64,000 nt of DNA, taken from IMG/VR virus record IMGVR_UViG_3300040807_002082, positions 1 through 64,000 of that record; one strand, 5' to 3'. The notes under the pieces were generated by a model. It did not search any database. It was not told where the DNA came from and saw only the letters and a list, made by a program, of their open reading frames with translations. Below are positions 1 to 64,000 of this stretch, piece by piece (position 1 is the stretch's first letter; the number at the start of each line of letters is the position of its first letter). The position numbers and the translations under genes were made by a program. The DNA is from a virus.

Positions 1-113
1 TGTCTTGTCATATCGCTTGCGGCATGTTGAGCAATTGCTAAGTTTCCGCCATTTCCTATAATGGCAATGCGATTAGCTTGAGTAATACAATCAGCTATTC
101 TTTTGTCTATCAA
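1..113 (-). CDS. SIS-domain sugar isomerase, N-terminal fragment (GmhA-like)
   Basis: The gene runs off the left edge, so only about 37 N-terminal residues are present. The visible part contains RIAIIGNGGNLAIAQHAASD, which matches the sugar-phosphate-binding start of SIS-domain proteins such as sedoheptulose-7-phosphate isomerase (GmhA). I start it at a TTG (complement of 111-113) because a GGAG Shine-Dalgarno lies 7 nt upstream; it overlaps the end of the KdsB-like gene by 23 nt. Its neighbour activates Kdo-type sugars, so a role in making a nucleotide sugar for surface glycan is likely. Substrate cannot be told from a fragment. Confidence 0.7.
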   Translation of the reverse strand, partial: MIDKRIADCITQANRIAIIGNGGNLAIAQHAASDMTR

Positions 114-789
114 GATACTTCTCCACTAATTTAATATCACTTGGAACGTCAACGGCCGGCGTACGTTCACTAATCATATATGGTATAACATCAACTATTC
201 CTATGAATGCTAATGTGTCTAGTCCTTTATGCGCATATACTAATTCTTGATCATATTCTGGAAAATTCATAATTACACCAAGATCATATACATATAAACC
301 ATTAATACCAACAAGATTTGGACTATACATTAGTTCCCGATCAGGAGTTCTTGTTAAGTAAATGATTTTGCCATTGTTGATAACGGCTTTAACAACATTT
401 ATATTACTACGTTCTTCTTCTGTTAATGGATAACAACACTGAACCATTTCAGCATTTGTTTCAAACATTTTACGAATGATTCCAGATATCATCTCAGGTG
501 TAACACACGGTTCATCACTTTGTAAATTTACAATATAATCAGCATCAGTTTGAATAACAGCCTCAGCAACTCGTGAAGTACAAGTGTTGTGAATCTTTTT
601 TGTTTTAATAAGATTAGGCGCCCAGATGCTGTCGTATTCGTCAGCAGCTACATATACTTTATTAATATCTGCACAAGCGTTCGCGTTATCAATGCAATGC
701 TGTAGCATTGATTTACCTTTTATTTCAGCAAATATTTTGTTTGGAAAGCGAGTTGATGCAGTTCTCGCTGGTATAATACATTCAATCAT
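91..789 (-). CDS. CMP-Kdo synthetase-like cytidylyltransferase (KdsB family)
   Basis: 232 residues, close to the usual KdsB length of about 250. The N-terminus carries the nucleotide-binding motif IPARTASTRFPNK, and mid-protein LQSDEPCVTP matches the conserved QGDEP segment. The family transfers CMP from CTP to a keto-deoxy sugar (Kdo or a related acid). The start overlaps the end of the upstream gene by 4 nt and a SIS isomerase follows, so this is an operon for sugar activation. The exact sugar is not determined; an acylneuraminate cytidylyltransferase is the alternative. Confidence 0.8.
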   Translation of the reverse strand: MIECIIPARTASTRFPNKIFAEIKGKSMLQHCIDNANACADINKVYVAADEYDSIWAPNLIKTKKIHNTCTSRVAEAVIQTDADYIVNLQSDEPCVTPEMISGIIRKMFETNAEMVQCCYPLTEEERSNINVVKAVINNGKIIYLTRTPDRELMYSPNLVGINGLYVYDLGVIMNFPEYDQELVYAHKGLDTLAFIGIVDVIPYMISERTPAVDVPSDIKLVEKYLDRQKNS

Positions 790-1700
790 TTTTTTATCAT
801 TCCTATAAAAGCTTTTATCACTTCAATCTCGTCCACTATATGCCGTTGATCTTGATTTGGTTTTGTTATAACACAGTCTCTTTCCCAATCGTATTGTCTT
901 ATTTTTCCTATTGGGCTTGACATAGAACCCCAAGTTGCTCTTTGAACTTCGTGTTCTTCAAGAACTCCTTCTCTTGTTCTAACCTCGTGGGTTTCAATTG
1001 GTACTGCATCAAAATGATGCCAAGCAATAGCCGGTATTCCAACCATCGCCGCAGTAAAATATGTAGCACCCGAATAGCAAAAGTGATAATCAGAATATCT
1101 CATAGTTTCGTACATTTCTTGTGCTGTCATTTTATAATCAATATATTTAATATAATATCCATATTGGTTTGCGTATTTTTTGACGAGTGGTAGAATTCTT
1201 TCTTCTGCTTCAACGACTTTGTCTCGCCTGCGCGGAGACATTAATCTCTCGGCTTTATGCACGGTTATGTAATTGCCCTGAGGATCCCATTGCTTTTCAA
1301 ACGGCCAAATTTGAGAATGCCTCCATTGCGTTGATTGAGAAGGATACGCATCGTGTGCTCGGTATATACTGATTATTGCGCCGTTCTTTGGTGCCTTTAA
1401 ATTCTTTATGAAATATAATACTGATTCGTATGCGGTTTCAGCATTTTCAGGTTTTCTTTTCCAATGCTTTGCTATTGTCCAAAGAACCGTTATATGAAGA
1501 GGCTCGTTTGTTACATGCTCATCTGCTAATTGCTGCGCATCTAAAAAGGCAGGACTAAGCAAACTCATAATCGTTGCGTGAGAATGAGATGTATGGTTGC
1601 AGAATCTAATTATTCGGGATTTTGCCGGGTCAGTTTTTATACCCGAAGGATCGCATCCTTTATAAATAGTTTCAAGGTGGGTTATATTCACAGTATTCAT
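786..1700 (-). CDS. Uncharacterised protein, possible GT-B glycosyltransferase
   Basis: 304 residues, first gene of the leftmost sugar operon. I do not recognise a family with confidence. The C-terminal third has a segment (YHFCYSGATYFTAAMVGIPA) that resembles the nucleotide-sugar-binding end of GT-B glycosyltransferases, where a Gly/Ala-rich loop precedes a helix. There is no Shine-Dalgarno in front of the ATG at 1700. A late-type box lies only 6 nt upstream, so the mRNA could be nearly leaderless, or a more internal Met could be used. The function is inferred mainly from its neighbours. Confidence 0.5.
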   Translation of the reverse strand: MNTVNITHLETIYKGCDPSGIKTDPAKSRIIRFCNHTSHSHATIMSLLSPAFLDAQQLADEHVTNEPLHITVLWTIAKHWKRKPENAETAYESVLYFIKNLKAPKNGAIISIYRAHDAYPSQSTQWRHSQIWPFEKQWDPQGNYITVHKAERLMSPRRRDKVVEAEERILPLVKKYANQYGYYIKYIDYKMTAQEMYETMRYSDYHFCYSGATYFTAAMVGIPAIAWHHFDAVPIETHEVRTREGVLEEHEVQRATWGSMSSPIGKIRQYDWERDCVITKPNQDQRHIVDEIEVIKAFIGMIKK

Positions 1701-1705
1701 ACTGT

Positions 1706-1713
1706 TATTTATA
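1706..1713 (-). promoter_or_regulatory. Candidate T4-type late promoter box (TATAAATA)
   Basis: TATAAATA on the minus strand, directly upstream of the 786-1700 gene. Exact match to the T4 late box. The spacing would place the transcript start almost on the ATG. Confidence 0.4.
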
Positions 1714-1725
1714 AGGAGACCTTAA

Positions 1726-1887
1726 ATGATATCAGAAGAAAGAACCTGCAATAAATGTGGGCACCGCTGCCATTGCTATGCACCCAATTGTAAAGAATGT
1801 GTTAATGATGTGTGTGGAACTTGCGACTGCAAAGAACCAGATAGAACAGGAACGGATGCTAGAAATTGGGATGGATATTTAAAATAA
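1726..1887 (+). CDS. Cys-rich 53-aa microprotein
   Basis: Starts at an ATG with AAGGAG 8 nt upstream. The 53 residues contain eight cysteines, several in CxxC or CxC spacing (CNKCGHRCHC, CKECVNDVC, CDC), which suggests one or two zinc sites. No family recognised. It overlaps the start of the next reading frame and opens the small plus-strand operon with the lipase. It could be a zinc-ribbon nucleic-acid binder, but nothing in the sequence proves this. Confidence 0.6.
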   Translation: MISEERTCNKCGHRCHCYAPNCKECVNDVCGTCDCKEPDRTGTDARNWDGYLK

Positions 1888-2132
1888 AGGAGCCAAATGA
1901 TGTCGAAGAATGGGGTCGTCACTATCAGCGACTTATCGAAATTCAGTCTATCAAAAGAAGAATTGAAAAACTCAGGAAAGAACTTCATCCTTCACGACCC
2001 AGAACTTTGGAACGAGCAGGAAGCTTGGAGGAAAGGCCACGACCTGTGGAACCAGTACACCAGGACAAAGAAAGCAAAAGAAACGCAGAGTTAGATGCAA
2101 TTAAAGCAAAATTAACAGGAGGAAAGTTATGA
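1866..2132 (+). CDS. Small charged helical protein of unknown function (alternative frame present)
   Basis: Up to 88 residues, TTG start, rich in Arg/Lys/Glu with a predicted helical stretch (residues about 14-45). Its stop overlaps the lipase start as ATGA, and its third codon positions are AT-rich like neighbouring genes. A competing frame (1897-2094, 65 codons) has a better start, ATG preceded by AAAGGAG, but GC-rich third positions. I favour the long frame as the true protein. Initiation is unclear; a weak GGA lies 9 nt before the TTG. Confidence 0.5.
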   Translation: MGWIFKIKEPNDVEEWGRHYQRLIEIQSIKRRIEKLRKELHPSRPRTLERAGSLEERPRPVEPVHQDKESKRNAELDAIKAKLTGGKL

Positions 2133-2833
2133 TCTGTAACAAAATGGCTAGGTTGGCTGAACTTGCATACCTAGACGGTAAAGAAGCAAAACCTAAAATG
2201 AAGGCCTTGGGGTATACAGGTCATAAGTTTTTTGAAAACGATGGTGCACAGTGCCACGCGGTATGGACTAAAGAAGAATATGTTCTTGCGTTCCGCGGCA
2301 CCGAACCGTCTGAACTTTCAGATGTACTTGCCGATTTAAATGCAATCCCACGTGGTGCTATGACCCACGGGTTGGTACATTCAGGTTTTAGAAACGAATG
2401 CGATAAAATATGGGATGATATTGTATTGCACCACGGCAAAGGCCATACAACTAAAAAGCTTTATATCACAGGACATTCGTTAGGTGCTGCAATGGCAACC
2501 ATTGCTACATCACGTTTCGAAGAAGATATGAAAGTCGAACAGTTAACAACGTTTGGATCACCAAGAGTTGGTACTCGTAAATTTGTTAAGAATATTGAAA
2601 CAAAGCATATGCGGTTTGTTAATAACAACGATATCGTTACAAAGGTTCCACTATTCATTATGGGTTACAAGCACCATGGTGAATTACAATATATTAACTT
2701 CTATGGCAACATTCGCAAAATGACTGGGTGGCAGTTAATCAAGGATAGATGGCGTGGTTGGAAATCTGGAATTTTAGATGGAGCAAAAGATCATGGTATG
2801 GACAATTATGTCCGTTGTACTGAAGGAAAGTAA
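2129..2833 (+). CDS. Class 3 lipase-family alpha/beta hydrolase
   Basis: 234 residues. The nucleophile elbow GHSLGAAMA is typical of class 3 lipases. FRGTEPSE is the oxyanion-side motif, NNNDIVTKVP supplies the likely catalytic Asp, and a His late in the protein (KDHGMDNY) could complete the triad. No signal peptide is seen, so it probably acts inside the cell or during lysis. It is followed by two small membrane proteins. A Shine-Dalgarno GGAGG precedes the ATG. The substrate (phospholipid or other ester) is unknown. Confidence 0.85.
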   Translation: MICNKMARLAELAYLDGKEAKPKMKALGYTGHKFFENDGAQCHAVWTKEEYVLAFRGTEPSELSDVLADLNAIPRGAMTHGLVHSGFRNECDKIWDDIVLHHGKGHTTKKLYITGHSLGAAMATIATSRFEEDMKVEQLTTFGSPRVGTRKFVKNIETKHMRFVNNNDIVTKVPLFIMGYKHHGELQYINFYGNIRKMTGWQLIKDRWRGWKSGILDGAKDHGMDNYVRCTEGK

Positions 2834-2836
2834 TAA

Positions 2837-3229
2837 ATGGAAATGCTAACAAGAATGTTTGGAGATACGCTGTGGATTTATACGGCTATAGGTGGCTCGT
2901 TAATAGGTGCAGCGTTTTTAGCATGGTTTAGAAACACACACGCTGCGTTATGGCTAATGAGTAAGTTTGATTTGTTTTTAGACTCATTAGTTGACAAGTT
3001 TGGCTGGGATTTTTTACAAGATGACCCAGAAGCTTGGCGCAAAAGATACCCAAAAGTAACCAAAAAGATTGATGAGCTTGAAGCTCGGATCAAGGAACTC
3101 GAAGCGATGGCACACCCATCAAGAGAGCTTGAAGAGTTTTCCGCGTGGCCTGAGCTTGATCTTCGTATCAAAAATTTAGAAGAAGGTCGTAAAGCAAAGA
3201 TCATTCGACAGAAAGGAGAAAAAAAATGA
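2837..3229 (+). CDS. Membrane-anchored coiled-coil protein
   Basis: 130 residues: one hydrophobic segment near residues 12-30, then a soluble helical part with heptad-like Glu/Lys/Leu (KKIDELEARIKELEAMA). It starts 3 nt after the lipase stop and overlaps the next small membrane gene as ATGA. This topology is seen in inner-membrane spanins and holin partners, but a separate spanin pair lies at 52.4-53.2 kb, so the role here is open. Confidence 0.6.
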   Translation: MEMLTRMFGDTLWIYTAIGGSLIGAAFLAWFRNTHAALWLMSKFDLFLDSLVDKFGWDFLQDDPEAWRKRYPKVTKKIDELEARIKELEAMAHPSRELEEFSAWPELDLRIKNLEEGRKAKIIRQKGEKK

Positions 3230-3384
3230 TGGGATGGATTAAAGGAAGATTAATGGAACGCACATCTTGGGATGGCGCAATGTTAATCGGTGTTGGTCTT
3301 GTCGGTTTAATGATGCCACTTGACCTAGTTTCTTATGCAGCAATTGCGTGGGGAGCAGTTACATTACTCAAATCAGAAGAGTAA
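3226..3384 (+). CDS. Small two-helix membrane protein (holin-like)
   Basis: 52 residues, Shine-Dalgarno AAAGGAG. Two hydrophobic stretches (about 18-31 and 33-48) are separated by a Pro-Leu-Asp turn, with charged ends. Size and topology resemble class II holins. It is coupled to the preceding coiled-coil membrane protein and shares the lipase operon. Holin activity is inference from shape only. Confidence 0.6.
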   Translation: MMGWIKGRLMERTSWDGAMLIGVGLVGLMMPLDLVSYAAIAWGAVTLLKSEE

Positions 3385-3687
3385 TTATTTTTTAGGCTTG
3401 TAATACTTATCGTATATAAAGCCTATTTGTCTACGTTCAGGATGCTTATGTATCCACTGACCGGTTGATGGATCAAACTTGTTCTTAAAAAAGTTATCCA
3501 TCTTCCGGTTTCCAGTCTTAATAGACGGATCTACTTTCAAACACATTGCGTCAAATTCAGAATCAGGAATAAGCGATTCGTTTTCAAATTCATAAGCATA
3601 CGCATAAACGCTTAATTTAATACGTAAACGGATTTGTTCTGATTTTAAATCCTCGGGTGTTTTCTCAACAAAATCTAATAGCGACAT
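3385..3687 (-). CDS. Stand-alone NAD+-ligase Ia-like domain protein
   Basis: 100 residues. The segment LRIKLSVYAYAYEFENESLI followed by PDSEFDAM resembles domain Ia of NAD+-dependent DNA ligases, where Tyr residues and an Asp bind nicotinamide mononucleotide. No adenylation domain follows; the gene ends about 45 residues later. The start overlaps the end of the P450 gene by 13 nt. Either a free-standing NMN-binding or accessory domain, or chance similarity. It converges tail to tail with the plus-strand operon. Confidence 0.55.
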   Translation of the reverse strand: MSLLDFVEKTPEDLKSEQIRLRIKLSVYAYAYEFENESLIPDSEFDAMCLKVDPSIKTGNRKMDNFFKNKFDPSTGQWIHKHPERRQIGFIYDKYYKPKK

Positions 3688-5024
3688 TTAATTCTCATCT
3701 GTATTTGATTTTTAGGGCAGGTGGTTAACCGATGAGCAGGTTCAACATGTTGATGACCGTGTAACTCAAAATCATAATTCATAATCATATTTGCCATAAC
3801 AACAAGTGCTTCAGTTTGAGCAAATGCTGAACCTGCACAAATATGAGGTCCACCGCCAAACGGAATATACGTACCTGGGATTATCTTGTCTTTATTTTCA
3901 GGCAAAAATCTGTCAGGAATAAAAGCATTTGGTTTAACCCAATACTTATTGTGTCTATGTATTGCGTATGGAATTACTAATATTGATCTATCAGCAATTA
4001 ACTTATAGCCTTCAATTTCAATGTCTTGGCTTGGGCAACGAGGAAACACTGTACTTGGCGGATATAGTCTCAATGTTTCCTGAAAGAAGGCTTTTGTAAA
4101 TTCAAGCTTATTCAAATTCTTTTGAGTTAATCCTTCTTTATAAATCTGTTTGATTTCGGTCCGCATACGGCTAATGTGTTGTGGTTGTTGCGTAAGGATA
4201 TAAAATATCCATGTTAGTACACTTGCCGTAGTTTCGTGGCCAGATAAAAAGAATACTGTAAGTTGGTCAATAATCTCTTCTTTGCTAAAGCCGTTACCAT
4301 CTTTATCTTTTGCGTTAATAACAAGATGAGCAATGTTATCCTTACTCGTATTGTTTACGTATTCATATCCGATTTGACTACGGATCCTACGGCAGGCGCG
4401 ATAAAAGATAGGTGGTTGTTTTTGTATCCGACTAGGATTTGTTATAAAGGTAGCAATATCTCTTGATGAAACCAATCTTTTAAACAATGACCAATCATCA
4501 AACATTTGTCTAGAAACATGGTCACTGATTGGTTTACCGAACATCAAACGATACATAACGTCTGACGTTAGATAATACATCATATAATCAAGAGAGAAAG
4601 TCCTTGGCAAATTCTCAATGAACTCATTAACAGTTTCAAGAATTGTGTCAAAGGACTTTTGGGATCTTAAAGAATAATAAGCAGGCGCAAGCATTTGTTT
4701 ATCCTTTGCCCACTTTTCTCCGGTTGTAATGAATAGACTTTTGCCGCCAAGTTCTTCTATAGAACTAACCAATAAATCGCTTTTATAAAATAATCCTTTT
4801 TCATCCTGAAGGATTTCTTTTGCGATTTTAGGATTGTTAACTAAAAGACTTCCTTGTCTTCCGAAAGGAACAACGTCGAGATTAAACGCAGTATCAGGTA
4901 ACAATTCTAAAAAGTTACCGTCGCCTTTGTATGCAGATCTTGCTAAAGACTGTAGTTGATTGAGCGCAATTGGCTTTGGCGGAATATAATCCACATTAGA
5001 ACTCCCGAAGCAAAGCTGACGCAA
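3675..5024 (-). CDS. Cytochrome P450 monooxygenase
   Basis: 449 residues, full length for a soluble bacterial P450. All signature elements are present: the I-helix oxygen-activation motif SGHETT (261-266), the K-helix ExxR (ETLR, 316-319), and the heme-thiolate loop FGGGPHICAG with the axial Cys at about 396. There is no N-terminal membrane anchor. P450s need heme and an electron donor; a ferredoxin gene lies at 35742. The gene overlaps a small membrane-protein gene upstream and lies downstream of the sigma70-like promoter at 5514-5542. Substrate unknown; similarity to fatty-acid hydroxylase-type P450s is only an impression. Confidence 0.95.
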   Translation of the reverse strand: MRQLCFGSSNVDYIPPKPIALNQLQSLARSAYKGDGNFLELLPDTAFNLDVVPFGRQGSLLVNNPKIAKEILQDEKGLFYKSDLLVSSIEELGGKSLFITTGEKWAKDKQMLAPAYYSLRSQKSFDTILETVNEFIENLPRTFSLDYMMYYLTSDVMYRLMFGKPISDHVSRQMFDDWSLFKRLVSSRDIATFITNPSRIQKQPPIFYRACRRIRSQIGYEYVNNTSKDNIAHLVINAKDKDGNGFSKEEIIDQLTVFFLSGHETTASVLTWIFYILTQQPQHISRMRTEIKQIYKEGLTQKNLNKLEFTKAFFQETLRLYPPSTVFPRCPSQDIEIEGYKLIADRSILVIPYAIHRHNKYWVKPNAFIPDRFLPENKDKIIPGTYIPFGGGPHICAGSAFAQTEALVVMANMIMNYDFELHGHQHVEPAHRLTTCPKNQIQMRIKCRY

Positions 5025-5250
5025 GCATAATTGACATAACGCTATTCAATACAATAAGTGATCTGTCTTTCCACATAACCGAAACCCATAACCATAACAA
5101 GGTTCCAAACGTACCAACCGCAAGGTCAAGCATACGCCATTCAGGTCCTGCTTGTCGGAAAGTTACAGATACTAGGATAGCAACAGTTGCCGCCCATTTA
5201 ATGTACCAAGAAAAATTTTCACCATACCACTTGTCATCAGGTTTCATCAT
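4996..5250 (-). CDS. Small membrane protein, probably three helices
   Basis: 84 residues with three hydrophobic segments (about 16-29, 40-58, 65-80). It overlaps the P450 start by 29 nt and the preceding gene by 14 nt, so the three are translationally linked. No family recognised. It could anchor or assist the P450, but only adjacency supports that. Confidence 0.6.
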   Translation of the reverse strand: MMKPDDKWYGENFSWYIKWAATVAILVSVTFRQAGPEWRMLDLAVGTFGTLLWLWVSVMWKDRSLIVLNSVMSIMLASALLREF

Positions 5251-5488
5251 TATCCCTTAAAGTTTTCGCCTGCATATCAACCATATCTTGTACACTTGCG
5301 ATTGCCAATTCTACAATATTTTCACTAATTGGCTGCAAGTTACCTGAATATAAACCAATTACAATATTATCTTCAATTTTATTACGGTTTACTTTGCCAT
5401 TATCTAACGGAAGGTGAAGACGCTGCGACAGAATATCTAACGCTAACGCACCTGCCTGTCTTACTTCATATTTTTCCTGTTTTGTCAT
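5237..5488 (-). CDS. Hypothetical protein, 83 aa
   Basis: First gene of the P450 operon, just downstream of a sigma70-like promoter (5514-5542) with an AAGGATC ribosome site. Soluble, mixed helical composition. No family recognised. Confidence 0.6.
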   Translation of the reverse strand: MTKQEKYEVRQAGALALDILSQRLHLPLDNGKVNRNKIEDNIVIGLYSGNLQPISENIVELAIASVQDMVDMQAKTLRDNDET

Positions 5489-5513
5489 AAGAGATCCTTA
5501 ATTCAATATAGTA

Positions 5514-5542
5514 ATACTATACTATTATTTAGGAGATGTCAA
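5514..5542 (-). promoter_or_regulatory. Sigma70-like promoter for the P450 operon
   Basis: On the minus strand: TTGACA, 17 nt, TAGTAT. It sits across the end of the oxygenase gene and points into the 83-aa, membrane-protein and P450 genes. Confidence 0.7.
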
Positions 5543-6233
5543 CCATTTTTTTCCATTTTTCAACAGGCGGCAATGTTCGTTGATATGACATTGAATGATT
5601 ACGAGTAATTAAGATATCACCTGAAACACAGAATCTTGTCTTATACAAATCTTCTTTTGTTTTAAAACCTTGAATACCTGTAGGTTGATCTCCGTCGCGT
5701 ACTTCAACGTCGTGCGACAGGTCAGATGGGAAGATATACAAAACACCTTCGTTAACTTGAAGGTACACAACATTAGAATTTACCGAATCCCAGTCTGTTA
5801 CGTTATCGTTAAAGAAAAGGCCATATGGTTCGTTTGCGTGTTTGCCGTTTTTAAACAGCATCAGATCTCTTTCTTTACCTTCTGCAATGTGTGGATAATA
5901 TACAAAAGAGATATGGTTTTCAGCATGATCGTGTTTACGAATACCTGCCTCATTCGTTACATTAAAGAATGACTTTGTGATATGCAGGTCAATATTTTTT
6001 CTATTGATATGTAACCCATCAAGGTATTCATGAACCGCAGGATTCAAAACGTGTTGATAGAAAAAGGAAACAGAATCATCAAGGTGTAATTCTTCAAATC
6101 CGAGCCAATCGTGAGATTCACCATTTTGATTTGAATGCTTTAGAAATAAATCAAACCACAGTTCTTTTTCTTCTTGTCTAACCGTGCGATCTAATTTTGT
6201 TACGACCGTCGGAAATAATAATATATGTTCCAT
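5529..6233 (-). CDS. Putative 2OG-Fe(II) oxygenase-like protein
   Basis: About 234 residues. The core has HDHAENHISFVYYPH (candidate metal His/Asp), a long insertion, then GVLYIFPSDLSHDVEV with a second His, and finally an Arg-containing strand (TRFCVSGDI) that would bind 2-oxoglutarate. This is the jelly-roll pattern of phage 2OG-Fe(II) oxygenases related to TIGR02466. I use the ATG at 6233 rather than a TTG four codons earlier, which would overlap the preceding stop. Substrate unknown. Confidence 0.7.
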   Translation of the reverse strand: MEHILLFPTVVTKLDRTVRQEEKELWFDLFLKHSNQNGESHDWLGFEELHLDDSVSFFYQHVLNPAVHEYLDGLHINRKNIDLHITKSFFNVTNEAGIRKHDHAENHISFVYYPHIAEGKERDLMLFKNGKHANEPYGLFFNDNVTDWDSVNSNVVYLQVNEGVLYIFPSDLSHDVEVRDGDQPTGIQGFKTKEDLYKTRFCVSGDILITRNHSMSYQRTLPPVEKWKKMVDIS

Positions 6234-6235
6234 TT

Positions 6236-6865
6236 TTAATCCCAAAGGTTTTCATAATACTTTCCGAATAATCGGAATCCATTGTTCATTCTTTCTTGAT
6301 GTGCTTTTCGGCCTTCATCATCTGTCCATTCAAAGCGGCCGCCCATTATGCTGCCATCTTCACTTTGAATATACGGGCCGTAATAATCTTCTTCCCAAGA
6401 ATCGCGGCATTTTTGCTCAAATGCCCAAATCATTTCGTCCATAATCCAATCCCAACGATCAAAAAACTTTTCGTCAGTTTCGCCGTTTGACCGAAATGCT
6501 TTGCTTTCAGGATCATTAATTCGCAATTCTTCTGGCACATCAGTCATATCAACATTTGGAGCACCTTGCTTAGTTTCTTTTAATTGTTTGAGCATTGAAA
6601 GTATAATTGGAGCAAGAGTATGATCCATGCTCCAAGTGTCATACCGGTCAATACGAACTTTAACTTTTTGTTCTTTGCGATCAAGATACAAGTTGATTGA
6701 ACGGTTATAGATCCACTGTAACACATCTTCTGTTTTTTCTAAAAAGTTTTCAAAACGTGTCTGTGTTTCAGGCCAATCGGTGTAGACGTCATACTTTTTT
6801 TTCATGTAACGGTCGTGTACACAACTTACCCAACGGTTTACATATGGTCCAATATAAACTTTCAT
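6236..6865 (-). CDS. Conserved T4-like phage protein of unknown function
   Basis: 209 residues from the ATG at 6865, which overlaps the HNH stop codon. It begins MKVYIGPYVNRWVSC and contains DTWSMDHTLAPIILSMLKQL. I recognise this pattern from marine T4-like phages, where it has no assigned role. Rich in Trp, Asp and Tyr; soluble. No catalytic motif that I can name. Confidence 0.75.
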   Translation of the reverse strand: MKVYIGPYVNRWVSCVHDRYMKKKYDVYTDWPETQTRFENFLEKTEDVLQWIYNRSINLYLDRKEQKVKVRIDRYDTWSMDHTLAPIILSMLKQLKETKQGAPNVDMTDVPEELRINDPESKAFRSNGETDEKFFDRWDWIMDEMIWAFEQKCRDSWEEDYYGPYIQSEDGSIMGGRFEWTDDEGRKAHQERMNNGFRLFGKYYENLWD

Positions 6866-7374
6866 TATATAAACAACTCCCAACTTGGATGCTTAATTGT
6901 AAATTCCATCTGTTTTCTTTTACGAACCAATTCCCAATATCCTGGGCGGTATGGTTTATATTTAGGCTTCCAATCCATTCGGTTGCCTTTCGTCGAGTTG
7001 CAAGGATTACATGCTGCAACAATATTAGTCCACTCGGTTTTACCACCCCTACTAATTGGAATCACGTGGTCCATAGTTAAGTGAGTACGGCCAAAGTCGT
7101 TTCCGCAGTATTGGCATTTATACTGATCGCGTAAATAAAGGTTAGATTTTGAAAACCTAACCTCTGTCTTTGATTTGATATATTGTTTCATCATAATCAC
7201 GGCGGGAACTTTGGTTTCCCAAGAGGGGCTCCGGACTAGCCAATCGTCGTACCATTCTAATACGTCACACTTATTGTGGTACATGTATCTGATAGCTTCT
7301 TTCCAATTAATAACACTGAGTGGTAAATAGTTGACGGGTTGAGCATTTGCGTTTAGAATCAAAACGTCGGACAA
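6865..7374 (-). CDS. HNH endonuclease
   Basis: 169 residues. The zinc-binding HNH core is clear: CQYCG, then MDHVIPISRGG (catalytic His in DHV), then NIVAACNPCNSTKG with the Asn and second Cys pair. The N-terminal half has the layout of bacterial and phage free-standing HNH proteins rather than homing endonucleases in introns. No split host gene is seen nearby. Likely a DNA nickase or nuclease; target unknown. Confidence 0.9.
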   Translation of the reverse strand: MSDVLILNANAQPVNYLPLSVINWKEAIRYMYHNKCDVLEWYDDWLVRSPSWETKVPAVIMMKQYIKSKTEVRFSKSNLYLRDQYKCQYCGNDFGRTHLTMDHVIPISRGGKTEWTNIVAACNPCNSTKGNRMDWKPKYKPYRPGYWELVRKRKQMEFTIKHPSWELFI

Positions 7375-7397
7375 CTTTAGACCTCCTTTTTTGCTAT

Positions 7398-8279
7398 CTA
7401 ATGGTATTTATTTAACTCCAACCTAAATTGATCTTTACACATTTGTTCTAAGCTTTTTGTTAAATTGCAATGTTCAGACAAATTATCCACGATACAACAT
7501 TCAGCATCTCCATCACGCCTAGGTGCTAATTTAATTGGTATCTCCTGCCCTGTAGTATTTCGCATTGCTGTAATTACATCAAGCACTGTATAGCCTTGTT
7601 TGGATCCAAGGCATTCGTATGGCGTATTTGTTGGACCTTTTAATATCGCACTTAATATTGAATTACATACATCAGTAACATGAATATAGTCACGGATACA
7701 AGTACCGTCACGAGTATTGTAGTCATCACCAAATATCTCAACGTGGGGAATCTTCCCACAAGCCACCATAGCAGCACGACGAATGAGATGGGTAGCAGGA
7801 CCAAGCTGGCGATGTATCCCATCGCTACCGCTAACATTAAAAAATCTAAAAATAGTATATCCATCTGACCTTTCCTTGATAATATCCTCGGCAGCTACCT
7901 TACTTCGAGCATATGGAGATTTCATTTCAAAAGCAGAACTTGTACTTGCAAATATAAAATGATTTGAGAAAACAGACCTAAGTAAATTGTCTGTTCCCAT
8001 TGTATTTACTCTATAATATTCAGAAGGTTCCTTTAAACTTTGTGGTACAACCGAACGACCAGCAAGGTGTACAACTGTATCGTATGCGTCAAACATTATT
8101 CTATCAGTAACATCATTAAATATACTAAAGCTTTCGTTTACATATTTGGTTATGTCATTATATTCGCCATGGAACCTAATATCCATAGTATCCATTTCAA
8201 AGCCACCCCATTCTGCCAACAGCTTAACAAGATGACTACCAATATAACCTTCGGCGCCTGTGATTAATACTTTTCTCAT
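7398..8279 (-). CDS. galE: UDP-glucose 4-epimerase-like SDR enzyme
   Basis: 293 residues, shorter than the usual 330-340. The Rossmann motif GAEGYIGSHL is at the N-terminus. The catalytic STSSAF serine and YARSK Tyr-Lys pair follow, as does the GalE-type segment TRDGTCIRDYIHV. It would interconvert UDP-hexoses at C4 for surface or virion glycans. A strong sigma70-like promoter lies directly upstream (8319-8347). Other extended SDR epimerases are possible; the GalE call rests on the TRDGTxxRDYIHV motif. Confidence 0.85.
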   Translation of the reverse strand: MRKVLITGAEGYIGSHLVKLLAEWGGFEMDTMDIRFHGEYNDITKYVNESFSIFNDVTDRIMFDAYDTVVHLAGRSVVPQSLKEPSEYYRVNTMGTDNLLRSVFSNHFIFASTSSAFEMKSPYARSKVAAEDIIKERSDGYTIFRFFNVSGSDGIHRQLGPATHLIRRAAMVACGKIPHVEIFGDDYNTRDGTCIRDYIHVTDVCNSILSAILKGPTNTPYECLGSKQGYTVLDVITAMRNTTGQEIPIKLAPRRDGDAECCIVDNLSEHCNLTKSLEQMCKDQFRLELNKYH

Positions 8280-8318
8280 ATTGTATACTTTATATTTAAG
8301 TAAATTACTATAGATACT

Positions 8319-8347
8319 ACTATATCACACAGTACACATCGTGTCAA
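8319..8347 (-). promoter_or_regulatory. Sigma70-like promoter for galE
   Basis: Minus strand TTGACA, 17 nt spacer, TATAGT. Immediately upstream of galE. The same intergenic stretch holds a late-like AATAAATA box on the plus strand (about 8349-8356) in front of the cell-wall hydrolase gene. Confidence 0.75.
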
Positions 8348-8362
8348 CAAATAAATACTGTT

Positions 8363-8872
8363 ATGAAACATATTATTCTTCTTTTACTCGCTTTAGCTGT
8401 ATCTGCGTGTGATTTTAATGCGTCAGATAATATTTTTTCACGAGCATTACCTGCGCAAGAACAAACCTTAGCGCACAAAGCATATTATTATTTAGGTCTT
8501 GAAGAACAAAAAGATCGTAAACTCCTTAAAGATATAACAGGCGTAGACCCGGTTACAACTGAATGGTGCGCCGCGTTTGTTAATATGGTTCTTTTAGAAA
8601 ACGACATTCCTACCTCTGCCGATGTTAGCCATTACCCGTTGATGGCACGAAGCTTTTTACAATGGGGAAACGAAGTTGATGAACCTAAGAAGGGCGATAT
8701 AATTGTCTTTGAGAGGGGTGAAAGTGGTTGGCAAGGCCATGTTGGATTCTATGTAAATTCCAAGATTGTGAATGGCCAAAAAGTATACTACGTTCTCGGA
8801 GGGAACCAAAACGATAAAGTCTCCATTATGATATACCCAGCAGATAAGCTGTTAAGTATACGCAGGCTATGA
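8363..8872 (+). CDS. Lipoprotein cell-wall hydrolase-like protein (TIGR02594/NlpC-P60-like)
   Basis: 169 residues. A short signal peptide ends in the lipobox LAVSAC, so it should be lipidated. The enzyme part shows a catalytic Cys in TEWCAAFVN, a His in GHVGFYV, and GGNQND near the end, the layout of TIGR02594/CHAP-like peptidoglycan amidases or endopeptidases. It stands alone on the plus strand between two minus-strand blocks. A membrane-tethered hydrolase could help lysis or DNA entry, or modify the host wall. Confidence 0.75.
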   Translation: MKHIILLLLALAVSACDFNASDNIFSRALPAQEQTLAHKAYYYLGLEEQKDRKLLKDITGVDPVTTEWCAAFVNMVLLENDIPTSADVSHYPLMARSFLQWGNEVDEPKKGDIIVFERGESGWQGHVGFYVNSKIVNGQKVYYVLGGNQNDKVSIMIYPADKLLSIRRL

Positions 8873-9082
8873 GTTTTCTTTAGAAGGCGGCACTACAGGA
8901 ATACATACTGCTTGAATGTTTGGTGGAAAATATCCTGAAGGCATTCCAAACAAAGCTGATGATAACGATTCTCTCGCTGCAAAACATTCTGAAAAACTTT
9001 CAAACGTTCCTACACTGCTTGCTGCTATTTTGATTTCGCCTGATACCTGTAAAGATACCACGATGGCGATTAAGGTAAACAT
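8867..9082 (-). CDS. Exported two-Cys microprotein
   Basis: 71 residues from the ATG at 9082, which has AAAGGA in front. The N-terminus is hydrophobic (MFTLIAIVVSLQVSG), like a signal peptide. The mature part has two Cys (SECFAARESL and QAVCIPVV). It follows tRNA-Thr and shares its pattern with the protein at 9257-9451. Function unknown. Confidence 0.55.
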   Translation of the reverse strand: MFTLIAIVVSLQVSGEIKIAASSVGTFESFSECFAARESLSSALFGMPSGYFPPNIQAVCIPVVPPSKENS

Positions 9083-9100
9083 AACGTTCCTTTCTAAATA

Positions 9101-9176
9101 TGGTGCCGGCACCAAGATTCGAACTCGGGACCTTCTCATTACAAGTGAGCTGCTCTACCAACTGAGCTATGCCGGC
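9101..9176 (-). tRNA. tRNA-Thr (anticodon TGT)
   Basis: Reads as a complete cloverleaf on the minus strand. Acceptor GCCGGCA pairs with TGCCGGC, the T-arm contains GTTCGAATC, the anticodon loop is CTTGTAA, and CCA is encoded. The first pair of the anticodon stem is mismatched. Confidence 0.95.
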
Positions 9177-9178
9177 CT

Positions 9179-9255
9179 TGGTCTCGGTGGAGAGATTCGA
9201 ACTCCCGACCCTTTGGTCCCAAACCAAATGCGCTACCAGACTGCGCTACACCGAG
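9179..9255 (-). tRNA. tRNA-Pro (anticodon TGG)
   Basis: Minus strand, 77 nt with encoded CCA. Acceptor CTCGGTG pairs perfectly with CACCGAG; the anticodon loop is TTTGGGA. Separated from tRNA-Thr by only 2 nt, so they are surely co-transcribed. Confidence 0.95.
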
Positions 9256-9256
9256 G

Positions 9257-9451
9257 TTAATACAAACTATTTACACTGGGTATAGTATTACCAGTTTTTA
9301 AACAGAATGCTCTTTCATTATCAGTCGTAAACTTTTTCTCTAGTTCAACGACTGCATTATTACAATCCCATAATAAATCAAACTCTTGGTACATTGTAAA
9401 TTTTGCCTCATCAAATCCTAGAGGAAAACTGATAATAAAAAGAGTCCACAT
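9257..9451 (-). CDS. Exported two-Cys microprotein between tRNA genes
   Basis: 64 residues. I choose the ATG at 9451 because AAAGGA lies 6 nt upstream; an earlier ATG abuts the tRNA-Leu CCA end. Hydrophobic N-terminus (MWTLFIISFPLG), then a charged part with two Cys (LWDCNNAV and RAFCLKTG). It resembles the protein at 8867-9082 in size, N-terminus and Cys spacing. Unknown function. Confidence 0.55.
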   Translation of the reverse strand: MWTLFIISFPLGFDEAKFTMYQEFDLLWDCNNAVVELEKKFTTDNERAFCLKTGNTIPSVNSLY

Positions 9452-9466
9452 TATATTTCCTTTCAT

Positions 9467-9551
9467 TGGTGCCCGCACCCAGACTCGAACTGGGAAGCCA
9501 TACGGCGGGAGATTTTAAGTCTCCTGAGTTTACCAATTTCTCCATGCGGGC
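9467..9551 (-). tRNA. tRNA-Leu (anticodon TAA)
   Basis: Minus strand, 85 nt with long variable arm and encoded CCA. Acceptor GCCCGCA pairs with TGCGGGC; the anticodon stem GGAGA/TCTCC encloses CTTAAAA. Confidence 0.95.
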
Positions 9552-9556
9552 TTTAT

Positions 9557-9633
9557 TGGCCCGCCCACCAGGACTCGAACCTGGAACCTACAGCTTAGAA
9601 GGCTGTTGCACTATCCAATTGTGCTATGGACGG
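9557..9633 (-). tRNA. tRNA-Arg (anticodon TCT)
   Basis: Minus strand, 77 nt, encoded CCA. Acceptor CCGTCCA pairs with TGGGCGG (one T-G wobble); the anticodon stem ACAGC/GCTGT encloses CTTCTAA. It reads AGA, which is abundant in the 39198-40505 structural gene. Confidence 0.95.
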
Positions 9634-9635
9634 AA

Positions 9636-9749
9636 TTAATTTTTACCTTGACCTCGATACTTCTTATAACCGCGTTTCGCATGTTTGTTCATAGACGATT
9701 TTTTAATATTACGTCTTCCGATTGAAGTCTTCTTATTTCCGACTGCCAA
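9636..9749 (-). CDS. Basic microprotein resembling the N-terminus of ribosomal protein bL32
   Basis: 37 residues from a TTG start with a perfect GGAGG 7 nt upstream. The sequence begins MAVGNKKTSIGRRNIKKS and ends KKYRGQGKN. The first 18 residues parallel bacterial bL32 (MAVPKxKTSxSRRxMRRS), and the YRG near the end parallels bL32's C-terminal YRGR. It ends 3 nt upstream of tRNA-Arg, so it is transcribed with the tRNAs. It lacks any zinc-binding Cys. Similarity is by eye and over a short span. Confidence 0.6.
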   Translation of the reverse strand: MAVGNKKTSIGRRNIKKSSMNKHAKRGYKKYRGQGKN

Positions 9750-9846
9750 GTTTATTCCTCCACATTATCAATAAAGCTTTGCATTACGCGATAAGGCAAT
9801 GTGCATATAAAAATGTATACAGTCCAAAAGACAATGTTATACAAAA

Positions 9847-10299
9847 TTATTTCCATGGCAGCACAACCTCAAGACGACGTTTACGTCCGTTTTCTGTAAA
9901 CCGCATAATGCTATGGCTATAAATTTTCTTATATTTGGTTTCGTATTCAGTAACAGTATCACACTGCTTTTCAACACGATACCCACCGTTACCTTGATTT
10001 TTGTCAGCAGTAATAATACCACCAAGTACAGCACCTGCTGCAGCACCTTGGTCATTACCTGATAGACCTTTACCTAACAACCCACCAAGGATCATACCAC
10101 CTAAAACGTCACCGCCTGATGCGCCAGATTTATTAGGCACTTTTACGTTGCGGCATTGTTCGTAATAGATAGGAGAACTAAATTCCTCATAAACATAAAC
10201 ATCTTCGTACGTCGCATCGCGCATTGTTTTACGACCATCAGCATAAGCAGGCAACGCAAACATAATTGCTGTTGTTGCTATAATGGTTTTCTTAAACAT
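9847..10299 (-). CDS. Exported glycine-zipper (17 kDa antigen-like) protein
   Basis: 150 residues from the ATG at 10299. A signal peptide (MFKKTIIATTAIMFALPAYA) is clear. The centre has a glycine-zipper hairpin (GGDVLGGMILGGLLGKG and then GAAAGAVLGGI), as in rickettsial 17 kDa antigens and outer-membrane glycine-zipper proteins. Two Cys (EQC, KQC) flank it. Likely inserted in or facing the outer membrane of the infected cell. It could alter envelope permeability or block superinfection; that is inference. It shares its promoter with the 50-aa gene upstream. Confidence 0.75.
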   Translation of the reverse strand: MFKKTIIATTAIMFALPAYADGRKTMRDATYEDVYVYEEFSSPIYYEQCRNVKVPNKSGASGGDVLGGMILGGLLGKGLSGNDQGAAAGAVLGGIITADKNQGNGGYRVEKQCDTVTEYETKYKKIYSHSIMRFTENGRKRRLEVVLPWK

Positions 10300-10444
10300 A
10301 AGGCTGTTCCTCTCCAAAGCTTTCGTATTCAAACGGCTCAGAGAAACCATCAATTGCCTCGAAACCATTGTACTCTGATTCTACTTCGATCTTGTCAACT
10401 ACCGTGTTGATGTCAATCCAATCAGTTGCGATATCGTTTTCCAT
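10292..10444 (-). CDS. Acidic 50-aa microprotein
   Basis: Starts at ATG 10444 with AAAGGA upstream and overlaps the glycine-zipper gene by 8 nt. Strongly acidic, no Cys, aromatic residues scattered through the C-terminal half. No family recognised. First gene after a strong promoter. Confidence 0.6.
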   Translation of the reverse strand: MENDIATDWIDINTVVDKIEVESEYNGFEAIDGFSEPFEYESFGEEQPYV

Positions 10445-10470
10445 ATTAGATCCTTTCATTTGATATATCT

Positions 10471-10499
10471 AATATAATTCAGAACTTGTACAATGTCAA
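10471..10499 (-). promoter_or_regulatory. Sigma70-like promoter
   Basis: Minus strand TTGACA, 17 nt, TATATT, 27 nt upstream of the acidic 50-aa gene. It probably also reads on through the tRNA cluster, since I see no terminator between. Confidence 0.75.
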
Positions 10500-10507
10500 T
10501 AGTTAAT

Positions 10508-10753
10508 TTAGAAATTTTTGTAACTTTTTGTATTTTTATTTATCGCGGTATGTATGATCTTCCACTTTACCCAGGATTCCATACAATGCTCATCATTTCT
10601 CGATATAAAATTGATAAGCCAACAAAGATGCCATTTGCGATTCCTCATCCGTTCGTGTTGAGTTGCCGAAAAGGTTTGATTGCTTTTGCCGCCTAACAAT
10701 ACGTTAACGAAAATTGAAAAGGCAACTCCTAATCTATGAAAGTAAGATCTCAT
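10508..10753 (-). CDS. Conserved small phage protein with one membrane segment
   Basis: 81 residues, overlapping the gp52 stop as ATGA. It begins MRSYFHRLGVAFSIFVNVLL, a hydrophobic start, then GGKSNQTFSA, and has HCMESWVKW near the end. I recognise the GGxSNQTFSA pattern from many tailed-phage small proteins of unknown role, some annotated as membrane proteins. Coupled to topoisomerase translation. Confidence 0.7.
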   Translation of the reverse strand: MRSYFHRLGVAFSIFVNVLLGGKSNQTFSATQHERMRNRKWHLCWLINFISRNDEHCMESWVKWKIIHTAINKNTKSYKNF

Positions 10754-12087
10754 AACTCATCCAAATCCTTAATGAATTGGTTTTTTGGAGTTTCTTTTTC
10801 CCAGAATTTCAATTCCTTTTGTGCGGCCTTGATTTCTTTTGCAAGCTCCTTAACCATTTCGTCTGTTAAACTCATAATGTTAATCCGAAGCAAACGGTCT
10901 ACGTCTTCAACAAGCGCCGATGTTTTACCAAGGATGTCTTTACCGACTTCATTCTTTTTACGATTCTTAAACGTAATTTCTTCATCAAGAATTCTTTGAA
11001 TGAATTCCATTTTGACATTCAACCATCGAGCTTCTTCGGCCCATTCTTGTTGGCGTTTAGCAATACGCTCTGACAGAATACCTAAACGGTAATCACAGAA
11101 ATCTTTAATGAGATCTCGTTCGTCGGTGTATTCCCGTAGTTTACCATTGAAGTCAATCACCGTTAGGTTTTCAGTCAATGGTTTACTAAGCTTGAACTTC
11201 GAAACGATTTTATCGTGGTTCCAATTTGCAGATGTATTTTGCTTTAGCTTTACTTCGAACCTGAAACCTGATTTATCGCAAAGATCATCATAAGATACTA
11301 TGTCACCATCGTCTTCAAGTTTATCGAGTACCTTTACGTATGCTTCACGATCATATCCATAAGGTACCTCGGTAATTTCAAGTACGGTTTTGCTTTTCTT
11401 ATCAAACATACCTAGAACGGTATACTTGTTTTCTTCTGATTCGTACTGAACCGCACCTTTGAAATCTGGGAAACACACTGGAAGCTTGTTGGCAATATTA
11501 CCATTCAGCATGTATTCACGACAAGCACTAGAAAGTGCATTAGGGTCTCGCGGAAGTATGTTTGTAGCAAAACCAGTGGCAATACCTTTAGTTCCGTTTG
11601 CCAAAACCAAAGGAATCACTGGTAAATAAAATGCTGGCGGTTCGTGTTCAGGATCACTATGCGCAGGGGCGAGGTCAGCATCACGAATATATTTTTTAAA
11701 GTTTTCGTGGAGGCGCGTATAGACATAACGTGGTGCACCTGCTTCTTGAACGAGTCGAGTACCAAAGGAACCACGGCCTTCGACTAAACAGATATTATTA
11801 TTCCACGTTGCGGCCATAAGCTGACCTGCCCCTGCGGCCGACGTCTCACCGTGGTTGTACCCATAGTCTGATATGATACCTGCAACAGCGCTTACCTTTT
11901 TAAAGTCGCTTTTGGAGTTGAGGATCGAGCTATATAAGTAAAACCTTTGCACGGGCTTCAAACCGTCAATCATATTAGGGATTGCACGGGATTCAACCGT
12001 ATACATAGCAAAGGACAACCATTCGTGAGATGCAACCTTAGAGATTGGATACTCATTTGCTTCAGTAGTAAATTCAAGTACGCTCAT
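10750..12087 (-). CDS. gp52: DNA topoisomerase II medium subunit (T4 gp52-like)
   Basis: 445 residues (T4 gp52 is about 442). It begins with the GyrA/ParC-type segment SRAIPNMIDGLKPVQRFYLY, and the catalytic Tyr lies in GAPRYVYTRLHENF. The C-terminal part has long coiled-coil helices (RIAKRQQEWAEEARW). It cuts and rejoins DNA in complex with the large subunit encoded upstream. I start at ATG 12087 (AAAAGG 7 nt upstream) rather than a TTG two codons earlier. It has its own promoter at 12115-12143. Confidence 0.95.
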   Translation of the reverse strand: MSVLEFTTEANEYPISKVASHEWLSFAMYTVESRAIPNMIDGLKPVQRFYLYSSILNSKSDFKKVSAVAGIISDYGYNHGETSAAGAGQLMAATWNNNICLVEGRGSFGTRLVQEAGAPRYVYTRLHENFKKYIRDADLAPAHSDPEHEPPAFYLPVIPLVLANGTKGIATGFATNILPRDPNALSSACREYMLNGNIANKLPVCFPDFKGAVQYESEENKYTVLGMFDKKSKTVLEITEVPYGYDREAYVKVLDKLEDDGDIVSYDDLCDKSGFRFEVKLKQNTSANWNHDKIVSKFKLSKPLTENLTVIDFNGKLREYTDERDLIKDFCDYRLGILSERIAKRQQEWAEEARWLNVKMEFIQRILDEEITFKNRKKNEVGKDILGKTSALVEDVDRLLRINIMSLTDEMVKELAKEIKAAQKELKFWEKETPKNQFIKDLDEL

Positions 12088-12114
12088 TAGCAAACCTTTT
12101 CAAATTATAGTACT

Positions 12115-12143
12115 ATTCTATCAAAGAACTTTCGGAATGTCAA
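12115..12143 (-). promoter_or_regulatory. Sigma70-like promoter for gp52
   Basis: Minus strand TTGACA, 17 nt, TAGAAT, overlapping the end of the zinc-binding microprotein gene. Confidence 0.75.
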
Positions 12144-12343
12144 CCATTATTTTTAAGTTTTTCTTGATGGGCTTCAATCCGTTTCTTTTCCCATTTGTGC
12201 AATGGACATTTTGCTGCAGCAAATTTTACCTTAGCAGGAATAAGACAACCGCACTTACGGCACATCTTTGTCATTGCGAAATACTCATCGCAAGTCAAAC
12301 AAAGATTCATACGTTCCTGTTGTATTGCTTTTGCTATAATCAT
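12140..12343 (-). CDS. Small Cys-rich zinc-binding phage protein
   Basis: 67 residues; coupled to the preceding gene by ATGA. Two CxxC pairs (CLTC and CRKC) plus two more Cys and a His (CPLHKW) suggest a zinc ribbon. A basic C-terminus follows. This type is common in T4-like marine phages without assigned function. Confidence 0.65.
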   Translation of the reverse strand: MIIAKAIQQERMNLCLTCDEYFAMTKMCRKCGCLIPAKVKFAAAKCPLHKWEKKRIEAHQEKLKNNG

Positions 12344-12549
12344 TGAAAGTATTTGTCCAACATATCGAGCACGTCTTGATATTTTGCCATTTCAAGGATT
12401 TCGGTTTCCATTGCTTCAAACACATCTGGGTGTTCGCCAATACCTGCAGGATTATTAAGGTATACCTCAACATTAAGCTTGTGCTTTTGGATATGACCGT
12501 GAGCGTGTGCACGCATTGCTTTAATAATCACTTCTTGATCTAATGCCAT
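12340..12549 (-). CDS. Conserved small phage protein, 69 aa
   Basis: MALDQEVIIKAMRAHAHGHI start, mostly helical, His-rich near the N-terminus. Lies between the two topoisomerase genes and is coupled to the zinc-binding protein. I have seen similar small proteins in tailed phages; no function is known to me. Confidence 0.65.
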   Translation of the reverse strand: MALDQEVIIKAMRAHAHGHIQKHKLNVEVYLNNPAGIGEHPDVFEAMETEILEMAKYQDVLDMLDKYFQ

Positions 12550-12561
12550 TTTCTTTTCCTT

Positions 12562-14382
12562 CTATTGAAACATAAAGTCTTTACGTAGTTGAGAGTCGCG
12601 CCCAAACATCATTTGGAAAATACTTGCGTCATCAACAGTAACGGTATCGTATTGTGGTTTGTTGATAATCGTATCATACTCGTCTTCAGTAAGTGAACCC
12701 AAGCCTTTGATGTAACGGTGCTTCCATCCACCTTGTTCTGATTTAAATTGCGATGCGTCTTCATAATTATAGAACCACTTGACTTCTTTACCTTTAACGG
12801 AAATCATAATCGGTGTACGAGTAATCTTTACACGTTTTTCGGTAAGTAGCCGTGGCCAGAATTTGTAAAAGAACGCAATCAGTAGCGGAGAAATATGACC
12901 AATGCCATCATGGTCGGCGTCGGTTAACGTTGCAATGTTTTCGTACGTCATATTATCAACGCTATTGGGATTATTTATATCCAAGCCAAGTACAGCGACA
13001 AGTTCAGACAATTCCTTGTTCTTCAATACGTCGGCAGGTTTCATATCCCAGGTATTCATAATCACACCACGCAAAGGATATGCTCCTACCTTGTTGGCAT
13101 CTCGAACCTTTAATAGGAAACCCATTGCCGAATCACCTTCGACGATTTTCAGTGTTGCGTCAGATTGATTGGCGGCAATGTGTTTTGCTACCTTGACCTT
13201 ACGCAAACTCTTTTGTGCCAAGGTTGCGGCACGTTTATCAGCGGCGATTTTCTTTGCAAGCTGAGCTTCAATAATTGGGTCAATAATTGACGGTGTATTG
13301 AGAATCTTACGAGCAAAGAACAGCGCATCCTTAATACCAGACGCAACAGCATGGTCACGTACGTTTGTCATAGGATTGGTCAAACGCTCTTTTGTTTGAG
13401 AGTCAAACTTTGGATTCATGAAGTTTCGAGCAAACATGACGAAAGTTAAACCATTCTTGATGGTTGATTTGACAACTTCGATTTTATGCTTACGTTTAAT
13501 CATAGTGACAAGTTCGTCAACGATGCCGTTCACAATAAAATCGACGTATGTACCACCTTGCCGCGTATTCACGCCATTAATAAAGGAGTTGGTACGGAAC
13601 CCATCCTCAGACGATCCAATAAAGAATGATAGGTCTTCGGTCTTTTCAATAATTGCGTCTTCAGCAAACAGCTCAGAATATTTCTTGAGGTTGTTGACCT
13701 TAATGCGTTTACGGTTAAACGAAAAAGCAATTTCAGGAAATGCCATTTGAAGACTGATAAGGCGATCTTCAATCAAAGAAACAGTATCAAGTTCTGAAAG
13801 ACTATCAACTTCAAACAAATCAAAGTCAGGAGTAAACCAAACCTCAGTGCCGTTACCTTCTTTAGGAGTATTCTTTTCTCGAATATCCTCAGCGCCATTT
13901 TTACATTCAACCGTAAGCATTGTTCCATTTGACCAAGTCTTACCTACAAATTTTGCCGACAAGAAATTAGTTGCCGCAGAACCGACACCGTTGGTACCAA
14001 TTGTTACGCGGTTATCATCAAAGCTTGTGCCTGCGTTTACTCTTGTCCATGCAGCAGTTGCTCGTGCAATCTTGCTGTCGGTTGTTTCATCATAAACTAA
14101 TTCTTGCGGAATGCCACGACCGTTGTCGGATATGGTTACCTTATTATTATCTACGGAAACATTAATCTTGTTTGCGTATTTGAAATTAGTGCGGATTGCC
14201 TCGTCAATTGAGTTATCAAGGATTTCGTCAATCATTTTTGACAAAGCAGGCACATACGTTGCGTTTGTCCAAGTACCTAAGACAAACCGCTCAACCTGCT
14301 CTCGAGCACTTGAACCCATATACATGCCGATACGCTCACGAACGTGTTGGCGTGCTGTTAAAATTTTGAAATCTTCACTCAA
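12562..14382 (-). CDS. gp39: DNA topoisomerase II large subunit (T4 gp39/gp60-like)
   Basis: 606 residues in one frame, whereas T4 splits this subunit into genes 39 and 60. The GHKL ATPase part shows EILDNSIDEAI, DNGRGIP and TNGVGSAATNFL. The TOPRIM part has EGDSAMGFLL (catalytic Glu) and DADHDG (metal Asp pair). It supplies ATP hydrolysis and the TOPRIM metal site to the gp52 subunit for decatenation and relaxation during phage replication. Promoter at 14415-14443. Confidence 0.95.
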   Translation of the reverse strand: MSEDFKILTARQHVRERIGMYMGSSAREQVERFVLGTWTNATYVPALSKMIDEILDNSIDEAIRTNFKYANKINVSVDNNKVTISDNGRGIPQELVYDETTDSKIARATAAWTRVNAGTSFDDNRVTIGTNGVGSAATNFLSAKFVGKTWSNGTMLTVECKNGAEDIREKNTPKEGNGTEVWFTPDFDLFEVDSLSELDTVSLIEDRLISLQMAFPEIAFSFNRKRIKVNNLKKYSELFAEDAIIEKTEDLSFFIGSSEDGFRTNSFINGVNTRQGGTYVDFIVNGIVDELVTMIKRKHKIEVVKSTIKNGLTFVMFARNFMNPKFDSQTKERLTNPMTNVRDHAVASGIKDALFFARKILNTPSIIDPIIEAQLAKKIAADKRAATLAQKSLRKVKVAKHIAANQSDATLKIVEGDSAMGFLLKVRDANKVGAYPLRGVIMNTWDMKPADVLKNKELSELVAVLGLDINNPNSVDNMTYENIATLTDADHDGIGHISPLLIAFFYKFWPRLLTEKRVKITRTPIMISVKGKEVKWFYNYEDASQFKSEQGGWKHRYIKGLGSLTEDEYDTIINKPQYDTVTVDDASIFQMMFGRDSQLRKDFMFQ

Positions 14383-14414
14383 GGTATCTTCTCCATTTGA
14401 GATATTACTAAACC

Positions 14415-14443
14415 ATTCTATACCACTTTTGCGGATATGTCAA
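14415..14443 (-). promoter_or_regulatory. Sigma70-like promoter for the topoisomerase large subunit
   Basis: Minus strand TTGACA, 17 nt, TAGAAT, with the gene ATG about 33 nt downstream of the -10 box. Confidence 0.75.
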
Positions 14444-14446
14444 TAG

Positions 14447-14521
14447 TTAAATGAAACCTATCCAATGTGTGCAGTCGTCGCAAGGATCATCGAATTGATA
14501 ACATCGATAATCTTCTGTCAT
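14447..14521 (-). CDS. 24-aa Cys-containing micro-ORF
   Basis: MTEDYRCYQFDDPCDDC start, with three Cys and a His/Trp pair at the end. AGAGG lies 8 nt before the ATG. It sits downstream of a late box and a sigma70-like promoter on the same strand, so it should be transcribed. Too short to prove. Confidence 0.45.
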   Translation of the reverse strand: MTEDYRCYQFDDPCDDCTHWIGFI

Positions 14522-14550
14522 TGTACTGACCTCTCGGTATTGTTGTCTCT

Positions 14551-14562
14551 TATTTATAAATA
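14551..14562. promoter_or_regulatory. Palindromic bidirectional late promoter box
   Basis: TATTTATAAATA reads TATAAATA on both strands. On the plus strand it precedes the tail-tube-like gene; on the minus strand it precedes the 24-aa micro-ORF and topoisomerase operon. Confidence 0.6.
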
Positions 14563-14563
14563 G

Positions 14564-14592
14564 ATACTATAACAGATTTAAAAGATTGTCAA
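14564..14592 (-). promoter_or_regulatory. Sigma70-like promoter, minus strand
   Basis: TTGACA, 17 nt, TAGTAT on the minus strand, just upstream of the late palindrome. Transcripts would enter the 24-aa micro-ORF and the topoisomerase genes. Confidence 0.65.
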
Positions 14593-14605
14593 TAGGAAAT
14601 ATGCA

Positions 14606-15091
14606 ATGATTACAAATTATTTAGCGCCTACGTCGTTTATCGTCACGGTGTCAAGACTGCCAAAGGTTGAGTTTTTTACTCAAACCACGTCAATTCCTAG
14701 CATCTCAATTAGCCCAGTAACAAACAACACTCCAATCCAAAATTTTTACTCGTCTGGTGACCGTATTGAGTATTCTGATTTTGACCTTGGGTTTATTGTA
14801 GACGAGCGCATGGATAATTATATTGAGGTCCTACGTTGGATGGAAGGACTAGGTTCTCCTGAAACAACTGACCAATACAAGGACATCGAGAACAGCAAAG
14901 ATGGCATCACATCAGATATCACAATAACAATTCACAATAGCCACAAGAACCCAAATATTCGAGTTATCTATAAAAATTGTTTCCCAACTGCACTATCGCA
15001 AGTTGACCTCAGCGTCACTTCAACAGACGTAGCATATCCACAGGCAACAGTCACATTTAGGTACGATACGTTCGTAATAGAACAAATTTAA
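14606..15091 (+). CDS. Tail tube-fold protein (T4 gp19-like)
   Basis: 161 residues, almost the length of T4 gp19 (163). The order of features fits the tail-tube fold: a first strand (TSFIVTVSRLPKVEFF), a segment with Pro-Ile-Ser loops, YSSGDRIEYSDFDLGFIVDE as the central hairpin, a DNYIEVLRWMEGL helix, and paired strands at the end (VTFRYDTFVIEQ). Tube proteins stack as hexamers inside the sheath. A gp48/gp54-type baseplate tube protein or a paralogue is possible. It is under the divergent late box, as expected for a virion gene. Confidence 0.6.
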   Translation: MITNYLAPTSFIVTVSRLPKVEFFTQTTSIPSISISPVTNNTPIQNFYSSGDRIEYSDFDLGFIVDERMDNYIEVLRWMEGLGSPETTDQYKDIENSKDGITSDITITIHNSHKNPNIRVIYKNCFPTALSQVDLSVTSTDVAYPQATVTFRYDTFVIEQI

Positions 15092-15094
15092 CCA

Positions 15095-15123
15095 TTGACA
15101 TTTTTGTTAAACTGTTGTAGAAT
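15095..15123 (+). promoter_or_regulatory. Sigma70-like promoter for uvsY
   Basis: TTGACA, 17 nt, TAGAAT, about 31 nt upstream of the uvsY ATG. Confidence 0.8.
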
Positions 15124-15154
15124 AGATTATAAAATGATTTAGTGGAGCTACTTA

Positions 15155-15592
15155 ATGAGCACAGATGACATTAGTGAATTGTGGTCAAAAGACTGTAAGA
15201 TTGATGAAACAAACCTTGGGCGCGAATCACAACGTATTCCTGAGTTGCACGCAAAGTATTATACCTTATTTTATAGGGAAGCACTCAAGGTTAAGAAACT
15301 TCTACACGATTATAAAGAGCTTGAACACGCAAAGCGTGAGTGGTATGATGGCAGCATGGCTGAAGAAGATTTGAGAGATCGTGGGTGGAAACCGTTTCAA
15401 AAGAAAGTCCTTCGCAACGATCTTGATAAGTATATCCAACAAGATCAAGAAATCATTAACCTAAGTCTTAAAATTGACTATCACAAAACAAGAGCAAGTT
15501 TTCTTGAAGATATTGTTAAGACAATCCATTCCCGCAATTTCATCATCAAGAACATGATTGATGTGATGAAATTCCAAGCTGGTGAGTATTAG
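15155..15592 (+). CDS. uvsY: Recombination mediator UvsY
   Basis: 145 residues (T4 UvsY 137). The N-terminal pattern LWSKDCKID then RIPELHAKYY and a long basic helical region match the UvsY family. UvsY loads the UvsX recombinase onto ssDNA covered by gp32. Both partners are encoded here (32017 and 33263). Own promoter; uvsW follows 40 nt later behind a late-like AATAAACA stretch. Confidence 0.9.
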   Translation: MSTDDISELWSKDCKIDETNLGRESQRIPELHAKYYTLFYREALKVKKLLHDYKELEHAKREWYDGSMAEEDLRDRGWKPFQKKVLRNDLDKYIQQDQEIINLSLKIDYHKTRASFLEDIVKTIHSRNFIIKNMIDVMKFQAGEY

Positions 15593-15632
15593 ATAAATAA
15601 ACAGTATATAATGCTATACTGGAGACTTTGTC

Positions 15633-17120
15633 ATGGACGTTATCAATGTAGAACCACTTAACGCAGTACATATGAAAATTGATACTGAATCTGGCGTTAA
15701 GATGGAGCTACAAGAATATTTCTCATTTAGACCAACAGGATACCAATTTGTACCTGCATACAAGAATCGTGTGTGGGATGGTTGGGTACGTTTGTTTTCT
15801 CCGTTAAGACCTGTCTTATATGTTGGGTTACTACCGTACTTACGCAAATTTTGCGAGAGTCGAGGATACGAACTAAACGTCGGTGGCGAAATGTATGCTG
15901 AAGAAAACGTGCCTGACAATTATGGATACGAAATTGCAGAAGAAATCAATTGCAAGTTTAAACCTCGCGATTATCAAAACGAGTACGTTGTTAATGCAAT
16001 TCGTAAAAATCGCTCGCTTTCTTTATCTCCAACGTCTTCAGGTAAATCATTAATCATATATTTAATTCAGCAACATTATTATCAGGCATATGGACATAGA
16101 ACACTTATTATTGTGCCAACGATATCATTGGTACATCAAATGGCTGGAGACTTTGTTGATTACGGCTGCACCGACGAGATCTACAAGATTCAGGGTGGTG
16201 TTGACAAGAATACGAATGCGCCTATTGTTATCTCAACTTGGCAGTCCTTGATTAAACAACCAAAGCAATGGTTTGACCAATTCCGCGTTGTCTTAGGGGA
16301 TGAGGCGCATCAGTTCCAAGCAAAGTCGCTTCAGAAGATTATGGATTCGTTAGTTAATTGTCAATATCGCCACGGGTTTACAGGTACCTTGAAGTCAGAC
16401 GAAAGCAAAACACACCGTCTTGTTCTTGAAGGTTGTTTTGGCGAAGTAAAAAGATACGTCAGTACGAAGGATCTAATGGACTCAGGTACAGTTGCCGATT
16501 TCAAAGTAAAAGCAATTGTGTTAGGATATGACGACGCAATCAAAAAAGAATTCAGAACAGCATTCCGCAAGATTGCCGAACCATCAAAGAAATATCCTGC
16601 TGAACGCGAGTTCTTAATCAACAACCATAAACGAAACGTTTTCATTCGTAATTTATTGTGGTCTCTTGAAGGTCAAAACAATCTTGTCTTGTTTGATTTG
16701 GTTGAGAAACATGGTAAGGTATTGGAACCTCTCCTTCGGAGAGACGATCGTCAATTACATTTTATATATGGTGGAACAAAAGGTGATGAACGTGAAAGGA
16801 TTAGAAATTTGATTGAGAACGACCCTGTTAAACAACACAACATTCTTGCGTCTTATGGCGTTTTCTCAACTGGCGTCAACCTTAAGAAATTGGATAACGT
16901 AATCTTTGCTTCAGGTTCTAAATCTGAAATTAAGGTTCTGCAATCAATAGGACGTACCTTGAGGAAAGGTAATGATGCAGACAAAGCGACCCTTTATGAT
17001 ATTACCGATGACTTATCTCACGGGTCTTTTGAAAATTATACTTTAAAGCATTTTAAGAAACGCATTGAAATCTATGGGAATGAACAGTTTCCATTCAAGA
17101 TCTACAATGTTTCAATCTAG
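15633..17120 (+). CDS. uvsW: Recombination/repair helicase UvsW
   Basis: 495 residues (T4 about 500). An N-terminal DNA-binding domain is followed by a superfamily 2 helicase core: Walker A SPTSSGKSL, DEAH box (GDEAHQF), TGTL motif III-like, and the C-terminal IGRTLRKG arginine-finger motif. In T4, UvsW unwinds R-loops and branched DNA and helps the switch from origin- to recombination-driven replication. A strong antisense promoter points into its 3' end (17146-17173). Confidence 0.95.
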   Translation: MDVINVEPLNAVHMKIDTESGVKMELQEYFSFRPTGYQFVPAYKNRVWDGWVRLFSPLRPVLYVGLLPYLRKFCESRGYELNVGGEMYAEENVPDNYGYEIAEEINCKFKPRDYQNEYVVNAIRKNRSLSLSPTSSGKSLIIYLIQQHYYQAYGHRTLIIVPTISLVHQMAGDFVDYGCTDEIYKIQGGVDKNTNAPIVISTWQSLIKQPKQWFDQFRVVLGDEAHQFQAKSLQKIMDSLVNCQYRHGFTGTLKSDESKTHRLVLEGCFGEVKRYVSTKDLMDSGTVADFKVKAIVLGYDDAIKKEFRTAFRKIAEPSKKYPAEREFLINNHKRNVFIRNLLWSLEGQNNLVLFDLVEKHGKVLEPLLRRDDRQLHFIYGGTKGDERERIRNLIENDPVKQHNILASYGVFSTGVNLKKLDNVIFASGSKSEIKVLQSIGRTLRKGNDADKATLYDITDDLSHGSFENYTLKHFKKRIEIYGNEQFPFKIYNVSI

Positions 17121-17145
17121 TATTGTTTTGTTCTCGATAAATCGA

Positions 17146-17173
17146 ATTATAACCTAGTTGAAAGAAATGTCAA
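17146..17173 (-). promoter_or_regulatory. Consensus sigma70 promoter in antisense orientation to uvsW
   Basis: Minus strand TTGACA, 16 nt, TATAAT: both boxes are perfect. Every coding gene for many kb on each side is on the plus strand, so the transcript would be antisense to the end of uvsW. Confidence 0.65.
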
Positions 17174-17201
17174 CAACTTTTTTCAGTTAAAGGCAAAAAA
17201 A

Positions 17202-17807
17202 TTGTTTATAGACTTTGGGGCAGGATATGATCTGCCAGTAATTGCTAATAAATTCAAACACATACCAGAATTCGAGCAAATGGTCGCTATTGATAGAAGA
17301 CCTGATTTTAGAGATCGATATCCTGAATTCTTTGACCTTATGGACAAGCATTATACAAAGGTTGATAATATGTGGATCAAGAAGTCAGATCCAGGATTCA
17401 AGTTCTATGACTGTTACATACAAGACGATATACGCAATGACATTGACGTCCTTGAGCCGGCTGATGTGTGGAGATGTGTATCAACTCTTGAACATGTGTA
17501 CGATGAGGAAGTTGAAGACTTTATGAAAGGCCTGTTAGCAAAAATTCAACCGTGGTCAAATGGGTATATACATATTGATCTGACCGATCACCGCAAATAC
17601 CCACCAGATCCTGATGATTGTTTTTATCATTATGAAAATGAAGAATGGGGTAGAAACAAAGGAAAATACTATACTGGATTGTATTTAAATAGAATTCGTA
17701 AAGAAGAATGGGTTGACATGCTAAGTCAGTGGTTTACATACAGACCCGCGCCAGCTGATAATCACATGTCGCTATCCTGGGCCAACGTTCGATTAAAAAA
17801 TGGTTGA
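17202..17807 (+). CDS. Class I SAM methyltransferase-like protein
   Basis: 201 residues from a TTG start with AAAGG upstream. The N-terminus FIDFGAGYDLPVIANKF resembles SAM-binding motif I, and VAIDRRPDF the acidic end of strand 2. WRCVSTLEHVYDEEVEDF is typical of methyltransferases that act in sugar or small-molecule pathways. Methyl acceptor unknown. Sits between uvsW and gp55. Confidence 0.65.
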   Translation: MFIDFGAGYDLPVIANKFKHIPEFEQMVAIDRRPDFRDRYPEFFDLMDKHYTKVDNMWIKKSDPGFKFYDCYIQDDIRNDIDVLEPADVWRCVSTLEHVYDEEVEDFMKGLLAKIQPWSNGYIHIDLTDHRKYPPDPDDCFYHYENEEWGRNKGKYYTGLYLNRIRKEEWVDMLSQWFTYRPAPADNHMSLSWANVRLKNG

Positions 17808-17831
17808 CATTTGAAGAAAATTGGTTATTAT
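17804..17831 (+). promoter_or_regulatory. Sigma70-like promoter for gp55-gp47-gp46
   Basis: TTGACA, 16 nt, TATTAT, overlapping the stop of the methyltransferase-like gene; AGGAGG precedes the gp55 ATG. Confidence 0.75.
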
Positions 17832-17852
17832 TAATTATAGGAGGTACTTTAT

Positions 17853-18359
17853 ATGGCACGCAAACGTAACTATGTTAACAACAAAGACTTCCTGGACGCA
17901 CTAATCGTATACCAAGCCGCTTGTAGGGAGGCAGAAGATCAAGGAGAAAGAACTCCTCGAGTCCCTGACTACATCGGCGAATGTATTTACAAGATTGCAA
18001 CCAGGTTAGCAACTAAACCAAATTTTTCAGGTTATTCGTACAAAGAAGATATGATTAGTGACGGCATTGAAAACTGTCTACAATATATTAACAACTTTAA
18101 TCCTGAAAAATCACAAAACCCATTTGCTTACTTTACTCAAATCATTTGGTACGCATTCCTGCGCCGAATTGCTAAAGAGAAAAAGCAAATGTACATCCGA
18201 TACAAGTCATCCCAAAATATGATTGCCCAAGGTAATACATATGATACGATGGCAGGAGAAGAAATTCAGCTTAACCTTTCTTTAAACGCAGATTATATCA
18301 ATGACTTTATTAAGGACTTTGAAAATAAACTTGCTAAGGATAAAGAAAAGTCAAAATGA
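17853..18359 (+). CDS. gp55: Late-transcription sigma factor gp55
   Basis: 168 residues (T4 gp55 185). GYSYKEDMISDGIENCLQYI and NPFAYFTQIIWYAFLRRIAK match the sigma region 2-like core of gp55 that recognises TATAAATA late boxes together with gp33. Many such boxes are found in this window. Strong AGGAGG ribosome site. Stop overlaps the gp47 start as ATGA. Confidence 0.95.
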   Translation: MARKRNYVNNKDFLDALIVYQAACREAEDQGERTPRVPDYIGECIYKIATRLATKPNFSGYSYKEDMISDGIENCLQYINNFNPEKSQNPFAYFTQIIWYAFLRRIAKEKKQMYIRYKSSQNMIAQGNTYDTMAGEEIQLNLSLNADYINDFIKDFENKLAKDKEKSK

Positions 18360-19417
18360 AAATAGCAATTGTAACCGACATGCATATAGGAGTGCGCGGT
18401 GATTCGAAGATATTTGCCGACCATCAAGAAAGATTCTTTTCAGAAGTATTTTTCCCTCATTTGGACAAACACAATATTAAAACTGTATTTGATCTCGGTG
18501 ACACTTTTGATCGTCGTAAGTATGTTAACTTCGTTTCTTTAAAACGCGGCAAGGAATTCTTCTTTGACCAAATGGAGAAACGCGGTATTGAATACCACGC
18601 ATTAGTTGGAAATCATACAACTTATTATACAAACACAAATGAAGTTAACAGCATGGATCTGTTACTTCGTGAGTACTCAAACTTCCACATTTATGAGGAT
18701 GAAGCAAAAGAGTTGACATTTGGGTCAACTAAGTTTATAATGGTACCATGGATTAACAAAAGCAATGCTGAGAAGATCTTTGAACAGATTGACTCGTCGG
18801 ATGCAAATGTTCTTGCAGGACACCTCGAGGTCAAAGGCTTTGAGATGATGAAAGGACAATTGTGTACTCACGGCGTTGATATGAAAAAGTTTGGACAATT
18901 TGAACAGGTTTGGTCTGGTCATTTTCACCATCCTTCTCATCACGGCAACATTCGTTATCTTGGCGCACCTTATGAAATGACTTGGTCAGACTATCAAGGA
19001 CGCCGAGGATTCCACGTATTTGATACAGAAACAAGAGAACTTGAAAGAATTGAAAATCCTTTTCAGGTTTTCCATAAAATTGAATATGACGACAGTGATA
19101 TGACTATTGATGACGTAGCAAATCTTGATACCTCAAACATCAGAGATGCGTACATCAAGGTAATTGTAAAGAATCGCACAAATCCATACATCCATGATTT
19201 GTTCCTAAATCGTTTGGCAAATGAAGGTGCAGCTGACGTGAAATCAATTGAGGATACTCTTAACTTTGAAAGCGAAGGCGTTGAAGATATTCTTGATGAA
19301 ACTAAGGATACAAAAGAGATCCTACATGGTTACATCGACTCTCTTGAGACCAAGGCAAACAAAGTAAGTATCAAAACAGTAATTGACGATTTATATAATG
19401 AGGCACTAAGCGTATAG
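18356..19417 (+). CDS. gp47: Recombination endonuclease subunit gp47 (Mre11/SbcD-like)
   Basis: 353 residues. Metallophosphoesterase motifs appear in order: DMHIGVRG, DLGDTFDRR, GNHTTYY, AGHLEV and GHFHH. With gp46 it forms the end-resection nuclease that makes ssDNA for UvsX. Translationally coupled to gp55, and gp46 begins immediately after its stop. Confidence 0.95.
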   Translation: MKIAIVTDMHIGVRGDSKIFADHQERFFSEVFFPHLDKHNIKTVFDLGDTFDRRKYVNFVSLKRGKEFFFDQMEKRGIEYHALVGNHTTYYTNTNEVNSMDLLLREYSNFHIYEDEAKELTFGSTKFIMVPWINKSNAEKIFEQIDSSDANVLAGHLEVKGFEMMKGQLCTHGVDMKKFGQFEQVWSGHFHHPSHHGNIRYLGAPYEMTWSDYQGRRGFHVFDTETRELERIENPFQVFHKIEYDDSDMTIDDVANLDTSNIRDAYIKVIVKNRTNPYIHDLFLNRLANEGAADVKSIEDTLNFESEGVEDILDETKDTKEILHGYIDSLETKANKVSIKTVIDDLYNEALSV

Positions 19418-21130
19418 ATGAAAATTGTTTTTAAGAAACTGAGTTATAAGAACATCCTGTCCACGGGTAACGCATTTACCGAAATTGAATTGAACCGCAG
19501 GTCAACAACCTTGATTAGTGGAACGAACGGTAGCGGAAAGTCAACTGTACTTGATGCTATCGTATTTGCATTATACGGTAAAGCATTTCGCAAAATCAAT
19601 AAGAACCAACTTATTAATTCTATTAATAATAAAGGATTACTTGTTGAAATTGAATTTTCAATTGCTCAAACCGAATACCTTGTGCGGCGTGGAATTAAAC
19701 CCAACGTGTTTGAGATTTTTCGTAATGGCACTTTAGTTAATCAAGATGCTGCGGCACGAGACTATCAATCTTATCTTGAACAAAACATTCTGAATTTAAA
19801 TTATAAATCATTTAATCAGATTGTGGTTTTAGGATCGGCAACCTACGTTCCGTTTATGGAATTGCCTGCTCATACGAGACGTGAAATCATTGAAGATCTT
19901 TTAGATATTCAGGTTTTTAGTACAATGAATACTTTACTTAAAGATAAGGTATCAATGAACAAAGAACAGATATCCGAAAATAGTTATCAGCGTGATTTGA
20001 CTGAAAACAAGATTGAGTCTGCAGAACAACATAACGCGTCAATCCGAAAAATTCGACAGGATGAAGTTGATAAAATTAAGGAGAAGATGAGTGAGCACAT
20101 ATCAAAGATTGAAACTGAGAAAGCAGAAATTGAAAGCGCTCAGGATGCTATCCAAGAAAAACTCACAACTATTAAAGATAAAGCGGAAGTTAAAGCAAAA
20201 CTAGATAAGGCTAAACACCTTCATTCTGAAATCAATGCAACACTTCGCAACTATATGAAGGAACTTGCATTTTACCATGATAACGATAACTGTCCTACTT
20301 GTAAGCAAGGTATTGAGCATGATTTCAAACAGGCAAAGATTGAAACTGGAGACCAAAAGGTAGCGGAACTTGAGAAAGGTATTGCTGACTTGTTGTTGAA
20401 AGTAAATGGTTATGATTCAAGACTTGAAGAAATCTCAGCAGTTGAAGATGAGATTGCAGCACTTAACCTGCAAATTAGCGAGCATAGAGCAACAATTAAA
20501 ATCTCAAAGAATGCTCTTGTTTCATACAAGGCTGAACTTGATAAGGCTGAAGAAGAAGTCGAGGCTGTTGACCAAACGGCTCTTAATAAGCTAAAAGAAG
20601 CAATGACAAGTTTAAACAAAGATCAGACTGAACTGTTTGACTTTAAAGAAGTACTTGGCGTTGTCTCAACAATCCTTCGAGATGGCGGTATCAAATCTAA
20701 AATCATTGCGCAATATATTCCTGTAATGAATAAGCTTATTAACAAGTATCTGACGGCGTTTGATTTGTTTGTAGATTTCCAATTGGATGAGAATTTCAAT
20801 GAGCAAATCAAGTCTAGGTTTCGTGACACATTTTCTTATGCCTCATTCTCTGAAGGTGAAAAGCTACGGATCACATTGAGCATTATGCTTGCTTGGCGTA
20901 CTGTTGCTAAATTACGTAATTCAGTATCAACAAACTTGCTTATCCTTGACGAAACACTTGACGGCGCATTGGATGGCGTCGGTATTGATAACCTAATCGA
21001 CACGTTGCATAATTTGAATGCTGACGATAACATTTTCGTTATCAGTCACAGAGGAGATCAGTTCGGTGAGAAATTCCACAGTCACATCCGATTCCAAAAG
21101 GTCAAGAACTTTTCAGAAATGGCCGCATAA
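19418..21130 (+). CDS. gp46: Recombination endonuclease subunit gp46 (Rad50/SbcC-like)
   Basis: 570 residues. Walker A GTNGSGKST near the N-terminus, long coiled coils, a zinc hook CPTC in the middle, the ABC signature FSEGEKLRI, and Walker B LLILDETLDGALD near the C-terminus. It drives the gp47 nuclease by ATP-dependent conformational change. Starts directly after the gp47 stop. Confidence 0.95.
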   Translation: MKIVFKKLSYKNILSTGNAFTEIELNRRSTTLISGTNGSGKSTVLDAIVFALYGKAFRKINKNQLINSINNKGLLVEIEFSIAQTEYLVRRGIKPNVFEIFRNGTLVNQDAAARDYQSYLEQNILNLNYKSFNQIVVLGSATYVPFMELPAHTRREIIEDLLDIQVFSTMNTLLKDKVSMNKEQISENSYQRDLTENKIESAEQHNASIRKIRQDEVDKIKEKMSEHISKIETEKAEIESAQDAIQEKLTTIKDKAEVKAKLDKAKHLHSEINATLRNYMKELAFYHDNDNCPTCKQGIEHDFKQAKIETGDQKVAELEKGIADLLLKVNGYDSRLEEISAVEDEIAALNLQISEHRATIKISKNALVSYKAELDKAEEEVEAVDQTALNKLKEAMTSLNKDQTELFDFKEVLGVVSTILRDGGIKSKIIAQYIPVMNKLINKYLTAFDLFVDFQLDENFNEQIKSRFRDTFSYASFSEGEKLRITLSIMLAWRTVAKLRNSVSTNLLILDETLDGALDGVGIDNLIDTLHNLNADDNIFVISHRGDQFGEKFHSHIRFQKVKNFSEMAA

Positions 21131-21135
21131 ATCGG

Positions 21136-21164
21136 TTGACATTTTGTTTCTTTTAGTATACAAT
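21136..21164 (+). promoter_or_regulatory. Sigma70-like promoter for DNA polymerase
   Basis: TTGACA, 17 nt, TACAAT, about 32 nt upstream of the gp43 ATG. It also serves the two MazG-like genes behind. Confidence 0.8.
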
Positions 21165-21195
21165 GGTCTATATATGATACAGTTAAAGGATATCC

Positions 21196-23730
21196 ATGTC
21201 TAAATTCTATACATCGGTTGAACGCTTTATGAATGAGATCCGTTGGCGCGGATATGATAACGGTCGGCCGTTTCAACGTAAGGTTCGGTTCAAACCAACT
21301 TTGTTTGTTCGTGCTCGTGAAAACGCAACGCACAAATCATTGCTAGGCAATATTCCTTTAGGTTCGGTCAAGTTTGATACTATGTCCGAAGCAAAGCAAT
21401 ACATTGACCAATACAAAGATGTCCATGGATTTGAGGTTTGCGGCACAAGCAATTACGTGACGCAGTTCATTCAAGAAAACTATCCTGACGATATTAAGTT
21501 TGATATTACGCAAATCAATATTGCTTCATTTGACATTGAGGTTGACATCAGTAACGGTTATGCCGATATTGATACTGCTGATAAAGAAATCACATCAATT
21601 GCTTACAAATCTTCAAAGTCTGATACTTATCATCTACTTGGCCGCAAGGATTACGACAAGACGCAAACGGTTACAAGTATCAATCCTGAAGATATTCAGT
21701 TTATGAAATTTGACACCGAGGAGGCATTACTTCGTCGGTTTATTGATATATGGGTTTACGATTACCCGGATGTTGTTACAGGATGGAACGTTGAATACTT
21801 TGACATTCAGTATATTGTAACTCGTATCATTCGTTTGCTCGGTGAAGAAGCGGCTAAGAAGCTGTCTCCTTGGGGTCAAATCACGCAACGATCAAGAACG
21901 TTTTTCGGTAAAGAACAGTCAACATATCAGATTTCAGGTATGTCGGTAATTGACTATATGGATGCGTTCAAGAAGTTTGGTTATAAGTACGGTCCTCAAG
22001 AATCGTATAAACTCGACCACATTGCTCACGTTGTCCTTGGTGAAAAGAAATTGGATTACTCTGAATATGGAAACCTTACTCAGTTGTATGAACAAAATCC
22101 TCAGTTATATTTGGACTATAACCTCAAAGATACCCAGCTCATCCAACGCATGGAAGATGAGTCTGGTCTGCTTTCTCTTGTGCTTACTGTTGCTTACGGC
22201 GGAGGTGTTAACTATAATGATGCGTTCGGTACCGTAGGTATTTGGGAAACAACAATCTATCGTCGGTTAATGAAAGATAAGGTTGTTCCTCACTTAAAAG
22301 GTGGTCCTGGTGCTCGAGCTGGTGATCTTGTTGGCGGTTATGTTAAGGATCCTAAGGTTGGTATGCACCCTTGGGTTGTTTCGTTTGACCTTAACTCACT
22401 GTATCCGCACTTGATGTTACAATATAATCTGTCGCCTGAAACGTATGTTGAAAACGAACGTGAATACGTATCCCAAGATATGGTACTTGACGGCAAATAC
22501 CAAAACAACACCGAGTACGCAGTATGTGCTAATGGTGCCTGCTTCAGTAAGGCCAAGGTCGGTATTATTCCTGAAATCATTGACGAATACTATAACCGCC
22601 GTTCTCTGATTAAGAAAGATATGCTTCGAGTTGAACAAGAAATTGAAAATGAAACCAACCCAATGCGTAAGAAGGCGTTACAGGCGCAGCAGGTTCAATT
22701 ACATAACAACCAAATGGCTATCAAGATTTCTATGAACAGCCTTTACGGTGCAACTGCTAATATTTACTTCTTATACTATATTAACGATATGGCTGAAGCG
22801 ATTACTACTTCAGGTCAGTTATCAATTCGTTATGCTCAAAAATCAGTAAACGCATATCTTAACAAAATCCTTAAGACTGATAACAAAGATTACATTATCT
22901 ATATTGATACTGACTCTATCTATGTTGACTTCGGTCCGTTGGTTGAGGCATCTTTCGGTACTGTTGATATTGACCGTAAGAAAGGTGAAGAATTCCTTGA
23001 TAAGGTTTGCTCAACTAAGATTGAAGAAGTAATTGAAAAAGGTTATGTTGAACTTGCTGAACGTATGGGTGCTTATCGCCAAGCGATGGTAATGAAACGT
23101 GAAAAGATTACTGACAAATCTGTATTCATTGCTAAAAAGCGGTACATTATGAATACGCTGAACTCTGAAGGTGTTCATTATGAGGTTCCTAAGATTTCGG
23201 TAACAGGTCTTGAATCTGTTCGGTCTTCGACTCCTGAGGTTTGCCGTGACAAACTCAAAGAAGCGTTCAAAATTATTATGAACGAAGGTGAAGACGCAAC
23301 TCAGGCATTCATTGCTGATTTCAAAAAGGAATTCCGTAATCTTAATCCTGAAGACATCGGTCGTAACAGTGGCACTGACAATATTGAAAAGTATCAGAAC
23401 AAAGGTACGATCTATAAGAAAGGTTGTCCGATGCACGTTCGTGGCGCATTGCTATACAACCATTACCTAAAAGAAAACGGTTTGGATTCAAGATACGAAA
23501 CAGTCAAATCTGGTGACAAGATCAAGTTCGTATATTTGAAGGTACCAAATCCGATTCGTGAAAACATTGTCTCGTTTCCTGGCGCATTGCCAAAAGAAAT
23601 GAACTTGAATGATTATGTTGACGTTGACTTGCAGTTTGAAAAGGTATTCCTATCTCCACTCGAGTCAATCCTTGAAGCAATTGGATGGTCTGCTGAAAAG
23701 CAAATGACGTTGGAAGGATTCTTTGGATGA
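21196..23730 (+). CDS. gp43: Family B DNA polymerase gp43
   Basis: 844 residues (T4 898). 3'-5' exonuclease motifs: [19 protein letters not shown] and YNLKDTQLI. Polymerase motifs: [10 protein letters not shown] (motif A), [10 protein letters not shown] (motif B) and [11 protein letters not shown] (motif C). A C-terminal tail ends in [11 protein letters not shown], which resembles a clamp-binding peptide. It replicates the phage genome with gp41, gp61, gp59 and gp32, all encoded in this window. Confidence 0.97.
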
Positions 23731-23984
23731 TTATGAATAACCGTGAAATACTTGAAATTCTAACAATCACAATGGAGGAATGCTCTGAGGTGATAAAAGA
23801 ATGCGCAAAAATCCAAAGATTTGGATTGACAAAAAATCAAGATATGTTAGAATTAGAAATAGGTGATCTAATGTGTATGATTGAGATCCTTGAAGAATAT
23901 GGTCTGATTGATCATGAACAAGTCAAAATGGCCTCAAAAGGTAAAAGAGAAAAACTTAAACAATGGAGTACTTTGAATGTCTGA
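23727..23984 (+). CDS. MazG-like nucleotide pyrophosphohydrolase (short)
   Basis: 85 residues overlapping the polymerase stop as [22 protein letters not shown] and [13 protein letters not shown] give the ExxE...ExxD metal-binding pattern of all-alpha NTP pyrophosphatases. It may clean up non-canonical NTPs or lower (p)ppGpp. A second MazG-like gene overlaps its end. Confidence 0.75.
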
Positions 23985-24387
23985 TTGGGCAAATGATATT
24001 ATGATGATGCACAACAAGTACGGCGTGCGCGAATGGTTTGAAGCAAATAAAGATAATAAAGAGCTTATGGACAAATACTTACGATTCCGCTTGTCTATGT
24101 GTAAGGAAGAACTGTATGAAACTATGGATGCAATTGATAACAAAGATCCTGAAGAGGTCGTTGATGGTCTTATTGACCTTTGCGTTTTTGCTATTGGCAC
24201 TCTTGATGTATTCGGTGTTGACGCTAATAGTGCTTGGGATCGTGTGTATAGTGCAAATATGGCTAAAAGTCCTGGAGTTAAAGAAGGCCGTCCTAATCCG
24301 TTTGGGTTACCTGACTTAATTAAACCTGAAGGTTGGGAGGCTCCTAATCACGAAGGTAATCATGGCGATATTGCGAAAGCATTCTAA
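23977..24387 (+). CDS. MazG-like nucleotide pyrophosphohydrolase
   Basis: 136 residues. CKEELYETMDAI and PEEVVDGLIDLCVFAIG form the two metal-binding helices of the MazG/phosphoribosyl-ATP pyrophosphohydrolase fold; a Pro/Gly-rich tail follows. It overlaps the first MazG-like gene by 8 nt. Two different NTP-PPases in a row suggest distinct substrates. Substrates cannot be told from sequence. Confidence 0.8.
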   Translation: MSDWANDIMMMHNKYGVREWFEANKDNKELMDKYLRFRLSMCKEELYETMDAIDNKDPEEVVDGLIDLCVFAIGTLDVFGVDANSAWDRVYSANMAKSPGVKEGRPNPFGLPDLIKPEGWEAPNHEGNHGDIAKAF

Positions 24388-24615
24388 ATGGCAGGGCTTA
24401 TTCGGATAACCGATATTATCGAGACTAAGCTCCGCAAAGAAAAAGAACTGGAGTATTATCAGCAGGAACTTGATAAACTCCAGCAAAAAATGTTCTTTAT
24501 TAAAAAGGAAATTGATATAACTAATCTTATAATAAATATGATTGAGAAAGAGCAAGTTTACGATATTAAACAACAAATGATTGAGAGAAAAGATGAAACA
24601 GACCGAAATGTTTAA
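24388..24615 (+). CDS. Small coiled-coil protein
   Basis: 75 residues directly after the MazG-like stop. Charged helix with heptads (EKELEYYQQELDKLQQK). No family recognised. Confidence 0.55.
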   Translation: MAGLIRITDIIETKLRKEKELEYYQQELDKLQQKMFFIKKEIDITNLIINMIEKEQVYDIKQQMIERKDETDRNV

Positions 24616-24814
24616 CGAGGATGAGATGGGTTCTGGAAAGGCTCCAGAAGCCTTAAGTGATGAAGCCATTATCAATATCCTTATTACGCAGGCTCACTGG
24701 ACGACCCGTCAGCCCTGGATTCAGATAGCTCGTAGATTTGCTGAATTGTCTGATATAACAAAAAGTTCTAACCATATAAAAAAATTGTATAACAAATACG
24801 AAAAAAATGGTTGA
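24593..24814 (+). CDS. Hypothetical protein, 73 aa
   Basis: Starts at ATG 24593 inside the end of the coiled-coil gene. It has an HWTTRQPWIQIARRF helix and a basic tail, which could bind nucleic acid. Ends at the next promoter. Confidence 0.55.
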   Translation: MKQTEMFNEDEMGSGKAPEALSDEAIINILITQAHWTTRQPWIQIARRFAELSDITKSSNHIKKLYNKYEKNG

Positions 24815-24839
24815 CACGGCGGTCAAACTACGATAGAAT
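24811..24839 (+). promoter_or_regulatory. Sigma70-like promoter for the SprT-like gene
   Basis: TTGACA, 17 nt, TAGAAT; AGGAG precedes the ATG at 24865. Confidence 0.75.
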
Positions 24840-24864
24840 AGCTCTATCAAATAGGAGATAGCCA

Positions 24865-25290
24865 ATGGCAAAGAAAGATATCTTTATCTGCGTTTCTGGT
24901 GGCACCCGCCGCGAAAAGGAGTTAATTACTGAAGTTGCTTATTTAGCTCAAAAGAAATTAATGCCTCGTATTCGTAAATTAGAACTTGTCATTAACGTCA
25001 AAAAGCTTGATGTATACGCTGACGTATTAAACCTTGAAGAACGCTTATTTGAAATGAGAATTTGTCGTGGTATGAATCTATATGATATTATTACTACTGT
25101 ATGCCATGAAATGGTGCATATTAAACAATACGTCCGTGGCGAACTTAATGCCTGTGGTACTCGTTGGAAAAGCCGTAAGATATCGGATAAAACTCAATAT
25201 ATGGATTTACCTTGGGAAAAGGAAGCATTTAAATTAGAAGAAAAGCTTGCCTTAGAAGTATTCAAGGAAATCAAGTTTATACCAAAATAA
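24865..25290 (+). CDS. SprT-like zinc metallopeptidase
   Basis: 141 residues. The zinc protease motif HEMVH lies in VCHEMVHIKQYVRGE, and a conserved SprT-type Leu/Arg-rich helix precedes it. SprT/Spartan relatives cut proteins crosslinked to DNA; phage versions are common in T4-like genomes. No C-terminal zinc ribbon is visible. Substrate unknown. Confidence 0.75.
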   Translation: MAKKDIFICVSGGTRREKELITEVAYLAQKKLMPRIRKLELVINVKKLDVYADVLNLEERLFEMRICRGMNLYDIITTVCHEMVHIKQYVRGELNACGTRWKSRKISDKTQYMDLPWEKEAFKLEEKLALEVFKEIKFIPK

Positions 25291-25291
25291 A

Positions 25292-25323
25292 GGTAACAAA
25301 TAGTAACAATTAATGTTGTTACC
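25292..25323. repeat. Inverted repeat with GTAACAA / TTGTTAC units
   Basis: GGTAACAA and TTGTTACC pair over 8 bp across a 16 nt gap, and a second GTAACAA lies inside the gap. Placed in the 96 nt between the SprT-like gene and the next ORF. Could be an operator or RNA hairpin. Confidence 0.4.
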
Positions 25324-25386
25324 GTTAACATTATTACATATCTGTTATATATATCATTATAGGAATATATAACAGGAGGTCCCACC

Positions 25387-25635
25387 ATGTGCAGTCCATT
25401 TGTGCGTAAAGAAGCCAACCGAATGAATTGGATTATCAAAGGCAAGTTAATTGATAGATCCTGGTCTGATAAAGATATTGAAGCAACCTACAATTCATAT
25501 ATGAAACGACTGTGGGGCAACAACGAAAATTACATCCATGAAGATGGATTCCAACAAGCATGGAAAGCTCGTGAAGCTGAAATCTATAATGAGGAAAACG
25601 ATCTTCAAGGAATTGCTGTTTTAGGTTACGACTAA
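25387..25635 (+). CDS. Hypothetical protein, 82 aa
   Basis: AGGAGG precedes the ATG at 25387. Begins MCSPFVRKEANRMNWIIKGK; acidic and aromatic C-terminal half. No family recognised. Followed by an AT-rich 98 nt gap holding a promoter. Confidence 0.55.
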   Translation: MCSPFVRKEANRMNWIIKGKLIDRSWSDKDIEATYNSYMKRLWGNNENYIHEDGFQQAWKAREAEIYNEENDLQGIAVLGYD

Positions 25636-25675
25636 AACTTTTTTCATTTTATTTCATATTTTCTTAATTTTCCTA

Positions 25676-25704
25676 TTGACATTTGGTTCCGAATAGTATA
25701 GATT
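25676..25704 (+). promoter_or_regulatory. Sigma70-like promoter
   Basis: TTGACA, 17 nt, TAGATT, upstream of the small-gene run 25735-26543. Confidence 0.75.
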
Positions 25705-25734
25705 GTTTATATAAGGTAAACAAAGGAACAAAAC

Positions 25735-26007
25735 ATGTCACGTATTATTCACCTAGATAACGGTTCAACAATCAAAGCTGACGTAGTTGAGTCATTCGAC
25801 CGCGCAGTTGCAAATCCTGAAAACATAAACAACGATGGTTCTATCAATTGGAACTTTGTTGATGCGGATATGAACCTTGACTGTGGTTACTGGTCAGCAT
25901 CATATATTGCTGAATGTTTTGATAAGTTGGCTGATGAGTACGATCTTAGCGTAGCCTGGGATCGTTTGCAAGTTCTTAAAACTGATTTTCTTGGTATGGA
26001 GGCGTAA
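25735..26007 (+). CDS. Hypothetical protein, 90 aa
   Basis: Soluble, acidic, begins MSRIIHLDNGSTIKADVVES. AAAGGA ribosome site. No family recognised; probable early host-takeover gene by position behind a strong promoter. Confidence 0.6.
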   Translation: MSRIIHLDNGSTIKADVVESFDRAVANPENINNDGSINWNFVDADMNLDCGYWSASYIAECFDKLADEYDLSVAWDRLQVLKTDFLGMEA

Positions 26008-26009
26008 GT

Positions 26010-26198
26010 ATGAAAAAGCAACAGTGGATCATGGTGATGTCAAAAGCACCAGCTCAAGACGAGTTTGGTATGACTATAAGCTATAGCATCGATGAACTTG
26101 GTGCTGAGAAGGCGATGGAAAAAGCTCAATCATATATAACAGAGCAATCCAAAGTTTTTCGTCAAGTTGAATTTAAACTCCAAGGAGGTGCTTGGTAA
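26010..26198 (+). CDS. Hypothetical protein, 62 aa
   Basis: Starts 2 nt after the previous stop and overlaps the next ATG as TAATG. MKKQQWIMVMSKAPAQDEFG start; mixed alpha/beta composition. No family recognised. Confidence 0.55.
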   Translation: MKKQQWIMVMSKAPAQDEFGMTISYSIDELGAEKAMEKAQSYITEQSKVFRQVEFKLQGGAW

Positions 26199-26446
26199 TG
26201 AGCGATCTTAAATTTACAACTTGTGGTGATTATATGTCTCAATATGATGAACGTCACGGCGGCCCTTACGATCGCGGATCTGCCGATAGCTACTATGGCC
26301 GTGGCTACAACCCTCATTATTACACCGGTGATACGTACCGATCTGTTCGTGTTGAGCTAGCTGATATGACTCCTGCAGAAATTGTTGAATACACGAAGGG
26401 TTATAATGATAATGAAGAAGATGGTAACTTCAAAGACTGGGGTTAA
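26198..26446 (+). CDS. Conserved small phage protein with DRGSADSYYGR motif
   Basis: 82 residues from ATG 26198. DRGSADSYYGRGYNPHYY is a pattern I associate with a widespread small phage protein family of unknown function. ELADMTPAEIVEYTKGY follows. AGGAGG ribosome site. Confidence 0.65.
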   Translation: MSDLKFTTCGDYMSQYDERHGGPYDRGSADSYYGRGYNPHYYTGDTYRSVRVELADMTPAEIVEYTKGYNDNEEDGNFKDWG

Positions 26447-26543
26447 AGTCAACGGTAAACTATTCACTTGTATTTTAGATGCAATTGAATATCGTGACTA
26501 TTTAGATGCTCATTATGTAAAGGTTGTGTGGGAATATGTCTGA
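26421..26543 (+). CDS. 40-aa microprotein overlapping the previous gene
   Basis: ATG at 26421 with a purine-rich GAAGAAG leader, overlapping the previous stop by 26 nt. It contains GKLFTCILDAIEYRDY. AT-rich third positions like real genes here. Unproven. Confidence 0.4.
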   Translation: MVTSKTGVKVNGKLFTCILDAIEYRDYLDAHYVKVVWEYV

Positions 26544-26599
26544 TTTCAATCCCACGTTTACTCCATATGAAATAATTTCACATTTTGTGAAAAAAGTTG

Positions 26600-26628
26600 T
26601 TGACATATCTTTTAATTTAGATTATTAT
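26600..26628 (+). promoter_or_regulatory. Sigma70-like promoter
   Basis: TTGACA, 17 nt, TATTAT, upstream of the 26674 gene, which has AGGAG before its ATG. Confidence 0.75.
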
Positions 26629-26673
26629 AGTTATATCAAATGGAAAAACACATACACACTAGGAGAATTCCAA

Positions 26674-27033
26674 ATGGCTAAAATCAAATCTTTCGACAAA
26701 GCAACTCTTCGCGCACTTCGTACTGAAATGGACGCATTGCTTGAAAAGTACGGTAAGAAAACCGGCCTTGATTTTGAAGTAGGTAATATGCGTTTCAGTG
26801 ATACTGAAGTTGACATTAAGGTTAAAGCAAAAGTTAGTGGCGTAAAAACTCGTACTGACTCAAACCTTGAACTGTTTGCTAAAATGGCAGGCATTACAAA
26901 TCTTACCAACAGATCTGGAGACCGTTTGGTTGAGTACAAGACTCGTTCTCCCGTGTATCCGTTTGTCTTCGAGCGTGGCGGTAAGCGTTACAAGTGTTCA
27001 GAAGCACAGGCTCGTTCGTTGTTCGCAGCATAA
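26674..27033 (+). CDS. Hypothetical protein, 119 aa
   Basis: I start at ATG 26674, which follows the promoter and an AGGAG site, although the frame stays open upstream to 26536. N-terminal helix (DKATLRALRTEMDALLEKYG), then strands and a basic C-terminus with GKRYKCSEAQARSLF. No family recognised with certainty. Confidence 0.65.
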   Translation: MAKIKSFDKATLRALRTEMDALLEKYGKKTGLDFEVGNMRFSDTEVDIKVKAKVSGVKTRTDSNLELFAKMAGITNLTNRSGDRLVEYKTRSPVYPFVFERGGKRYKCSEAQARSLFAA

Positions 27034-27212
27034 TGCTTCTACACCTTTTCGTTTCTCCCATGGCTGCCTACTTCATGACTTTGGTGTGGGCAGCCATTTT
27101 TGGTAATACTGCAGGTACATCTGAGCTTATGATAGAAGAATGGATCATATGTATACAGTTATACCTTGGTGTTGCACTTATGATACAATTTAAGAAATCT
27201 TCAAAAGAATAG
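27033..27212 (+). CDS. Small membrane protein, two helices
   Basis: 59 residues, coupled to the preceding stop by TAATG. Hydrophobic stretches at about 1-20 and 36-50, ending in a KKSSKE tail. Ends directly before the tmRNA promoter. Function unknown. Confidence 0.55.
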   Translation: MLLHLFVSPMAAYFMTLVWAAIFGNTAGTSELMIEEWIICIQLYLGVALMIQFKKSSKE

Positions 27213-27241
27213 TTGACATTTCCGTGTTTTTGTATTATATA
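27213..27241 (+). promoter_or_regulatory. Sigma70-like promoter for the tmRNA gene
   Basis: TTGACA, 17 nt, TATATA, ending 3 nt before the acceptor-side helix of the tmRNA precursor. Confidence 0.75.
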
Positions 27242-27250
27242 TAGACTGTG

Positions 27251-27309
27251 GACGTTGAAACAAAATAAAGACGGATCGGACTCGGGTGCGATTCCCGACG
27301 CCTCCACCA
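27251..27309 (+). ncRNA. ssrA: Permuted tmRNA, acceptor piece
   Basis: In this permuted gene the 3' end of the mature molecule is encoded first. The T-arm TCGGG/CCCGA encloses TGCGATT, followed by CGCCTCC, discriminator A and encoded CCA ending at 27309. The CGCCTCC strand pairs with GGGGGCG at 27380-27386 and creates the G3-U70 pair that marks alanyl-tRNA. A 9-bp helix TAGACTGTG (27242-27250) with CACAGTCTA (27316-27324) closes the precursor around this piece. The 5' boundary is approximate. Confidence 0.9.
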
Positions 27310-27379
27310 AAAGCACACAGTCTACTGGTGAATGAGATAACAATGCTCATAATAAAAGTCCAAACTGTGTGTTTTTGAT

Positions 27380-27540
27380 GGGGGCGAATTAGGATCGACG
27401 GACGTAATAGTTGAGTGGAGTTCACCGTGTTGACCTACGTTATTCGGTCAAACAAACTAAATGCAAACGATAACTTTGCACCATCTGAATCATTTGCTCT
27501 AGCAGCATGATCACAGGGGGCTGGCCACTTGCCTAGCAAC
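27380..27540 (+). ncRNA. ssrA: Permuted tmRNA, coding piece with proteolysis tag ANDNFAPSESFALAA
   Basis: Begins GGGGGCG, the 5' acceptor strand, then the conserved AGGATCGACGG of tmRNA. The resume codon GCA is at 27463, and the tag reads ANDNFAPSESFALAA with a TGA stop at 27508-27510. ANDN...ALAA is the alphaproteobacterial style. A GACC...GGTC pseudoknot-like pairing lies just before the tag. tmRNA rescues stalled ribosomes and marks nascent proteins for degradation. The 3' limit is approximate. I see no smpB gene in the window. Confidence 0.92.
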
Positions 27541-27556
27541 AGAAAAGTGGTTTTTT
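27525..27556 (+). terminator. Rho-independent terminator after tmRNA
   Basis: CCACTT pairs with AAGTGG and is followed by six T. Reads through, if at all, into the outer-membrane protein gene, for which no separate promoter is obvious. Confidence 0.7.
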
Positions 27557-27583
27557 ATGCACATAAAAAAGAAAGGACAAAAG

Positions 27584-28372
27584 ATGCGTAAACTACTAGT
27601 AACAACAGCACTTGTTTTTACCGCGGGTTCAGCAATGGCCGCAGAATTGGGTGGAGAAATTTCCGTAGATATCGCAGAGACAGCTGCAGGAGATTGGGGT
27701 GCAACCACATCTTTTGACTTAGGTATTGCGTCAATGGGTTCAGCTGTTCCAGCATTTGGAGCGATTGAACTTGATATGGACGAAGAAGGAGATATTACTC
27801 TTGACGAATGGAAAATCGGTACTGTCATTAATGGCGATGCTGTAATTTCAATCGGTGACCAAGGTAATATTTGGTTGGATCGCGAATCAGATGCTGCACA
27901 CGCAACAACCGCGGATCCAGCAATGAAGGAATCAGTACAAGTAACGGCTTTAGGAGCGTCTATGGCAATTGGCTTTACTGATGTCGAAGCGGACGTAACT
28001 GATATTGAAAACGTCCAAGGCAAATACGAAATGGGAGTAGGTGCGAATATTAATGTTGCCGCAGCAGGCGATTACAATATGAACTCTGAAGAATGGACAA
28101 TCGGCGGCCGCGCAGAAGTAGGTGTTAACGATATGTTCGCTATCGGTCAAATGGTAACATACGGCTCAGCTGATGAGAAAATCGGTTATGAATCCGATAT
28201 CTCAGCATTTGGTGTTACTGCATATTTGAACGGTGATGCTGATGAGCTTGCACAAAACGTTGGTGGTTCATATACATATGATCTAAACGGTATTGAACTA
28301 GGTGCTGGTGTTAACTATAACATTGACACTGAAGCAACTACACCATCTGTATCTGCATCATTTGCTTTTTAA
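27584..28372 (+). CDS. Outer-membrane beta-barrel (porin-like) protein
   Basis: 262 residues from ATG 27584, which has GAAAGGA in front (an earlier in-frame ATG lies in the terminator T-tract). A clear signal peptide ends ...AGSAMAA. The mature part alternates short strands rich in Gly/Val with acidic loops and ends in ASFAF, the terminal-Phe signature recognised by the BAM machinery. Very acidic, as in marine porins. Probably placed in the host outer membrane during infection, where it could mask receptors or change permeability. No porin subfamily can be named by eye. Confidence 0.8.
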   Translation: MRKLLVTTALVFTAGSAMAAELGGEISVDIAETAAGDWGATTSFDLGIASMGSAVPAFGAIELDMDEEGDITLDEWKIGTVINGDAVISIGDQGNIWLDRESDAAHATTADPAMKESVQVTALGASMAIGFTDVEADVTDIENVQGKYEMGVGANINVAAAGDYNMNSEEWTIGGRAEVGVNDMFAIGQMVTYGSADEKIGYESDISAFGVTAYLNGDADELAQNVGGSYTYDLNGIELGAGVNYNIDTEATTPSVSASFAF

Positions 28373-28404
28373 GCAAGATATACTTATAGAAAAATCTAAG
28401 TTGA

Positions 28405-28429
28405 GGGGCGGTCTTGTACTGCCCCTTTG
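28405..28429 (+). terminator. Rho-independent terminator after the barrel protein gene
   Basis: GGGGCGGT and ACTGCCCC form an 8-bp stem (one G-T wobble) with loop CTTGT, followed by TTT. Confidence 0.7.
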
Positions 28430-28437
28430 GTCTTCTG

Positions 28438-28445
28438 TATAAATA
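28438..28445 (+). promoter_or_regulatory. Late promoter box (TATAAATA) for heme oxygenase
   Basis: Exact TATAAATA just after a terminator and 26 nt before the heme oxygenase ATG. GGAGG is the ribosome site. No TTGACA site is seen here, so the gene looks late-expressed. Confidence 0.65.
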
Positions 28446-28470
28446 AAACTGATTACGTATGGAGGATGAC

Positions 28471-29022
28471 ATGTCTTTGAAATTAAAAGAACTTACGTGG
28501 GCTCATCACCAAGCAGCAGAAAGAAGAGCGTTTGCTAAACAGCTTTTAAGTGGTAAAATTGAACCAAAGCTGTATCATAAGTTCTTGTGTTGCCAATATT
28601 TGAATTATCAAATTCTTGAGTCATACACAGAAGTACCATCGCATTTATTACCGATAAGAAGAGAATCACGTATCTGGACAGACATCCGTGAGCTTGAGGT
28701 AGAATACGATTTAACACCCGATGGAAATTACCCTCAATCCGTCGAGGATTATAACAAACATATTAAGAGTCTTGCTGAAAAAGGAGATCAACACGGTCTT
28801 CTTGCGCATATGTATGTACGTCATTTTGGCGATTTACATGGCGGTCAGATGATTAAAAAACGAGTTCCTGGTTCTGGTAAAATGTATGAGTTTGAACTCG
28901 AAAAAGAATATCTCATTGAGGAATTTCGTAAATATCTTGATGACGATATGGCTGAGGAAGCGAAAATATGTTTTGATTTTGCATCTCAGCTTTTTGATGA
29001 ATTGTCTAAAGAAATAGATTGA
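28471..29022 (+). CDS. Heme oxygenase (biliverdin-forming, HO-1 family)
   Basis: 183 residues. The heme-ligand region TWAHHQAAE fits TxxxHxxAE with proximal His13. The distal-helix motif GDLHGGQ is at residues 120-126, preceded by YVRHF. HO uses reduced ferredoxin and O2 to open heme to biliverdin, CO and Fe2+. Start chosen at 28471 (GGAGG upstream) rather than an in-frame ATG that overlaps the ribosome site. The bilin reductase gene follows within 400 nt. Shorter than the plant and cyanobacterial enzymes (about 230-240) but complete in motifs. Confidence 0.93.
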   Translation: MSLKLKELTWAHHQAAERRAFAKQLLSGKIEPKLYHKFLCCQYLNYQILESYTEVPSHLLPIRRESRIWTDIRELEVEYDLTPDGNYPQSVEDYNKHIKSLAEKGDQHGLLAHMYVRHFGDLHGGQMIKKRVPGSGKMYEFELEKEYLIEEFRKYLDDDMAEEAKICFDFASQLFDELSKEID

Positions 29023-29046
29023 CATTTCATTAAACTGTTATATTAT
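29019..29046 (+). promoter_or_regulatory. Sigma70-like promoter downstream of heme oxygenase
   Basis: TTGACA, 16 nt, TATTAT, overlapping the heme oxygenase stop. It would express the 57-aa protein, the AbrB-like protein and the bilin reductase independently of heme oxygenase. Confidence 0.7.
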
Positions 29047-29075
29047 TAAATTGTAGCAAACAAACGGAGGGTAAC

Positions 29076-29249
29076 ATGGAACAAGCAATTCCTGTATACG
29101 AAGATGTTGAAGTTAAACCTGTAGTACGCGGAGAGCGTATGCTACGTAGTGAAGCTGCACGAACTAGGCGACGAGAATTGAAGACCGTTCGTGAGAATCG
29201 AGTCATTAACGAATGGGCACGTGCTCGGCGCGCAAAGAAGAAGAAATAA
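29076..29249 (+). CDS. Basic 57-aa protein
   Basis: GGAGGG ribosome site. Acidic first third, then strongly basic (ARTRRRELKTVR and ARARRAKKKK), which suggests RNA or DNA binding. TAATG coupling with the next gene. No family recognised. Confidence 0.6.
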   Translation: MEQAIPVYEDVEVKPVVRGERMLRSEAARTRRRELKTVRENRVINEWARARRAKKKK

Positions 29250-29452
29250 TGACAAGTTATTTGACAGAAGTAAAGGAGGATCCCCTTAACGGGGACCTCT
29301 ACATCGAGTTCCCACCAGAATTTTTAGAAGAATTAGGATGGGGAGAAAACGACGAACTGATTTGGGAACAAACCGATCTTGGTTGGTCAATAAGGAAAAA
29401 TGAAGATGCATCCATTATGGATCAGGCTCGAAAAACTGGCGACCAATCTTAG
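29249..29452 (+). CDS. AbrB/SpoVT-like small DNA-binding protein
   Basis: 67 residues from ATG 29249. NGDLYIEFPPEFLEELGWGE followed by DELIWEQTDLGWSI resembles the swapped-hairpin AbrB/MazE fold (x-I-P-x-E-x-x-x-x-L-G-W-x-x-G/N-D). It may regulate transcription or act as an antitoxin-like protein; no toxin is adjacent. Overlaps the bilin reductase start by 53 nt. Confidence 0.55.
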   Translation: MTSYLTEVKEDPLNGDLYIEFPPEFLEELGWGENDELIWEQTDLGWSIRKNEDASIMDQARKTGDQS

Positions 29453-30089
29453 CAAAAAATTTGACGAGCATTTTACAAAATGGGATAATCCAAAATACGA
29501 TGATAGTCTAAAGTTTCCTGGATGGAAAGACGATTTTTGGTTATCTCCTTTAATTCGTAAAGCGCATTTAAAAACAATCGTACCTGAGGACGGTAAAGGA
29601 TTGTGGCTAATGCATGTGAATGTATTTCCACGCGAAGGTATTGAATTGCCAATCCTTGGGTTTGATATTGTAGCAGGTCCTAAAAAGATTACAGGATCTT
29701 TTATGGATTTTAGCCCATTACACGGTCATCCACATCCGTACCATGATTATATGGAAATGGTAGTTAAAAATCTTGAATGGGTTAAAGCAAGAGAATTACC
29801 ACCTTGGGCAAAAGAAATCTTTTCAGAGGATATGATTGCAGTTGGTAACATTAATACAGACGAAGAATTAAATCAATTCATTGACGTCACGACAGATCTT
29901 ACAGATTATTATTTAGATAACATTGTAAAAAATGCGTTCAGGTCAAATCGCGATACAAAACCAATTCTAAACAAATATTGCTTTAATCAAAAAATGAATC
30001 CACATTTACATCGTTCAATTGAAGCAATGGGCATCTCAAAACAAGATAAGAATCGTTACGTTGATACTATTTTATTTGAGGAGATATAA
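29400..30089 (+). CDS. Ferredoxin-dependent bilin reductase (HY2 family, PcyX/PebS/PcyA-like)
   Basis: 229 residues. The order of family landmarks is intact: HPLWIRLEKLA start, VFPREGIELPILGFDIVAG (about 75-93), FMDFSPL with the conserved catalytic-type Asp103, ELPPWAKEIFS (132-142), and YCFNQKMNP (193-201). The usual Asn-Asp of the last motif is Asn-Pro here. These enzymes reduce biliverdin with electrons from ferredoxin to phycobilins such as phycoerythrobilin. Lacks the extra length of plant HY2. Which bilin is made cannot be read from sequence; PcyX-type is my best guess because the context is non-cyanobacterial. Confidence 0.88.
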   Translation: MKMHPLWIRLEKLATNLSKKFDEHFTKWDNPKYDDSLKFPGWKDDFWLSPLIRKAHLKTIVPEDGKGLWLMHVNVFPREGIELPILGFDIVAGPKKITGSFMDFSPLHGHPHPYHDYMEMVVKNLEWVKARELPPWAKEIFSEDMIAVGNINTDEELNQFIDVTTDLTDYYLDNIVKNAFRSNRDTKPILNKYCFNQKMNPHLHRSIEAMGISKQDKNRYVDTILFEEI

Positions 30090-30766
30090 TGGCATTTCTT
30101 GTACACCCTTTGCCGCCAGTGAGTGTATACGTACGTAAAGAATATTTGTATGATTTGGAAAAAGGACATGGTGAATTCACTCCAGGTATTTGGATAAGCC
30201 TTAAGAGCACTAAATATAAAGCTCTTTATTTTGAAACCTTGTTAACCGATTATGGTGCACTCTATGATAAACTTCCTATCTCGGCTTTCGTTTGGAAAAC
30301 AGATCATGGCGAGCTTCTTCCTCTTGATGTGCTTCAGCTATGGGATTGCTTTGACTATGACATCACTGTCGTACAAAAACCACTCTTGTCACGCTGTGAA
30401 TTTTTCGGAAAGGATCGAAGAATGCATGCAGGAGAATACGAATTCACAGTGGATAATTGTCACCGCGATACTTCCATCATTGACACCAACTTCAGTGAAC
30501 ACGATCCCGAACACAAATCCTTCAACGTCATTAGGCTTGACAACGGTCAATTCGCTGCTCAGCCTAACAATCGGGTTATCTGGCGTGATAGCTCCTTAAC
30601 TCCTGATAAATTACTACAGCCTGACTTTAAAGTATGTACTCAAAACTACGCAGTAGAAACAGAACCTAAATGGTCTGTTGGCCACACTGACGAATGGCAA
30701 TATAAGACAGAAGAAGAGTACGAAATTTACCAATCAAAAGAATTGAAGAAAGGAAAAAACAGTTGA
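30089..30766 (+). CDS. Hypothetical protein, 225 aa
   Basis: Follows the bilin reductase without a gap. Begins MAFLVHPLPPVSVYVRKEYL. Contains several Cys and His (CEFFGKDRRMHAGEYEF, DNCHRD). I recognise similar proteins from marine T4-like phages but no function. Aromatic and acidic C-terminus. Confidence 0.65.
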   Translation: MAFLVHPLPPVSVYVRKEYLYDLEKGHGEFTPGIWISLKSTKYKALYFETLLTDYGALYDKLPISAFVWKTDHGELLPLDVLQLWDCFDYDITVVQKPLLSRCEFFGKDRRMHAGEYEFTVDNCHRDTSIIDTNFSEHDPEHKSFNVIRLDNGQFAAQPNNRVIWRDSSLTPDKLLQPDFKVCTQNYAVETEPKWSVGHTDEWQYKTEEEYEIYQSKELKKGKNS

Positions 30767-30791
30767 CAGTATTGCATTGCTGTGATAATAT
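30763..30791 (+). promoter_or_regulatory. Sigma70-like promoter upstream of gp33-gp59
   Basis: TTGACA, 17 nt, TAATAT. It covers the TTG that a naive ORF call would use as a start. Confidence 0.75.
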
Positions 30792-30819
30792 TAATATAAC
30801 TAATGGCACTACAAGCGTT

Positions 30820-30981
30820 ATGTTTGGTCGCCATCGTTATGAAGTAAATGTGGTATTCTGTAAAGAGTGTGGATCACAAAAAGCAACTTCACATATTAAA
30901 CATATAAAGGAGGGTACGTATAATGACGACGTTCGTCAACCAATTCCTGGGAGAACGGGACGGGCAACAGCTACGAGCTGA
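30820..30981 (+). CDS. Possible 53-aa CxxC protein
   Basis: First ATG in the frame after the promoter. Contains FCKECGSQ and a basic tail; no Shine-Dalgarno is seen. It overlaps the next gene by 59 nt. Doubtful. Confidence 0.35.
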   Translation: MFGRHRYEVNVVFCKECGSQKATSHIKHIKEGTYNDDVRQPIPGRTGRATATS

Positions 30982-31129
30982 AATCCACTCGGCAGGGCAA
31001 GGCTACACAATTAACTATTACATTAATGGAAACTTTATTAAAGAAGAAGCTATTATTGGTCGCAGCGTACATTACGTTGAAGATGCAGCGAATAATTGGA
31101 TTAGCGGGATTAAGGTGTTAAACGGATAA
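30923..31129 (+). CDS. Hypothetical protein, 68 aa
   Basis: GGAGGG precedes the ATG. Short alpha/beta protein (GYTINYYINGNFIKEE, then a Trp-containing helix). Overlaps gp33 by 1 nt (TAATG). No family recognised. Confidence 0.6.
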   Translation: MTTFVNQFLGERDGQQLRAEIHSAGQGYTINYYINGNFIKEEAIIGRSVHYVEDAANNWISGIKVLNG

Positions 31130-31368
31130 TGATTACGCCGCCTCGATCCCCTGAAAAAATACATCATGAAATTTCTCATATGCTTGCAGCAGGTATTAAC
31201 TATATTGATGCTTTGTGTGAATACGCACGAGCAAACGATTTAGAAATTGAAACTGTTGCAGACATTGTGAAAAAGTCTTCAATCCTTAAAGAGAAAGTAA
31301 GGAGTGAAGCGGTTGACTTGAAAATGGTAAAACGAGATGAGCCTGATATCACACGGATATGCGACTGA
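31129..31368 (+). CDS. gp33: Late-transcription co-activator gp33
   Basis: 79 residues (T4 gp33 112). NYIDALCEYARANDLEIETV and KSSILKEKVRSEA match the gp33 core that bridges RNA polymerase beta-flap and the sliding clamp during late transcription. Works with gp55 (17853). Immediately upstream of gp59, as in other T4-like genomes. Its short length removes part of the T4 N-terminus. Confidence 0.8.
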   Translation: MITPPRSPEKIHHEISHMLAAGINYIDALCEYARANDLEIETVADIVKKSSILKEKVRSEAVDLKMVKRDEPDITRICD

Positions 31369-31939
31369 GGAATCTTTCCGTCTGTATGTAAATTACCTTG
31401 CTATGAAAAAGCATTTTACTACAGACGGATATGATTATCAAAAATATAACGGTAAAGTACGAGCAACATACGAAAAGTATATGACTCGGCCTGACGTTTA
31501 TTTCTTTCACAAACTGTCAAAGATGGACGATCCTCAAGGGGTTATGCTTTCTAATATGATTGTGAAACCTGATATATGGATCCGTGATATTGTTGAAGAA
31601 ACAGGAGAATCTCGTTATCTTGAGTGGCGCAAACGCATTGAGTCGTTATCATATCTTTTTAAAAATGACTTAAACAAACTCGACGATAACTATCAAGCCA
31701 ACTTTGCTGTTCATGACGGACAGCACCCACATATCATGTCGCTTTATTTGCAGCGGCAAATCAGTTTGGAGACATTGTCTATTATCGCATCGGCATCAAA
31801 AATATTTGCCTATTGGGAGAAAGAAATTGTTGACAAATTCGTTGCACGTGATATAATTAGATTATCAAAGAAGTACAGACCCTTCCTAGATATTTCAGAA
31901 AAAAAGTTTAAAGATCTGATCCGTGAACGGTTTTTCTGA
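31337..31939 (+). CDS. gp59: Replicative helicase loader gp59
   Basis: 200 residues (T4 217). All-helical, with YVNYLAMKKHF, KYNGKV, VYFFHKLSKM and PHIMSLYLQRQISLETL at positions that match gp59. It loads gp41 onto gp32-coated forks and checks polymerase. Overlaps gp33 by 32 nt. A consensus promoter lies inside its 3' end. Confidence 0.85.
   Translation: MSLISHGYATEESFRLYVNYLAMKKHFTTDGYDYQKYNGKVRATYEKYMTRPDVYFFHKLSKMDDPQGVMLSNMIVKPDIWIRDIVEETGESRYLEWRKRIESLSYLFKNDLNKLDDNYQANFAVHDGQHPHIMSLYLQRQISLETLSIIASASKIFAYWEKEIVDKFVARDIIRLSKKYRPFLDISEKKFKDLIRERFF
31830..31857 (+). promoter_or_regulatory. Intragenic consensus sigma70 promoter in gp59, for gp32
   Basis: TTGACA, 16 nt, TATAAT: both boxes perfect. 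Lies about 160 nt before the gp32 ATG. The flank AGAAATTG is shared with the promoter inside uvsX. Confidence 0.65.
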
Positions 31940-31947
31940 TATAAATA
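31940..31947 (+). promoter_or_regulatory. Late promoter box upstream of gp32
   Basis: TATAAATA overlapping the end of gp59. With the early-type promoter inside gp59, gp32 would be made both early and late. Confidence 0.55.
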
Positions 31948-32016
31948 TATGGTCGGTTAATCCGATACATATTATTGCATACTACGAAAATATAACGCTA
32001 TACAAGGAGAATACAT

Positions 32017-32943
32017 ATGGCAATGTCATTTGACGCACTTAAAAAATCTCGTTCATCTTCGCTTGACAAGTTGAACGCGCAGCTCGAAAAAGTATCACAA
32101 AAGAGCTACTCTGATCCCAACGAAGGCAAATTCTGGAAACCAACCCGCGATAAGGCAGGTAATGGTTTTGCTATTATTCGTTTCTTACCTGCATCTGAAG
32201 GTGAAGAAATGCCTTTCGTACGCATTTGGGATCACGGCTTCCAAGGTCCAACAGGATTGTGGTATATCGAGAATTCTCTTACAACCCTCAACCAGGATGA
32301 CCCGGTTTCAGAGTATAACTCTAAACTATGGAACTCAGGTATTGATTCCGACAAAGAACAAGCACGCAAACAAAAGCGCCGCTTGAAGTACGTTGCGAAT
32401 ATCCAGGTTATTAAGGATGGGGCAAATCCTGAAAATGATGGTAAGGTATTCCTTTACCAATTTGGCAAGAAAATCTTTGATAAGCTGAACGATTTGATGA
32501 ATCCTCAGTTTGAAGATGAAACGCCAGTCAACCCATTTGATCTATGGGAAGGCGCAAACTTCCGTCTAAAAATTCGCCAATTTGAAGGTTACCCAAACTA
32601 CGACAAGTCTGAGTTTGATTCTCCTTCTGCATTGTCCGATGATGATGCTGAGCTCGAACGTATTTGGAAACAGCAGCATTCGCTACAAGAATTGCTTGAT
32701 CCAAAGAACTTCAAGTCTTATGCTGAATTGAAGGCAAAGCTGTACCGTGTATTGGCAATGGATGAAGAACCATCCACGCCGACTCAGGCAACAGACGATT
32801 CCGATGATTTGGATCTCAGCTCAATGGGTAATACTCAACAAGCTGCTCCTGCACCATCGGCGCCTGCAGCACCTGCGGCAGCAATGTCAATGGATGATGA
32901 CGATGACGATCTCTCAATCTTTAAGGAACTAGCGAATGGATAA
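32017..32943 (+). CDS. gp32: Single-stranded DNA-binding protein gp32
   Basis: 308 residues (T4 301). N-terminal LAST-like basic motif (LKKSRSSSLDKL), an OB-fold core with VANIQVIKDGANPENDGKVF and YQFGKKI, WEGANFRLKI, then an acidic tail (DDDDDDLSIFKEL) for partner binding. The T4 zinc site is absent: where T4 has CPVCxY this protein has DPVSEY. AAGGAG ribosome site. Coats ssDNA for replication and recombination. Confidence 0.95.
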   Translation: MAMSFDALKKSRSSSLDKLNAQLEKVSQKSYSDPNEGKFWKPTRDKAGNGFAIIRFLPASEGEEMPFVRIWDHGFQGPTGLWYIENSLTTLNQDDPVSEYNSKLWNSGIDSDKEQARKQKRRLKYVANIQVIKDGANPENDGKVFLYQFGKKIFDKLNDLMNPQFEDETPVNPFDLWEGANFRLKIRQFEGYPNYDKSEFDSPSALSDDDAELERIWKQQHSLQELLDPKNFKSYAELKAKLYRVLAMDEEPSTPTQATDDSDDLDLSSMGNTQQAAPAPSAPAAPAAAMSMDDDDDDLSIFKELANG

Positions 32944-33262
32944 GAAGGTCTACGAAGAAGTCTTGGATTTTGACTTTGGTTTTAGTTTTATTGATGAAGA
33001 AATTCAGGAAAAAGAACAACAAGCCAATGAGCAAATCGAGGCGGAACGTAGAGCTAAAGAGGAGCTTGAAGACAAGGTAACTCAAGCCAAAGTATCGGCT
33101 GAAGAATATGAATACCGTCTTGAGCTCCTCTATAAATCCATTTCGCCATTTTTGGATAATCTTTGTAAAAACCCGGACAAGTCAACAATTTATTGGCCTG
33201 ACCGGGTCGCAAAGATTGAAGCATATAAAAGCAAGTTGCTTAGGATTGTAGAGGGGACCTAA
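32936..33262 (+). CDS. Coiled-coil protein between gp32 and uvsX
   Basis: 108 residues overlapping gp32 by 8 nt and abutting uvsX. Long Glu/Lys/Gln-rich coiled coil (residues 22-62), then a short folded tail with YWPDRVAKIEAYKSKL. Conserved position in marine T4-like phages; function unknown to me. Confidence 0.65.
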   Translation: MDKKVYEEVLDFDFGFSFIDEEIQEKEQQANEQIEAERRAKEELEDKVTQAKVSAEEYEYRLELLYKSISPFLDNLCKNPDKSTIYWPDRVAKIEAYKSKLLRIVEGT

Positions 33263-34327
33263 ATGAGTCTATTAGATAAATTAGTTAAAAACAGTACCAT
33301 CAAGATGACTGCTCCTATCACGGAGTCGAAGGTTTATGGTAAAAAGGATATGGCACCTACGCCTGTTCCGATGGTAAACGTTGCATTATCCGGTCGTGTT
33401 GACGGTGGGGTAACGCCAGGACTACTTGTACTCGCAGGTCCGTCCAAACACTTCAAGTCTGCATTCGCATTACTTATGGCGGCGGCATACATGAAGAAAA
33501 ACAAAGATGCAGTTTGTTTGTTCTATGATTCTGAATTTGGTACGCCGCAGGCATACTTTGAATCATTTGGTATTGATATGGAACGTACTGTTCATACACC
33601 GATTACCAACGTTGAAGAACTTAAGTTTGATATTGCTCAGCAGCTTGACCAAATCGACAAGAGTGATGATGTGATTATTGTTATTGACTCGGTTGGTAAC
33701 CTTGCTTCTAAAAAGGAAGTTGAGGATGCCCTTGATGGTAAATCAGTTGCTGATATGTCTCGAGCTAAAGCACTCAAATCTTTGTTCCGCATTGTAACAC
33801 CACACTTGAACCTAAAGGATATTCCGTTGATTGCGGTTAACCATACTTACCAAGAAATTGGTTTGTTTCCTAAGGCAATTGTTTCTGGTGGTACAGGCAT
33901 TTACTATTCAGCCGATGCGATTTGGATTATCGGCCGCCAACAGGATAAGGTTGGTACTGAAATCCAAGGTTATCACTTTGTTATCAACATTGAGAAATCT
34001 CGCCATGTTAAAGAGAAATCCAAAATCCCGATTTCAGTATCTTGGGATGGAGGAATGGTCAAATGGTCAGGTCTCATGGATGTTGCTGAAAAAGGTGGTT
34101 ACATTCGTAAGCCAAAGGTTGGATGGTATGAAGCTGTTAATCCAGCCACCGGCGAAATCATCTCTGAAAAACTACTTCGAGCAAAAGAAATTGTTGACAA
34201 TTCCGAGTTTTGGGATATAATGTTTAAACAAACAGATTTTGAAGATTTCATCAAAAACGCTTTCTCTGTTGGTGGCAATGCCATCTTGAAAGATGATGAA
34301 GAAGTAGCAGAGGTTGATGCCGTATAA
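33263..34327 (+). CDS. uvsX: RecA-like recombinase UvsX
   Basis: 354 residues (T4 391). Walker A AGPSKHFKSAF, catalytic Glu in FYDSEFGTPQ, Walker B VIIVIDSVGN, and the L2-type region after IAVNHTYQ. Catalyses strand exchange for recombination-dependent replication, with UvsY and gp32. Begins straight after the coiled-coil gene and couples to gp41 by TAATG. Confidence 0.96.
   Translation: MSLLDKLVKNSTIKMTAPITESKVYGKKDMAPTPVPMVNVALSGRVDGGVTPGLLVLAGPSKHFKSAFALLMAAAYMKKNKDAVCLFYDSEFGTPQAYFESFGIDMERTVHTPITNVEELKFDIAQQLDQIDKSDDVIIVIDSVGNLASKKEVEDALDGKSVADMSRAKALKSLFRIVTPHLNLKDIPLIAVNHTYQEIGLFPKAIVSGGTGIYYSADAIWIIGRQQDKVGTEIQGYHFVINIEKSRHVKEKSKIPISVSWDGGMVKWSGLMDVAEKGGYIRKPKVGWYEAVNPATGEIISEKLLRAKEIVDNSEFWDIMFKQTDFEDFIKNAFSVGGNAILKDDEEVAEVDAV
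34194..34221 (+). promoter_or_regulatory. Intragenic consensus sigma70 promoter in uvsX, for gp41
   Basis: TTGACA, 16 nt, TATAAT, 105 nt before the gp41 ATG. Same AGAAATTG flank as the gp59 promoter. Confidence 0.65.
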
Positions 34328-35745
34328 TGATTGAGAAAACAGTTTTAACTAACCTTATATTTAATGAAGATTATTATCGTCGAGTGTATCCATACATTAA
34401 GTCTGAATACTTTGATGATATTAGTCATAAGAAAATCTTTGATACTTATTCACATTATGTTGAAGAATTTAAGGAGCCTCCGTCAATTGAGGCTCTGAAA
34501 ATTTCTATTGATAAACGCAAAGATTTGAATGAAGATGCCTATAAGAATGTAATGGATCAAGTTTCCGAAATGAAACGAGATCCTGATACTAATCTTGATT
34601 GGCTGGTTAGTGAAACTGAAAAGTTCTGTCAAGACAAGGATTTGTTTAATGCTATTCGCAAAGCAATCCTTGTTATTGATGGAGAAGATAAAGAACTGGA
34701 TAAAGGTTCATTACCTGAGCTTTTATCTAATTCGCTCTCAATTAGTTTTGATACTTCTATTGGTCATGATTATCTTGAAGATTATGAAGGCCGATATGAT
34801 TTCTATCACAAGAAAGAAGAACGCCTTCCGTTTGATATTGACCTTCTAAACAAGGTCACTAAAGGCGGCTTACCACGCAAGTCAATGTCTGTGCTCCTTG
34901 CAACAACCGGCGGTGGTAAGTCGCTCGTCAAATGTCATATGGCTGCAAGCTATTTGATGCACGGTAAGAATGTTCTTTACATTACAATGGAAATGGCCGA
35001 AGAACGTATTGCTGAACGTATTGACGCCAATATGATGGATGTTACCATTGACGAATTAAAAGAACTCCCCAGAGATGTTTACGAAAAAAGAATTGGTCGT
35101 ATTCAATCAAAAACAACGGGCAAGCTTGTCGTTAAGGAATATCCAACAGGTTCGGCACACGTCGGCCATTTCCGCCATTTATTAAATGAACTACGTATGA
35201 AACGTGGTTTTACCCCTGATGTTGTCTTTATTGACTATCTAAATATTTGTGCAAGCGCTCGAGTAAAAGGTGCCGCTGCAGCTAATTCATATACACTTGT
35301 AAAATCAATTGCGGAGGAAGTTCGTGGCCTTGCTATGGAGTATAATTGCGCTGTCGTTACTAGTTCTCAGTTTAACCGCGACGGCTACGGGAACTCAGAC
35401 GTTGACCTTACTAACACTTCTGAGTCTATGGGGATCACTCATACTGCTGACTGTATCCTCGGCTTAATTACATCAGAAGATCTTGATAATCTTGGTCAAC
35501 TTATGATTAAGCAACTTAAAAATCGTTGGGGCGACTTGAGTTATTACCGTCGGTTTGTTGTCGGTATTGACCGAGCAAAAATGAAAATCTATGACCTTGA
35601 AGATTCAGCTCAGAACGGAGTTTCTCAAGACGGACCGCAGGCAGGCAAATTGCCAAAGCCTGATAACGATGCTCCGATATTTGACAAAGGTTCATTTGGT
35701 ACAAAAAGTAAGAAAGGACTGTTTTCTGCAGGAGATTTAATGTGA
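34327..35745 (+). CDS. gp41: Replicative DNA helicase gp41 (DnaB family)
   Basis: 472 residues (T4 475). Walker [11 protein letters not shown], catalytic Glu in [11 protein letters not shown], Walker [12 protein letters not shown], and a DnaB-type H4 region ([10 protein letters not shown]). Hexameric helicase that unwinds the fork and activates primase gp61. Coupled to uvsX upstream and ferredoxin downstream. Confidence 0.96.
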
Positions 35746-36086
35746 CGTATTTAGTTACGGACAACTGTATAAAATGTAAACATACCGATTGTGTTGCAGT
35801 TTGTCCGGTTGATTGTTTTTATGAAGGTGACGATATGCTTGTAATTGATCCAGACGAATGTATTGATTGCGGTGTGTGCGTTCCTGAATGTCCTGTTGAT
35901 GCTATCATTGCAGATGTAGATTTGCCCGAACCTGATAGATCTAAATGGATTGAAATTAATACTGTGTATAGCGACAAGTGGCGCTATAACAATATTACCG
36001 AGCAAAAAGATCCGTTACCCGATGCTGAAGATTGGGACGGAGTACCAAATAAGTATGAAGCGTTCATGGATAAGGAGATAAAATGA
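35742..36086 (+). CDS. 7Fe/8Fe ferredoxin (FdxA-like)
   Basis: 114 residues, GTG start overlapping the gp41 stop, AGGAG upstream. Two cluster motifs: [17 protein letters not shown] and [15 protein letters not shown]. The first has the long spacing typical of a [3Fe-4S]/[4Fe-4S] FdxA. A C-terminal extension follows, as in Azotobacter FdI relatives. It could donate electrons to the phage's bilin reductase, heme oxygenase or P450; that link is inference. Confidence 0.93.
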
Positions 36087-36322
36087 GCTACGTTGTTGTT
36101 GACGATAATTACATTCTTGAAAAAGAATCAAATCATAAGCTTTATTTCAACGAGACAAAGCACCAGCTTAACAAAATTACACGTAAGTTAAACCTTGGGG
36201 CAGGATTTCAAGGATTTACTCCACTCTTTATGTGCAGCCCTCTCAGATCAACTTTTATAAATAACTGTAAAGAAACACAGTTAGAATCAGGGTTAACATG
36301 CAAACGTTTAAGCAGCACCTAA
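36083..36322 (+). CDS. Hypothetical protein, 79 aa
   Basis: Coupled to the ferredoxin stop by ATGA. Begins [20 protein letters not shown]. Its last third overlaps a late promoter and the next gene, so the C-terminus may not matter. No family recognised. Confidence 0.45.
36256..36263 (+). promoter_or_regulatory. Late promoter box for the 36298 operon
   Basis: TATAAATA, 35 nt upstream of the ATG of the CTS-bearing nuclease-like gene. Confidence 0.65.
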
Positions 36323-37404
36323 ATGAAGCCACTGGCGGCTATATACATTTTCCTAAATCAGATGATGAGGTTGATGCTCTCGACTTTATACCTGACGAAA
36401 AGAAAGATGCCTTAAAAGATCTTCTCAAAACAATTCAAACAAACAAGTCAGGAGTTAAAGATCCTATTGCGTTGGATGCTTCAAATCCAAACAACGTAAA
36501 GGTAATGAGAACACTTGCTCTCGACTTTGATCTTAAAGCTCTATCAACAAATTACGGGTTTAAGGTATCGGCAGGTAACGGATCCCGTGGAGGTGGTGGT
36601 TCTAAATCAAAAGGTTTTGCATTTGAAGATCAAATCATTCAAGACGTTGAAAAGTATATTGCGCAAGGTCCTGATGCTGATTTCCAATTCCCAGACATGA
36701 TGTCAGCAATGCATAATTCCTTTCTAAAGGATGCGCAATCAATTAGTGTACGATCTGACGGCGCAGCAAATACAAAACGTCCATTGCAGGTTACAGACGC
36801 TTCATTACTAATCGGCGGAAGAGATTTAAACGTTGGTCCACGAGTTACTGATGTAACTGTTACGGCTGACGGTGTTCCATATTATCTATCAGCAAAATTT
36901 GGTGGTACGGTTACTTTCTTTAACGTAGGAGTAACGAAGGTATTCCCTGCATCTGAATTTGAAGCAGGCAAATTCAAATCGCGTGAAGCACTTAGTATTT
37001 TAAAGGCATTCGGAATTGACGAGAAAGAGTTTATTAATATCTTTACGTCATACGATCCTAGAGCGGCAAAGCGCGGCGGCAAGAAAACACGCATTGACGT
37101 AACAAAGAAAATCAATAAAAGAATGCTGCAGCAAATGCTGTTAACTGGTGTTGGATACGGTTATTGGATGGTGCACCAAAAAGGCAAGAAGGTTGAGTTT
37201 TACGAAATGACTAAACGTAAAATGATGCAGTCTGCAAAAATACAAAAGGTCACAATCTTATATCCTGAACCAGGCTCTGCAAAGCGTTTGGATATTGAAG
37301 TATTAACTCCTCGTTATGAATTTAAAATAAATATTCGTAATAAGCAAGGTGGATTATATCCATCTCATATTATGGCAGACTATAAATATAGAAGTAATGA
37401 TTAA
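36298..37404 (+). CDS. CTS-bearing protein, possible PD-(D/E)xK nuclease
   Basis: 368 residues. The N-terminus [11 protein letters not shown] resembles the T4 capsid-targeting sequence of internal head proteins (MKTYQEFIAE-A), cut after LxE by prohead protease. A Gly/Ser linker (94-105) precedes a domain with FAFE (Glu110), Asp185 and LSAK (Lys200), spaced like a PD-(D/E)xK nuclease. Under a late promoter. It may be packed in the capsid and injected with DNA. The nuclease call is by motif spacing only. Confidence 0.55.
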   Translation: MQTFKQHLNEATGGYIHFPKSDDEVDALDFIPDEKKDALKDLLKTIQTNKSGVKDPIALDASNPNNVKVMRTLALDFDLKALSTNYGFKVSAGNGSRGGGGSKSKGFAFEDQIIQDVEKYIAQGPDADFQFPDMMSAMHNSFLKDAQSISVRSDGAANTKRPLQVTDASLLIGGRDLNVGPRVTDVTVTADGVPYYLSAKFGGTVTFFNVGVTKVFPASEFEAGKFKSREALSILKAFGIDEKEFINIFTSYDPRAAKRGGKKTRIDVTKKINKRMLQQMLLTGVGYGYWMVHQKGKKVEFYEMTKRKMMQSAKIQKVTILYPEPGSAKRLDIEVLTPRYEFKINIRNKQGGLYPSHIMADYKYRSND

Positions 37405-37690
37405 TTTTCGCAAATATCTTTCTGAAGGCATTAAGCTCAAATTGATTCGTGGTAAGGATCAAGATGTTTTAAAGATGTGGGATACGAAAGAAAAGAGTTG
37501 GGTAGAACTAAGAGGAAAACCAGATTTTGAGCGAAGATACGATCCAAAAGATCCATTACACAAAGCAATTGCTGCTATTGGCAAGTCGGCTAACATTTCT
37601 GATTTTGTTAATGGAGACGAGGTCAGCATTAATCCGAACCATCCAGATGGTAAAAAGGCATTACAGACAATTAAAAAGTTGATGAAATGA
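37397..37690 (+). CDS. CTS-bearing small protein
   Basis: 97 residues from ATG 37397. Begins MINFRKYLSE-G, again the F-x-x-[YHF]-[LI]-x-E pattern of a capsid-targeting sequence. The remainder is basic with HPDGKKALQTIKKLMK at the end. Sits between the nuclease-like and ligase-like genes and overlaps both by 4-8 nt. Confidence 0.6.
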   Translation: MINFRKYLSEGIKLKLIRGKDQDVLKMWDTKEKSWVELRGKPDFERRYDPKDPLHKAIAAIGKSANISDFVNGDEVSINPNHPDGKKALQTIKKLMK

Positions 37691-38916
37691 AACGATTTAA
37701 GCAATACATAGCCGAAGAAAAGAATCTTCATATGACTCACGCCGAGGACGCAATCATCGACGGCGGGGTAACTGGTACACGTAATGTAATTAACCATTTA
37801 CGTGATCTACGCGATATGCTAAAGGGTAATTCAAAATCCTCAGTAAACGTTAGTGTTAAATGGGACGGTGCTCCTGCGGTATTCTGTGGTATAGACCCAA
37901 GCGATGGTGAATTCTTTGTAGCCAAGAAAGGCATCTTTAATAAAAATCCCAAGGTATATAAAACATATGCCGATATTGATGCCGACACTAAAGGGGATTT
38001 AAATGCAAAATTGAAAGTTGCCTTGGACGAGTTTAGCAAACTTGGAATCCAAGGTGTAGTTCAGGGTGATTTTTTATATGAAAGAAGTGATATTAAAGAG
38101 GATACAATTGACGGGGAACCGCATATTACTTTCCATCCTAATACGATTGTTTACGCGGTACCTAAAAACTCAGACCTCGGTAAGGAAATACTCGGATCCA
38201 AGGTCGGAGTGGTCTGGCATACAGTATACCGAGGACCAAGCTTTGAAGAAATGTCTGCAAGTTTTGGAGAGGAGATATTACCTAATCTCAAAAAAGTAAG
38301 CTCGGTATGGCAAGTAGATGCTGTCTTTAAAGATCAGTCAGGTACAGCAACAATGACTGCTAAAGAAACCGCAAAGCTTCAAGGTATTTTATCAAAGGCA
38401 GGTAAATTATTTCGTTCTATTCCAGCACAAGTATTAAACGATATGGGCAAGAACGAAGATCTTAATATGAGAATCAATACTTATATTAATAAAAAGGTTC
38501 GTGCTGGAGAACGTGTTGGTAAGCCAACGGTATTTGTTAATGGATTGGAAAAATATCTTAACGATTATTTTGCTGCTGAAATTGCCGCAAAGAAATCAGC
38601 AAAAGGTAAAGCCAATTGGACAAAGAAACAAGACGAAGCAATGGAATTCTTTAAAAGAAATAAGAAGGCTGATATTGCTCGAGCATTTGAAATGTATAAC
38701 CTCATCGTTGACGCAAAGCATATGATTGTTCGTCAACTCGAAAAGGTCGGTGGCCTAAAAACATTATTGAAAACGGCAGACGGTTATGAAGTAACCGGGC
38801 AAGAAGGATTCGTTGCTATTGACCGTTATGGAAAGAATGCTCTTAAATTGGTAGATCGTTTACAGTTTTCTGCTGCAAACTTTTCAGATACATATATCAA
38901 AGGATGGCAACGATAA
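37687..38916 (+). CDS. CTS-bearing nucleotidyltransferase/ligase-like protein
   Basis: 409 residues. N-terminus MKRFKQYIAE-E is a capsid-targeting-like sequence. The rest shows the covalent nucleotidyltransferase motifs in order: motif I KWDG (Lys58-Gly61, Lys would be adenylated), motif III-like VQGDFLY (125-131), motif IV EGFVAI (373-378) and motif V ALKLV (385-389). A helical insertion of about 200 residues separates III from IV. This fits an RNA/DNA ligase-type enzyme, though no family is named with certainty. If packaged, it could seal or modify nucleic acid right after injection. Confidence 0.65.
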   Translation: MKRFKQYIAEEKNLHMTHAEDAIIDGGVTGTRNVINHLRDLRDMLKGNSKSSVNVSVKWDGAPAVFCGIDPSDGEFFVAKKGIFNKNPKVYKTYADIDADTKGDLNAKLKVALDEFSKLGIQGVVQGDFLYERSDIKEDTIDGEPHITFHPNTIVYAVPKNSDLGKEILGSKVGVVWHTVYRGPSFEEMSASFGEEILPNLKKVSSVWQVDAVFKDQSGTATMTAKETAKLQGILSKAGKLFRSIPAQVLNDMGKNEDLNMRINTYINKKVRAGERVGKPTVFVNGLEKYLNDYFAAEIAAKKSAKGKANWTKKQDEAMEFFKRNKKADIARAFEMYNLIVDAKHMIVRQLEKVGGLKTLLKTADGYEVTGQEGFVAIDRYGKNALKLVDRLQFSAANFSDTYIKGWQR

Positions 38917-39194
38917 TGGCTTGGGTAGTAGTACCGGGATCAAACGGTGTATGGGAATACGATAACGCGCCTACACTGGAAACATTAGCTCCTGGCGCAA
39001 AAGTACATCCTGACGACCAATATTACCGCGAGGCTAACGGCACGGTAACTGCTGGAATTAGATCATTTACTCCTTCGGGCGGTAATACACAAGAAACATA
39101 CGTCAAATGTCGTAAAGTTGGAAATGACTATCCAACTAGAACAGTTGGCCCTTGGGGCGAACTAAATAAAAACTATTACGACGAGAGGATTTAA
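38916..39194 (+). CDS. Probable small virion protein, 92 aa
   Basis: TAATG coupling with the ligase-like gene. Begins MAWVVVPGSNGVWEYDNAPT; beta-rich, many Gly and Tyr. Immediately upstream of the large structural protein gene. No family recognised; virion role inferred from position. Confidence 0.6.
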   Translation: MAWVVVPGSNGVWEYDNAPTLETLAPGAKVHPDDQYYREANGTVTAGIRSFTPSGGNTQETYVKCRKVGNDYPTRTVGPWGELNKNYYDERI

Positions 39195-39197
39195 TAA

Positions 39198-40505
39198 ATG
39201 GCACAGTTTAATACCAGCACAGGCGAACTACTAAACAACAATAAAACACTTTACGAAGTTGTTATGACATCTGGGCAGGCAGGCCCTTCCACATATGTTC
39301 CTGCTGGTAATCTAAACTCTGGTTCGGACGCATTTGGTAGAACCAGAATTTCGCAACCACTAACACTGTTTGATAGTTCACATAGATATGCTGATAACGA
39401 TTTGTGGGCAGAGGGTACTACTGGAACTGCAAGTAGCACATTTAACTCAAATGCTGGTTTGGTTGAACTTGATGTTGGCAGTGCAAGTGGTGATGAGATC
39501 ATTCGTGAAACAACAAAGGTTTTCGCATATCAACCAGGCAAATCATTGTTGATTATGAATACATTTGCTTTTGATGCACCCAAAACAAACCTAAGACAAC
39601 GTGTGGGGTATTTTGGCACAGATAATGGTATTTACTTAGAACAAGATGGAACTGATGTTAATATTGTTGAAAGAAGTCTTGTCACTGGTTCTGTAACCGA
39701 AACTAGAATTGCACAATCTAATTGGAATGTTGATACAATGGATGGAACTGGACGTTCCAACTTAACACTAGACTTAACTAAAGCACAAATCCTTTGGATG
39801 GATTTGGAATGGTTAGGACTTGGTAGTGTAAGAGTAGGATTCGTTATCAATGGACAATTTGTTTGTTGTCATATCTTCCATCACGCAAATTTGGTTGACT
39901 CAACGTATATCACAACTGCATCTCTTCCTCTAAGACAAGAGATTACGAATACTGGATTAACCTCTGGTGCGAGTCAAGCGAAACAAGTTTGTGCTACTGT
40001 TATATCTGAGGGTGGTTATGAACTAAGAGGTAGACAACACGCAGTTGGAACTCCAATTACAGCCGCATATGAAATGGCATCTGCTGGAACATATTATCCT
40101 ATAGTCTCATTGAGATTGAAGTCTGCTAGACTAGATGCTATTGTTATTCTTACAGCAGTATCAATGTTGGGAGTTGGTAATGGAGTGAACTTCTCTTGGA
40201 GAATTGTTGCTGGTGGAAATGTTACTACTGCATCTTGGACTAGTGCTGGAACAAATTCATCTGTTGAATATACAACATCTGGAACAGCACATGATGGTGG
40301 TGGTAGAGTTCTTGCACAAGGTTACTTGAACTCATCTAATCAAGGTTCGCCATCAATGGATATTCTCAAAGAAGCGTTGTTCAAATTTCAGTTAGAAAGA
40401 GACACATTCACATCAACAGCAGAACCTATAACATTCTTGGTTGCTCCAGGCACTGCCGATGAAGATGTATTTGCATCAATGGATTGGGAAGAGATTACTC
40501 GCTGA
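39198..40505 (+). CDS. Large beta-rich virion structural protein
   Basis: 435 residues, mostly beta strand with Ser/Thr/Gly-rich repeats and few charged residues. DAFGRTRISQPLTLFDSSHR near the N-terminus is a segment I recall from uncharacterised structural proteins in many marine phages. Possibly a fibre, decoration or receptor-binding component. Its Arg codons are mostly AGA, unlike neighbours, which matches the phage tRNA-Arg(TCT) and suggests recent exchange. Confidence 0.7.
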   Translation: MAQFNTSTGELLNNNKTLYEVVMTSGQAGPSTYVPAGNLNSGSDAFGRTRISQPLTLFDSSHRYADNDLWAEGTTGTASSTFNSNAGLVELDVGSASGDEIIRETTKVFAYQPGKSLLIMNTFAFDAPKTNLRQRVGYFGTDNGIYLEQDGTDVNIVERSLVTGSVTETRIAQSNWNVDTMDGTGRSNLTLDLTKAQILWMDLEWLGLGSVRVGFVINGQFVCCHIFHHANLVDSTYITTASLPLRQEITNTGLTSGASQAKQVCATVISEGGYELRGRQHAVGTPITAAYEMASAGTYYPIVSLRLKSARLDAIVILTAVSMLGVGNGVNFSWRIVAGGNVTTASWTSAGTNSSVEYTTSGTAHDGGGRVLAQGYLNSSNQGSPSMDILKEALFKFQLERDTFTSTAEPITFLVAPGTADEDVFASMDWEEITR

Positions 40506-40659
40506 CATAATGTCACTGTTGCATTATAAGCAATCCGGCTATATCAAATTGGTAAGGCTTATTTACCTATTTTCCTAATAAATATGATTGTAAAAGGGTT
40601 AATCTTTAGAATAGACTAAAGACCGGATCACATACATACATATACATTAGGAGAGTAAA

Positions 40660-40914
40660 ATGACACAAGTAATTCTTGCAGCAACTGATGCGTTGCACAT
40701 TCCAGCGGTACTAGACTTCTTCCGCGATTTAAAAAGAAGTTATAAAAAAAGACAAGATCGAAAAGAAACAATCAAACAATTATCAGCACTTTCAAATAGA
40801 GAACTCAATGATATGGGTATTTCTAGAGGTGATATTTGGGCAATTGCAAATGGTGATCCTTCATATAATCGCAGAAAAGTTTCAGAAAATGATAACTTGA
40901 AGGGTTGGGTGTAA
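40660..40914 (+). CDS. DUF1127 protein
   Basis: 84 residues. The C-terminal half KQLSALSNRELNDMGISRGD is the DUF1127 core. These small Arg-rich proteins abound in Alphaproteobacteria, where some bind RNA and affect sRNA processing. A phage copy may remodel host RNA handling or mimic a host stress protein. Preceded by AGGAG and a 154 nt leader that contains a CTTTAG/CTAAAG hairpin near 40600. Coupled to the next gene by TAATG. Confidence 0.85.
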   Translation: MTQVILAATDALHIPAVLDFFRDLKRSYKKRQDRKETIKQLSALSNRELNDMGISRGDIWAIANGDPSYNRRKVSENDNLKGWV

Positions 40915-41090
40915 TGGATACGGTAATGAAATACACATTCGCGCCATTGTCCGGTTTCTGGGATCGCTTTATGAAAGTTACAGAAATCATGGGTTATAGT
41001 AGAGCAGCAGCTCATCTTGCTTCAATGGGTTTACACGAAGAAGCAAAAAACTGTATGATGCAAATCAAAGAACTCAAAAATAACCATTGA
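40914..41090 (+). CDS. Small partner of the DUF1127 protein
   Basis: 58 residues from ATG 40914. It contains GYSRAAAHLASMGLHEEAKN, a short helix-turn-helix-like hairpin that I associate with alphaproteobacterial small proteins. Coupled to the DUF1127 gene and probably acts with it. Confidence 0.55.
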   Translation: MDTVMKYTFAPLSGFWDRFMKVTEIMGYSRAAAHLASMGLHEEAKNCMMQIKELKNNH

Positions 41091-41117
41091 CATTTTGGTT
41101 ATAACCTGATATAAATA
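41087..41117 (+). promoter_or_regulatory. Overlapping early and late promoter
   Basis: TTGACA, 17 nt, then TATAAATA. The same box can serve as sigma70 -10 (TATAAA) and T4-type late box. Ahead of the oxygenase gene at 41164. Confidence 0.65.
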
Positions 41118-41119
41118 AT

Positions 41120-41147
41120 AGGGTAGGAGTAATTCTGCCCTTTATTT
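41120..41147 (+). terminator. Attenuator-like hairpin in the 41164 leader
   Basis: AGGGTAG pairs with CTGCCCT (one G-T wobble) and is followed by TTATTT. It lies between the promoter and the gene it serves, so it may attenuate transcription. Confidence 0.45.
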
Positions 41148-41163
41148 ATGAACAGGTGAGGTT

Positions 41164-41775
41164 ATGCATATACACAACTTATTCCCAACTCCAATTGGAG
41201 AATTTTCTTACGGGGAAGATATGGCCCCGTTTTCAGAAATTGTAAAATCTGAAGGTTATCAAAAACATATTAAAAACGGTAGCGGTAATAGATATTCTGA
41301 CCACAACGTATTATCGTATGATTCATTTGGCCCATTAAGGGAATGGATTGATAAATGCCTTCAAGAATATTATCAACACACCTTTGTCCCTCTCGAACAG
41401 CAACACCCACAAGAACTGTACATTACAGAGTCTTGGGTTAATTATGCAAATAACTCTGAATCGCACGAGTGGCACAATCATACTAACTCTATAATATCAG
41501 GTGTGTTTTATATTGAAGCAACTGATGATGCAATTGAGTTCAAATCACCAAAGCCTTATAATCAAATCATGCCCGAGCCAGATTACTTTAACGAGTATAA
41601 CTCGTCTCAATGGTGGCTGCCTGCAAGAACAGCAACTTTATATTTGTTCCCATCTTGGCTACATCACGGCGTTCCTGTATTTGAAAACCGAGAAGAAGAT
41701 AGGATCAGTATTGCATTTAATACATTCTTAAAGGGCATCGTCAGTCGAAGATTGTCTTCAAGATTAGAGATATAA
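41164..41775 (+). CDS. Putative 2OG-Fe(II) oxygenase (TIGR02466-like)
   Basis: 203 residues. Begins MHIHNLFPTPIGEF, the family start. Metal ligands likely lie in SHEWHNHTNSIISGVFYI and in the late LYLFPSWLHHGVPV; Arg in EDRISIAFN would bind 2-oxoglutarate. Opens a late operon of sugar-, sulfo- and methyl-transferases, so it may hydroxylate a glycan or nucleotide precursor. Confidence 0.8.
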   Translation: MHIHNLFPTPIGEFSYGEDMAPFSEIVKSEGYQKHIKNGSGNRYSDHNVLSYDSFGPLREWIDKCLQEYYQHTFVPLEQQHPQELYITESWVNYANNSESHEWHNHTNSIISGVFYIEATDDAIEFKSPKPYNQIMPEPDYFNEYNSSQWWLPARTATLYLFPSWLHHGVPVFENREEDRISIAFNTFLKGIVSRRLSSRLEI

Positions 41776-41778
41776 ATA
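41771..41778 (+). promoter_or_regulatory. Late promoter box for the glycan-modification operon
   Basis: TATAAATA overlapping the oxygenase stop; AAAGGAG precedes the next ATG. Confidence 0.65.
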
Positions 41779-41796
41779 GTTTTAAAGGAGTATATA

Positions 41797-42372
41797 ATGG
41801 ATTTATCATGGTTACCTGATGATGGTGGAACTGGGCATATGCCACCTTCCGATGAAGTTATCAGTTTTTGGCAAACAGTCAAACAAAAGACAGGCTTTAA
41901 AAAATTAGTAGAAATTGGATTTAATGCTGGTCATAGCAGTTCTATTCTATTAACCTTGTTTGATGATATCACAATTCAATCGTTTGACATTGGACAGTTT
42001 GACATCACGCACTCGAACGGAAAGCTGGTAAAAGAAAGATTTGGCGACCGCTTTAATCTTACAATCAAACCATCAGAACAAATTACATACGGAGAAGTAA
42101 ATGGATCTGACATTCTGTTTATTGATGGCGGACACGATTATCCTATCGTATCTGGAGACGTAGACTTGTGGGAAAACTCAAACATCCCTTACGTCATCAT
42201 TGACGACCTCCAAATCAACGGAGTTAAAAGAGCGCATCGTGAGCTTGTTTCGCGGAATAAGGTAGAAGCAATTTATAAACATTATTATACCGCGGTGCTT
42301 CCATCTTGGATGAGAGACAATCCAAACAACCGTCCAGTTAATGTACCAATTGAGGTTTTGATGAGAAAATGA
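41797..42372 (+). CDS. Class I methyltransferase-like protein
   Basis: 191 residues. VEIGFNAGHSSSILL is motif I of class I SAM methyltransferases (Methyltransf_24-like), and DILFIDGGHDYPIVSGDVDL supplies the acidic strand-4 motif with a His. Likely modifies a sugar or small molecule. Start overlap with the next gene is ATGA. Confidence 0.75.
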   Translation: MDLSWLPDDGGTGHMPPSDEVISFWQTVKQKTGFKKLVEIGFNAGHSSSILLTLFDDITIQSFDIGQFDITHSNGKLVKERFGDRFNLTIKPSEQITYGEVNGSDILFIDGGHDYPIVSGDVDLWENSNIPYVIIDDLQINGVKRAHRELVSRNKVEAIYKHYYTAVLPSWMRDNPNNRPVNVPIEVLMRK

Positions 42373-43064
42373 AAACGCTAATATATCAGTACTATTATTC
42401 CTTACCACAGAATAAACGTACGCATCATATTATGGATGACAGTAACAATTACCACGAACTATCTGCGCACAGCATTAGGCGTTACGCGTTAGAACATGGA
42501 CACGATTATAAATTCTTAGATCAAGAACATCCCGTGTCACCTTTTTATGGTATTTTCTTACCATTTACCGAAGGTTGGTGTCACGATTATGACGCGATTT
42601 GTTGGATGGACGCTGATATATTAGCAACAACTCACGCAAAAGATGTGTTTTCAAAATACAACGCAGGTAAGATATCGGCATACTTCATGGAAACACAAAA
42701 TCGTTGGAAAGGTAAACCTGACGATAGTCCTTGGGGATGGTTTAAAGATAAAGGCCATATTAATTCTGGCGTTGTTATATTTCCAAAATCAACGTATCAT
42801 TATATAACTAACTTTGTATCAGACTTACAGCATTTGCATGATACGAGAACAGAACTTGAAACATCGCTTGGGAATTTTGACCAGGCAATTGTAAATAAGA
42901 TCGTTCGTAACTTAGATTCATATCAAGAATTAAAGCGTGAATGGAATTATCATTTAGGACGGTATCCACAAGAGGATAGATTTGACGCAAACCTTATTCA
43001 CTATTGGCGTCAATTCAAAGGACAGATGAGAAAAGACTTTGAGGATGAAAGAATTTTAAAATGA
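42369..43064 (+). CDS. GT-A glycosyltransferase-like protein
   Basis: 231 residues. AICWMDADILATTHAKDVF carries a DxD metal/nucleotide-sugar motif, and GHINSGVVIFPKS matches the acceptor-side segment of GT34/GT8-type enzymes. Would add a hexose to a glycan. In an operon with methyl- and sulfotransferases. Confidence 0.75.
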   Translation: MKTLIYQYYYSLPQNKRTHHIMDDSNNYHELSAHSIRRYALEHGHDYKFLDQEHPVSPFYGIFLPFTEGWCHDYDAICWMDADILATTHAKDVFSKYNAGKISAYFMETQNRWKGKPDDSPWGWFKDKGHINSGVVIFPKSTYHYITNFVSDLQHLHDTRTELETSLGNFDQAIVNKIVRNLDSYQELKREWNYHLGRYPQEDRFDANLIHYWRQFKGQMRKDFEDERILK

Positions 43065-43678
43065 AAAAAGTGATATGTATGGGATCAGGCAAGAATATGG
43101 TCCTTATAAACGATTGGGATACAGATGGGATTAAAATTTGCGGGGTTAACAACACTTGGCGTGGCACTGATAAATGGGATGTGCTATTACATGCTGGCGA
43201 CTATCCCCATAAACGAGAAGTTCAAGCCGCTAGAAAAAGACAAGAACAGTTAATTGTTTCTCGAGAAGGTGTAATGGGATTTAAGCAATCCTATATGGGA
43301 ATGTCAAATATGCCTTGGGAACAGGCAAGAATCTTTTTAGGTTTGCCTATTTACTTTACTATGACGTATTGGGCTCTATGGCATTTAAAACCTGACGCAA
43401 TTGGTTTCATTGGTTTTGACATGAATTATACCGCAGGTCCTAATGGTGAAACCGCATTTTATGGCGAAGGCTATGATATGAAAACGCGTGGAGTACCTGA
43501 TCCTTTATATCAATTCCGAACCGTTCCTGAATATAAAAAGGAAGGTGAGAATATGATTAACATTCTTTTTGATAGATTAAAAGAACGCACCACCGCTCGC
43601 TTAGTCAATCTTTCAGACGATCCTACCAGTATTCTACCTTGGGATCAAGTAACCTTTGAGGAATTTAAATCATGGTAA
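43061..43678 (+). CDS. Possible glycosyltransferase (GT42/DUF115-like)
   Basis: 205 residues. MGSGKNMVLINDWDTDGIKI start, VNNTWRGTDKWDVLLHAGDY, and DAIGFIGFDMNYTAG resemble sialyltransferase GT42 or DUF115 proteins, where a short GSG loop binds CMP-sugar. If so, the KdsB-like CMP-sugar synthetase at 91-789 could make the donor. Family uncertain. Confidence 0.5.
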   Translation: MKKVICMGSGKNMVLINDWDTDGIKICGVNNTWRGTDKWDVLLHAGDYPHKREVQAARKRQEQLIVSREGVMGFKQSYMGMSNMPWEQARIFLGLPIYFTMTYWALWHLKPDAIGFIGFDMNYTAGPNGETAFYGEGYDMKTRGVPDPLYQFRTVPEYKKEGENMINILFDRLKERTTARLVNLSDDPTSILPWDQVTFEEFKSW

Positions 43679-44343
43679 TTTGTGAAAAGCATAACTTCTT
43701 ATATTTGCGTATTCCTAAAAACGCAAGCTCAAGTTTAGCAGCATTCTTTATTAAAAACTTTTGTGCAATGTCTGATCGTTGGACGGAAGTAAATGATGCC
43801 GCAATCCGAGATCATAAAGTTGACGTTAATGTAATTAACAAATATAGACACCAATACCGTTGGATTCATTTAACGTTGCAAGAACTTGTTGATAATAAGA
43901 TCGTTACCACATATGATGCTCATAATAAAGATGTAATATCTGTTTTGCGCAATCCTTATATGCGTCAGCTATCTTTATACTTTTTTCTAAAACGCGGTAT
44001 GAGCAAATCAGCTGATGAGTTTCGGCATATCTTTAGAGAAGGCAAACATGAGTCTGATGTGTCAAACGCAATCCTTCAAACAGAATATTCTTTATTAAAT
44101 GGTGTTGACTGTGGTACTTGGTGGTTGTATAATAAATTAGATACACACGTTAAAAACTTTTGTAACGTAAAAGGCGTTAATAGTTCTTTAGAATTGCCAA
44201 AGTATAAAGGCACATGGACTCCTAAAGACCAAGACTTGTTTGATGAATATTACGATCAGAAAACAATTGATGCTGTTCAGAAGTATTATGAAAAGGATTT
44301 TGAGAAATTATTTGAATTAGAAACAGGACTACAGGTGGCATGA
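43672..44343 (+). CDS. Sulfotransferase family protein
   Basis: 223 residues. RIPKNASSSLAAFF is the 5'-phosphosulfate loop and SVLRNPYMRQLSLYFF the 3'-phosphate region of PAPS-dependent sulfotransferases (Sulfotransfer_2 type). Would transfer sulfate to a sugar hydroxyl. Overlaps both neighbours. Confidence 0.8.
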   Translation: MVICEKHNFLYLRIPKNASSSLAAFFIKNFCAMSDRWTEVNDAAIRDHKVDVNVINKYRHQYRWIHLTLQELVDNKIVTTYDAHNKDVISVLRNPYMRQLSLYFFLKRGMSKSADEFRHIFREGKHESDVSNAILQTEYSLLNGVDCGTWWLYNKLDTHVKNFCNVKGVNSSLELPKYKGTWTPKDQDLFDEYYDQKTIDAVQKYYEKDFEKLFELETGLQVA

Positions 44344-45014
44344 AAGTTTACATCTTATATCATAACGACCCTTTATCAAAACAATATGCGGACTTTGCGG
44401 CAAAATCGTGCCAGCAAACAAATATGAATTATGAATTGGTTGAAGGTTTTTCTGAACCAATGAATCCTAATGATGCTTGGAACAGTATTGGATTAAAGCG
44501 AAAAATTGAAAGAAACAACTTTGTTCCTAAAGCACAATTATGTTCAGCAGGTCACGCAAAAATTTGGAAAATGATTTCAGAAAGTGATGAGGAAGGCATT
44601 GTATTTGAACACGATGCCGTTATGTTACACGATATTAATGAGATTGAATTTCCAGATAATATGATTGTGGTCCTAGGCTATAAAGTAAAAGATGCCAACA
44701 AATATTTACATGACCAGGCAGGTCCTCCTCAATATATTCGAGATTTGAAAGGACACGAAGGTGCACACGCATATGGGATGACGCCAGCAACTGCAAGAAA
44801 ACTACTCGATGAGATTGAAGAAATTGGAGTATGGTCTGCAGTTGATAACCAATTCTTTTTAGCAGATCAACGTAAAAGCAAGGTTCCTTTAGGCATTCTT
44901 GATCCAACACCAGCAATCGGTTGGTTGCGCCAATCAACAATTTGGGGTAACTCATCAGAAAAGAATTACGAATTTATAGATTCATTTAAAAATAACTATT
45001 ATGGAGACCAATAA
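44340..45014 (+). CDS. Glycosyltransferase family 25-like protein
   Basis: 224 residues. MKVYILYHNDPLSKQYADF start, CSAGHAKIWKMI, VFEHDAVML (the E-x-D motif), and late AYGMTPATARKLLDEI match GT25 enzymes that add galactose to lipooligosaccharide or proteins. Start overlaps the sulfotransferase stop. Confidence 0.8.
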   Translation: MKVYILYHNDPLSKQYADFAAKSCQQTNMNYELVEGFSEPMNPNDAWNSIGLKRKIERNNFVPKAQLCSAGHAKIWKMISESDEEGIVFEHDAVMLHDINEIEFPDNMIVVLGYKVKDANKYLHDQAGPPQYIRDLKGHEGAHAYGMTPATARKLLDEIEEIGVWSAVDNQFFLADQRKSKVPLGILDPTPAIGWLRQSTIWGNSSEKNYEFIDSFKNNYYGDQ

Positions 45015-45016
45015 CA

Positions 45017-45769
45017 ATGTGGCAGCTAACCGACTCGACTCCACGCGAATTTAGATATTATCAGTTTGGGCTACAAAGAACAGGCACGACAATTATTGAC
45101 CGAATCATTAGGGATAATTGGAACTATTGGAAAGCAAATGATGCAGAACAAAATTTGCCAAAGCCTTTTACTTTGCAGCCTCAACCAGATACCGTTTGGA
45201 AACACGCGATTGATATTCCACCAAACTATGACCAAAACGCGCCGACAATTTTAGTATATAAAAGCCCATATACTTGGGCTGAAAGTATGGCATTCCGTAG
45301 AGGTTTGGGCAATGGCGCCTGGAACCAAAGTTGGGGTCACGAGCATTTGAATCTTTATCCTCAACCAAAGCCAGGTTGGAATAACGTCACAATGCCAGGT
45401 CAAGGTACAGTTAACATTGGTCAGATTATGTACGTTTATAAACACTGGTTTAATACTTGGCTTCCATTTGTTGAAGAACATCCTGACAATACAGTCTTGA
45501 TTAAATATGAAGATTTGCTTGTTGATGAGAAACGCAATGAGATCTTTAAGGATATTACTACCAAATTTGGTTGGGATATTATTGAAAATCCAACAATGCC
45601 AAAACACGTAGGTTCATCTCAGCCTATGGATCAAGAACGTATTGACTACTACCTAAAAGGCAGACCAACGCAAGAAATGTTCTATCAACACGGTAGAAGG
45701 TACTTAAATTCTATTAATGACATCCTTGGGCACGAATTAATTACACGCCTGGGATACGAATTCTTATAA
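45017..45769 (+). CDS. Sulfotransferase-like protein
   Basis: 250 residues. YQFGLQRTGTTIIDRII is the P-loop-like PAPS motif and LVYKSPYTWAESMAFRR the 3'-phosphate site; VLIKYEDLLVDEK is typical of the C-terminal half. A second sulfotransferase in one operon suggests two sulfation positions or acceptors. Confidence 0.8.
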   Translation: MWQLTDSTPREFRYYQFGLQRTGTTIIDRIIRDNWNYWKANDAEQNLPKPFTLQPQPDTVWKHAIDIPPNYDQNAPTILVYKSPYTWAESMAFRRGLGNGAWNQSWGHEHLNLYPQPKPGWNNVTMPGQGTVNIGQIMYVYKHWFNTWLPFVEEHPDNTVLIKYEDLLVDEKRNEIFKDITTKFGWDIIENPTMPKHVGSSQPMDQERIDYYLKGRPTQEMFYQHGRRYLNSINDILGHELITRLGYEFL

Positions 45770-45772
45770 ATA
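45765..45772 (+). promoter_or_regulatory. Late promoter box for the internal-protein operon
   Basis: TATAAATA overlapping the preceding stop, 41 nt before the ATG of the 812-codon gene. Confidence 0.65.
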
Positions 45773-45812
45773 GAATTAAATGTTTCCAAGTTAAAAGCAC
45801 AGGATTTTCTTG

Positions 45813-48248
45813 ATGTCAGAAGATGAGAAAAAAGAAAAAGAAAAGCGTAAAAGCTTCAAAGAATTTGATCCAACTAAGTATGTGGATGTTGAGCCTACAT
45901 TAGATGAGGCCGCAAAAGGAACTGCGGTTATTAGTTTTGGCCGAATGAATCCTGTTACTTCAGGACACGAAAGGCTTGTCAATAAAGTATTGGCGGTGGC
46001 TGCTCAAGCAAAAGGTACTCCACTCATTTATCTTTCTCATTCTGAAGATACAAGAAAGAATCCTTTATCATATAACGATAAAATCAAATTTGCCAAACAA
46101 GCGTTTGGTAGCGTTATTCAAAAATCCAAATCAAGAACAATTATTGAAGTAGCAAAAGAGCTATCTGGAAAATACGCAAACCTTATCGTTGTTGTAGGTT
46201 CAGACAGAGTTGCTGAATTTAATTCGCTTTTAAGTAAGTATAATGGTAAAGAATATAACTTTCAAGTAATTGATATACAGACCGCAGGTGCGCGCGATCC
46301 TGATTCTGAAGGCGTAGAAGGTATATCAGCATCTAAAATGCGTTCTTATGCCGCGGATAATGATCTTAATCAATTTAAAAAAGGTTTGCCAAAACGGCTG
46401 CAAAGAAATGCAGATGAAGTTATGAATGCAGTTAGACAAGGCATGAACATAAACGAGACACTAGAGATGGATGACTCAGAATTAAATGAAGTATTAGATA
46501 GACAACAACGTCGTGCAAAAGCAATTGCTATGCGTCGTGTTAAGCATAAGTTAAAACGCGGCCGTGAAAAAATGAAACGCAAAAAGGCAACAACCGAGAT
46601 CCTTAAGAAGCGTGCTACAAAGAAAGCCATAGCAACATTTAAAGATAAGTTTTCAAAGAATAAGCGTTATGCTGATATGGACGTTGCGCAAAAGATTCAA
46701 ATTGACAAAAAGATTGAGAAATTAGGCAAGGCTCGTATTGAACGCATCGCAAAGAAATTACTTCCAAAAGTTAAAGCGGCTGAAAGAGATAAGTTTAAGA
46801 AAAAGGCCATCGACAATCCTTTAACGCAAAAACAAGAATCTTATGAGATTAACGAAAAGATTAAGGTTGCGCAGGATAGAGATATTGATGATATGCCAGG
46901 TTCTCAGCCTGCAGGATATTACAAAGGTGTAGATAAAGATAAGAAAGATGATCGCGCCCGTCACTTTGCTCGTAAAGCAAAAATGGATGACGATAATCCT
47001 AAAGCATATACACCAGCACCCGGCGATAAAGAAGCAAAGACAAAACCATCAACATTTACGAAAAAATACAAAGCAATGTATGGAGAAATGAACGAATGGG
47101 TTTGCGGTCAATGCAATTGCGATCCTTGTACATGTGATAGCGATTTACTTGAGATGTGGGGATCATACGTAACAAAACGTCCTCATATGCTAATGGATCG
47201 GAATAATAAAGTCAAATACGATAAAAGATTCAAGATGTATAAGCCTGCGCATAAACCTGAAGACGATGCTGCAATTGAGGATGATACAATTGAAGAATCC
47301 GTATTCAGCGAGATTTCAAACCTAGAAGAGTTATTAGATTTAGTAGAATCTACTGAAGAAATGTTTGGCAATCTTGAAGAGAAACAGATTGAAGGTCTAA
47401 AGAATAAAGCTGACAAATCAGGAATGCCATATGGTATTTTGAAAAAGGTTTACGACCGAGGAATGGCAGCTTGGAGAACAGGACATCGACCAGGAACAAC
47501 TCCACAACAATGGGGTATGGCTCGAGTTAACTCATTCGTAACAAAGTCAAAAGGCACGTGGGGTAAAGCAGATTCTGACCTTGCGGCAAAAATTCGTAAA
47601 GAAGGAATAGAAGAAATGAATGAAGCAGCAACACCTCAGATGAAAAAGGCGGCCTCTGAAATTGAAGCATATGCAAAGAAAAGCGGTGGCATTGATAAAG
47701 CAGACTTTATGAAAGCAGCAAAGATGCTATCAACTGGCAAAGCAGGTTCAAGCTTTATTAAATTTGTAATGGATCTTGATACAGAACCACGTGAATGGTT
47801 AATCGTTACTCTTGCTAAACATATGGGCAAGGAAACTGTTGAAAAAATGTTCAGAATTAAAATTCGCGAAGAAGTTGAGCTTGATGAAACTTTATCACCA
47901 TCTGAAAAGAAACTTGTCAATCAAATGTATGATAAGAAAGGTAACCTTACTGCGATTGGTAAAAAGGTTATGAACCACGGTAAAAAGCCTGGTGATAAAG
48001 GTTATGTTGAATCAATTGACGAAATGTTTCCTGCGGTTGCAGCAATCGCTGGCCGTGCAGTTGCAGGCGCTGCGGCAAGAGCGATTGCCAAAAAGAAAAA
48101 AGATGAAGCTTCTGAATACGAGAAAACACGCCGTAAGACAATTAAATCTGTTGAGAGCTTTAAGCAATTCAGAGAAGAAGGCGGTGCTGGCGAAGAAGGT
48201 ACTGACGAGCTTGTAAAGAATTTCAAAAAGGACACGCCAAATGCCTAA
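45813..48248 (+). CDS. Cytidylyltransferase-domain protein, candidate cleaved internal head polyprotein
   Basis: 811 residues from ATG 45813 (AGGA upstream). An N-terminal nucleotidyltransferase domain (about 35-210) has GRMNPVTSGHERL and ISASKMRS, the (H/T)xGH and ISSTKxR motifs of NMN/nicotinate adenylyltransferase relatives. Then come very basic helices, acidic linkers, a CGQCNCDPCTCD Cys cluster (about 430), and a small-domain series. Many [LIM]-x-E sites suited to prohead protease occur: LDE-A, INE-T, INE-K, MNE-W, MNE-A, LDE-T, IDE-M. The C-terminus holds a CTS-like SFKQFREE. Packaging and cleavage are inference. Confidence 0.65.
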   Translation: MSEDEKKEKEKRKSFKEFDPTKYVDVEPTLDEAAKGTAVISFGRMNPVTSGHERLVNKVLAVAAQAKGTPLIYLSHSEDTRKNPLSYNDKIKFAKQAFGSVIQKSKSRTIIEVAKELSGKYANLIVVVGSDRVAEFNSLLSKYNGKEYNFQVIDIQTAGARDPDSEGVEGISASKMRSYAADNDLNQFKKGLPKRLQRNADEVMNAVRQGMNINETLEMDDSELNEVLDRQQRRAKAIAMRRVKHKLKRGREKMKRKKATTEILKKRATKKAIATFKDKFSKNKRYADMDVAQKIQIDKKIEKLGKARIERIAKKLLPKVKAAERDKFKKKAIDNPLTQKQESYEINEKIKVAQDRDIDDMPGSQPAGYYKGVDKDKKDDRARHFARKAKMDDDNPKAYTPAPGDKEAKTKPSTFTKKYKAMYGEMNEWVCGQCNCDPCTCDSDLLEMWGSYVTKRPHMLMDRNNKVKYDKRFKMYKPAHKPEDDAAIEDDTIEESVFSEISNLEELLDLVESTEEMFGNLEEKQIEGLKNKADKSGMPYGILKKVYDRGMAAWRTGHRPGTTPQQWGMARVNSFVTKSKGTWGKADSDLAAKIRKEGIEEMNEAATPQMKKAASEIEAYAKKSGGIDKADFMKAAKMLSTGKAGSSFIKFVMDLDTEPREWLIVTLAKHMGKETVEKMFRIKIREEVELDETLSPSEKKLVNQMYDKKGNLTAIGKKVMNHGKKPGDKGYVESIDEMFPAVAAIAGRAVAGAAARAIAKKKKDEASEYEKTRRKTIKSVESFKQFREEGGAGEEGTDELVKNFKKDTPNA

Positions 48249-48342
48249 GAAGCCTTTAAAGGAAGCAATTAAAGAAGCTACCGAAAAAGGTAAGTATGCG
48301 CCTCCTAGGCCAAAGAAAGTAACTGGCAGGAAAAAGAAATGA
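48241..48342 (+). CDS. Basic 33-aa microprotein
   Basis: Overlaps the polyprotein stop by 8 nt and the next gene by ATGA. MPKKPLKEAIKEATEKGKYA, then a Pro/Lys/Arg tail. Possible DNA-binding internal protein. Confidence 0.5.
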   Translation: MPKKPLKEAIKEATEKGKYAPPRPKKVTGRKKK

Positions 48343-48662
48343 AACGTTTTAAACAATACCTAGATGAAGATTGTTGGTCAGGATATAAACAGGTCGGCAT
48401 GAAAAAGAAAGGTGACAAGATGGTACCTAACTGTGTACCTGAAGAAGCGGAGATTGAAGAAGGTTCTGAAACTTGGGAGCAAGGTTATAAACGCCGTGTT
48501 GTAAAAACAACTAAACCTGAACATAAAGAAAAAGGTTATAATTGGCGTATTAAAGGTAAAGATCGTCCTGAAATTTCAATTAAACTTTATAAAGAAAAGC
48601 CATCTCAACAAGAGTTTAACAAACAAATGAAAAGAGTAGCGGGGCACGAGTTCGGTGGATAA
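48339..48662 (+). CDS. CTS-bearing small protein with CWSGYKQVG motif
   Basis: 107 residues. N-terminus MKRFKQYLDE-D is a capsid-targeting-like sequence. CWSGYKQVGMKKKGDKMVPN follows; this short Cys/Gly/Lys module is common in marine phage internal or structural proteins. Basic overall. Probably packed in the prohead core. Confidence 0.65.
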   Translation: MKRFKQYLDEDCWSGYKQVGMKKKGDKMVPNCVPEEAEIEEGSETWEQGYKRRVVKTTKPEHKEKGYNWRIKGKDRPEISIKLYKEKPSQQEFNKQMKRVAGHEFGG

Positions 48663-49011
48663 GTTTAGTAAATATACAGAAGATCGTATTGATGCCATTT
48701 GTGAAGAATGCAGCATCTACGATGATTTGATTATTGAGGCGGCCGAATACGAAGGCAAGAAAGTAGAATTGAATAATCCTATTCGTACCTCTGAGGTTCC
48801 TTCAAAGAAATTTAAAGTATACGTCAAAAATGAAAAGGGTAATGTTGTTGTTGTCCGTTTTGGCGATCCGAAAATGGAAATTAAAAGAGATGATCCTGCG
48901 CGTAGAAAAAGCTTTAGAGCAAGACATAATTGTGCAGATCCAGGTCCTAAGTGGAAAGCAAGATACTGGAGTTGCTATCAATGGCGTGCAGGCGCCAATG
49001 TAGATAATTAA
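48655..49011 (+). CDS. Phage protein with RRKSFRARHNC/ARYWSC domain
   Basis: 118 residues from a GTG start. The C-terminal half DDPARRKSFRARHNC and KARYWSCYQW is a domain I recall from many tailed phages, often annotated as prohead core or structural protein, with conserved Cys residues. An acidic N-terminal helix precedes it. Exact role unknown. Confidence 0.65.
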   Translation: MDKFSKYTEDRIDAICEECSIYDDLIIEAAEYEGKKVELNNPIRTSEVPSKKFKVYVKNEKGNVVVVRFGDPKMEIKRDDPARRKSFRARHNCADPGPKWKARYWSCYQWRAGANVDN

Positions 49012-49055
49012 ATAAATATAGTCGGATATTGATTAAACCTTAAAGGAAACAAACA

Positions 49056-49217
49056 ATGAAACGCTTTAAAGCACACCTCGAGGAAAAAGAGCCTGATACT
49101 CTTGCTATGTTAGCCGCCAAAGAAAAAGGCAAAAAAGACGCTGAGAAAAAGGACGACGAGGAAGAAAAAGAATCTCAACCTAAAAAAGATAAAGAGGAAA
49201 AACCAAATGAAGATTAA
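49056..49217 (+). CDS. CTS-bearing charged microprotein
   Basis: 53 residues, AAAGGA ribosome site, an AATAAATA late-like box about 45 nt upstream. MKRFKAHLEE-K start fits the targeting pattern; the rest is a Lys/Glu/Asp tail (KKDAEKKDDEEEKES). Similar in charge to T4 prohead core proteins gp67/gp68. Confidence 0.65.
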   Translation: MKRFKAHLEEKEPDTLAMLAAKEKGKKDAEKKDDEEEKESQPKKDKEEKPNED

Positions 49218-49815
49218 TGTAGCAAAGGCATTCATCGAAAGACTTGATGAGGCAAAAGTTTTTATTCAAGTAACCGACCCTAAAGATGCTATTGCTGCAT
49301 TGAAAAAGGCTGGGGTCCGTGCCACACCTGATAAGAAAATGGACGACGAAATTGTTGTTGATTCCAAAGATAAGAAAAAGGTTGTCGCATGGATGCTGAA
49401 GAGCGGTTGGGAAAAACAAGATATCGAAGATCTTTATCCTAAGTTGATGGAAGACAACACAAACGATGTTTCCGATGACGGCGACGAAATGGACAAAGTT
49501 CAGCCTAAAGCATTAAAGAAAAAATTCAAAGATCGTAAAGATAAAGATATTGATAACGATGGCAAGGTTGATGACTCAGACGAGTATTTACACAACCGCC
49601 GCAAAGCAGTATCAAAGGCAGTTAAAGAAGAGACTGTAACTGAAGCCACTGATCTTTACGACAAAGGCGGCATCCAAATGACTCGTTTCTCAATGGGAAA
49701 AGGAGCAATGGGTTTGCAGATTAATTATGGTGGTAAGTATATTCAAGTACCAGAAAAAGATATCAAGACTCTTGCAGGCGCTTTATCTAAATTGAAATTC
49801 CGCCAAGGAATGTAA
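49207..49815 (+). CDS. CTS-bearing protein with EF-hand-like loop
   Basis: 202 residues. It opens MKINVAKAFIERLDE-A (targeting-like). A DIDNDGKVDDSDEYLHNRR stretch at about 117-135 is a Dx-D-N-D-G EF-hand/dockerin-like calcium loop. Acidic linker before it, beta-rich C-terminal domain after (MGKGAMGLQINYGGKYIQV). Probably a head-internal or structural protein stabilised by Ca2+. Confidence 0.65.
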   Translation: MKINVAKAFIERLDEAKVFIQVTDPKDAIAALKKAGVRATPDKKMDDEIVVDSKDKKKVVAWMLKSGWEKQDIEDLYPKLMEDNTNDVSDDGDEMDKVQPKALKKKFKDRKDKDIDNDGKVDDSDEYLHNRRKAVSKAVKEETVTEATDLYDKGGIQMTRFSMGKGAMGLQINYGGKYIQVPEKDIKTLAGALSKLKFRQGM

Positions 49816-49854
49816 TAAATATAACTATAATAAACCCAAACAAGGAGAAAAGCA

Positions 49855-50172
49855 ATGGCACTTTGGGGAAAAACCGACGCAGTAGGATCAGTTCCAAAAT
49901 ATTTGGAAGACGATGCGAATAACACAAACAAGTCACACGACAAAGACAACGCAATCTTTGTAGACTTAACAGAGGCAGGCGTAGCAGCTAACCGTGCAAA
50001 AGGTATTAAAACACCTGGTTGGAACCTGTATAATACTTACACAACAGCTGACGGCCGTACACGTCACATTGTAGAACCATTGGTAACAATGAAAGTATCA
50101 CAGGCTGATGCAGGTGACTTAGGTGTAACAGGTAATACAGCGATTGAAGATACTATCGTGGCTGACAGCTAA
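49855..50172 (+). CDS. Conserved small virion protein
   Basis: 105 residues, AAGGAG, preceded by an AATAAATA box (about 49814). MALWGKTDAVGSVPKYLEDD start and GWNLYNTYTTADGRTRHIVE. I recognise this from marine T4-like phages as an uncharacterised structural protein. Confidence 0.65.
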   Translation: MALWGKTDAVGSVPKYLEDDANNTNKSHDKDNAIFVDLTEAGVAANRAKGIKTPGWNLYNTYTTADGRTRHIVEPLVTMKVSQADAGDLGVTGNTAIEDTIVADS

Positions 50173-50189
50173 TACTTGGTTGATATATA

Positions 50190-50564
50190 ATGAAATTAAC
50201 GGAAGCAACCTTTCTGTTATATGCTGCCCAACATTATGATAATCCTCAATGTTCAGACGTAACTGAGTTTGAAGAGGATCTGAAAAGATTTCAGTATTTG
50301 AGAAAATTGTTCGGTCGATATAGACAAGACAAGGATCTTAAAGAAAGGTTGATTCTGAACCACTTGATTATCATATATAATGTATTTGGGCCTGATGCAA
50401 CGAACCTACTTTTTATGAAGTTAGGCGAATACCATGAATACTTAAAACCATTTGTTGAATATTTGAACTTTATGCCATTGGAAATTCGTTATGATGATGT
50501 TGTTTTAAGTAAACATAATATTGTGTCAGACAAGCATATAGTGGAAAAACTTAAAGGAATTTGA
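50190..50564 (+). CDS. Conserved phage protein, 124 aa
   Basis: All-helical, begins MKLTEATFLLYAAQHYDNPQ. Contains LILNHLIIIYNVFGP. Conserved in T4-like marine phages next to the 50567 gene; function unknown to me. Confidence 0.6.
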   Translation: MKLTEATFLLYAAQHYDNPQCSDVTEFEEDLKRFQYLRKLFGRYRQDKDLKERLILNHLIIIYNVFGPDATNLLFMKLGEYHEYLKPFVEYLNFMPLEIRYDDVVLSKHNIVSDKHIVEKLKGI

Positions 50565-50566
50565 CG

Positions 50567-51337
50567 ATGGTCGTCGACTTATTTTTAGTATATCAATTTA
50601 TTCGTCGATTGGCAACACCTTTCGAGAACTGGGATGCCTACAAGTTAGGTATTATTGATAAAGACGGCAAAGTCTTAAAACCTCGTAAAACACTCAAAAC
50701 CAAAAAGGAAGAACAGGCGTGGGGTCTTTATGACATTATGCTTGCTAACATCAAAAAGTTGTTAGCCAAGGTTCCTGGTGGTAGTACAAAGTTGGCATCT
50801 TATGCTGCAGCGTTATTTCTAATTAAGGAATATAAACATTTTACAGATGAATCTTTAATTACAGAAGATATGGATGAATCTGATATTGACAATGTTCTAT
50901 TAGAATTTCAAAACCGATATGGTTATTATAACACACTCGCAGAGAATGTCAATGGATTTAGTGAATTAAATGAGGCAAAAGTACGGTGGAAAAAAGCAGG
51001 ATCTAACGGCGAAATCGAAGCAACCATCGGCGGAAAAAAATATCAAATTGAAAAGGCTTTAGATCATAACGAACGTCACAAAGGTGAATGGAAGGTTATG
51101 GTCTGGGATAAGCGTCGAGAAAGTTGGGAATGGGAAACTACCGAATACGGTAAGGCAAATGCTAAAGCATGGATTATGGACAGAATGGAAGAAGATGTTT
51201 CTGTCGGAAGTGGTGCAATTGCAGGTTTAGGTGTAGGTCCTGATGGAGAACCTGGGGTAACTCCTGCTCAAGCCAAAAAATACAAGAAAAAGAATAAGTC
51301 AAAAATGTTAAGCTTTAAGGAGAAAATGAAAAAATGA
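50567..51337 (+). CDS. Conserved phage virion-associated protein
   Basis: 256 residues from ATG 50567 (AAAGGA upstream). MVVDLFLVYQFIRRLATPFE start is a pattern shared by marine T4-like phages. Middle contains SELNE-A, a possible prohead-protease site, and C-terminus a Lys-rich tail. Function unknown. Confidence 0.6.
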   Translation: MVVDLFLVYQFIRRLATPFENWDAYKLGIIDKDGKVLKPRKTLKTKKEEQAWGLYDIMLANIKKLLAKVPGGSTKLASYAAALFLIKEYKHFTDESLITEDMDESDIDNVLLEFQNRYGYYNTLAENVNGFSELNEAKVRWKKAGSNGEIEATIGGKKYQIEKALDHNERHKGEWKVMVWDKRRESWEWETTEYGKANAKAWIMDRMEEDVSVGSGAIAGLGVGPDGEPGVTPAQAKKYKKKNKSKMLSFKEKMKK

Positions 51338-52191
51338 TTAGTTTGGAACAGTTTAGCGCAATGATTCCAAAGAACCGTAACCCAGAAGAATGGTATGAGG
51401 CTGCGGTTCCTTTATTTGAGCAATATGAAATCAATACAGTAAATCGTATTGCTGGATTTATGGCACAATGTGCTCACGAGTCTATGGACTTTACACGTTT
51501 GGAAGAAAATCTAAACTATAGTGAAAAAGCATTGAATTCTGTATTTGGACGTTACTTTGGCGAAGGAAAAAGAGATGCCGCAGAATACGCAAGAAACCCA
51601 GAAAAAATCGCAAACTACGTATACCAAGACGAGTTCAGATCTAAGCGAGGACAGATGGGTAACACAGAACCTGGCGATGGCTGGTTATTTAGAGGTCGAG
51701 GTATCAAACAGCTTACGGGCCGAAATAACTACACTGCCTTCGGCAAAACCGTCGGTATGTCAGCCGAAGAAGCTGCTGAATATGTAGCAACACCGCAAGG
51801 TGCTATTGAATCTGCTTGCTGGTTTTGGAAAACAAACAAATTAGAAAAATGGGCAGACGCTGGTGATAACGTAGGTCTTACTAAAAAGATCAACGGTGGT
51901 ACAATTGGATTAGACGATCGTAACCGTCGTTGGGAAGAAGCATTGGGCATTCTAGGTGGTGAATATACTCCTCCTGCTCCAAAAGCTGCACCGAAACCTG
52001 CCGGTAAAAGAACTCTTCGCCGTGGTATGAAAGGCGATGATGTTGCTGCAATGCAAAAGGTATTAGGAGTTGCTGCTGATGGCGATTTCGGATTTGGTAC
52101 ATTAACTGCTGTTAAAAAATGGCAAAAAACAAACGGTTTGGCTGCCGATGGGATTGTTGGTCCTGCAACCCAAGCCAAAATGTTCGGATAA
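51334..52191 (+). CDS. GH19-type endolysin with peptidoglycan-binding domain
   Basis: 285 residues. The catalytic domain (1-210) has AHESMDFTRLEENLNYS with the two glutamates of GH19 chitinase/lysozyme enzymes, and GRGIKQLTGRNNY. After a Pro/Ala linker, a PG_binding_1 domain (about 225-285) carries LRRGMKGDDVAAMQKVLG. No signal peptide, so it needs a holin. Followed by gp67 and then the spanin and holin-like genes. Confidence 0.9.
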   Translation: MISLEQFSAMIPKNRNPEEWYEAAVPLFEQYEINTVNRIAGFMAQCAHESMDFTRLEENLNYSEKALNSVFGRYFGEGKRDAAEYARNPEKIANYVYQDEFRSKRGQMGNTEPGDGWLFRGRGIKQLTGRNNYTAFGKTVGMSAEEAAEYVATPQGAIESACWFWKTNKLEKWADAGDNVGLTKKINGGTIGLDDRNRRWEEALGILGGEYTPPAPKAAPKPAGKRTLRRGMKGDDVAAMQKVLGVAADGDFGFGTLTAVKKWQKTNGLAADGIVGPATQAKMFG

Positions 52192-52199
52192 TATAAATA
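52192..52199 (+). promoter_or_regulatory. Late promoter box for gp67
   Basis: TATAAATA directly after the endolysin stop; AAGGAG precedes the gp67 ATG. Confidence 0.65.
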
Positions 52200-52233
52200 C
52201 AATATCCAAACCATTAAACAAAGGAGAAAGACA

Positions 52234-52434
52234 ATGTCTTTAGAAAAAATCATCGCTGAAGCGATTGACGGAAACCCTCTTAACGTAAAAGAGTTGTTTG
52301 AAGAAGAAATGCAAAAGCGCGTCGCCGCTGCCTTGGAAGAAAAGTACAAAAAAGCCAAGATGGACGAAGAAGACGACGAAGATGAAGATGATGATGACGA
52401 AGATGAAGATGATGAGGATGAAGACGAGGAATAA
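52234..52434 (+). CDS. gp67: Prohead core protein gp67-like
   Basis: 66 residues (T4 gp67 80). An N-terminal helix (LEKIIAEAIDGNPLNVKELF) is followed by an almost pure Asp/Glu tail. Same layout as T4 gp67, a prohead core component that is cut up by prohead protease. ELFEEEM and related sites fit cleavage. Confidence 0.75.
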   Translation: MSLEKIIAEAIDGNPLNVKELFEEEMQKRVAAALEEKYKKAKMDEEDDEDEDDDDEDEDDEDEDEE

Positions 52435-52450
52435 ACTCGTTTTTTAAATC

Positions 52451-52951
52451 ATGCTTGCGTACATCAAAATTGGAATTGTTGTAGTAATTTTAGCAACCGG
52501 CGGTGTCGGCTATCTATACGTCCAAAAGCTGCAATCTGATTTGCAGACAGCCCGAGCAAACGTGGCAAAAATGGAAGTAGCAGTAGCGACCGCCGAAGCT
52601 AGTATTGCGACATTACAACAAGATGCCGCAAAGATGGCTGAACTCAACAATAAATTGTCTTCTGATTTACAAAAAGCTGAAGCGTACGGCGACGATTTGC
52701 GTGGTAAACTTCAAAGACATAATTTAACGGCTTTGGCTCTTAAAGAACCTGGCCAACTTGAAGGAAAGATGAATGGCGCGACTGCAAAGTTATGGCGTTC
52801 GCTCGAGCAAGATACTGGCGGTGCTGGCGATGATCCTCTTCCTTCCTGGTTGCAGCGCTCTCCTCCTCGGGAAGCCGGAACCGGAAGTGAAAGTGGTGAC
52901 ACAGATCCAGAAAACGACAGTACCGACGGTAGCTCGGCCGAAACCAATTAA
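52451..52951 (+). CDS. Inner-membrane spanin (Rz-like)
   Basis: 166 residues. N-terminal transmembrane segment (about 5-24), then a long coiled coil (Ala/Gln/Leu heptads to about 90) and an acidic, Gly/Ser-rich end. The outer-membrane spanin gene starts inside it in another frame. Spans the periplasm and fuses membranes at the last lysis step. Confidence 0.75.
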   Translation: MLAYIKIGIVVVILATGGVGYLYVQKLQSDLQTARANVAKMEVAVATAEASIATLQQDAAKMAELNNKLSSDLQKAEAYGDDLRGKLQRHNLTALALKEPGQLEGKMNGATAKLWRSLEQDTGGAGDDPLPSWLQRSPPREAGTGSESGDTDPENDSTDGSSAETN

Positions 52952-53171
52952 TTTAACAGACACACGTTTATACGTTGTCAATACTGGTAATCTTGAAGAA
53001 TTCTTAACGGAATTTGAAGAGGTCAATGGCAACCGAGCGTTTATCGCGTTTAGTGTTAAAGATTATGAAAATCTTTCTCTAAACATTGCTGAATTACGTA
53101 GATACATTAAACAGCAAGGCGAGATAATTATTTACTACGAAGAGGCGGTTAAACCCGAAGAACCTGAATAA
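52773..53171 (+). CDS. Outer-membrane spanin lipoprotein (Rz1-like)
   Basis: 132 residues, starting inside the Rz-like gene in another frame. Signal sequence ends in lipobox FLPGC (Cys27). Longer than typical Rz1, with a charged C-terminal half. The embedded start and lipobox are the classic Rz/Rz1 arrangement. Confidence 0.75.
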   Translation: MARLQSYGVRSSKILAVLAMILFLPGCSALLLGKPEPEVKVVTQIQKTTVPTVARPKPINLTDTRLYVVNTGNLEEFLTEFEEVNGNRAFIAFSVKDYENLSLNIAELRRYIKQQGEIIIYYEEAVKPEEPE

Positions 53172-53211
53172 ATAGTTATATAAAATAACAAGCTTTAGAC
53201 TATGAGAAAGT

Positions 53212-53237
53212 GGCCGCCTTATAAGTGGCCTTTTTTT
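53212..53237 (+). terminator. Rho-independent terminator after the spanins
   Basis: GGCC...GGCC with an inner CTTATAAG palindrome, followed by seven T. Confidence 0.6.
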
Positions 53238-53257
53238 ATATACAAGGTAGCAAATAG

Positions 53258-53752
53258 ATGGAAGACCAAATAGTAGAAATGAAGACAGACATAGCTCTTA
53301 TTAAAGCCGATGTGCAAAACATTCAAAGGTTTTTCACAAAGGTAGAAGCGTCTTTAGATATGATGGCCGAATTGTCTAAAAAAGTTGCTGTTCAGGATGA
53401 AATAATCAAAAATACGGTTGACAAACTCGAAGATCTTGATACAATGGTACAAGAGCATAGGGTTGAAGACCAAGAACGTGCTCAGCGTATGATGGATCGC
53501 TTAGATGAATACCGCGCCGCGGCATATCAAGACCATCAACGTTTGGCAGATCATACTGCTACAAAAAGAGAAGCTCATAATCGCATTATCATTGATGAGC
53601 TGCGTGAAATGAAACAAATGATGGAAGACAGGTTTGATGAACAAGATGAAAAGATTCAAGATCTTCAGCGTTGGAAGTATTACGCAATGGGTGCGATTGG
53701 TGTAGCTATGTTTGTGATGGTAGAAATGAATTGGCAATTAATGTTTGGATAA
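53258..53752 (+). CDS. Coiled-coil protein with C-terminal membrane anchor (XhlA/holin-like)
   Basis: 164 residues. Long coiled coil with repeated Asp/Glu/Leu heptads up to about 140, then one hydrophobic segment (YAMGAIGVAMFVMVEM). This is the topology of hemolysin XhlA-type holin partners. Lies right after the spanins, so it probably completes the lysis cassette. Confidence 0.6.
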   Translation: MEDQIVEMKTDIALIKADVQNIQRFFTKVEASLDMMAELSKKVAVQDEIIKNTVDKLEDLDTMVQEHRVEDQERAQRMMDRLDEYRAAAYQDHQRLADHTATKREAHNRIIIDELREMKQMMEDRFDEQDEKIQDLQRWKYYAMGAIGVAMFVMVEMNWQLMFG

Positions 53753-53765
53753 AGGAAATTAACCA

Positions 53766-53794
53766 TTGACATTTGGCCCTGATCCGATTATAAT
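53766..53794 (+). promoter_or_regulatory. Consensus sigma70 promoter for gp61-thyX
   Basis: TTGACA, 17 nt, TATAAT: perfect boxes and spacing, 34 nt upstream of the primase ATG. Confidence 0.85.
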
Positions 53795-53827
53795 CTAACA
53801 ATAAGATTATAGATTGAGTTTTACATT

Positions 53828-54841
53828 ATGGTTGACTTTACAGATTTGAAGTATGCGCAGATGATGTCTGGCAGGTTGGAAAACTTCCGCATACGAAATC
53901 GCTCACCTTACAAAATTAACTTCAGATGTCCTATCTGTGGTGATTCCCAAAAATCAAGGTCTAAGGCCCGTGGATGGCTGTTAGAAAAGAAAGATAGTTT
54001 CCATTACTATTGCCATAACTGTGGTGCCAGTCAATCCTTCCAGTTCTTTCTGAAGTCCCAGGATCCTATGACGTATAATGATTACGTCGCCGAAAAGTTT
54101 GTGAACAAAGCAAATAACTCAATTAAAACAACAGAGTCAGATGTTACACAGTTCCAAACAAAGCAACCAGTGTTCCAAAAAAATCCACTAAAAAAATTGA
54201 AAAAGGTAAGTCAATTACCCCATAATCATGCGATAGTGAGATATATAAAACAAAGGAGAATTCCAACTCATCATCATTATAGGCTGTACTTTGCGCCAAA
54301 ATTCAAAACCTGGATCAACGAAATCTTGCCAGGTAAATTTGAAAATGTTGGCAAAGATGAAGCTCGTTTGGTTATACCATTCCTTGATGAAAAAGGTAAA
54401 GTCTTTGGCGTTTCAGCGCGTGGGTTTGACCCTAATGGCATACGTTATATAACGATTATGTTTGATGAAAGGCCAAAGATTTTTGGTCTTGATAAAGTAA
54501 ACTTCAGCCATCCATATTATATTGTGGAAGGTGCAATTGATAGTTTCTTTTTAGAAAATGCAGTAGCAATGGCAGGAGCCGAAGGAACAACGAAAGGAGT
54601 TCAACAACCCGAGAATGCGATTTTTGTATTTGATGCCGAACCTCGTAACAGAGAAATCCATAAGCGTATGGAAAAGGTTATCAAAAATGGTTACAAGATC
54701 TGCATTTGGCCTAATGATTTACCAGGCAAAGATATAAATGAAATGTACCTCGCAGGTTTAAATCCTGAAAAGATTATTGAAGAAAATACACACAAAGGCT
54801 TACAAGCCGAATTGAAATTTGCCGAATGGCGAAAAGTTTAA
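53828..54841 (+). CDS. gp61: DNA primase gp61
   Basis: 337 residues (T4 342). N-terminal zinc site CPIC (34-37) and CHNC (62-65); TOPRIM-type core with VEGAIDSFF and FVFDAEPRNRE; GKDINEMYLAG near the end. Makes RNA primers with gp41. The stop overlaps the thyX leader. Confidence 0.95.
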   Translation: MVDFTDLKYAQMMSGRLENFRIRNRSPYKINFRCPICGDSQKSRSKARGWLLEKKDSFHYYCHNCGASQSFQFFLKSQDPMTYNDYVAEKFVNKANNSIKTTESDVTQFQTKQPVFQKNPLKKLKKVSQLPHNHAIVRYIKQRRIPTHHHYRLYFAPKFKTWINEILPGKFENVGKDEARLVIPFLDEKGKVFGVSARGFDPNGIRYITIMFDERPKIFGLDKVNFSHPYYIVEGAIDSFFLENAVAMAGAEGTTKGVQQPENAIFVFDAEPRNREIHKRMEKVIKNGYKICIWPNDLPGKDINEMYLAGLNPEKIIEENTHKGLQAELKFAEWRKV

Positions 54842-54854
54842 GGAGCAATATAAA

Positions 54855-55541
54855 TTGAATGCACGTCTCATCTCACATAGTCAACCCTCAAATCGAATCC
54901 ACGCTGGCGAACTTGCAGCGCAGGGGCTTGACAACATCCAAGACCTCATCGCCTACGCAGCCCGTGTCTCCAATCCAGCCAATCAGGCTAACACCAAAAC
55001 AACAGCAAAACTACTTGACTATCTCATCAAGCACAAGCACTGGAGCCCCTTCGAAATGGCAAGCGCCTGCATCGAAGTTGACACAACCCGAGACATTGCA
55101 AGACAACTCCTCAGACACCGTTCGTTTTCATTTCAAGAGTTTTCTCAGCGGTATGCTGATGTGCGCGATCTTGATGATTCTGTTGTAATTCGTAAGGCAC
55201 GGTTGCAAGATCCAAAGAATCGCCAAAACAGCGTAATGACTGATGACGTAAGTCTACACCAATCGTGGGAAACACATCAGCGCTTAGTATGGAATGCTGC
55301 GATGAAAGCATATAGCTGGGCAATTGAAAATGGTATTGCCAAAGAACAGGCACGATCTGTTTTGCCCGAAGGAAATACCCCTTCACGTCTATACGTCAAT
55401 GGTACTATTCGTTCTTGGATTCATTATATTGAATTGCGTTCAGCAAATGGAACACAACAGGAACATATGGATTTGGCAATTGCTGTAGCTGAGGCTATAT
55501 CCAAAATTTACCCAGATGTAACTAAATTTATTTCGGAATAA
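54855..55541 (+). CDS. thyX: Flavin-dependent thymidylate synthase ThyX
   Basis: 228 residues from a TTG at 54855 with AAGGAG upstream (the earlier in-frame ATG lies within gp61). The signature RHRSFSFQEFSQR is the ThyX motif. Converts dUMP to dTMP with FAD, NADPH and methylene-THF. The first 90 codons prefer C-ending codons (ATC, CTC, GAC), then the gene switches to the T/A-ending usage of its neighbours near 55130. Confidence 0.95.
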   Translation: MNARLISHSQPSNRIHAGELAAQGLDNIQDLIAYAARVSNPANQANTKTTAKLLDYLIKHKHWSPFEMASACIEVDTTRDIARQLLRHRSFSFQEFSQRYADVRDLDDSVVIRKARLQDPKNRQNSVMTDDVSLHQSWETHQRLVWNAAMKAYSWAIENGIAKEQARSVLPEGNTPSRLYVNGTIRSWIHYIELRSANGTQQEHMDLAIAVAEAISKIYPDVTKFISE

Positions 55542-55612
55542 GACATATATTGATGATGTGTACCAATAAATACAATATGTTGTCTTAATAGATTATTAGA
55601 AAAGGAAAACCT

Positions 55613-57910
55613 ATGATTCAGGTAGTAAAACGTGATGGGCGTAAAGAAACACTAGATATCGAGAAATTTCACAAAGTTGTATTCCATGCTTGTGAAGATG
55701 TCACTGGTGTTAGCCCATCGGAAGTGGAAATCAAAAGCCAAATCCAATTTTTCAATGGAATGTCAACAAAAGAAATTCAGGAAACATTGATTAAAGCTGC
55801 GTCTGATCTGATTTCTGAAGAGACTCCAAATTATCAATTTGTTGGCGGCCGTTTGATTAATTACGCTTTACGAAAAGAAGTCTATGGATCCTTTGAACCG
55901 ATCCACGTTAAGGAATTGGTTGAACGTAATACTGAGCATGGCTTTTACGATCCTGAATTAATTACTTATTACAATGATGAAGAATGGGACAAGATCAATG
56001 GTTTCATTAAGCATCAGCGTGATGAACAACTAACATATGTTGCCATGGAACAATTGCGTGGCAAATATCTGTGCCAAAACAGAGTTACAGGAGAAATCTT
56101 TGAAACACCGCAAATGTGTTATATCTTGATTGCTGCAACTCTTTTCAATAACTACCCAAAAGAAACCCGTTTGAAATGGGTTAAGGACTATTATGACGCC
56201 ATCTCTCTTCACGATATCAGCCTTCCTACTCCTGTCATGGCAGGTGTACGTACTCCTCAACGTCAGTTCTCGTCGTGCGTACTTATCGAAACAGGTGATT
56301 CCCTTGACAGCATTAATGCTACTTCTAGTAGCATCGTTAAGTACGTATCCCAAAAAGCAGGAATTGGAATTGGGGCTGGTTCAATCCGCGCTATCGGTTC
56401 ACCTATTAGGAAAGGAGACGCGTACCACACAGGAGTAATTCCTTTCTATAAGCACTTCCAATCTGCAACTAAATCTTGTTCTCAAGGTGGTGTTCGTGGC
56501 GGTGCTGCAACTTTGTATTATCCTATTTGGCATTATGAAGTTGAAGATTTGGTTGTCTTAAAAAACAACAAAGGTACCGAAGACAACCGCGTACGCCATA
56601 TGGACTACGGTGTTCAATTCAACAAACTAATGTATGAACGTTTAATCAAAGGTGAAGAAATTACATTGTTCTCTCCTAAAGATGTCCCAGGTTTGTATGA
56701 TGCGTTCTTTGCGGATCAAGACAAGTTTCGTGAGCTATATGAAAAAGCTGAACGCGCCACGAGTATTCGCAAGAAGAAAATTCCTGCGGCTCAGCTGTTC
56801 AGTATGTTTATGGAAGAACGCAAAAATACTGGTCGCATTTATCTACAAAACGTTGATAACGCAAATGATCATGGCGCGTTTTGGCCTGAGGTTGCGCCGA
56901 TTCGTCAATCAAACCTTTGCGCTGAAATTGATTTGCCAACCAAACCATTGAATGATATTAATGATCCTGAAGGTGAAATCTCTCTATGTACTCTAAGTGC
57001 TATTAACTGGGGTAACGTTAAATCGCCGGCAGATTTTGAAAAGGCATGTACACTTGCTGTTCGTGGTCTAGATGCTCTACTTTCATACCAAAATTATCCT
57101 ATTTTGGCTGCACAGCTTTCTACTGAAAAGCGTCGTCCTATTGGTGTTGGTATTATTAACTTTGCATATTGGTTGGCTAAGCAAGATTTGACATATCAAG
57201 ATATTACTCCTGAAGGTCTTGAGCTGATTGACGAATATGCCGAAGCATGGTCCTATTATCTGATTAAGGCATCAGCCGATCTCGCGGTTGAGCAAGGCGC
57301 CATTCCCGGTGTAATGGAAACTAAATACGGTAACGGTATTACGCCAAACCAAACATACAAGAAGGATCTCGACGATCTTGTTCCTCACAAAGAGCGTATG
57401 GATTGGAATGGTTTGCGCCGTCAACTTAAAGATACAGGCATTCGTAATTCTACCTTAATGGCATTGATGCCTTCAGAAACAAGTGCACAAGTTGCCAACG
57501 CTACGAACGGTATTGAACCACCTCGGTCGTTGATTTCCGTTAAGCAATCAAAGCACGGTGTACTCAAGCAGGTGGTTCCACAATTCCACCATTTGAAAAA
57601 TAAGTATGATTTGCTGTGGGATCAAAAATCTCCGCAAGGATACTTAAAGATTATGGCTGTTCTTCAGAAATACATTGACCAAGGTATCTCTGTCAATACA
57701 AGTTATAATCCGCAATTCTTTGAAGATGAAAAGATTCCAATGAGCGTGTTACTACAAGACCTTCTTATGTTCTATAAGTATGGAGGTAAGCAATTGTATT
57801 ACTTCAATACATATGATGGTCAAGGCGAACTTGATATTGATAAGATGACTGAAGAACCCCTTGCTCAAGGCGAAGTTGACGATGACGATTGCGAGTCTTG
57901 TAAAATCTAA
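55613..57910 (+). CDS. nrdA: Class I ribonucleotide reductase large subunit NrdA
   Basis: 765 residues, same as E. coli NrdA. N-terminal ATP-cone (KRDGRKETLDIEKFHKV), substrate-site Cys in FSSCVLIETGD, active-site NLCAEIDLP, radical-transfer and C-terminal Cys pair (ESCKI). GGxRxGAATLYYPIWH is characteristic. Reduces NDPs to dNDPs with NrdB. AAAGGA ribosome site after an AATAAATA late-like box (about 55565). Confidence 0.96.
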   Translation: MIQVVKRDGRKETLDIEKFHKVVFHACEDVTGVSPSEVEIKSQIQFFNGMSTKEIQETLIKAASDLISEETPNYQFVGGRLINYALRKEVYGSFEPIHVKELVERNTEHGFYDPELITYYNDEEWDKINGFIKHQRDEQLTYVAMEQLRGKYLCQNRVTGEIFETPQMCYILIAATLFNNYPKETRLKWVKDYYDAISLHDISLPTPVMAGVRTPQRQFSSCVLIETGDSLDSINATSSSIVKYVSQKAGIGIGAGSIRAIGSPIRKGDAYHTGVIPFYKHFQSATKSCSQGGVRGGAATLYYPIWHYEVEDLVVLKNNKGTEDNRVRHMDYGVQFNKLMYERLIKGEEITLFSPKDVPGLYDAFFADQDKFRELYEKAERATSIRKKKIPAAQLFSMFMEERKNTGRIYLQNVDNANDHGAFWPEVAPIRQSNLCAEIDLPTKPLNDINDPEGEISLCTLSAINWGNVKSPADFEKACTLAVRGLDALLSYQNYPILAAQLSTEKRRPIGVGIINFAYWLAKQDLTYQDITPEGLELIDEYAEAWSYYLIKASADLAVEQGAIPGVMETKYGNGITPNQTYKKDLDDLVPHKERMDWNGLRRQLKDTGIRNSTLMALMPSETSAQVANATNGIEPPRSLISVKQSKHGVLKQVVPQFHHLKNKYDLLWDQKSPQGYLKIMAVLQKYIDQGISVNTSYNPQFFEDEKIPMSVLLQDLLMFYKYGGKQLYYFNTYDGQGELDIDKMTEEPLAQGEVDDDDCESCKI

Positions 57911-57938
57911 TTGACATTTATTTAATTTGTGATATATT
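57911..57938 (+). promoter_or_regulatory. Sigma70-like promoter for nrdB
   Basis: TTGACA, 16 nt, TATATT, just after the nrdA stop. Confidence 0.7.
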
Positions 57939-57973
57939 TGAAAATATATTAATCAAAAAAAGAAGGAAAACGA

Positions 57974-59101
57974 ATGAGTGTATTCGACGTACAAAACCGT
58001 GTTGACCATACAGCTGTTGCGGCATTTTTGGATCCTAGCGGTGGTCCTACAATTCAACGCTATGATACACTAAAGTATAAGCAATTTGACCAATTGACTG
58101 ATAAGCAATTAGGTTTCTTTTGGCGTCCTGAAGAAGTTGATATTTACAAAGATGCAAAAGATTTCAAAAATTTAACTGAGCACGAACAGCATATCTTTAC
58201 TTCCAATCTAAAGCGCCAAATCCTTCTTGATTCTGTTCAAGGCCGTGCACCTGCTGAAAGCTTTGGTTCTATTGTTTCGTTACCTGAACTTGAAAATTGG
58301 ATTATCACTTGGACGTTTTCTGAAACAATCCACAGCCGTTCTTATACGCATATTATTCGTAACGTATATTCAAATCCGTCTAAGATCTTTGATGAAATGA
58401 TGGATATTCAAGAAATCGTTGATTGTGCTGATTCCATTTCAGGCTATTATGATGAGCTCATTAAAATGGCAGGTTACTACAATTTGTTGGGTGAAGGCCG
58501 TCACGCTATCAACGGCGACATTGTTGCTGTAGATCTATATGAAATGAAAAAGCTTTTATACCTTACGCTGATGAGCGTAAACATTTTAGAAGGAGTTCGT
58601 TTCTATGTATCATTTGCGTGCTCGTGGGCGTTTGCCGAGCTCAAGAAAATGGAAGGTAACGCTAAGATTATTAAGCTTATTGCTCGTGATGAGAATCTCC
58701 ATTTGGCTTCAACGCAAATGATGTTAAAATTGCTTCGTAAAGAAGATCCTGACTTTGAAAAGATTGCGACTGAAACTGAAGAAGCATGTATTCAAATGTT
58801 TGTAGACGCAGTTGACCAAGAAAAAGCTTGGGCTGAATACCTATTCAAAGATGGGAGTATGATTGGATTAAATACTGAGCTGTTGAGTCAATACATTGAG
58901 TATATTGCCAATCGCCGTATGACCAATGTTAAATTAAAATCTCCTTACAATATTAAAAACAATCCATTACCGTGGACACAAAAATGGATTTCAGGCGCAG
59001 AGGTGCAGGTTGCTCCTCAAGAAACTGAAATTACTAGTTATGTACAAGGTGGAACTAAACAAGACGTATCAACTGACACATTTAAAGGATTCTCACTATG
59101 A
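57974..59101 (+). CDS. nrdB: Class I ribonucleotide reductase small subunit NrdB
   Basis: 375 residues. Di-iron ligands in helices with EHQH-like segment (TEHEQHIFT), SETIHSRSYTHI, EGVRFYVSF and ARDENLHLASTQ. The radical Tyr lies in SGYYDELI. C-terminal tail for NrdA binding. Coupled to the glutaredoxin by ATGA. Confidence 0.95.
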   Translation: MSVFDVQNRVDHTAVAAFLDPSGGPTIQRYDTLKYKQFDQLTDKQLGFFWRPEEVDIYKDAKDFKNLTEHEQHIFTSNLKRQILLDSVQGRAPAESFGSIVSLPELENWIITWTFSETIHSRSYTHIIRNVYSNPSKIFDEMMDIQEIVDCADSISGYYDELIKMAGYYNLLGEGRHAINGDIVAVDLYEMKKLLYLTLMSVNILEGVRFYVSFACSWAFAELKKMEGNAKIIKLIARDENLHLASTQMMLKLLRKEDPDFEKIATETEEACIQMFVDAVDQEKAWAEYLFKDGSMIGLNTELLSQYIEYIANRRMTNVKLKSPYNIKNNPLPWTQKWISGAEVQVAPQETEITSYVQGGTKQDVSTDTFKGFSL

Positions 59102-59352
59102 CCGTAGAAATTTGGGGTAAGGAAGCTTGCCCATCATGTAAATCAGCAAGACAGTTTTGTAGATCTCGAAACCTAGATTTTGATTATAAAATTCTAGGAA
59201 CGGATTTTACTCGTGAAGAAGTGTTTGAAAACTTTCCTGAAGCAAAAACTTTTCCACAGATTAAAGTTAATGGTAGTATCGTTGGTGGTTATGAGGCATT
59301 TGTAAAATACGTTGAGGACACGGGATACACAGGAACTGGTCACTCATTATAA
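59098..59352 (+). CDS. Glutaredoxin
   Basis: 84 residues. Active site CPSC (11-14) instead of the usual CPYC; TFPQIKVNGSIVGGYE is the conserved cis-Pro/GG region. Would re-reduce NrdA. Its end overlaps the late box that drives ALA synthase. Confidence 0.92.
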   Translation: MTVEIWGKEACPSCKSARQFCRSRNLDFDYKILGTDFTREEVFENFPEAKTFPQIKVNGSIVGGYEAFVKYVEDTGYTGTGHSL

Positions 59353-59355
59353 ATA
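59348..59355 (+). promoter_or_regulatory. Late promoter box for ALA synthase
   Basis: TATAAATA, 38 nt upstream of the ALA synthase ATG. No TTGACA-type site is seen here. Confidence 0.65.
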
Positions 59356-59385
59356 ATTCGTAATAATAATTAAGTGAGTTATATT

Positions 59386-60582
59386 ATGGATTACTTGCAA
59401 TATTTTGAGGATACGATAAAAGACTTTAAATCCGATGGACGATATAGAGTCTTTAACGATATCATTCGAGAAAAAGGAAATTTTCCTAAAGCAATATGGT
59501 ATGGTAAGTATGCTCCAAAAAATATTGTAAATTGGTGCTCTAATGATTATCTAGGTATGGGTCAAAACCAATATGTTATTGATGCCATGCACACTGCGTT
59601 AGACCAAACAGGCGCAGGTTCTGGCGGTACTCGTAACATCGGCGGGACATCCCAATATCACGTTACCCTTGAGCGGGAACTTGCGCTGCTTCACAACAAA
59701 GAGGCGGCGCTTCTTTTTTCTTCGGCATATGTAGCAAATGAATGGTCGATTATTGCTCTTAGCCGTATTATACCAAATATTTGTTATATTTCGGATACAA
59801 AGAATCATGCTTCTATTATTATGGGTGTTAAGCATAGCCGAGCACCGAAGCATTTGTTTGAACATAACAATATGCAAGACTTGGAAGAAAAACTCGAAAC
59901 CGCAGTTAAGAATAACCAAATCCCTTGTATTCTATTTGAGTCAGTTTATTCCATGGACGGTGATGTATCACCCATCAAAGACATCTGTGATTTAGCAGAT
60001 AAATATGGGGCAATAACTTATATTGATGAAGTTCATGCAGTTGGTTTGTATGGAGACACCGGCGCAGGTTATTGCGAACAGTTAGGTCTCCAAGATAGGA
60101 TAACAATTATAAATGGAACATTGGGAAAAGCCTTTGGGGTTCAAGGTGGGTATATTGCTGGCGATCGCATTGTTACTGACGCTATTCGGTCCGTGGCTTC
60201 TGGGTTCATCTTTACAACAAGTATCTCGCCCGCAATCTGCGCAGGTGCTATTGCCTCCATCAAATATCTCCGTGACCATCCTTCCCTCCGCAGAAGACAT
60301 CAGAAAAAAGCAGAACAATTAAAGTATCTGCTCGGCCACGAAGATATTCATATTCATCAAAACGCGTGCACACATATCGTACCCGTGATGGTTAACGATG
60401 CGTTTAAATGTAAAGCCGCGAGTGACCGTCTATTGAATGATTATGGAATTTATATTCAACCAATTAACAGTCCTACAGTTGATCCTGGTACTGAAAGATT
60501 ACGTATTGCGCCAACCCCTTATCACGACGATATAATGGTTATTGAATTGGTTACTGCATTGAAAGAAGTACTATGTGGGTGA
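59386..60582 (+). CDS. hemA: 5-aminolevulinate synthase (Shemin pathway)
   Basis: 398 residues, near the 400-409 of alphaproteobacterial [47 protein letters not shown]-lysine in GTLGKAFGV (Lys248), and the ALAS-specific C-terminal [12 protein letters not shown] followed by [11 protein letters not shown] are all present. These separate it from AONS and KBL relatives. It condenses glycine and succinyl-CoA to ALA, the first step of heme synthesis. Start at ATG 59386; an upstream GTG is possible. Two small genes and a DUF454 gene follow in operon. Confidence 0.95.
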
Positions 60583-60749
60583 TAAGAAATAAAGAAGGCG
60601 AATTGATTGGTATGTCTCCACGTAAAGAAGAAGCAATTAATATGGCTGAAAGAAACTATAAACGTGATGAATATATAATTGAAGAAGCGTTAGATCAGAT
60701 TGAGTTGTTTCAAATCTATCGTTCTTATTATAAAACGAGGTCAATATGA
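60573..60749 (+). CDS. Small helical protein after ALA synthase
   Basis: 58 residues, overlapping the ALAS stop by 10 nt and the DUF454 gene by [24 protein letters not shown], then helices with Tyr/Glu. No family recognised. Translational coupling suggests a role with ALAS or DUF454. Confidence 0.55.
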
Positions 60750-61222
60750 ATCAACTTGAAGCCGCATTTTTCGGCAAAACAATATGGAAGAAAGAGAATA
60801 AGATGACTAAATTGAAAAAAGCATTCTGGTTTGTACTTGGTATTTTGTGTTTGGGTATTGCATACCTAGGCGTAATTCTACCAGGTATTCCGTGGAGTAC
60901 CCCGATCCTTGGCGCAGCATTTTGCTTTGCTAAGTCGAGCGAAAAGTTCCACAATTGGATTATGAACCATAAACTGTTTGGACCATTCATTACCGAATGG
61001 CAAACGTATAAAGTATATCCACAAAAAGGCAAGTATATTATGATGGCGGTTATGTCAACATCACTTGCCGTAATGTGGTTTGGTACAGGCAATCCGATGG
61101 CAACGTTATACTTGTTTATCTTGTTTGCTTTGATTGTTACGTGGGCATGGAGATTTCCAGGTTCGAAAGAAGAAGCACAGCGTCGTATTGATGCAGGAGA
61201 GAAGCTTGGCTGGTTTAAATAA
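60746..61222 (+). CDS. DUF454 (YbaN family) inner-membrane protein
   Basis: 158 residues; ATG 60746 or a Met 19 codons later. FVLGILCLGIAYLGVILPGI and AAFCFAKSSEKFHNWIMNH are the DUF454 core: two or three membrane helices and the CFAKSSxxFHxW motif. Bacterial YbaN has no settled function. A phage copy next to ALAS is unusual. Confidence 0.85.
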   Translation: MNQLEAAFFGKTIWKKENKMTKLKKAFWFVLGILCLGIAYLGVILPGIPWSTPILGAAFCFAKSSEKFHNWIMNHKLFGPFITEWQTYKVYPQKGKYIMMAVMSTSLAVMWFGTGNPMATLYLFILFALIVTWAWRFPGSKEEAQRRIDAGEKLGWFK

Positions 61223-61307
61223 AGAAGAACATAAGGATTGGTGCGCTAGCTTAAATACACTACTTTTAAGCCATCCACCAAAACCTGCACCTTGTAATTG
61301 TAGATAA
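61206..61307 (+). CDS. 33-aa microprotein overlapping DUF454
   Basis: TTG start with GGAG 6 nt upstream, overlapping the DUF454 end by 17 nt. KDWCASLNTLLLSHPPKPAP and a CNC end. Three Cys. Unproven. Confidence 0.4.
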   Translation: MAGLNKEEHKDWCASLNTLLLSHPPKPAPCNCR

Positions 61308-61322
61308 ATAAAGATAATAACG

Positions 61323-61366
61323 CCCCTCAGGCCACGTATATCAGCTCTAACCGAGGGGTCACTTTT
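61323..61366 (+). terminator. Terminator-like hairpin before the epimerase gene
   Basis: CCCCTC pairs with GAGGGG across 24 nt, then ACTTTT. Separates the ALAS operon from the sugar block. Confidence 0.5.
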
Positions 61367-61393
61367 CACAATGATTTTGATGACGGAGACATT

Positions 61394-62419
61394 ATGGCAA
61401 AACGAATTCTTATCACCGGTGGCGGTGGTTTCATTGCGCATCACTTAATTAATCAAGTACTTATCCGAACAGATTGGGAAATTGTAACGCTTGATCGCTT
61501 AGATTACAGTGGCAACCTTAATCGCTTACACGATTTGCTACAAGACAGGACACCTGCTGAACGCAAAAGAGTACGAACAATCTTTCATGATTTAAAAGCA
61601 GAAATCAACCCAATGCTCGAAGCAGACATTGGTCCTGTTGATATTATTGCCCATCTTGCAGCAGGTTCTCACGTTGACCGTTCTATTGAGCGCCCAATGG
61701 AATTTGTAATGGACAATGTTGTTGGTACTTGTAACCTATTAGAATATGCTCGACGTCAGGACAATCTTGAAAGATTCCTTTATTTCTCAACAGATGAAGT
61801 ATTCGGCCCAGCACCTGAAGGAGTAAAATACGATGAGTATGATCGTTATAATTCAACTAATCCGTACTCTGCGTCAAAGGCGGGCGGCGAAGAACTTGCG
61901 GTAGCATTCCAAAATACTTATAATATGCCAATCTATATTACGCATACTATGAACGTATTTGGCCAACGCCAGCATCCTGAGAAATTTATTCCTTTATGTA
62001 TCCGTAAAGCTCGCGATGGTGAAACGGTAACAATTCACAGTGATGAAACAAAAACAATTCCAGGAAGCCGTCATTATATCCATGCCGAAGACGTGGCTGA
62101 TGCTACACTCTTTTTGTTAGAACATAACAATACTTTGGATATGACAAATAACACAGGAATCAAATGTCCTAAGTTTAATATTTGTGGTGCAACCGAATTG
62201 AATAATCTTGAGCTTGCACAAATGATTGCTGATGCACAAGGAAAGGAATTGAAATATGAGTTTATGGACTTCCATAGCAGTCGTCCTGGTCACGATTTGC
62301 GTTATGCTCTTAGTGGGGATCGCATGTTACGTATGGGCTGGGGCCCACAACCAGTTGAACGACGAATTGAAGAAGTTGTTAGATGGACTTTAGATAACAC
62401 AAGGTGGCTTGATATATGA
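61394..62419 (+). CDS. NAD-dependent sugar 4,6-dehydratase/epimerase (RmlB-like)
   Basis: 341 residues. GGGGFIAHHL (Rossmann), YFSTDEVFGPAPEG with catalytic Asp-Glu after Thr as in dTDP-glucose 4,6-dehydratases, and YSASKAGGEE supplying the Tyr-Lys pair. Would make a 4-keto-6-deoxy sugar nucleotide. The STDEV triad supports dehydratase over epimerase. Confidence 0.85.
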   Translation: MAKRILITGGGGFIAHHLINQVLIRTDWEIVTLDRLDYSGNLNRLHDLLQDRTPAERKRVRTIFHDLKAEINPMLEADIGPVDIIAHLAAGSHVDRSIERPMEFVMDNVVGTCNLLEYARRQDNLERFLYFSTDEVFGPAPEGVKYDEYDRYNSTNPYSASKAGGEELAVAFQNTYNMPIYITHTMNVFGQRQHPEKFIPLCIRKARDGETVTIHSDETKTIPGSRHYIHAEDVADATLFLLEHNNTLDMTNNTGIKCPKFNICGATELNNLELAQMIADAQGKELKYEFMDFHSSRPGHDLRYALSGDRMLRMGWGPQPVERRIEEVVRWTLDNTRWLDI

Positions 62420-62982
62420 AATGGGAAGAATACATTCAACGAGAATATGAAAAATCGTTGTATGCTGAACGATCTGATATTAATGAACACTTGCCTATCT
62501 TGGCAAGCCTAGCTATTGAATGCGATCACGTCACTGAGATGGGAAGCCGTTTCGGTGACAGTACTCGAGCATTCTTAACAACAAACGCAAAGTTTGTTGC
62601 ATACGATTTAGAATTAGTTGATTCGGTTCAAGTTTTGTTTGATAAAGCAAAGGCTGCAGGTAAAGATGTATCATACATCAAAGCGGATACAAGACAACTT
62701 GAGATTGAAGAAACTGATATGTTGTTTATTGATACTTGGCACAGCGGTGTTCAACTTCAGCAAGAGTTGAAATTGCATGGAAATAAAGCACGCAAATACC
62801 TTGCATTCCACGATACTCAAACTTATGGGTTAATGGATGAAAGTTGGGACAAGCAACGCCAAATTCACCACGGTGAAGGATTGCTACCTGCAATTATTAA
62901 CTTTATGATTGTTAATCCGCACTGGCGGTTTAAACTTCACCGAACAAATAATAATGGATTGACTGTTTTAGAAAGAGGATAA
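62416..62982 (+). CDS. Class I methyltransferase-like protein
   Basis: 188 residues coupled by ATGA. VTEMGSRFGDSTRAFL is SAM motif I; TDMLFIDTWHSGVQLQQEL resembles motif IV of sugar-modifying or cephalosporin hydroxylase-like methyltransferases. Probably acts on the sugar made by the upstream enzyme. Confidence 0.7.
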   Translation: MKWEEYIQREYEKSLYAERSDINEHLPILASLAIECDHVTEMGSRFGDSTRAFLTTNAKFVAYDLELVDSVQVLFDKAKAAGKDVSYIKADTRQLEIEETDMLFIDTWHSGVQLQQELKLHGNKARKYLAFHDTQTYGLMDESWDKQRQIHHGEGLLPAIINFMIVNPHWRFKLHRTNNNGLTVLERG

Positions 62983-62983
62983 T

Positions 62984-64000
62984 ATGGCGGGAAAAGTTAT
63001 TGACGTATTTCCATTTTTTGCACCTTACAACGAAGAGTTACTTTATCTTCGAGTAAACTTGCTAAAGGATCACGTTGACCACTTCATTATTGTTGAAAGC
63101 AATAAGACTCATTCTGGGTTGCCTGTTGAGCGAAAGTTTGAAGAGATTGCTCGTAAGCAAGGTCTTCCGATGGAAAAGATCATTTATATTCCACATGATA
63201 TTCCTGAAACTGAAGATCTTGAAATTCGTAACATTGACCGTAAGAACGCGGGTGAGAACGGACGTAATGAAGAATCGGTACAAGCACGTTGCCGTGAACG
63301 TCTACAAAAAGATGCGGCAATGTCTGTTATTGACCAATTTGATAATGATGACGTTTTCATTTATGGCGATATGGATGAGATCATCAATCCTCGTCACATT
63401 AAATGGGTAGCAAATATTGCACGTAATAATGAAGATTGGATTCTAAAGATTCCTCTTGTATATTTACAAGGACGTGCTGATTTGCGCATTCATCATCGCA
63501 ATGGTAAGCCTGTTGTTTGGTGGCGTGCTATGTTCTTTGTAACACGAAATCAATTAAGAGAAACAACGTTTAACAATATCCGCTGTGGATATATTCCATT
63601 GAAGATTACTTGGCCTGCACAGAATGGCCAAATCATTCAAGATATGGGTTGGCACTTTGCTTGGATGGGTAATAACGAACAGCGTAAAATTAAAGCTGAC
63701 TCGTTTGCTCACGCACACGATAAATTCAAGTGGATGGCTGAAGGTGAAGGATACAATTCAGACGCATATCAAGCATATGTTTCAACAACCCAACCTGCAG
63801 AAGGTAAGGTTGCGCCAGATGGAAATGAAGATCATATTTTAAAACGGTATCCTATTGCCGAATTGCCTGATCTTATTTTTGAAACACCTATGGTTAAAGA
63901 TTTCCTATTGCCTGAAACTAAAGTCGGTCAAGAGTTTGCCTTTAACGATTGCGGTTGTTATTGGTGCCAAAAACTTGAATGGCCGTTAATGTACGATCTT
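62984..64000 (+). CDS. Glycosyltransferase family 17-like protein, 3' end outside window
   Basis: 339 codons are present with no stop, so the gene runs off the right edge. VIDVFPFFAPYNEELLYLRV start, DHFIIVESNKTHSG, VFIYGDMDEIINP (acidic motif) and MGWHFAWMG match GT17 (N-acetylglucosaminyltransferase-like) proteins found in phages and bacteria. AGAGGAT precedes the ATG. Confidence 0.8.
   Translation, partial: MAGKVIDVFPFFAPYNEELLYLRVNLLKDHVDHFIIVESNKTHSGLPVERKFEEIARKQGLPMEKIIYIPHDIPETEDLEIRNIDRKNAGENGRNEESVQARCRERLQKDAAMSVIDQFDNDDVFIYGDMDEIINPRHIKWVANIARNNEDWILKIPLVYLQGRADLRIHHRNGKPVVWWRAMFFVTRNQLRETTFNNIRCGYIPLKITWPAQNGQIIQDMGWHFAWMGNNEQRKIKADSFAHAHDKFKWMAEGEGYNSDAYQAYVSTTQPAEGKVAPDGNEDHILKRYPIAELPDLIFETPMVKDFLLPETKVGQEFAFNDCGCYWCQKLEWPLMYDL

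Follow-up and report, generated by a model that had tools for sequence, protein, structure and literature searches.

A cytochrome P450 gene in a T4-like phage with an ancestry that points to bacterial photosynthesis gene clusters

What would a cytochrome P450 do for a T4-like phage, and from which lineage would such a gene have come? The locus that raises these questions lies in a 64,000-nucleotide stretch of DNA (the window) that belongs to an IMG/VR virus record of 77,680 bases. The first-pass annotation of the window described a full-length P450 and proposed that an ALA synthase, a ferredoxin, and a small membrane protein encoded by the same window serve it.

Judged from its sequence, the ORF is a real and intact cytochrome P450 under selection. 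It is found on the minus strand at 3675-5024, where it had been called, and scores 231 bits with the Pfam p450 family (PF00067; curated cut-off 22.8); it matches no PHROG family. The superfamily signatures that had been described as intact (FxxGxxxCxG in the heme-Cys loop, ExxR, and [AG]Gx[ED]T in the I-helix) are all present by alignment and pattern match. The P450, its motifs, and its immediate neighbors are as follows:

3675..4994, minus strand: cytochrome P450 (439 aa from GTG; PF00067, E 3.2e-68; fold pLDDT 90.8)
4227..4244, minus strand: I-helix motif SGHETT of the P450 (residues 251-256; from the alignment, with coordinates reckoned from the GTG start)
4068..4079, minus strand: ExxR motif ETLR of the P450 (residues 306-309; E306 and R309)
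3810..3863, minus strand: heme-binding loop PFGGGPHICAGSAFAQTE of the P450 with Cys386 (pattern match)
4996..5250, minus strand: DUF6552 small protein, directly upstream of the P450 (PF20189, E 4.2e-13)
5237..5488, minus strand: 83-aa ORF, upstream and on the same strand as the P450 (no Pfam or PHROG match)
3385..3687, minus strand: 100-aa ORF with a DNA-ligase N-terminal-like domain (PF22745, E 4.6e-9), overlapping the end of the P450 by 13 bases

The heme loop reads FGGGPHICAG, with the cysteine at position 386 in the 439-aa numbering; its pattern occurs once in the 64-kb window and in none of 100 shuffles, and the E and R of ExxR are invariant across the 36 rows of the P450 alignment. An alternative TTG start at 5024 would give a protein of 449 aa; the GTG at 4994 is the likely start because it lies one base past the upstream stop, is preceded at 7 nt by GGGAG, and begins a protein whose N-terminus (YIPPKP) aligns with those of its relatives. 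The AlphaFold2 model is confident (mean pLDDT 90.8, pTM 0.92), and the 50 solved structures listed as its fold matches are all P450s (query TM-scores 0.74-0.83). CYP184A1 with bound oleate is first by fold, and the fatty-acid P450 BM3 is also among the matches; when solved structures are compared by profile, the plant carotene hydroxylase CYP97A3 ranks highest (E 7.6e-87). The fold search does not settle the substrate.

The small protein upstream had been described as a three-helix membrane protein that overlaps the P450 and might dock it at the membrane. The overlap needs the TTG start; with the GTG at 4994 the two genes are separated by a one-base gap. In a 19-residue Kyte-Doolittle scan the protein exceeds 1.6 only at the windows starting at residues 63-64, which does not confirm three helices. 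DUF6552 is found at 19 viral loci and also in the Pelagibacter phages HTVC008M and Mosig and in phage C48C1; a P450 was looked for in the HTVC008M and C48C1 records and none was found, and we rejected a docking role for a family so widespread in phages that lack a P450. On the opposite strand, a class 3 lipase-family protein (2129-2833; PF01764; PHROG esterase/lipase) that could act on lipids is also encoded near the P450.

The surrounding DNA is that of a T4-like phage, as had been proposed; the window encodes UvsW N-terminal and gp32 families, a class I ribonucleotide reductase, a DNA polymerase that is closest to those of phage C48C1 (46%) and cyanophages (45%), and the following genes:

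10750..14382, minus strand: T4-type topoisomerase subunits, linked to the P450 in both phage contigs

Farther away, a block at 41797-45014 encodes methyltransferase, sulfotransferase-family, and glycosyltransferase-25 proteins, perhaps for surface or glycan modification.

The second phage contig is a 25,612-base IMG/VR contig that has the matching gene order from the topoisomerases through and beyond the P450, with near-identical flanks (86 mismatches in 14,212 ungapped positions). The differences sit in tracts (28 in the P450, at ~4250-5000, and 44 in the 1000-1250 bin), the genes flanking the P450 within 3,385-5,490 are identical, as is most of the remaining shared sequence; this clustering suggests recombination between phage alleles. 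The two P450s differ at 27 codons by 18 synonymous and 10 nonsynonymous changes, that is, a pN/pS of 0.14, which indicates purifying selection. An assembly chimera, in which a phage contig is joined to bacterial DNA, would be signaled by homologues found only in bacteria together with bacterial flanking genes. The homologue half of this description nearly holds, because apart from the sibling all of the homologues found for the P450 clade are bacterial; the other half does not, because the flanks are those of a phage. We rejected the chimera, which we regard as extremely unlikely, on these flanks, on the second contig with the same order and its own T4-type topoisomerase genes, and on the GC content of the P450 (0.36, as in its phage neighbors, vs 0.53 in the Luminiphilus homologue).

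The rarity claimed for P450s in tailed phages is borne out, since only three of 50,697 phage records match the phage P450 at E 0.01 (23-29% identity). In IMG/VR, a search of viral contigs with a narrow heme-loop pattern, which undercounts because it caught nine of 12 P450 loci, identified 22 stretches, all true P450s: the sibling, a 462-aa P450, a fragment, and 19 members of a separate ~480-aa group. The sibling alone belongs to the lineage of the phage P450, and it was also the only relative identified in alignment-based IMG/VR scans with narrow patterns. The ~480-aa P450s, from 19 viral contigs (including L013, L016, L017, L021, L022, L028, L033, and L034; loci L035-L038 and L040-L054), share 36-100% identity with one another and 23-30% with the phage P450, and appear to be a family of P450s carried by large phages. 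Several of their contigs encode a B12-dependent ribonucleotide reductase nearby (in L022 at 290 bits, below the cut-off of 340), collagen-like and tail-like ORFs are seen nearby by eye, and one copy (L049) has internal stops.

Other tailed-phage P450s are already on record, as the annotation of the viral-structure match A0A6J5NCR8 implies (an uncultured Caudovirales phage; 12% identity). P450s in giant viruses, Ranid herpesvirus 3, and Mycobacterium phage Adler are attributed to Lamb et al. 2019 in the available portions of two later papers (PMC9405906, PMC11814380), and the Adler P450 (CYP102L1; likewise in a tailed phage, 23% identity) is stated in the second of these to derive from the host Mycobacterium abscessus (PMC11814380). 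The viral models in the fold comparison share 12-22% identity with the phage P450. The giant-virus and herpesvirus P450s, also virus-borne, belong to viruses of eukaryotic hosts. The present contig carries a P450 together with a ferredoxin. We dropped 'Pseudomonas phage Y1' as evidence for a phage P450, given that the record is marked unverified and the neighboring ORFs look bacterial by eye; its P450, within the stretch 41616-52122 of OQ572403.1, lies among high-GC ORFs that resemble bacterial regulator and efflux genes and may be bacterial sequence. The part of the literature covered mentions neither a T4-like phage with a P450 nor a virus with a member of the P450 clade described next.

Searched alone against genome contigs, the phage P450 retrieved no relative (its peptide patterns are too specific); bacterial kin were retrieved with a profile built from five P450s. 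In this search of GTDB genome contigs the closest sequences are from Luminiphilus sp. (Halieaceae; 44-45% identity); most others share 35-42% and are from Alphaproteobacteria, Gammaproteobacteria, Betaproteobacteria, Gemmatimonadota, and MAGs labelled Acidobacteriota. Plasmid matches reach at most ~29% identity among the matches listed. In a maximum-likelihood tree of 44 rows, the phage pair groups with one Luminiphilus sequence (L235; support 97/94) and then with other Halieaceae (100/98), and the P450 clade is split from eight outgroup rows (100/99); a second tree has 94 rows, and both were built without the partial rows L269, L278, and L300. The phage P450 therefore falls with a clade from the pigment gene clusters of phototrophs and not with other P450s. 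The phage may be nested within the bacterial rows or sister to them: the grouping with L235 has the support given above, but the phage branch is long, and a tree in which all bacterial rows form one group and the phage stands outside it is not quite rejected (AU test, p 0.055). Relatives of the Halieaceae (OM60/NOR5) are the most likely donor lineage. Across the bacterial clade loci (L235-L270, from Luminiphilus, Roseomonas, Novosphingobium, Phycosocius, and Gemmatimonadaceae), most rows share 35-45% identity with the phage P450, and the clade, which is well supported, has all of its P450 motifs; the phage copy differs in its long branch, its altered clade-specific residues, and the lack of crt or bch neighbors. 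Of the 46 clade-specific residues it retains 24; of the 147 residues conserved across the clade it retains 102, no more than are kept by the near outgroups L266 and L271.

The genome neighborhoods of the bacterial clade identify the setting from which the phage gene appears to derive. In 29 of the 35 clade loci, which were picked by similarity to the phage protein and not by their neighboring genes, crt or bch genes occur within ~4 kb of the P450; this is the case for none of 45 more distant P450 loci (Fisher p 3e-16, a value that overstates independence because the rows are related). The partial L278 and L300 (39% and 34% identity; one Gemmatimonadota MAG), although clade-like, and L266, which is basal to the clade, were counted as distant, so the grouping works against a linkage with pigment genes. 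The neighbors across the 35 loci include the CrtD/CrtI family (the CrtI and CrtD counts overlap because the two families match each other), CrtC (15), CrtB (11), BchI (5), BchD (4), and BchO (4). With NCBIfam, 1-hydroxycarotenoid 3,4-desaturase CrtD scores above its cut-off in two clade loci, and CrtB, CrtC, and a truncated BchI score below theirs. The photosynthetic reaction-centre family (pufL/M) is found in 30 of 35 clade genomes vs six of 41 distant genomes (43 of the 45 distant loci were chosen, leaving out L278 and L300, and 41 were searched); one of the six is that of L266. Nine crt-, bch-, or puf-linked query proteins have no match in the phage window or in L315; the phage gene is thus related to a gene of such clusters without itself belonging to one.

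Two other genes travel with the bacterial P450s: an uncharacterised protein of ~245 aa (30 of 35 clade loci) and an ATP-grasp protein (25 of 35; PF02655 in one), which occur at L235, L237-L239, L241-L246, L248-L255, and other clade loci and are possible new carotenoid or pigment genes. We found no characterised member of the P450 clade.

Four genes of the window bear on the proposal that the phage supplies its P450 with heme and electrons:

28459..29022, plus strand: heme oxygenase (PF01126, E 5.4e-20)
29400..30089, plus strand: ferredoxin-dependent bilin reductase (PF05996, E 4.8e-15)
35742..36086, plus strand: ferredoxin FdxA (NCBIfam FdxA_Protbact, 156.2 bits, cut-off 135)
59374..60582, plus strand: 5-aminolevulinate synthase (TIGR01821, 556.7 bits, cut-off 338.55)

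The ALA synthase and the ferredoxin are as the first-pass annotation had them, both above their family cut-offs; the heme oxygenase and the bilin reductase were absent from it. Relatives of the ALA synthase occur in 71 viral contigs. In 50 related records (48 viral and two named phages, a subset of 91 viral/phage loci picked mainly by record length), we found no P450 and, in a search run without a positive control, no FdxA; seven encode a heme oxygenase. FdxA relatives occur in at least 599 viral stretches; none of the best 80 loci has a P450, ALA synthase, or heme oxygenase nearby (flanks of up to 8 kb), and no P450 was found in the 22 records searched for 22 of these 80 loci. The available text of a 2024 paper describes phage AlaS, HemO, and bilin reductase together, and also cassettes that are broken, with valaS close by, and valaS genes on their own (PMC11480375); P450 has no occurrence in that text. 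All three kinds of gene are present in the window, with AlaS ~29 kb from the other two, that is, they do not form the contiguous three-gene cassette of that paper but the known phage tetrapyrrole set in a broken form.

A P450 module in which heme comes from the phage ALA synthase, electrons come from the phage ferredoxin, and the small membrane protein docks the enzyme is improbable in our judgment, although every gene is on one contig and the absence of both FdxA and P450 from the 50 related records marks the two as accessory genes of this lineage. ALA synthase, FdxA, and DUF6552 are found in phages without a P450, a distance of 30 to 55 kb separates the P450 from the heme and ferredoxin genes, and the heme oxygenase and bilin reductase, which better explain the presence of the ALA synthase and the ferredoxin, offer both other uses; these two enzymes would use reduced ferredoxin, and a ferredoxin dedicated to the P450 is not supported. 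We therefore rejected dedicated heme supply and a dedicated ferredoxin. FdxA may still serve the P450, and is a possible electron donor of the P450, the heme oxygenase, or the bilin reductase. The earlier account is partly supported: the rarity of the phage P450 stands and the heme, ferredoxin, and dock story does not.

The function that we favor, as probable by a narrow measure, is that the phage P450 is a working enzyme, from the lineage of phototroph photosynthesis/carotenoid clusters, that oxidises a spirilloxanthin-type carotenoid. We infer carotenoid-monooxygenase function from the linkage at 29 of 35 loci and the CYP97 profile match. CrtC and CrtD as neighbors in the bacterial clade make spirilloxanthin-type intermediates the likely substrates. 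The plant carotene hydroxylases CYP97A3 (LUT5) and CYP97C1 share the fold (20-22% identity in the fold alignment) and act on the ring ends of carotenoids, whereas CrtC and CrtD are enzymes of acyclic carotenoid pathways. In the infected cell the P450 would bind heme, receive two electrons from a ferredoxin (phage FdxA or the host's), activate O2 at the I-helix, and oxygenate an acyclic spirilloxanthin-type C40 carotenoid by inserting one oxygen atom (hydroxylation or further oxidation), so that the pigment of a light-harvesting complex would be changed. The host would be a photosynthetic bacterium, whose altered pigments may benefit the phage. Several findings count against a carotenoid substrate, that is, the phage record has no pigment gene, the phage branch is long, the phage protein retains little more than half of the clade-specific residues and no more of the clade-conserved ones than the near outgroups do, and oleate-bound CYP184A1 is first by fold.

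The same findings can be read as repurposing, in which an enzyme of the same ancestry would now act on another hydrophobic host molecule (fatty acid, quinone, hopanoid, or terpenoid) or inactivate a defence metabolite. The long phage branch, the 22 of 46 clade-specific residues that have changed, the fatty-acid P450s among the structure matches (CYP184A1 with oleate and BM3), and a contig without pigment genes agree with this; a carotene hydroxylase is nevertheless the best profile match and the phage enzyme retains about half of the clade-specific residues, and we judge repurposing rather unlikely. That the protein is made and acts on no host metabolite, as a vestige or a heme sink, would suit a diverged copy with no known substrate, but the retention of every catalytic motif and the purifying selection between the two copies make it very improbable.

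Returning to the carotenoid-oxidising enzyme, a more specific version is tentative, and we hold it possible but doubtful: during infection of an aerobic anoxygenic phototroph the phage would remodel its light-harvesting carotenoid, and the clade would be one of the missing carotenoid oxidases of purple-type bacteria (for example, those for rhodopinal or gemmatoxanthin). In the available portions of two papers, the enzyme for rhodopinal is stated to be missing from knowledge and CrtA to be no P450 (PMC10604819), and the enzyme that oxidises to lycopen-19-al in gemmatoxanthin is stated as not known (PMC8342508). We make no claim as to which carotenoid step the P450 clade performs; the P450 next to crtD and crtB, apparently uncharacterised, is a candidate for these oxidations, which have no assigned enzymes in the portions cited.

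The new result is the ancestry of the phage P450, which the comparisons of sequence point to as lying in bacterial photosynthesis gene clusters. If true, viral control of photosynthesis would no longer be confined to cyanobacteria, because a phage would carry a gene that originated among those for pigment synthesis in anoxygenic phototrophs; the virus may alter the pigments of an infected photosynthetic bacterium, and such carotenoid remodelling, if true, would be the anoxygenic counterpart of the photosynthesis genes of cyanophages.

Follow-up and report, generated by a model that had tools for sequence, protein, structure and literature searches.

A permuted tmRNA gene in a T4-like phage locus

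The window analysed here comprises 64,000 nucleotides of the IMG/VR record IMGVR_UViG_3300040807_002082, a linear record of 77,680 bases that represents a fragment of an aquatic T4-like phage. The T4-like genes of this record include those for topoisomerase II subunits, SbcC/SbcD homologues, the gp43 polymerase and UvsX, as well as a gp41-like helicase, gp59, gp32 and ribonucleotide reductase; the nearest named relatives of its polymerase share only approximately 46% identity. On the plus strand at 27213-27556, where a first-pass annotation made from the sequence had placed a phage-borne, permuted, two-piece tmRNA, the presence of a genuine tmRNA gene was confirmed, with order, ends, tag and coordinates in agreement with that annotation. 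The covariance search that it had proposed as a check placed two tmRNA models well above their cut-offs: RF04321 (tmRNA_permuted) matched 27248-27510 with 125.6 bits (family cut-off 47 bits), and RF01849 (alpha_tmRNA) matched 27209-27553 with 110.3 bits (cut-off 50 bits). The permuted two-piece form is typical of alphaproteobacteria, and the alphaproteobacterial affinity assigned to the gene was borne out. Besides its score, the gene has the further hallmarks of RF04321, namely an acceptor part that lies upstream of the coding part (the encoded CCA ends at 27309 and the coding piece begins at 27380), a tRNA-like domain with a G3-U70 pair, and a tag reading frame. ARAGORN reported four tRNAs in the window and missed the tmRNA gene; as it does so, a model trained on phage genes would improve annotation. 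A tRNA cluster lies on the minus strand at 9101-9633 and comprises Thr(UGU), Pro(UGG), Leu(UAA) and Arg(UCU).

The gene order around the tmRNA is kept in relatives, running from gp43 through small genes to the tmRNA, a porin-like gene (where present) and heme oxygenase, followed by bilin reductase, gp59, gp32, uvsX and gp41. Among 48 records with a relative of the window's uvsX, many of which are short fragments, a tmRNA match was found in 20 and exceeded the family cut-off in 19. Two records cover the interval from gp43 to heme oxygenase and no tmRNA was found in them; therefore, the gene is dispensable and can be lost, and the two records offer cases of natural absence in which hosts or lifestyles could be compared.

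The porin-like gene directly downstream (27584-28372, plus strand) was assigned on the basis of a signal peptide, a C-terminal F and a predicted outer-membrane beta-barrel (model pLDDT 77.5). Foldseek related its product to general porins, including OmpU (E 1.9e-8) and the Rhodopseudomonas blastica porin (E 5.8e-8), and no match was obtained among Pfam, PHROGs and 50,697 phage records. A porin is an odd member of a phage early-gene cluster. Further downstream, positions 28459-30089 hold a cassette of heme oxygenase (PF01126) and ferredoxin-dependent bilin reductase (PF05996), which is of the hemO-pcyX kind described from marine phages (PMC11480375).

Promoter, fold and tag of the phage tmRNA

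The promoter previously proposed for this gene is present at 27213-27241 and conserved in 16 relatives. Its -35 element TTGACA (27213-27218) and -10 element TATATA (27236-27241) are separated by a 17-nt spacer; the former reads TTGAC or TTTAC in 16 of 16 T4-like relatives, 33-36 nt ahead of the P2 start, and the end of the -10 hexamer mostly lies 68-70 nt before the CCA end across 106 viral tmRNAs. A simple promoter scan did not list this combination because the second hexamer has A as its last base. Transcription is predicted from the sequence to start near 27248, which would coincide with the mature 5' end of the acceptor piece.

The fold was evaluated in 16 non-redundant T4-like relatives, window included. 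The mature acceptor piece (27248-27309, with the RF04321 match starting at 27248) is predicted to be 62 nt long and to consist of a P2 strand, the T arm, the 3' acceptor strand and the encoded CCA; a length of 62-63 nt is predicted in 16 of 16 relatives. In P2, the 5' strand GUGGAC (27248-27253) pairs with the 3' strand GUUCAC (27420-27425), with changes on both sides in 2 pairs and 96 of 96 cells paired, a count somewhat favoured by construction, as partners were picked per sequence as the best match within a short interval; a more even-handed measure comes from the swapped-partner control (z=-5.0). The T arm TCGGG-UGCGAUU-CCCGA (27282-27298) has its stem paired in 80 of 80 cells, with both-side changes in 3 of 5 pairs. 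Within this closely related phage group, two types of T loop occur (window 27287-27293 and relatives), namely the tRNA-like UUCGAUA and UGCGAUU, and the cellular alphaproteobacterial-type GGCAGUA and GGCGGUA. The 3' acceptor strand CGCCUCC is followed by discriminator A and the encoded CCA (27299-27309). As had been read from the sequence, the ends GGGGGCG (27380-27386) and CGCCTCC (27299-27305) form 7 of 7 pairs, including the G3-U70 alanine identity pair; all 112 of the acceptor-stem cells are paired, 2 of the pairs have changed on both sides, and G3-U70 is invariant in the 16 relatives and present as GT in 151 of 153 viral tmRNAs.

An intervening loop of 70 nt (27310-27379) separates the CCA from G1 in the coding piece and is expected to be cut out of the precursor; the median length of this loop is 82 nt in viral genes vs 31 nt in the cellular sample. 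It is closed by a 14-bp precursor stem, in which CAAAAGCACACAGU (27308-27321) extends the acceptor stem through the CCA and pairs with ACUGUGUGUUUUUG (27364-27377). This stem is paired in 201 of 225 cells across the 16 relatives, and 9 of 15 positions have changed on both sides. True partners clearly outperform swapped ones (z=-9.2, matched by none of 5000 permutations), in a control that preserves column composition but not relatedness. Across 123 viral precursors, their own pairs reached a mean of -15.5 kcal/mol vs -6.3 kcal/mol for swapped pairs.

The initial annotation had described two competing helices in the precursor as a possible processing switch. Both exist as complementarity, but only CACACAG/CTGTGTG is conserved, as part of the precursor stem. 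The other would pair the leader TAGACTGTG (27242-27250) with 27316-27324; in folds that contain the leader, this helix always has a pairing probability of 0, and the swapped-partner test in relatives, window excluded, gave z=-1.9 and -0.5. Because the promoter puts the transcription start near 27248, six of the leader's nine bases would fall outside the RNA, and the leader is mostly promoter DNA devoid of a conserved RNA helix. Based on fold probability, conservation and promoter geometry, the leader/loop switch was rejected.

The coding, mRNA-like piece extends from 27380 to approximately 27553, where the RF01849 match ends. Its tag frame (27463-27510) runs from the alanine resume codon GCA (27463-27465) to the stop TGA (27508-27510; UGA in the RNA) and is open throughout, encoding ANDNFAPSESFALAA with an Ala-Ala end, exactly the tag that had been read before. 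Relatives carry similar tags (ANENFAPSGYALAA, ANDNYKPSGFALAA and the like), and the frame is intact, with an AA end, in all parsed relatives. Among 150 parsed viral cases, 80 different tags were found, all with the AA ending. This uniformity is partly built in by the parser, which required A as the penultimate residue and A, V or S as the last.

At the 3' end, CCACUU and AAGUGG form a terminal stem-loop that encloses the conserved GCAACAGAA (27525-27550); its stem covaries in 15 relatives (z=-5.6 vs swapped partners in the same kind of control, 0 of 5000 permutations). Together with the TTTTTT that follows, this stem had been taken for a terminator bracketing the gene. While both elements are present and the stem is conserved, the T-run is specific to the window and absent at this position from most relatives, and a terminator role was rejected. 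Since most relatives have no T-run here and their next gene, equipped with a ribosome-binding site, begins within approximately 30-50 nt, the tmRNA probably shares one transcript with the gene behind it.

Relation to cellular alphaproteobacterial tmRNAs

This kind of gene is mostly known already. Phage-borne permuted tmRNAs have been published: Buchholz et al. (2022) described one in the Methylophilales phage Melnitz as well as pelagiphage cases, and they counted 133 unique structures of phage tmRNAs, of which 53 were two-piece and 50 of these 53 came from marine or aquatic samples (PMC9004378). In IMG/VR, each of two DNA patterns matched at least 119 stretches, and permuted phage tmRNAs in that collection number well over a hundred. 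The impression that a permuted phage tmRNA is unusual thus did not hold, in view of the published structures and the well over 100 further IMG/VR stretches.

Among cellular genomes, a class-wide search in a set drawn around a genome with the record title Erythrobacter revealed a permuted tmRNA in 107 of 115. In the cellular sample, the acceptor piece begins with a hairpin ahead of P2, and a cellular sequence measured from the start of this hairpin is 82 nt long, the length reported for the acceptor piece of S. meliloti (PMC2245857). Among cellular genes, 32 of 33 with high scores and 12 of 18 with lower scores have a 5' hairpin of -4 kcal/mol or better, vs 13 of 150 viral genes. This hairpin is missing from the window gene, where it is deleted in the alignment to the RF01849 model. 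The loss of the hairpin and the placement of the start site appear to be a consistent trait of the phage lineage; no description of them was seen in the papers covered, which were largely open-access ones.

A maximum-likelihood tree of 111 genes, built with a short search, placed the window gene within a set of 52 exclusively viral members (96% SH-aLRT), on a short alignment that leaves many inner branches weak. This set includes the genes of phages Melnitz and RcSimone-Hastad and none of the 51 cellular alphaproteobacterial genes, although sampling was biased: the viral genes had been collected by way of uvsX or of motifs resembling the window, and the first cellular set was picked by best score. 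The phage genes of RcXuper, V10, Bajun and Cp1R7A-A1 fall outside the viral set; therefore, more than one acquisition is likely.

The tag had also been suggested as a means of naming the host. This did not succeed: a genome-wide scan of 84,980 species genomes returned only phage contigs in metagenome-assembled genomes (MAGs) and no cellular gene that carries a tag of this type. Three permuted-tmRNA hits of this kind lie on MAG contigs with T4-like or neighbouring phage genes. Two of them come from a MAG titled Rhodobacteraceae bacterium Water_Bin34, in which eight permuted tmRNAs were counted, two or more of them on T4-like phage contigs; phage contamination of this reference genome could mislead host assignment by tag.

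The phage lineage has very probably kept its tmRNA for a long time, and the gene is no recent capture. A more specific reading, to which we give an even chance, is that it represents an old, phage-specific class of permuted tmRNA which lost the 5' hairpin, starts transcription at the mature 5' end so that the 62-nt piece needs no 5' trimming, carries its loop on an extended stem containing the CCA, and continues its transcript into a phage porin gene.

Proposed function and comparison with known systems

The gene very probably encodes a functional two-piece tmRNA that takes part in trans-translation together with SmpB, alanyl-tRNA synthetase, RNase P and proteases of the host. SmpB (PF01668) was not found in 8 phage records, including records of 182 and 201 kb, which may be fragments; therefore, host SmpB would have to serve. 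In the mechanism that we propose, host RNA polymerase or a phage-modified enzyme would initiate at approximately 27248, and the precursor would fold into a stem of about 22 bp, composed of acceptor and loop stem, with the CCA embedded. By analogy with cellular two-piece tmRNAs, host RNase P and 3'-end nucleases could remove the loop, which would yield the 62-nt acceptor piece and a coding piece of approximately 170 nt, joined via the acceptor stem and P2. The host alanyl-tRNA synthetase would charge the molecule with alanine through G3-U70, and host SmpB would bring it to ribosomes that have stalled on a broken mRNA. Such a ribosome would then move into the tag frame, append ANDNFAPSESFALAA, terminate and be recycled, and the LAA-ended product would presumably be passed to host proteases. 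A likely gain for the phage is that ribosomes would stay available during the breakdown of host transcripts.

The phage RNA might instead act as a decoy that competes for host SmpB and ribosomes and blocks host trans-translation, with no protein tagging. There is precedent in phage DS6A, whose tRNA-like-domain-only tmRNA, or a molecule like it, inhibits tmRNA, perhaps by titrating SmpB (PMC4131195, PMC11915505); however, a decoy would need neither the open, AA-terminal tag frame seen in all parsed relatives nor a covarying stem in the 3' domain, and we regard this explanation as improbable. Marginally less probable still is tagging directed at host proteins, which has been proposed for Melnitz as a route to amino-acid recycling (PMC9004378) and would be in line with phage tags that are unlike most tags in the cellular sample. 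A tmRNA has no known targeting element, though, and tagging follows stalling, such that selectivity could arise only from which mRNAs are cut. Finally, although tmRNA genes are integration sites and fragments of them travel in prophages (PMC9004378), a recently captured host gene, prophage scar or contamination devoid of phage function is refuted for practical purposes by the locus, the tree and the tag search, given a complete gene at a conserved position inside a T4-like replication cluster, a viral group apart from the 51 cellular genes, and a tag type present in no cellular gene of the 84,980 species genomes (phage contigs aside), among which no identical host gene turned up.

With trans-translation as the preferred reading, aquatic phages appear to keep a ribosome-rescue RNA of their own over the long term, one with a distinct architecture and a dependence on host SmpB. 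This makes possible a concrete test of why lytic phages carry tmRNA.

One-piece phage tmRNA genes, such as those of mycobacteriophage Bxz1 and Bacillus phage G, are unpermuted. The one-piece phage tmRNAs resemble the window gene in being phage-borne and in having a tag (PMC4131195). With the RF01849 tmRNA of S. meliloti and Caulobacter, the window gene shares its gene order, an acceptor stem with G3-U70, the AA tag end and the conserved segments GGATCGACG and GCAACAGAA. It differs in an acceptor piece that lacks the 5' hairpin and is predicted to be 62 nt long compared to 82 nt in S. meliloti (PMC2245857), in a longer excised loop on a longer stem, and in a promoter that adjoins P2. Compared to the two-piece tmRNA of Melnitz and the pelagiphages, which is likewise permuted, phage-borne and related to alphaproteobacterial genes (tag ANDNYVPVDYALAA), it comes from another phage with other neighbours; Melnitz carries a glutamine riboswitch in the 3' domain, and an Rfam search found no riboswitch in the window. 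The Melnitz gene falls into the same 52-member viral group, its promoter is likewise of the TATAAATA type, and a 5' hairpin is not obvious in it by eye. Its tmRNA is also reported to share a transcript with the gene behind it, albeit a different neighbour (PMC9004378).

Follow-up and report, generated by a model that had tools for sequence, protein, structure and literature searches.

The pairing of a heme oxygenase (HO) with a ferredoxin-dependent bilin reductase (FDBR) in phages that do not infect cyanobacteria is already known and not new, since both phage Mosig and a set of hemO-pcyA/X-valaS phages have been published. Pelagibacter phage Mosig EXVC030M infects the SAR11 strain HTCC1062 (PMC7892664), and in its genome the HO gene adjoins the gene for a PcyX-type reductase. 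A 2024 paper described phage hemO, pcyA/X, and valaS genes in full or broken cassettes of marine and freshwater origin and reported that the CB_2 enzymes are active (PMC11480375). What such phage genes are for in hosts that lack phycobilisomes is acknowledged to be an open question (PMC11480375).

Here, we analyzed a 64,000-nucleotide (nt) stretch of DNA, referred to as the window, which was taken from a virus record of 77,680 bases with replication genes of the T4 type. The window contains an HO gene, an FDBR gene and, about 29 kb from this pair, a gene for 5-aminolevulinate synthase (AlaS), the third gene of the known set, on which the preliminary description of this DNA was silent. As all three genes lie on one phage contig, the window represents a broken form of the hemO-FDBR-alaS set. 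What looks new is an FDBR from a sister clade of PcyX carrying a lysine (Lys58), the separate promoters for HO and FDBR, and a GELHGG motif in most HOs of this clade. Reductases with this lysine, as well as their loci, are termed lysine-type below, and those of PcyX phages Asp-type.

Gene content and promoter motifs of the locus

The features considered here are the following:

27584 to 28372, plus strand: porin-like outer-membrane beta-barrel protein with a signal peptide and a C-terminal Phe, directly upstream of HO (from sequence and model)
28405 to 28425, plus strand: hairpin GGGGCGGT-cttgt-ACTGCCCC between the porin-like gene and HO, with comparable hairpins at this location in relatives
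28438 to 28445, plus strand: T4-type late promoter motif TATAAATA, 33 nt upstream of the HO start
28471 to 29022, plus strand: HO of the HO-1 type, 183 amino acids
29019 to 29046, plus strand: sigma70-type promoter motif TTGACA-16-TATTAT, located at the stop codon of HO and preceding the basic open reading frame (ORF) and FDBR
29076 to 29249, plus strand: 57-amino-acid Arg/Lys-rich protein between HO and FDBR
29213 to 29452, plus strand: small AbrB-like protein whose frame overlaps the start of FDBR (phrog_661, E value of 2e-11)
29400 to 30089, plus strand: FDBR of the lysine type, 229 amino acids (from PF05996, tree, residues, and model)
59348 to 59355, plus strand: TATAAATA motif, 38 nt upstream of AlaS
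59386 to 60582, plus strand: AlaS of the Shemin pathway, 398 amino acids (TIGR01821, 556.7 bits versus a cut-off of 338.6)

The HO-1-type enzyme that the preliminary description had recognized was borne out by a match to PF01126 (E value of 5e-20; 72.5 bits, cut-off of 23), and the nearest solved structures are heme oxygenases. Its proposed start at 28471 is to be preferred over the first in-frame ATG at 28459, because relatives begin at the equivalent Met. Counted from this start, the proximal His is residue 13, and the His of the HxxAE motif is retained. The distal motif of the window HO reads GDLHGG and thus has the GD-L-x-GG form with the residue corresponding to Asp140. In human HO-1, Asp140 is a member of a proton network, and its replacement converts the enzyme into a peroxidase (D140A) or much reduces its activity (D140H) (PMC5623701, PMC7948506). 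GELHGG was found in 50 of 56 lysine-type HOs and GDLxGG in 107 of 114 Asp-type HOs. At a few loci, a different HO (35 to 38% identical to the window HO) adjoins a lysine-type FDBR, which indicates that the HO and FDBR genes are separately exchangeable.

HO lies upstream of FDBR in 95 of 104 lysine-type loci, a pairing far beyond chance, and 8 of the remaining 9 loci are interrupted by a contig end. Across 71 nonredundant lysine-type loci, the gene order is porin-like (present in 35), HO (64), 57-amino-acid basic protein (63), AbrB-like (46), FDBR, gp33, gp59, gp32, and uvsX. The distance of 377 nt given earlier for HO and FDBR is correct, and the gap contains two ORFs, those of the basic and the AbrB-like proteins. 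Between the HO and FDBR frames, the median distance is +375 nt in lysine-type loci versus −19 nt in Asp-type loci, where the frames abut or overlap. Family searches assigned the basic protein to no clear known family; its ORF is the first gene after the sigma70-type promoter. Many relatives of the AbrB-like protein start at the Met that corresponds to position 29249 in the window.

The motif TATAAATA corresponds to the T4 late promoter, which takes the form NATAAATA in marine T4-like phages (PMC2984593). Upstream of HO, TATAAATA was present in 30 of 44 lysine-type loci (0.7 expected), at 31 to 47 nt before the HO start in 28 of these 30, and in 3 of 119 Asp-type loci (2.5 expected). After de-duplication of the lysine-type loci, which are relatives and not independent samples, the late motif preceded HO in 24 of 36, and a sigma70-type promoter (no more than two mismatches) preceded the basic ORF in 33 of 35. 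The positive control, gp32, had the late motif upstream in 29 of 31 cases, and none was found upstream of FDBR, gp33, gp59, or uvsX in the de-duplicated loci. Because a sigma70-type motif precedes the unit of basic protein, AbrB-like protein, and FDBR, and a T4-type late motif precedes HO, these sequences suggest that the reductase unit is expressed early and HO late; transcription may also read through from HO into FDBR.

The TATAAATA motif upstream of AlaS was rejected as part of a common switch for HO and AlaS, since it is not conserved in relatives. AlaS was not detected in the other lysine-type records, most of which are fragments. In some relatives, the gene preceding AlaS seems to be one whose product ends in a Cys-rich stretch, possibly nrdA; in the window, an nrdA gene (55613 to 57910) lies upstream of AlaS, which has its own late-type motif.

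Phylogeny and active site of the reductase

Membership of the reductase in the HY2 (FDBR) family had been set as a test by the preliminary description, which had claimed a full-length FDBR. The protein matched PF05996 (E value of 5e-15; 56.3 bits versus a cut-off of 31), and its AlphaFold2 model, computed from a 53-sequence input (mean pLDDT of 93.2), adopts the FDBR fold over its full length, so that both expectations were confirmed. FDBRs in the PDB matched this model with Z scores of 17 to 25, among them PcyA (about 24), PebA (23.9), and PcyX 5OWG (21.7; rmsd of 1.7 Å). The closest solved sequence was that of PcyX 5OWG (E value of 1e-35), and the best PcyA reached 4e-15.

Relatives of the FDBR were collected from IMG/VR scans with window-type and Mosig-type queries, and the counts given here refer to distinct sequences. 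The lysine-type lineage comprises about a hundred contigs. In the column of PcyA Glu76, the residue is Lys in all 55 lysine-type sequences, Asp in all 143 PcyX-type sequences, and, among 72 PcyA sequences, Glu in 71 and Gln in one; the window residue is Lys58, and the PcyX-specific residue is Asp55. Residues N74, M102, L203, and H204 are further fixed differences of the lysine-type FDBRs. His72 and Asp89, which correspond to PcyA His88 and Asp105, are invariant across the lysine-type, PcyX-type, and PcyA groups. The Asn-Pro at positions 200 and 201, to which the preliminary description had drawn attention, is indeed present but is not peculiar to this protein, as 197 of the 198 sequences of the PcyX and lysine types share it, nearly all PcyA having Asn-Asp. 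It thus sets PcyX and the lysine-type apart from PcyA and was dismissed as a product determinant particular to the window FDBR, whose unusual residue is Lys58.

In a maximum-likelihood tree built without column 58 and without alphaproteobacterial PcyA and CB_2 PcyA/X, the lysine-type clade had a support of 100/99 and the PcyX clade, including 5OWG, 96/94, and both together were separated from PcyA with 100/99. A quick tree of 93 rows yielded the same grouping of lysine-type versus PcyX; the PebA and PebB tree references came from PLSDB plasmids, where only cyanobacterial records came up. The placement that had been called for thus puts the FDBR near PcyX, and the link to PcyX drawn earlier was right as to the neighborhood, but the reductase falls outside the PcyX clade, as its sister, and outside PcyA. 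Judged by sequence and residues, the window FDBR is best classed as a sister of PcyX and not as PcyX, since it lies outside the 5OWG clade and lacks Asp55 while having the His72-Asp89 pair and N200-P201. It has no Glu76 and does not group with PcyA in the tree that omits alphaproteobacterial PcyA and CB_2. No mention of a lysine at the Glu76 position was found in the FDBR literature searched; some lysine-type sequences may already be drawn as "PcyX" in the supplementary tree of PMC11480375. The PcyA Glu76 position is regarded as decisive for which biliverdin double bond is reduced, and a viral lineage with a fixed lysine at this position therefore constitutes a natural test of FDBR product choice.

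Proposed pathway, product, and host

On balance, we lean slightly toward the view that this T4-like phage infects a marine Gram-negative bacterium, probably a non-phototroph, and encodes an AlaS-HO-FDBR bilin pathway, with phycoerythrobilin (PEB) as the likeliest product, the FDBR made early, and HO made late. AlaS activity is the first step of heme synthesis, and the phage enzyme would raise the level of 5-aminolevulinate and with it that of host heme. HO, as its family and residues suggest, would open heme to biliverdin IXalpha, CO, and iron, and the FDBR would reduce the biliverdin. The electrons would probably come from host ferredoxin. No 2Fe-2S ferredoxin (Fer2 domain) was found in the record of the window; the other lysine-type records searched gave none either. 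The product of the plus-strand gene at 30089 to 30766, which bears the PHROG label "ferredoxin," was rejected as the electron donor since its four Cys form no 2Fe-2S motif. Relatives of this product are widespread in cyanophages, where they are often annotated as purM, and the "ferredoxin" label that they carry in PHROG and GenBank looks like a misannotation. The reductase unit would be transcribed early by a host-type RNA polymerase, whereas HO would await late activation by the T4-type gp55/gp33 system; the reductase would thus be in place before biliverdin production starts. The promoter split is thus a sequence-level hint on the timing of bilin making or use in hosts without phycobilisomes. 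HO, FDBR, and AlaS of a related phage set are active (PMC11480375).

PEB would arise by PcyX-like chemistry and is favored because the nearest characterized enzyme makes PEB and Glu76 is absent; the catalytic His72-Asp89 pair is retained. Glu76 is required for 18-vinyl reduction and is absent from PcyX (PMC10151467); with Lys58 in place of the PcyA Glu76, reduction of the 18-vinyl group to phycocyanobilin (PCB) is not expected. PEB or a two-electron product, rather than PCB, is thus predicted. Since lysine is chemically opposite to Glu and Asp, the product and even the activity of lysine-type FDBRs may differ.

The main rival to PEB is indeed a two-electron product, an outcome that we consider possible though rather doubtful. 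Lys58 would alter proton delivery, and the enzyme would stop at 15,16-dihydrobiliverdin or reduce the A ring to phytochromobilin, like some pre-PcyA enzymes. The basic character of the PcyA/PcyX-separating residue in 55 of 55 sequences and the fixed N74, M102, L203, and H204 speak for it, as does the fact that pre-PcyA enzymes without Glu76 yield phytochromobilin and some PEB (PMC10151467). However, the catalytic His-Asp pair, partly missing in pre-PcyA, is intact here, and the nearest characterized enzyme is PcyX.

It is quite improbable that the genes serve not to make a pigment but to release iron or CO or to dispose of biliverdin, with HO mobilizing host-heme iron and the FDBR removing or sequestering biliverdin. 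A role in supplying iron has been put forward for phages of this kind (PMC11480375), a porin-like gene adjoins HO, and ten lysine-type records yielded neither a phytochrome PHY nor a phycobiliprotein domain. However, AlaS, a heme-building enzyme, is also encoded, which makes net iron release less likely, and the strictly conserved FDBR active site argues that catalysis, not mere binding, is under selection. Formation of PCB, as by the enzyme of phage CB_2, is very unlikely; the CB_2 PcyA/X also lacks the PcyX Asp55 yet makes PCB (PMC11480375), but Glu76, which 18-vinyl reduction requires (PMC10151467), is Lys here. Moreover, the lysine-type clade groups with PcyX and not with PcyA in the tree, from which CB_2 is absent. 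That these are ordinary cyanophage pigment genes, with a cyanobacterial host and a bilin for phycobilisomes, is scarcely credible even though the product of 30089 to 30766 is about 80% and the DNA polymerase about 45% identical to cyanophage proteins: no psbA/psbD-type reaction-centre gene (PF00124) was found in the lysine-type records searched, most of them incomplete but with contigs as long as 221 and 183 kb among them; cyanobacteria form 5-aminolevulinate by the C5 route and not with the Shemin enzyme encoded here; and the nearest relative of UvsX is that of Phage C48C1 (65%), followed mostly by those of proteobacterial phages.

The lack of any psbA/psbD-type gene in these records agrees with the preliminary description, which had seen no cyanobacterial sign. 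A profile search found no HO in Phage C48C1, the nearest phage. The porin-like protein suggests a Gram-negative host, and an alphaproteobacterial one is plausible. The AlphaFold2 model of this protein has 16 strands (pLDDT of 79) and matched porin folds best, with a Rhodobacter blasticus porin as the top PDB match; the protein had no match among 50,697 phage records and no similarity to the HTVC008M porin. As a host marker, the porin-like gene was discarded, since in an even sample of 289 genomes across the class to which the Rhodobacteraceae bin Water_Bin34 belongs, the sole match was a phage contig of Water_Bin34 itself. The binning of three lysine-type phage contigs with this bin gives a weak hint of a Rhodobacteraceae host. 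A bacterial origin of the Water_Bin34 copies was ruled out, because gp33-gp59-gp32-uvsX-gp41 adjoin HO-FDBR on all three contigs, which are therefore phage; FDBRs are rare in the class (3 of 385 genomes). A Rhodobacter-like sponge-symbiont bin with an AlaS that clusters with those of phages has been described (PMC11480375) and may be Water_Bin34. A 335-kb contig binned as Neomarinimicrobiota (PBPT01000016.1) carries an Asp-type FDBR, an HO gene lying about 1.6 kb upstream of it, and apparently AlaS too.

A bolder reading, which we entertain only tentatively, is that the lysine-type reductases form a new FDBR class with its own regiospecificity, making a bilin other than PEB or PCB, accompanied in most cases by an altered HO pocket (GELHGG) and with the reductase early and HO late. 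If such a class with staged steps exists, it would mean that viruses of non-photosynthetic bacteria have a dedicated bilin pathway.

Comparison with known systems

The window FDBR shares with PcyX (5OWG, PcyX_EBK42635, and Mosig) the fold, the Asn-Pro, and the His-Asp pair at about 35% identity, and its phage shares with PcyX phages the adjoining HO gene and the setting of marine T4-like phages of non-phototrophs. However, PcyX has Asp where the window FDBR has Lys58, the two belonging to sister clades, and HO and FDBR abut in PcyX phages, whereas two small genes and a promoter separate them in the window. As in the hemO-pcyA/X-valaS sets, including that of CB_2, all three genes occur in one phage (PMC11480375); in that work, the PCB-forming FDBR of CB_2 was positioned between PcyX and PcyA (PMC11480375), whereas the window FDBR is classed here as a PcyX sister. 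Cyanobacterial and cyanophage PcyA has the fold and the His-Asp pair in common with the window FDBR, but it carries Glu76 and Asn-Asp in contrast to Lys58 and Asn-Pro, and the window FDBR does not group with the PcyA sequences in the tree. Another phage FDBR is PebS of Prochlorococcus phage P-SSM2, whose four-electron product the window FDBR is presumed to share, but PebS is very distant in sequence and falls with PebA and PebB in the quick tree.
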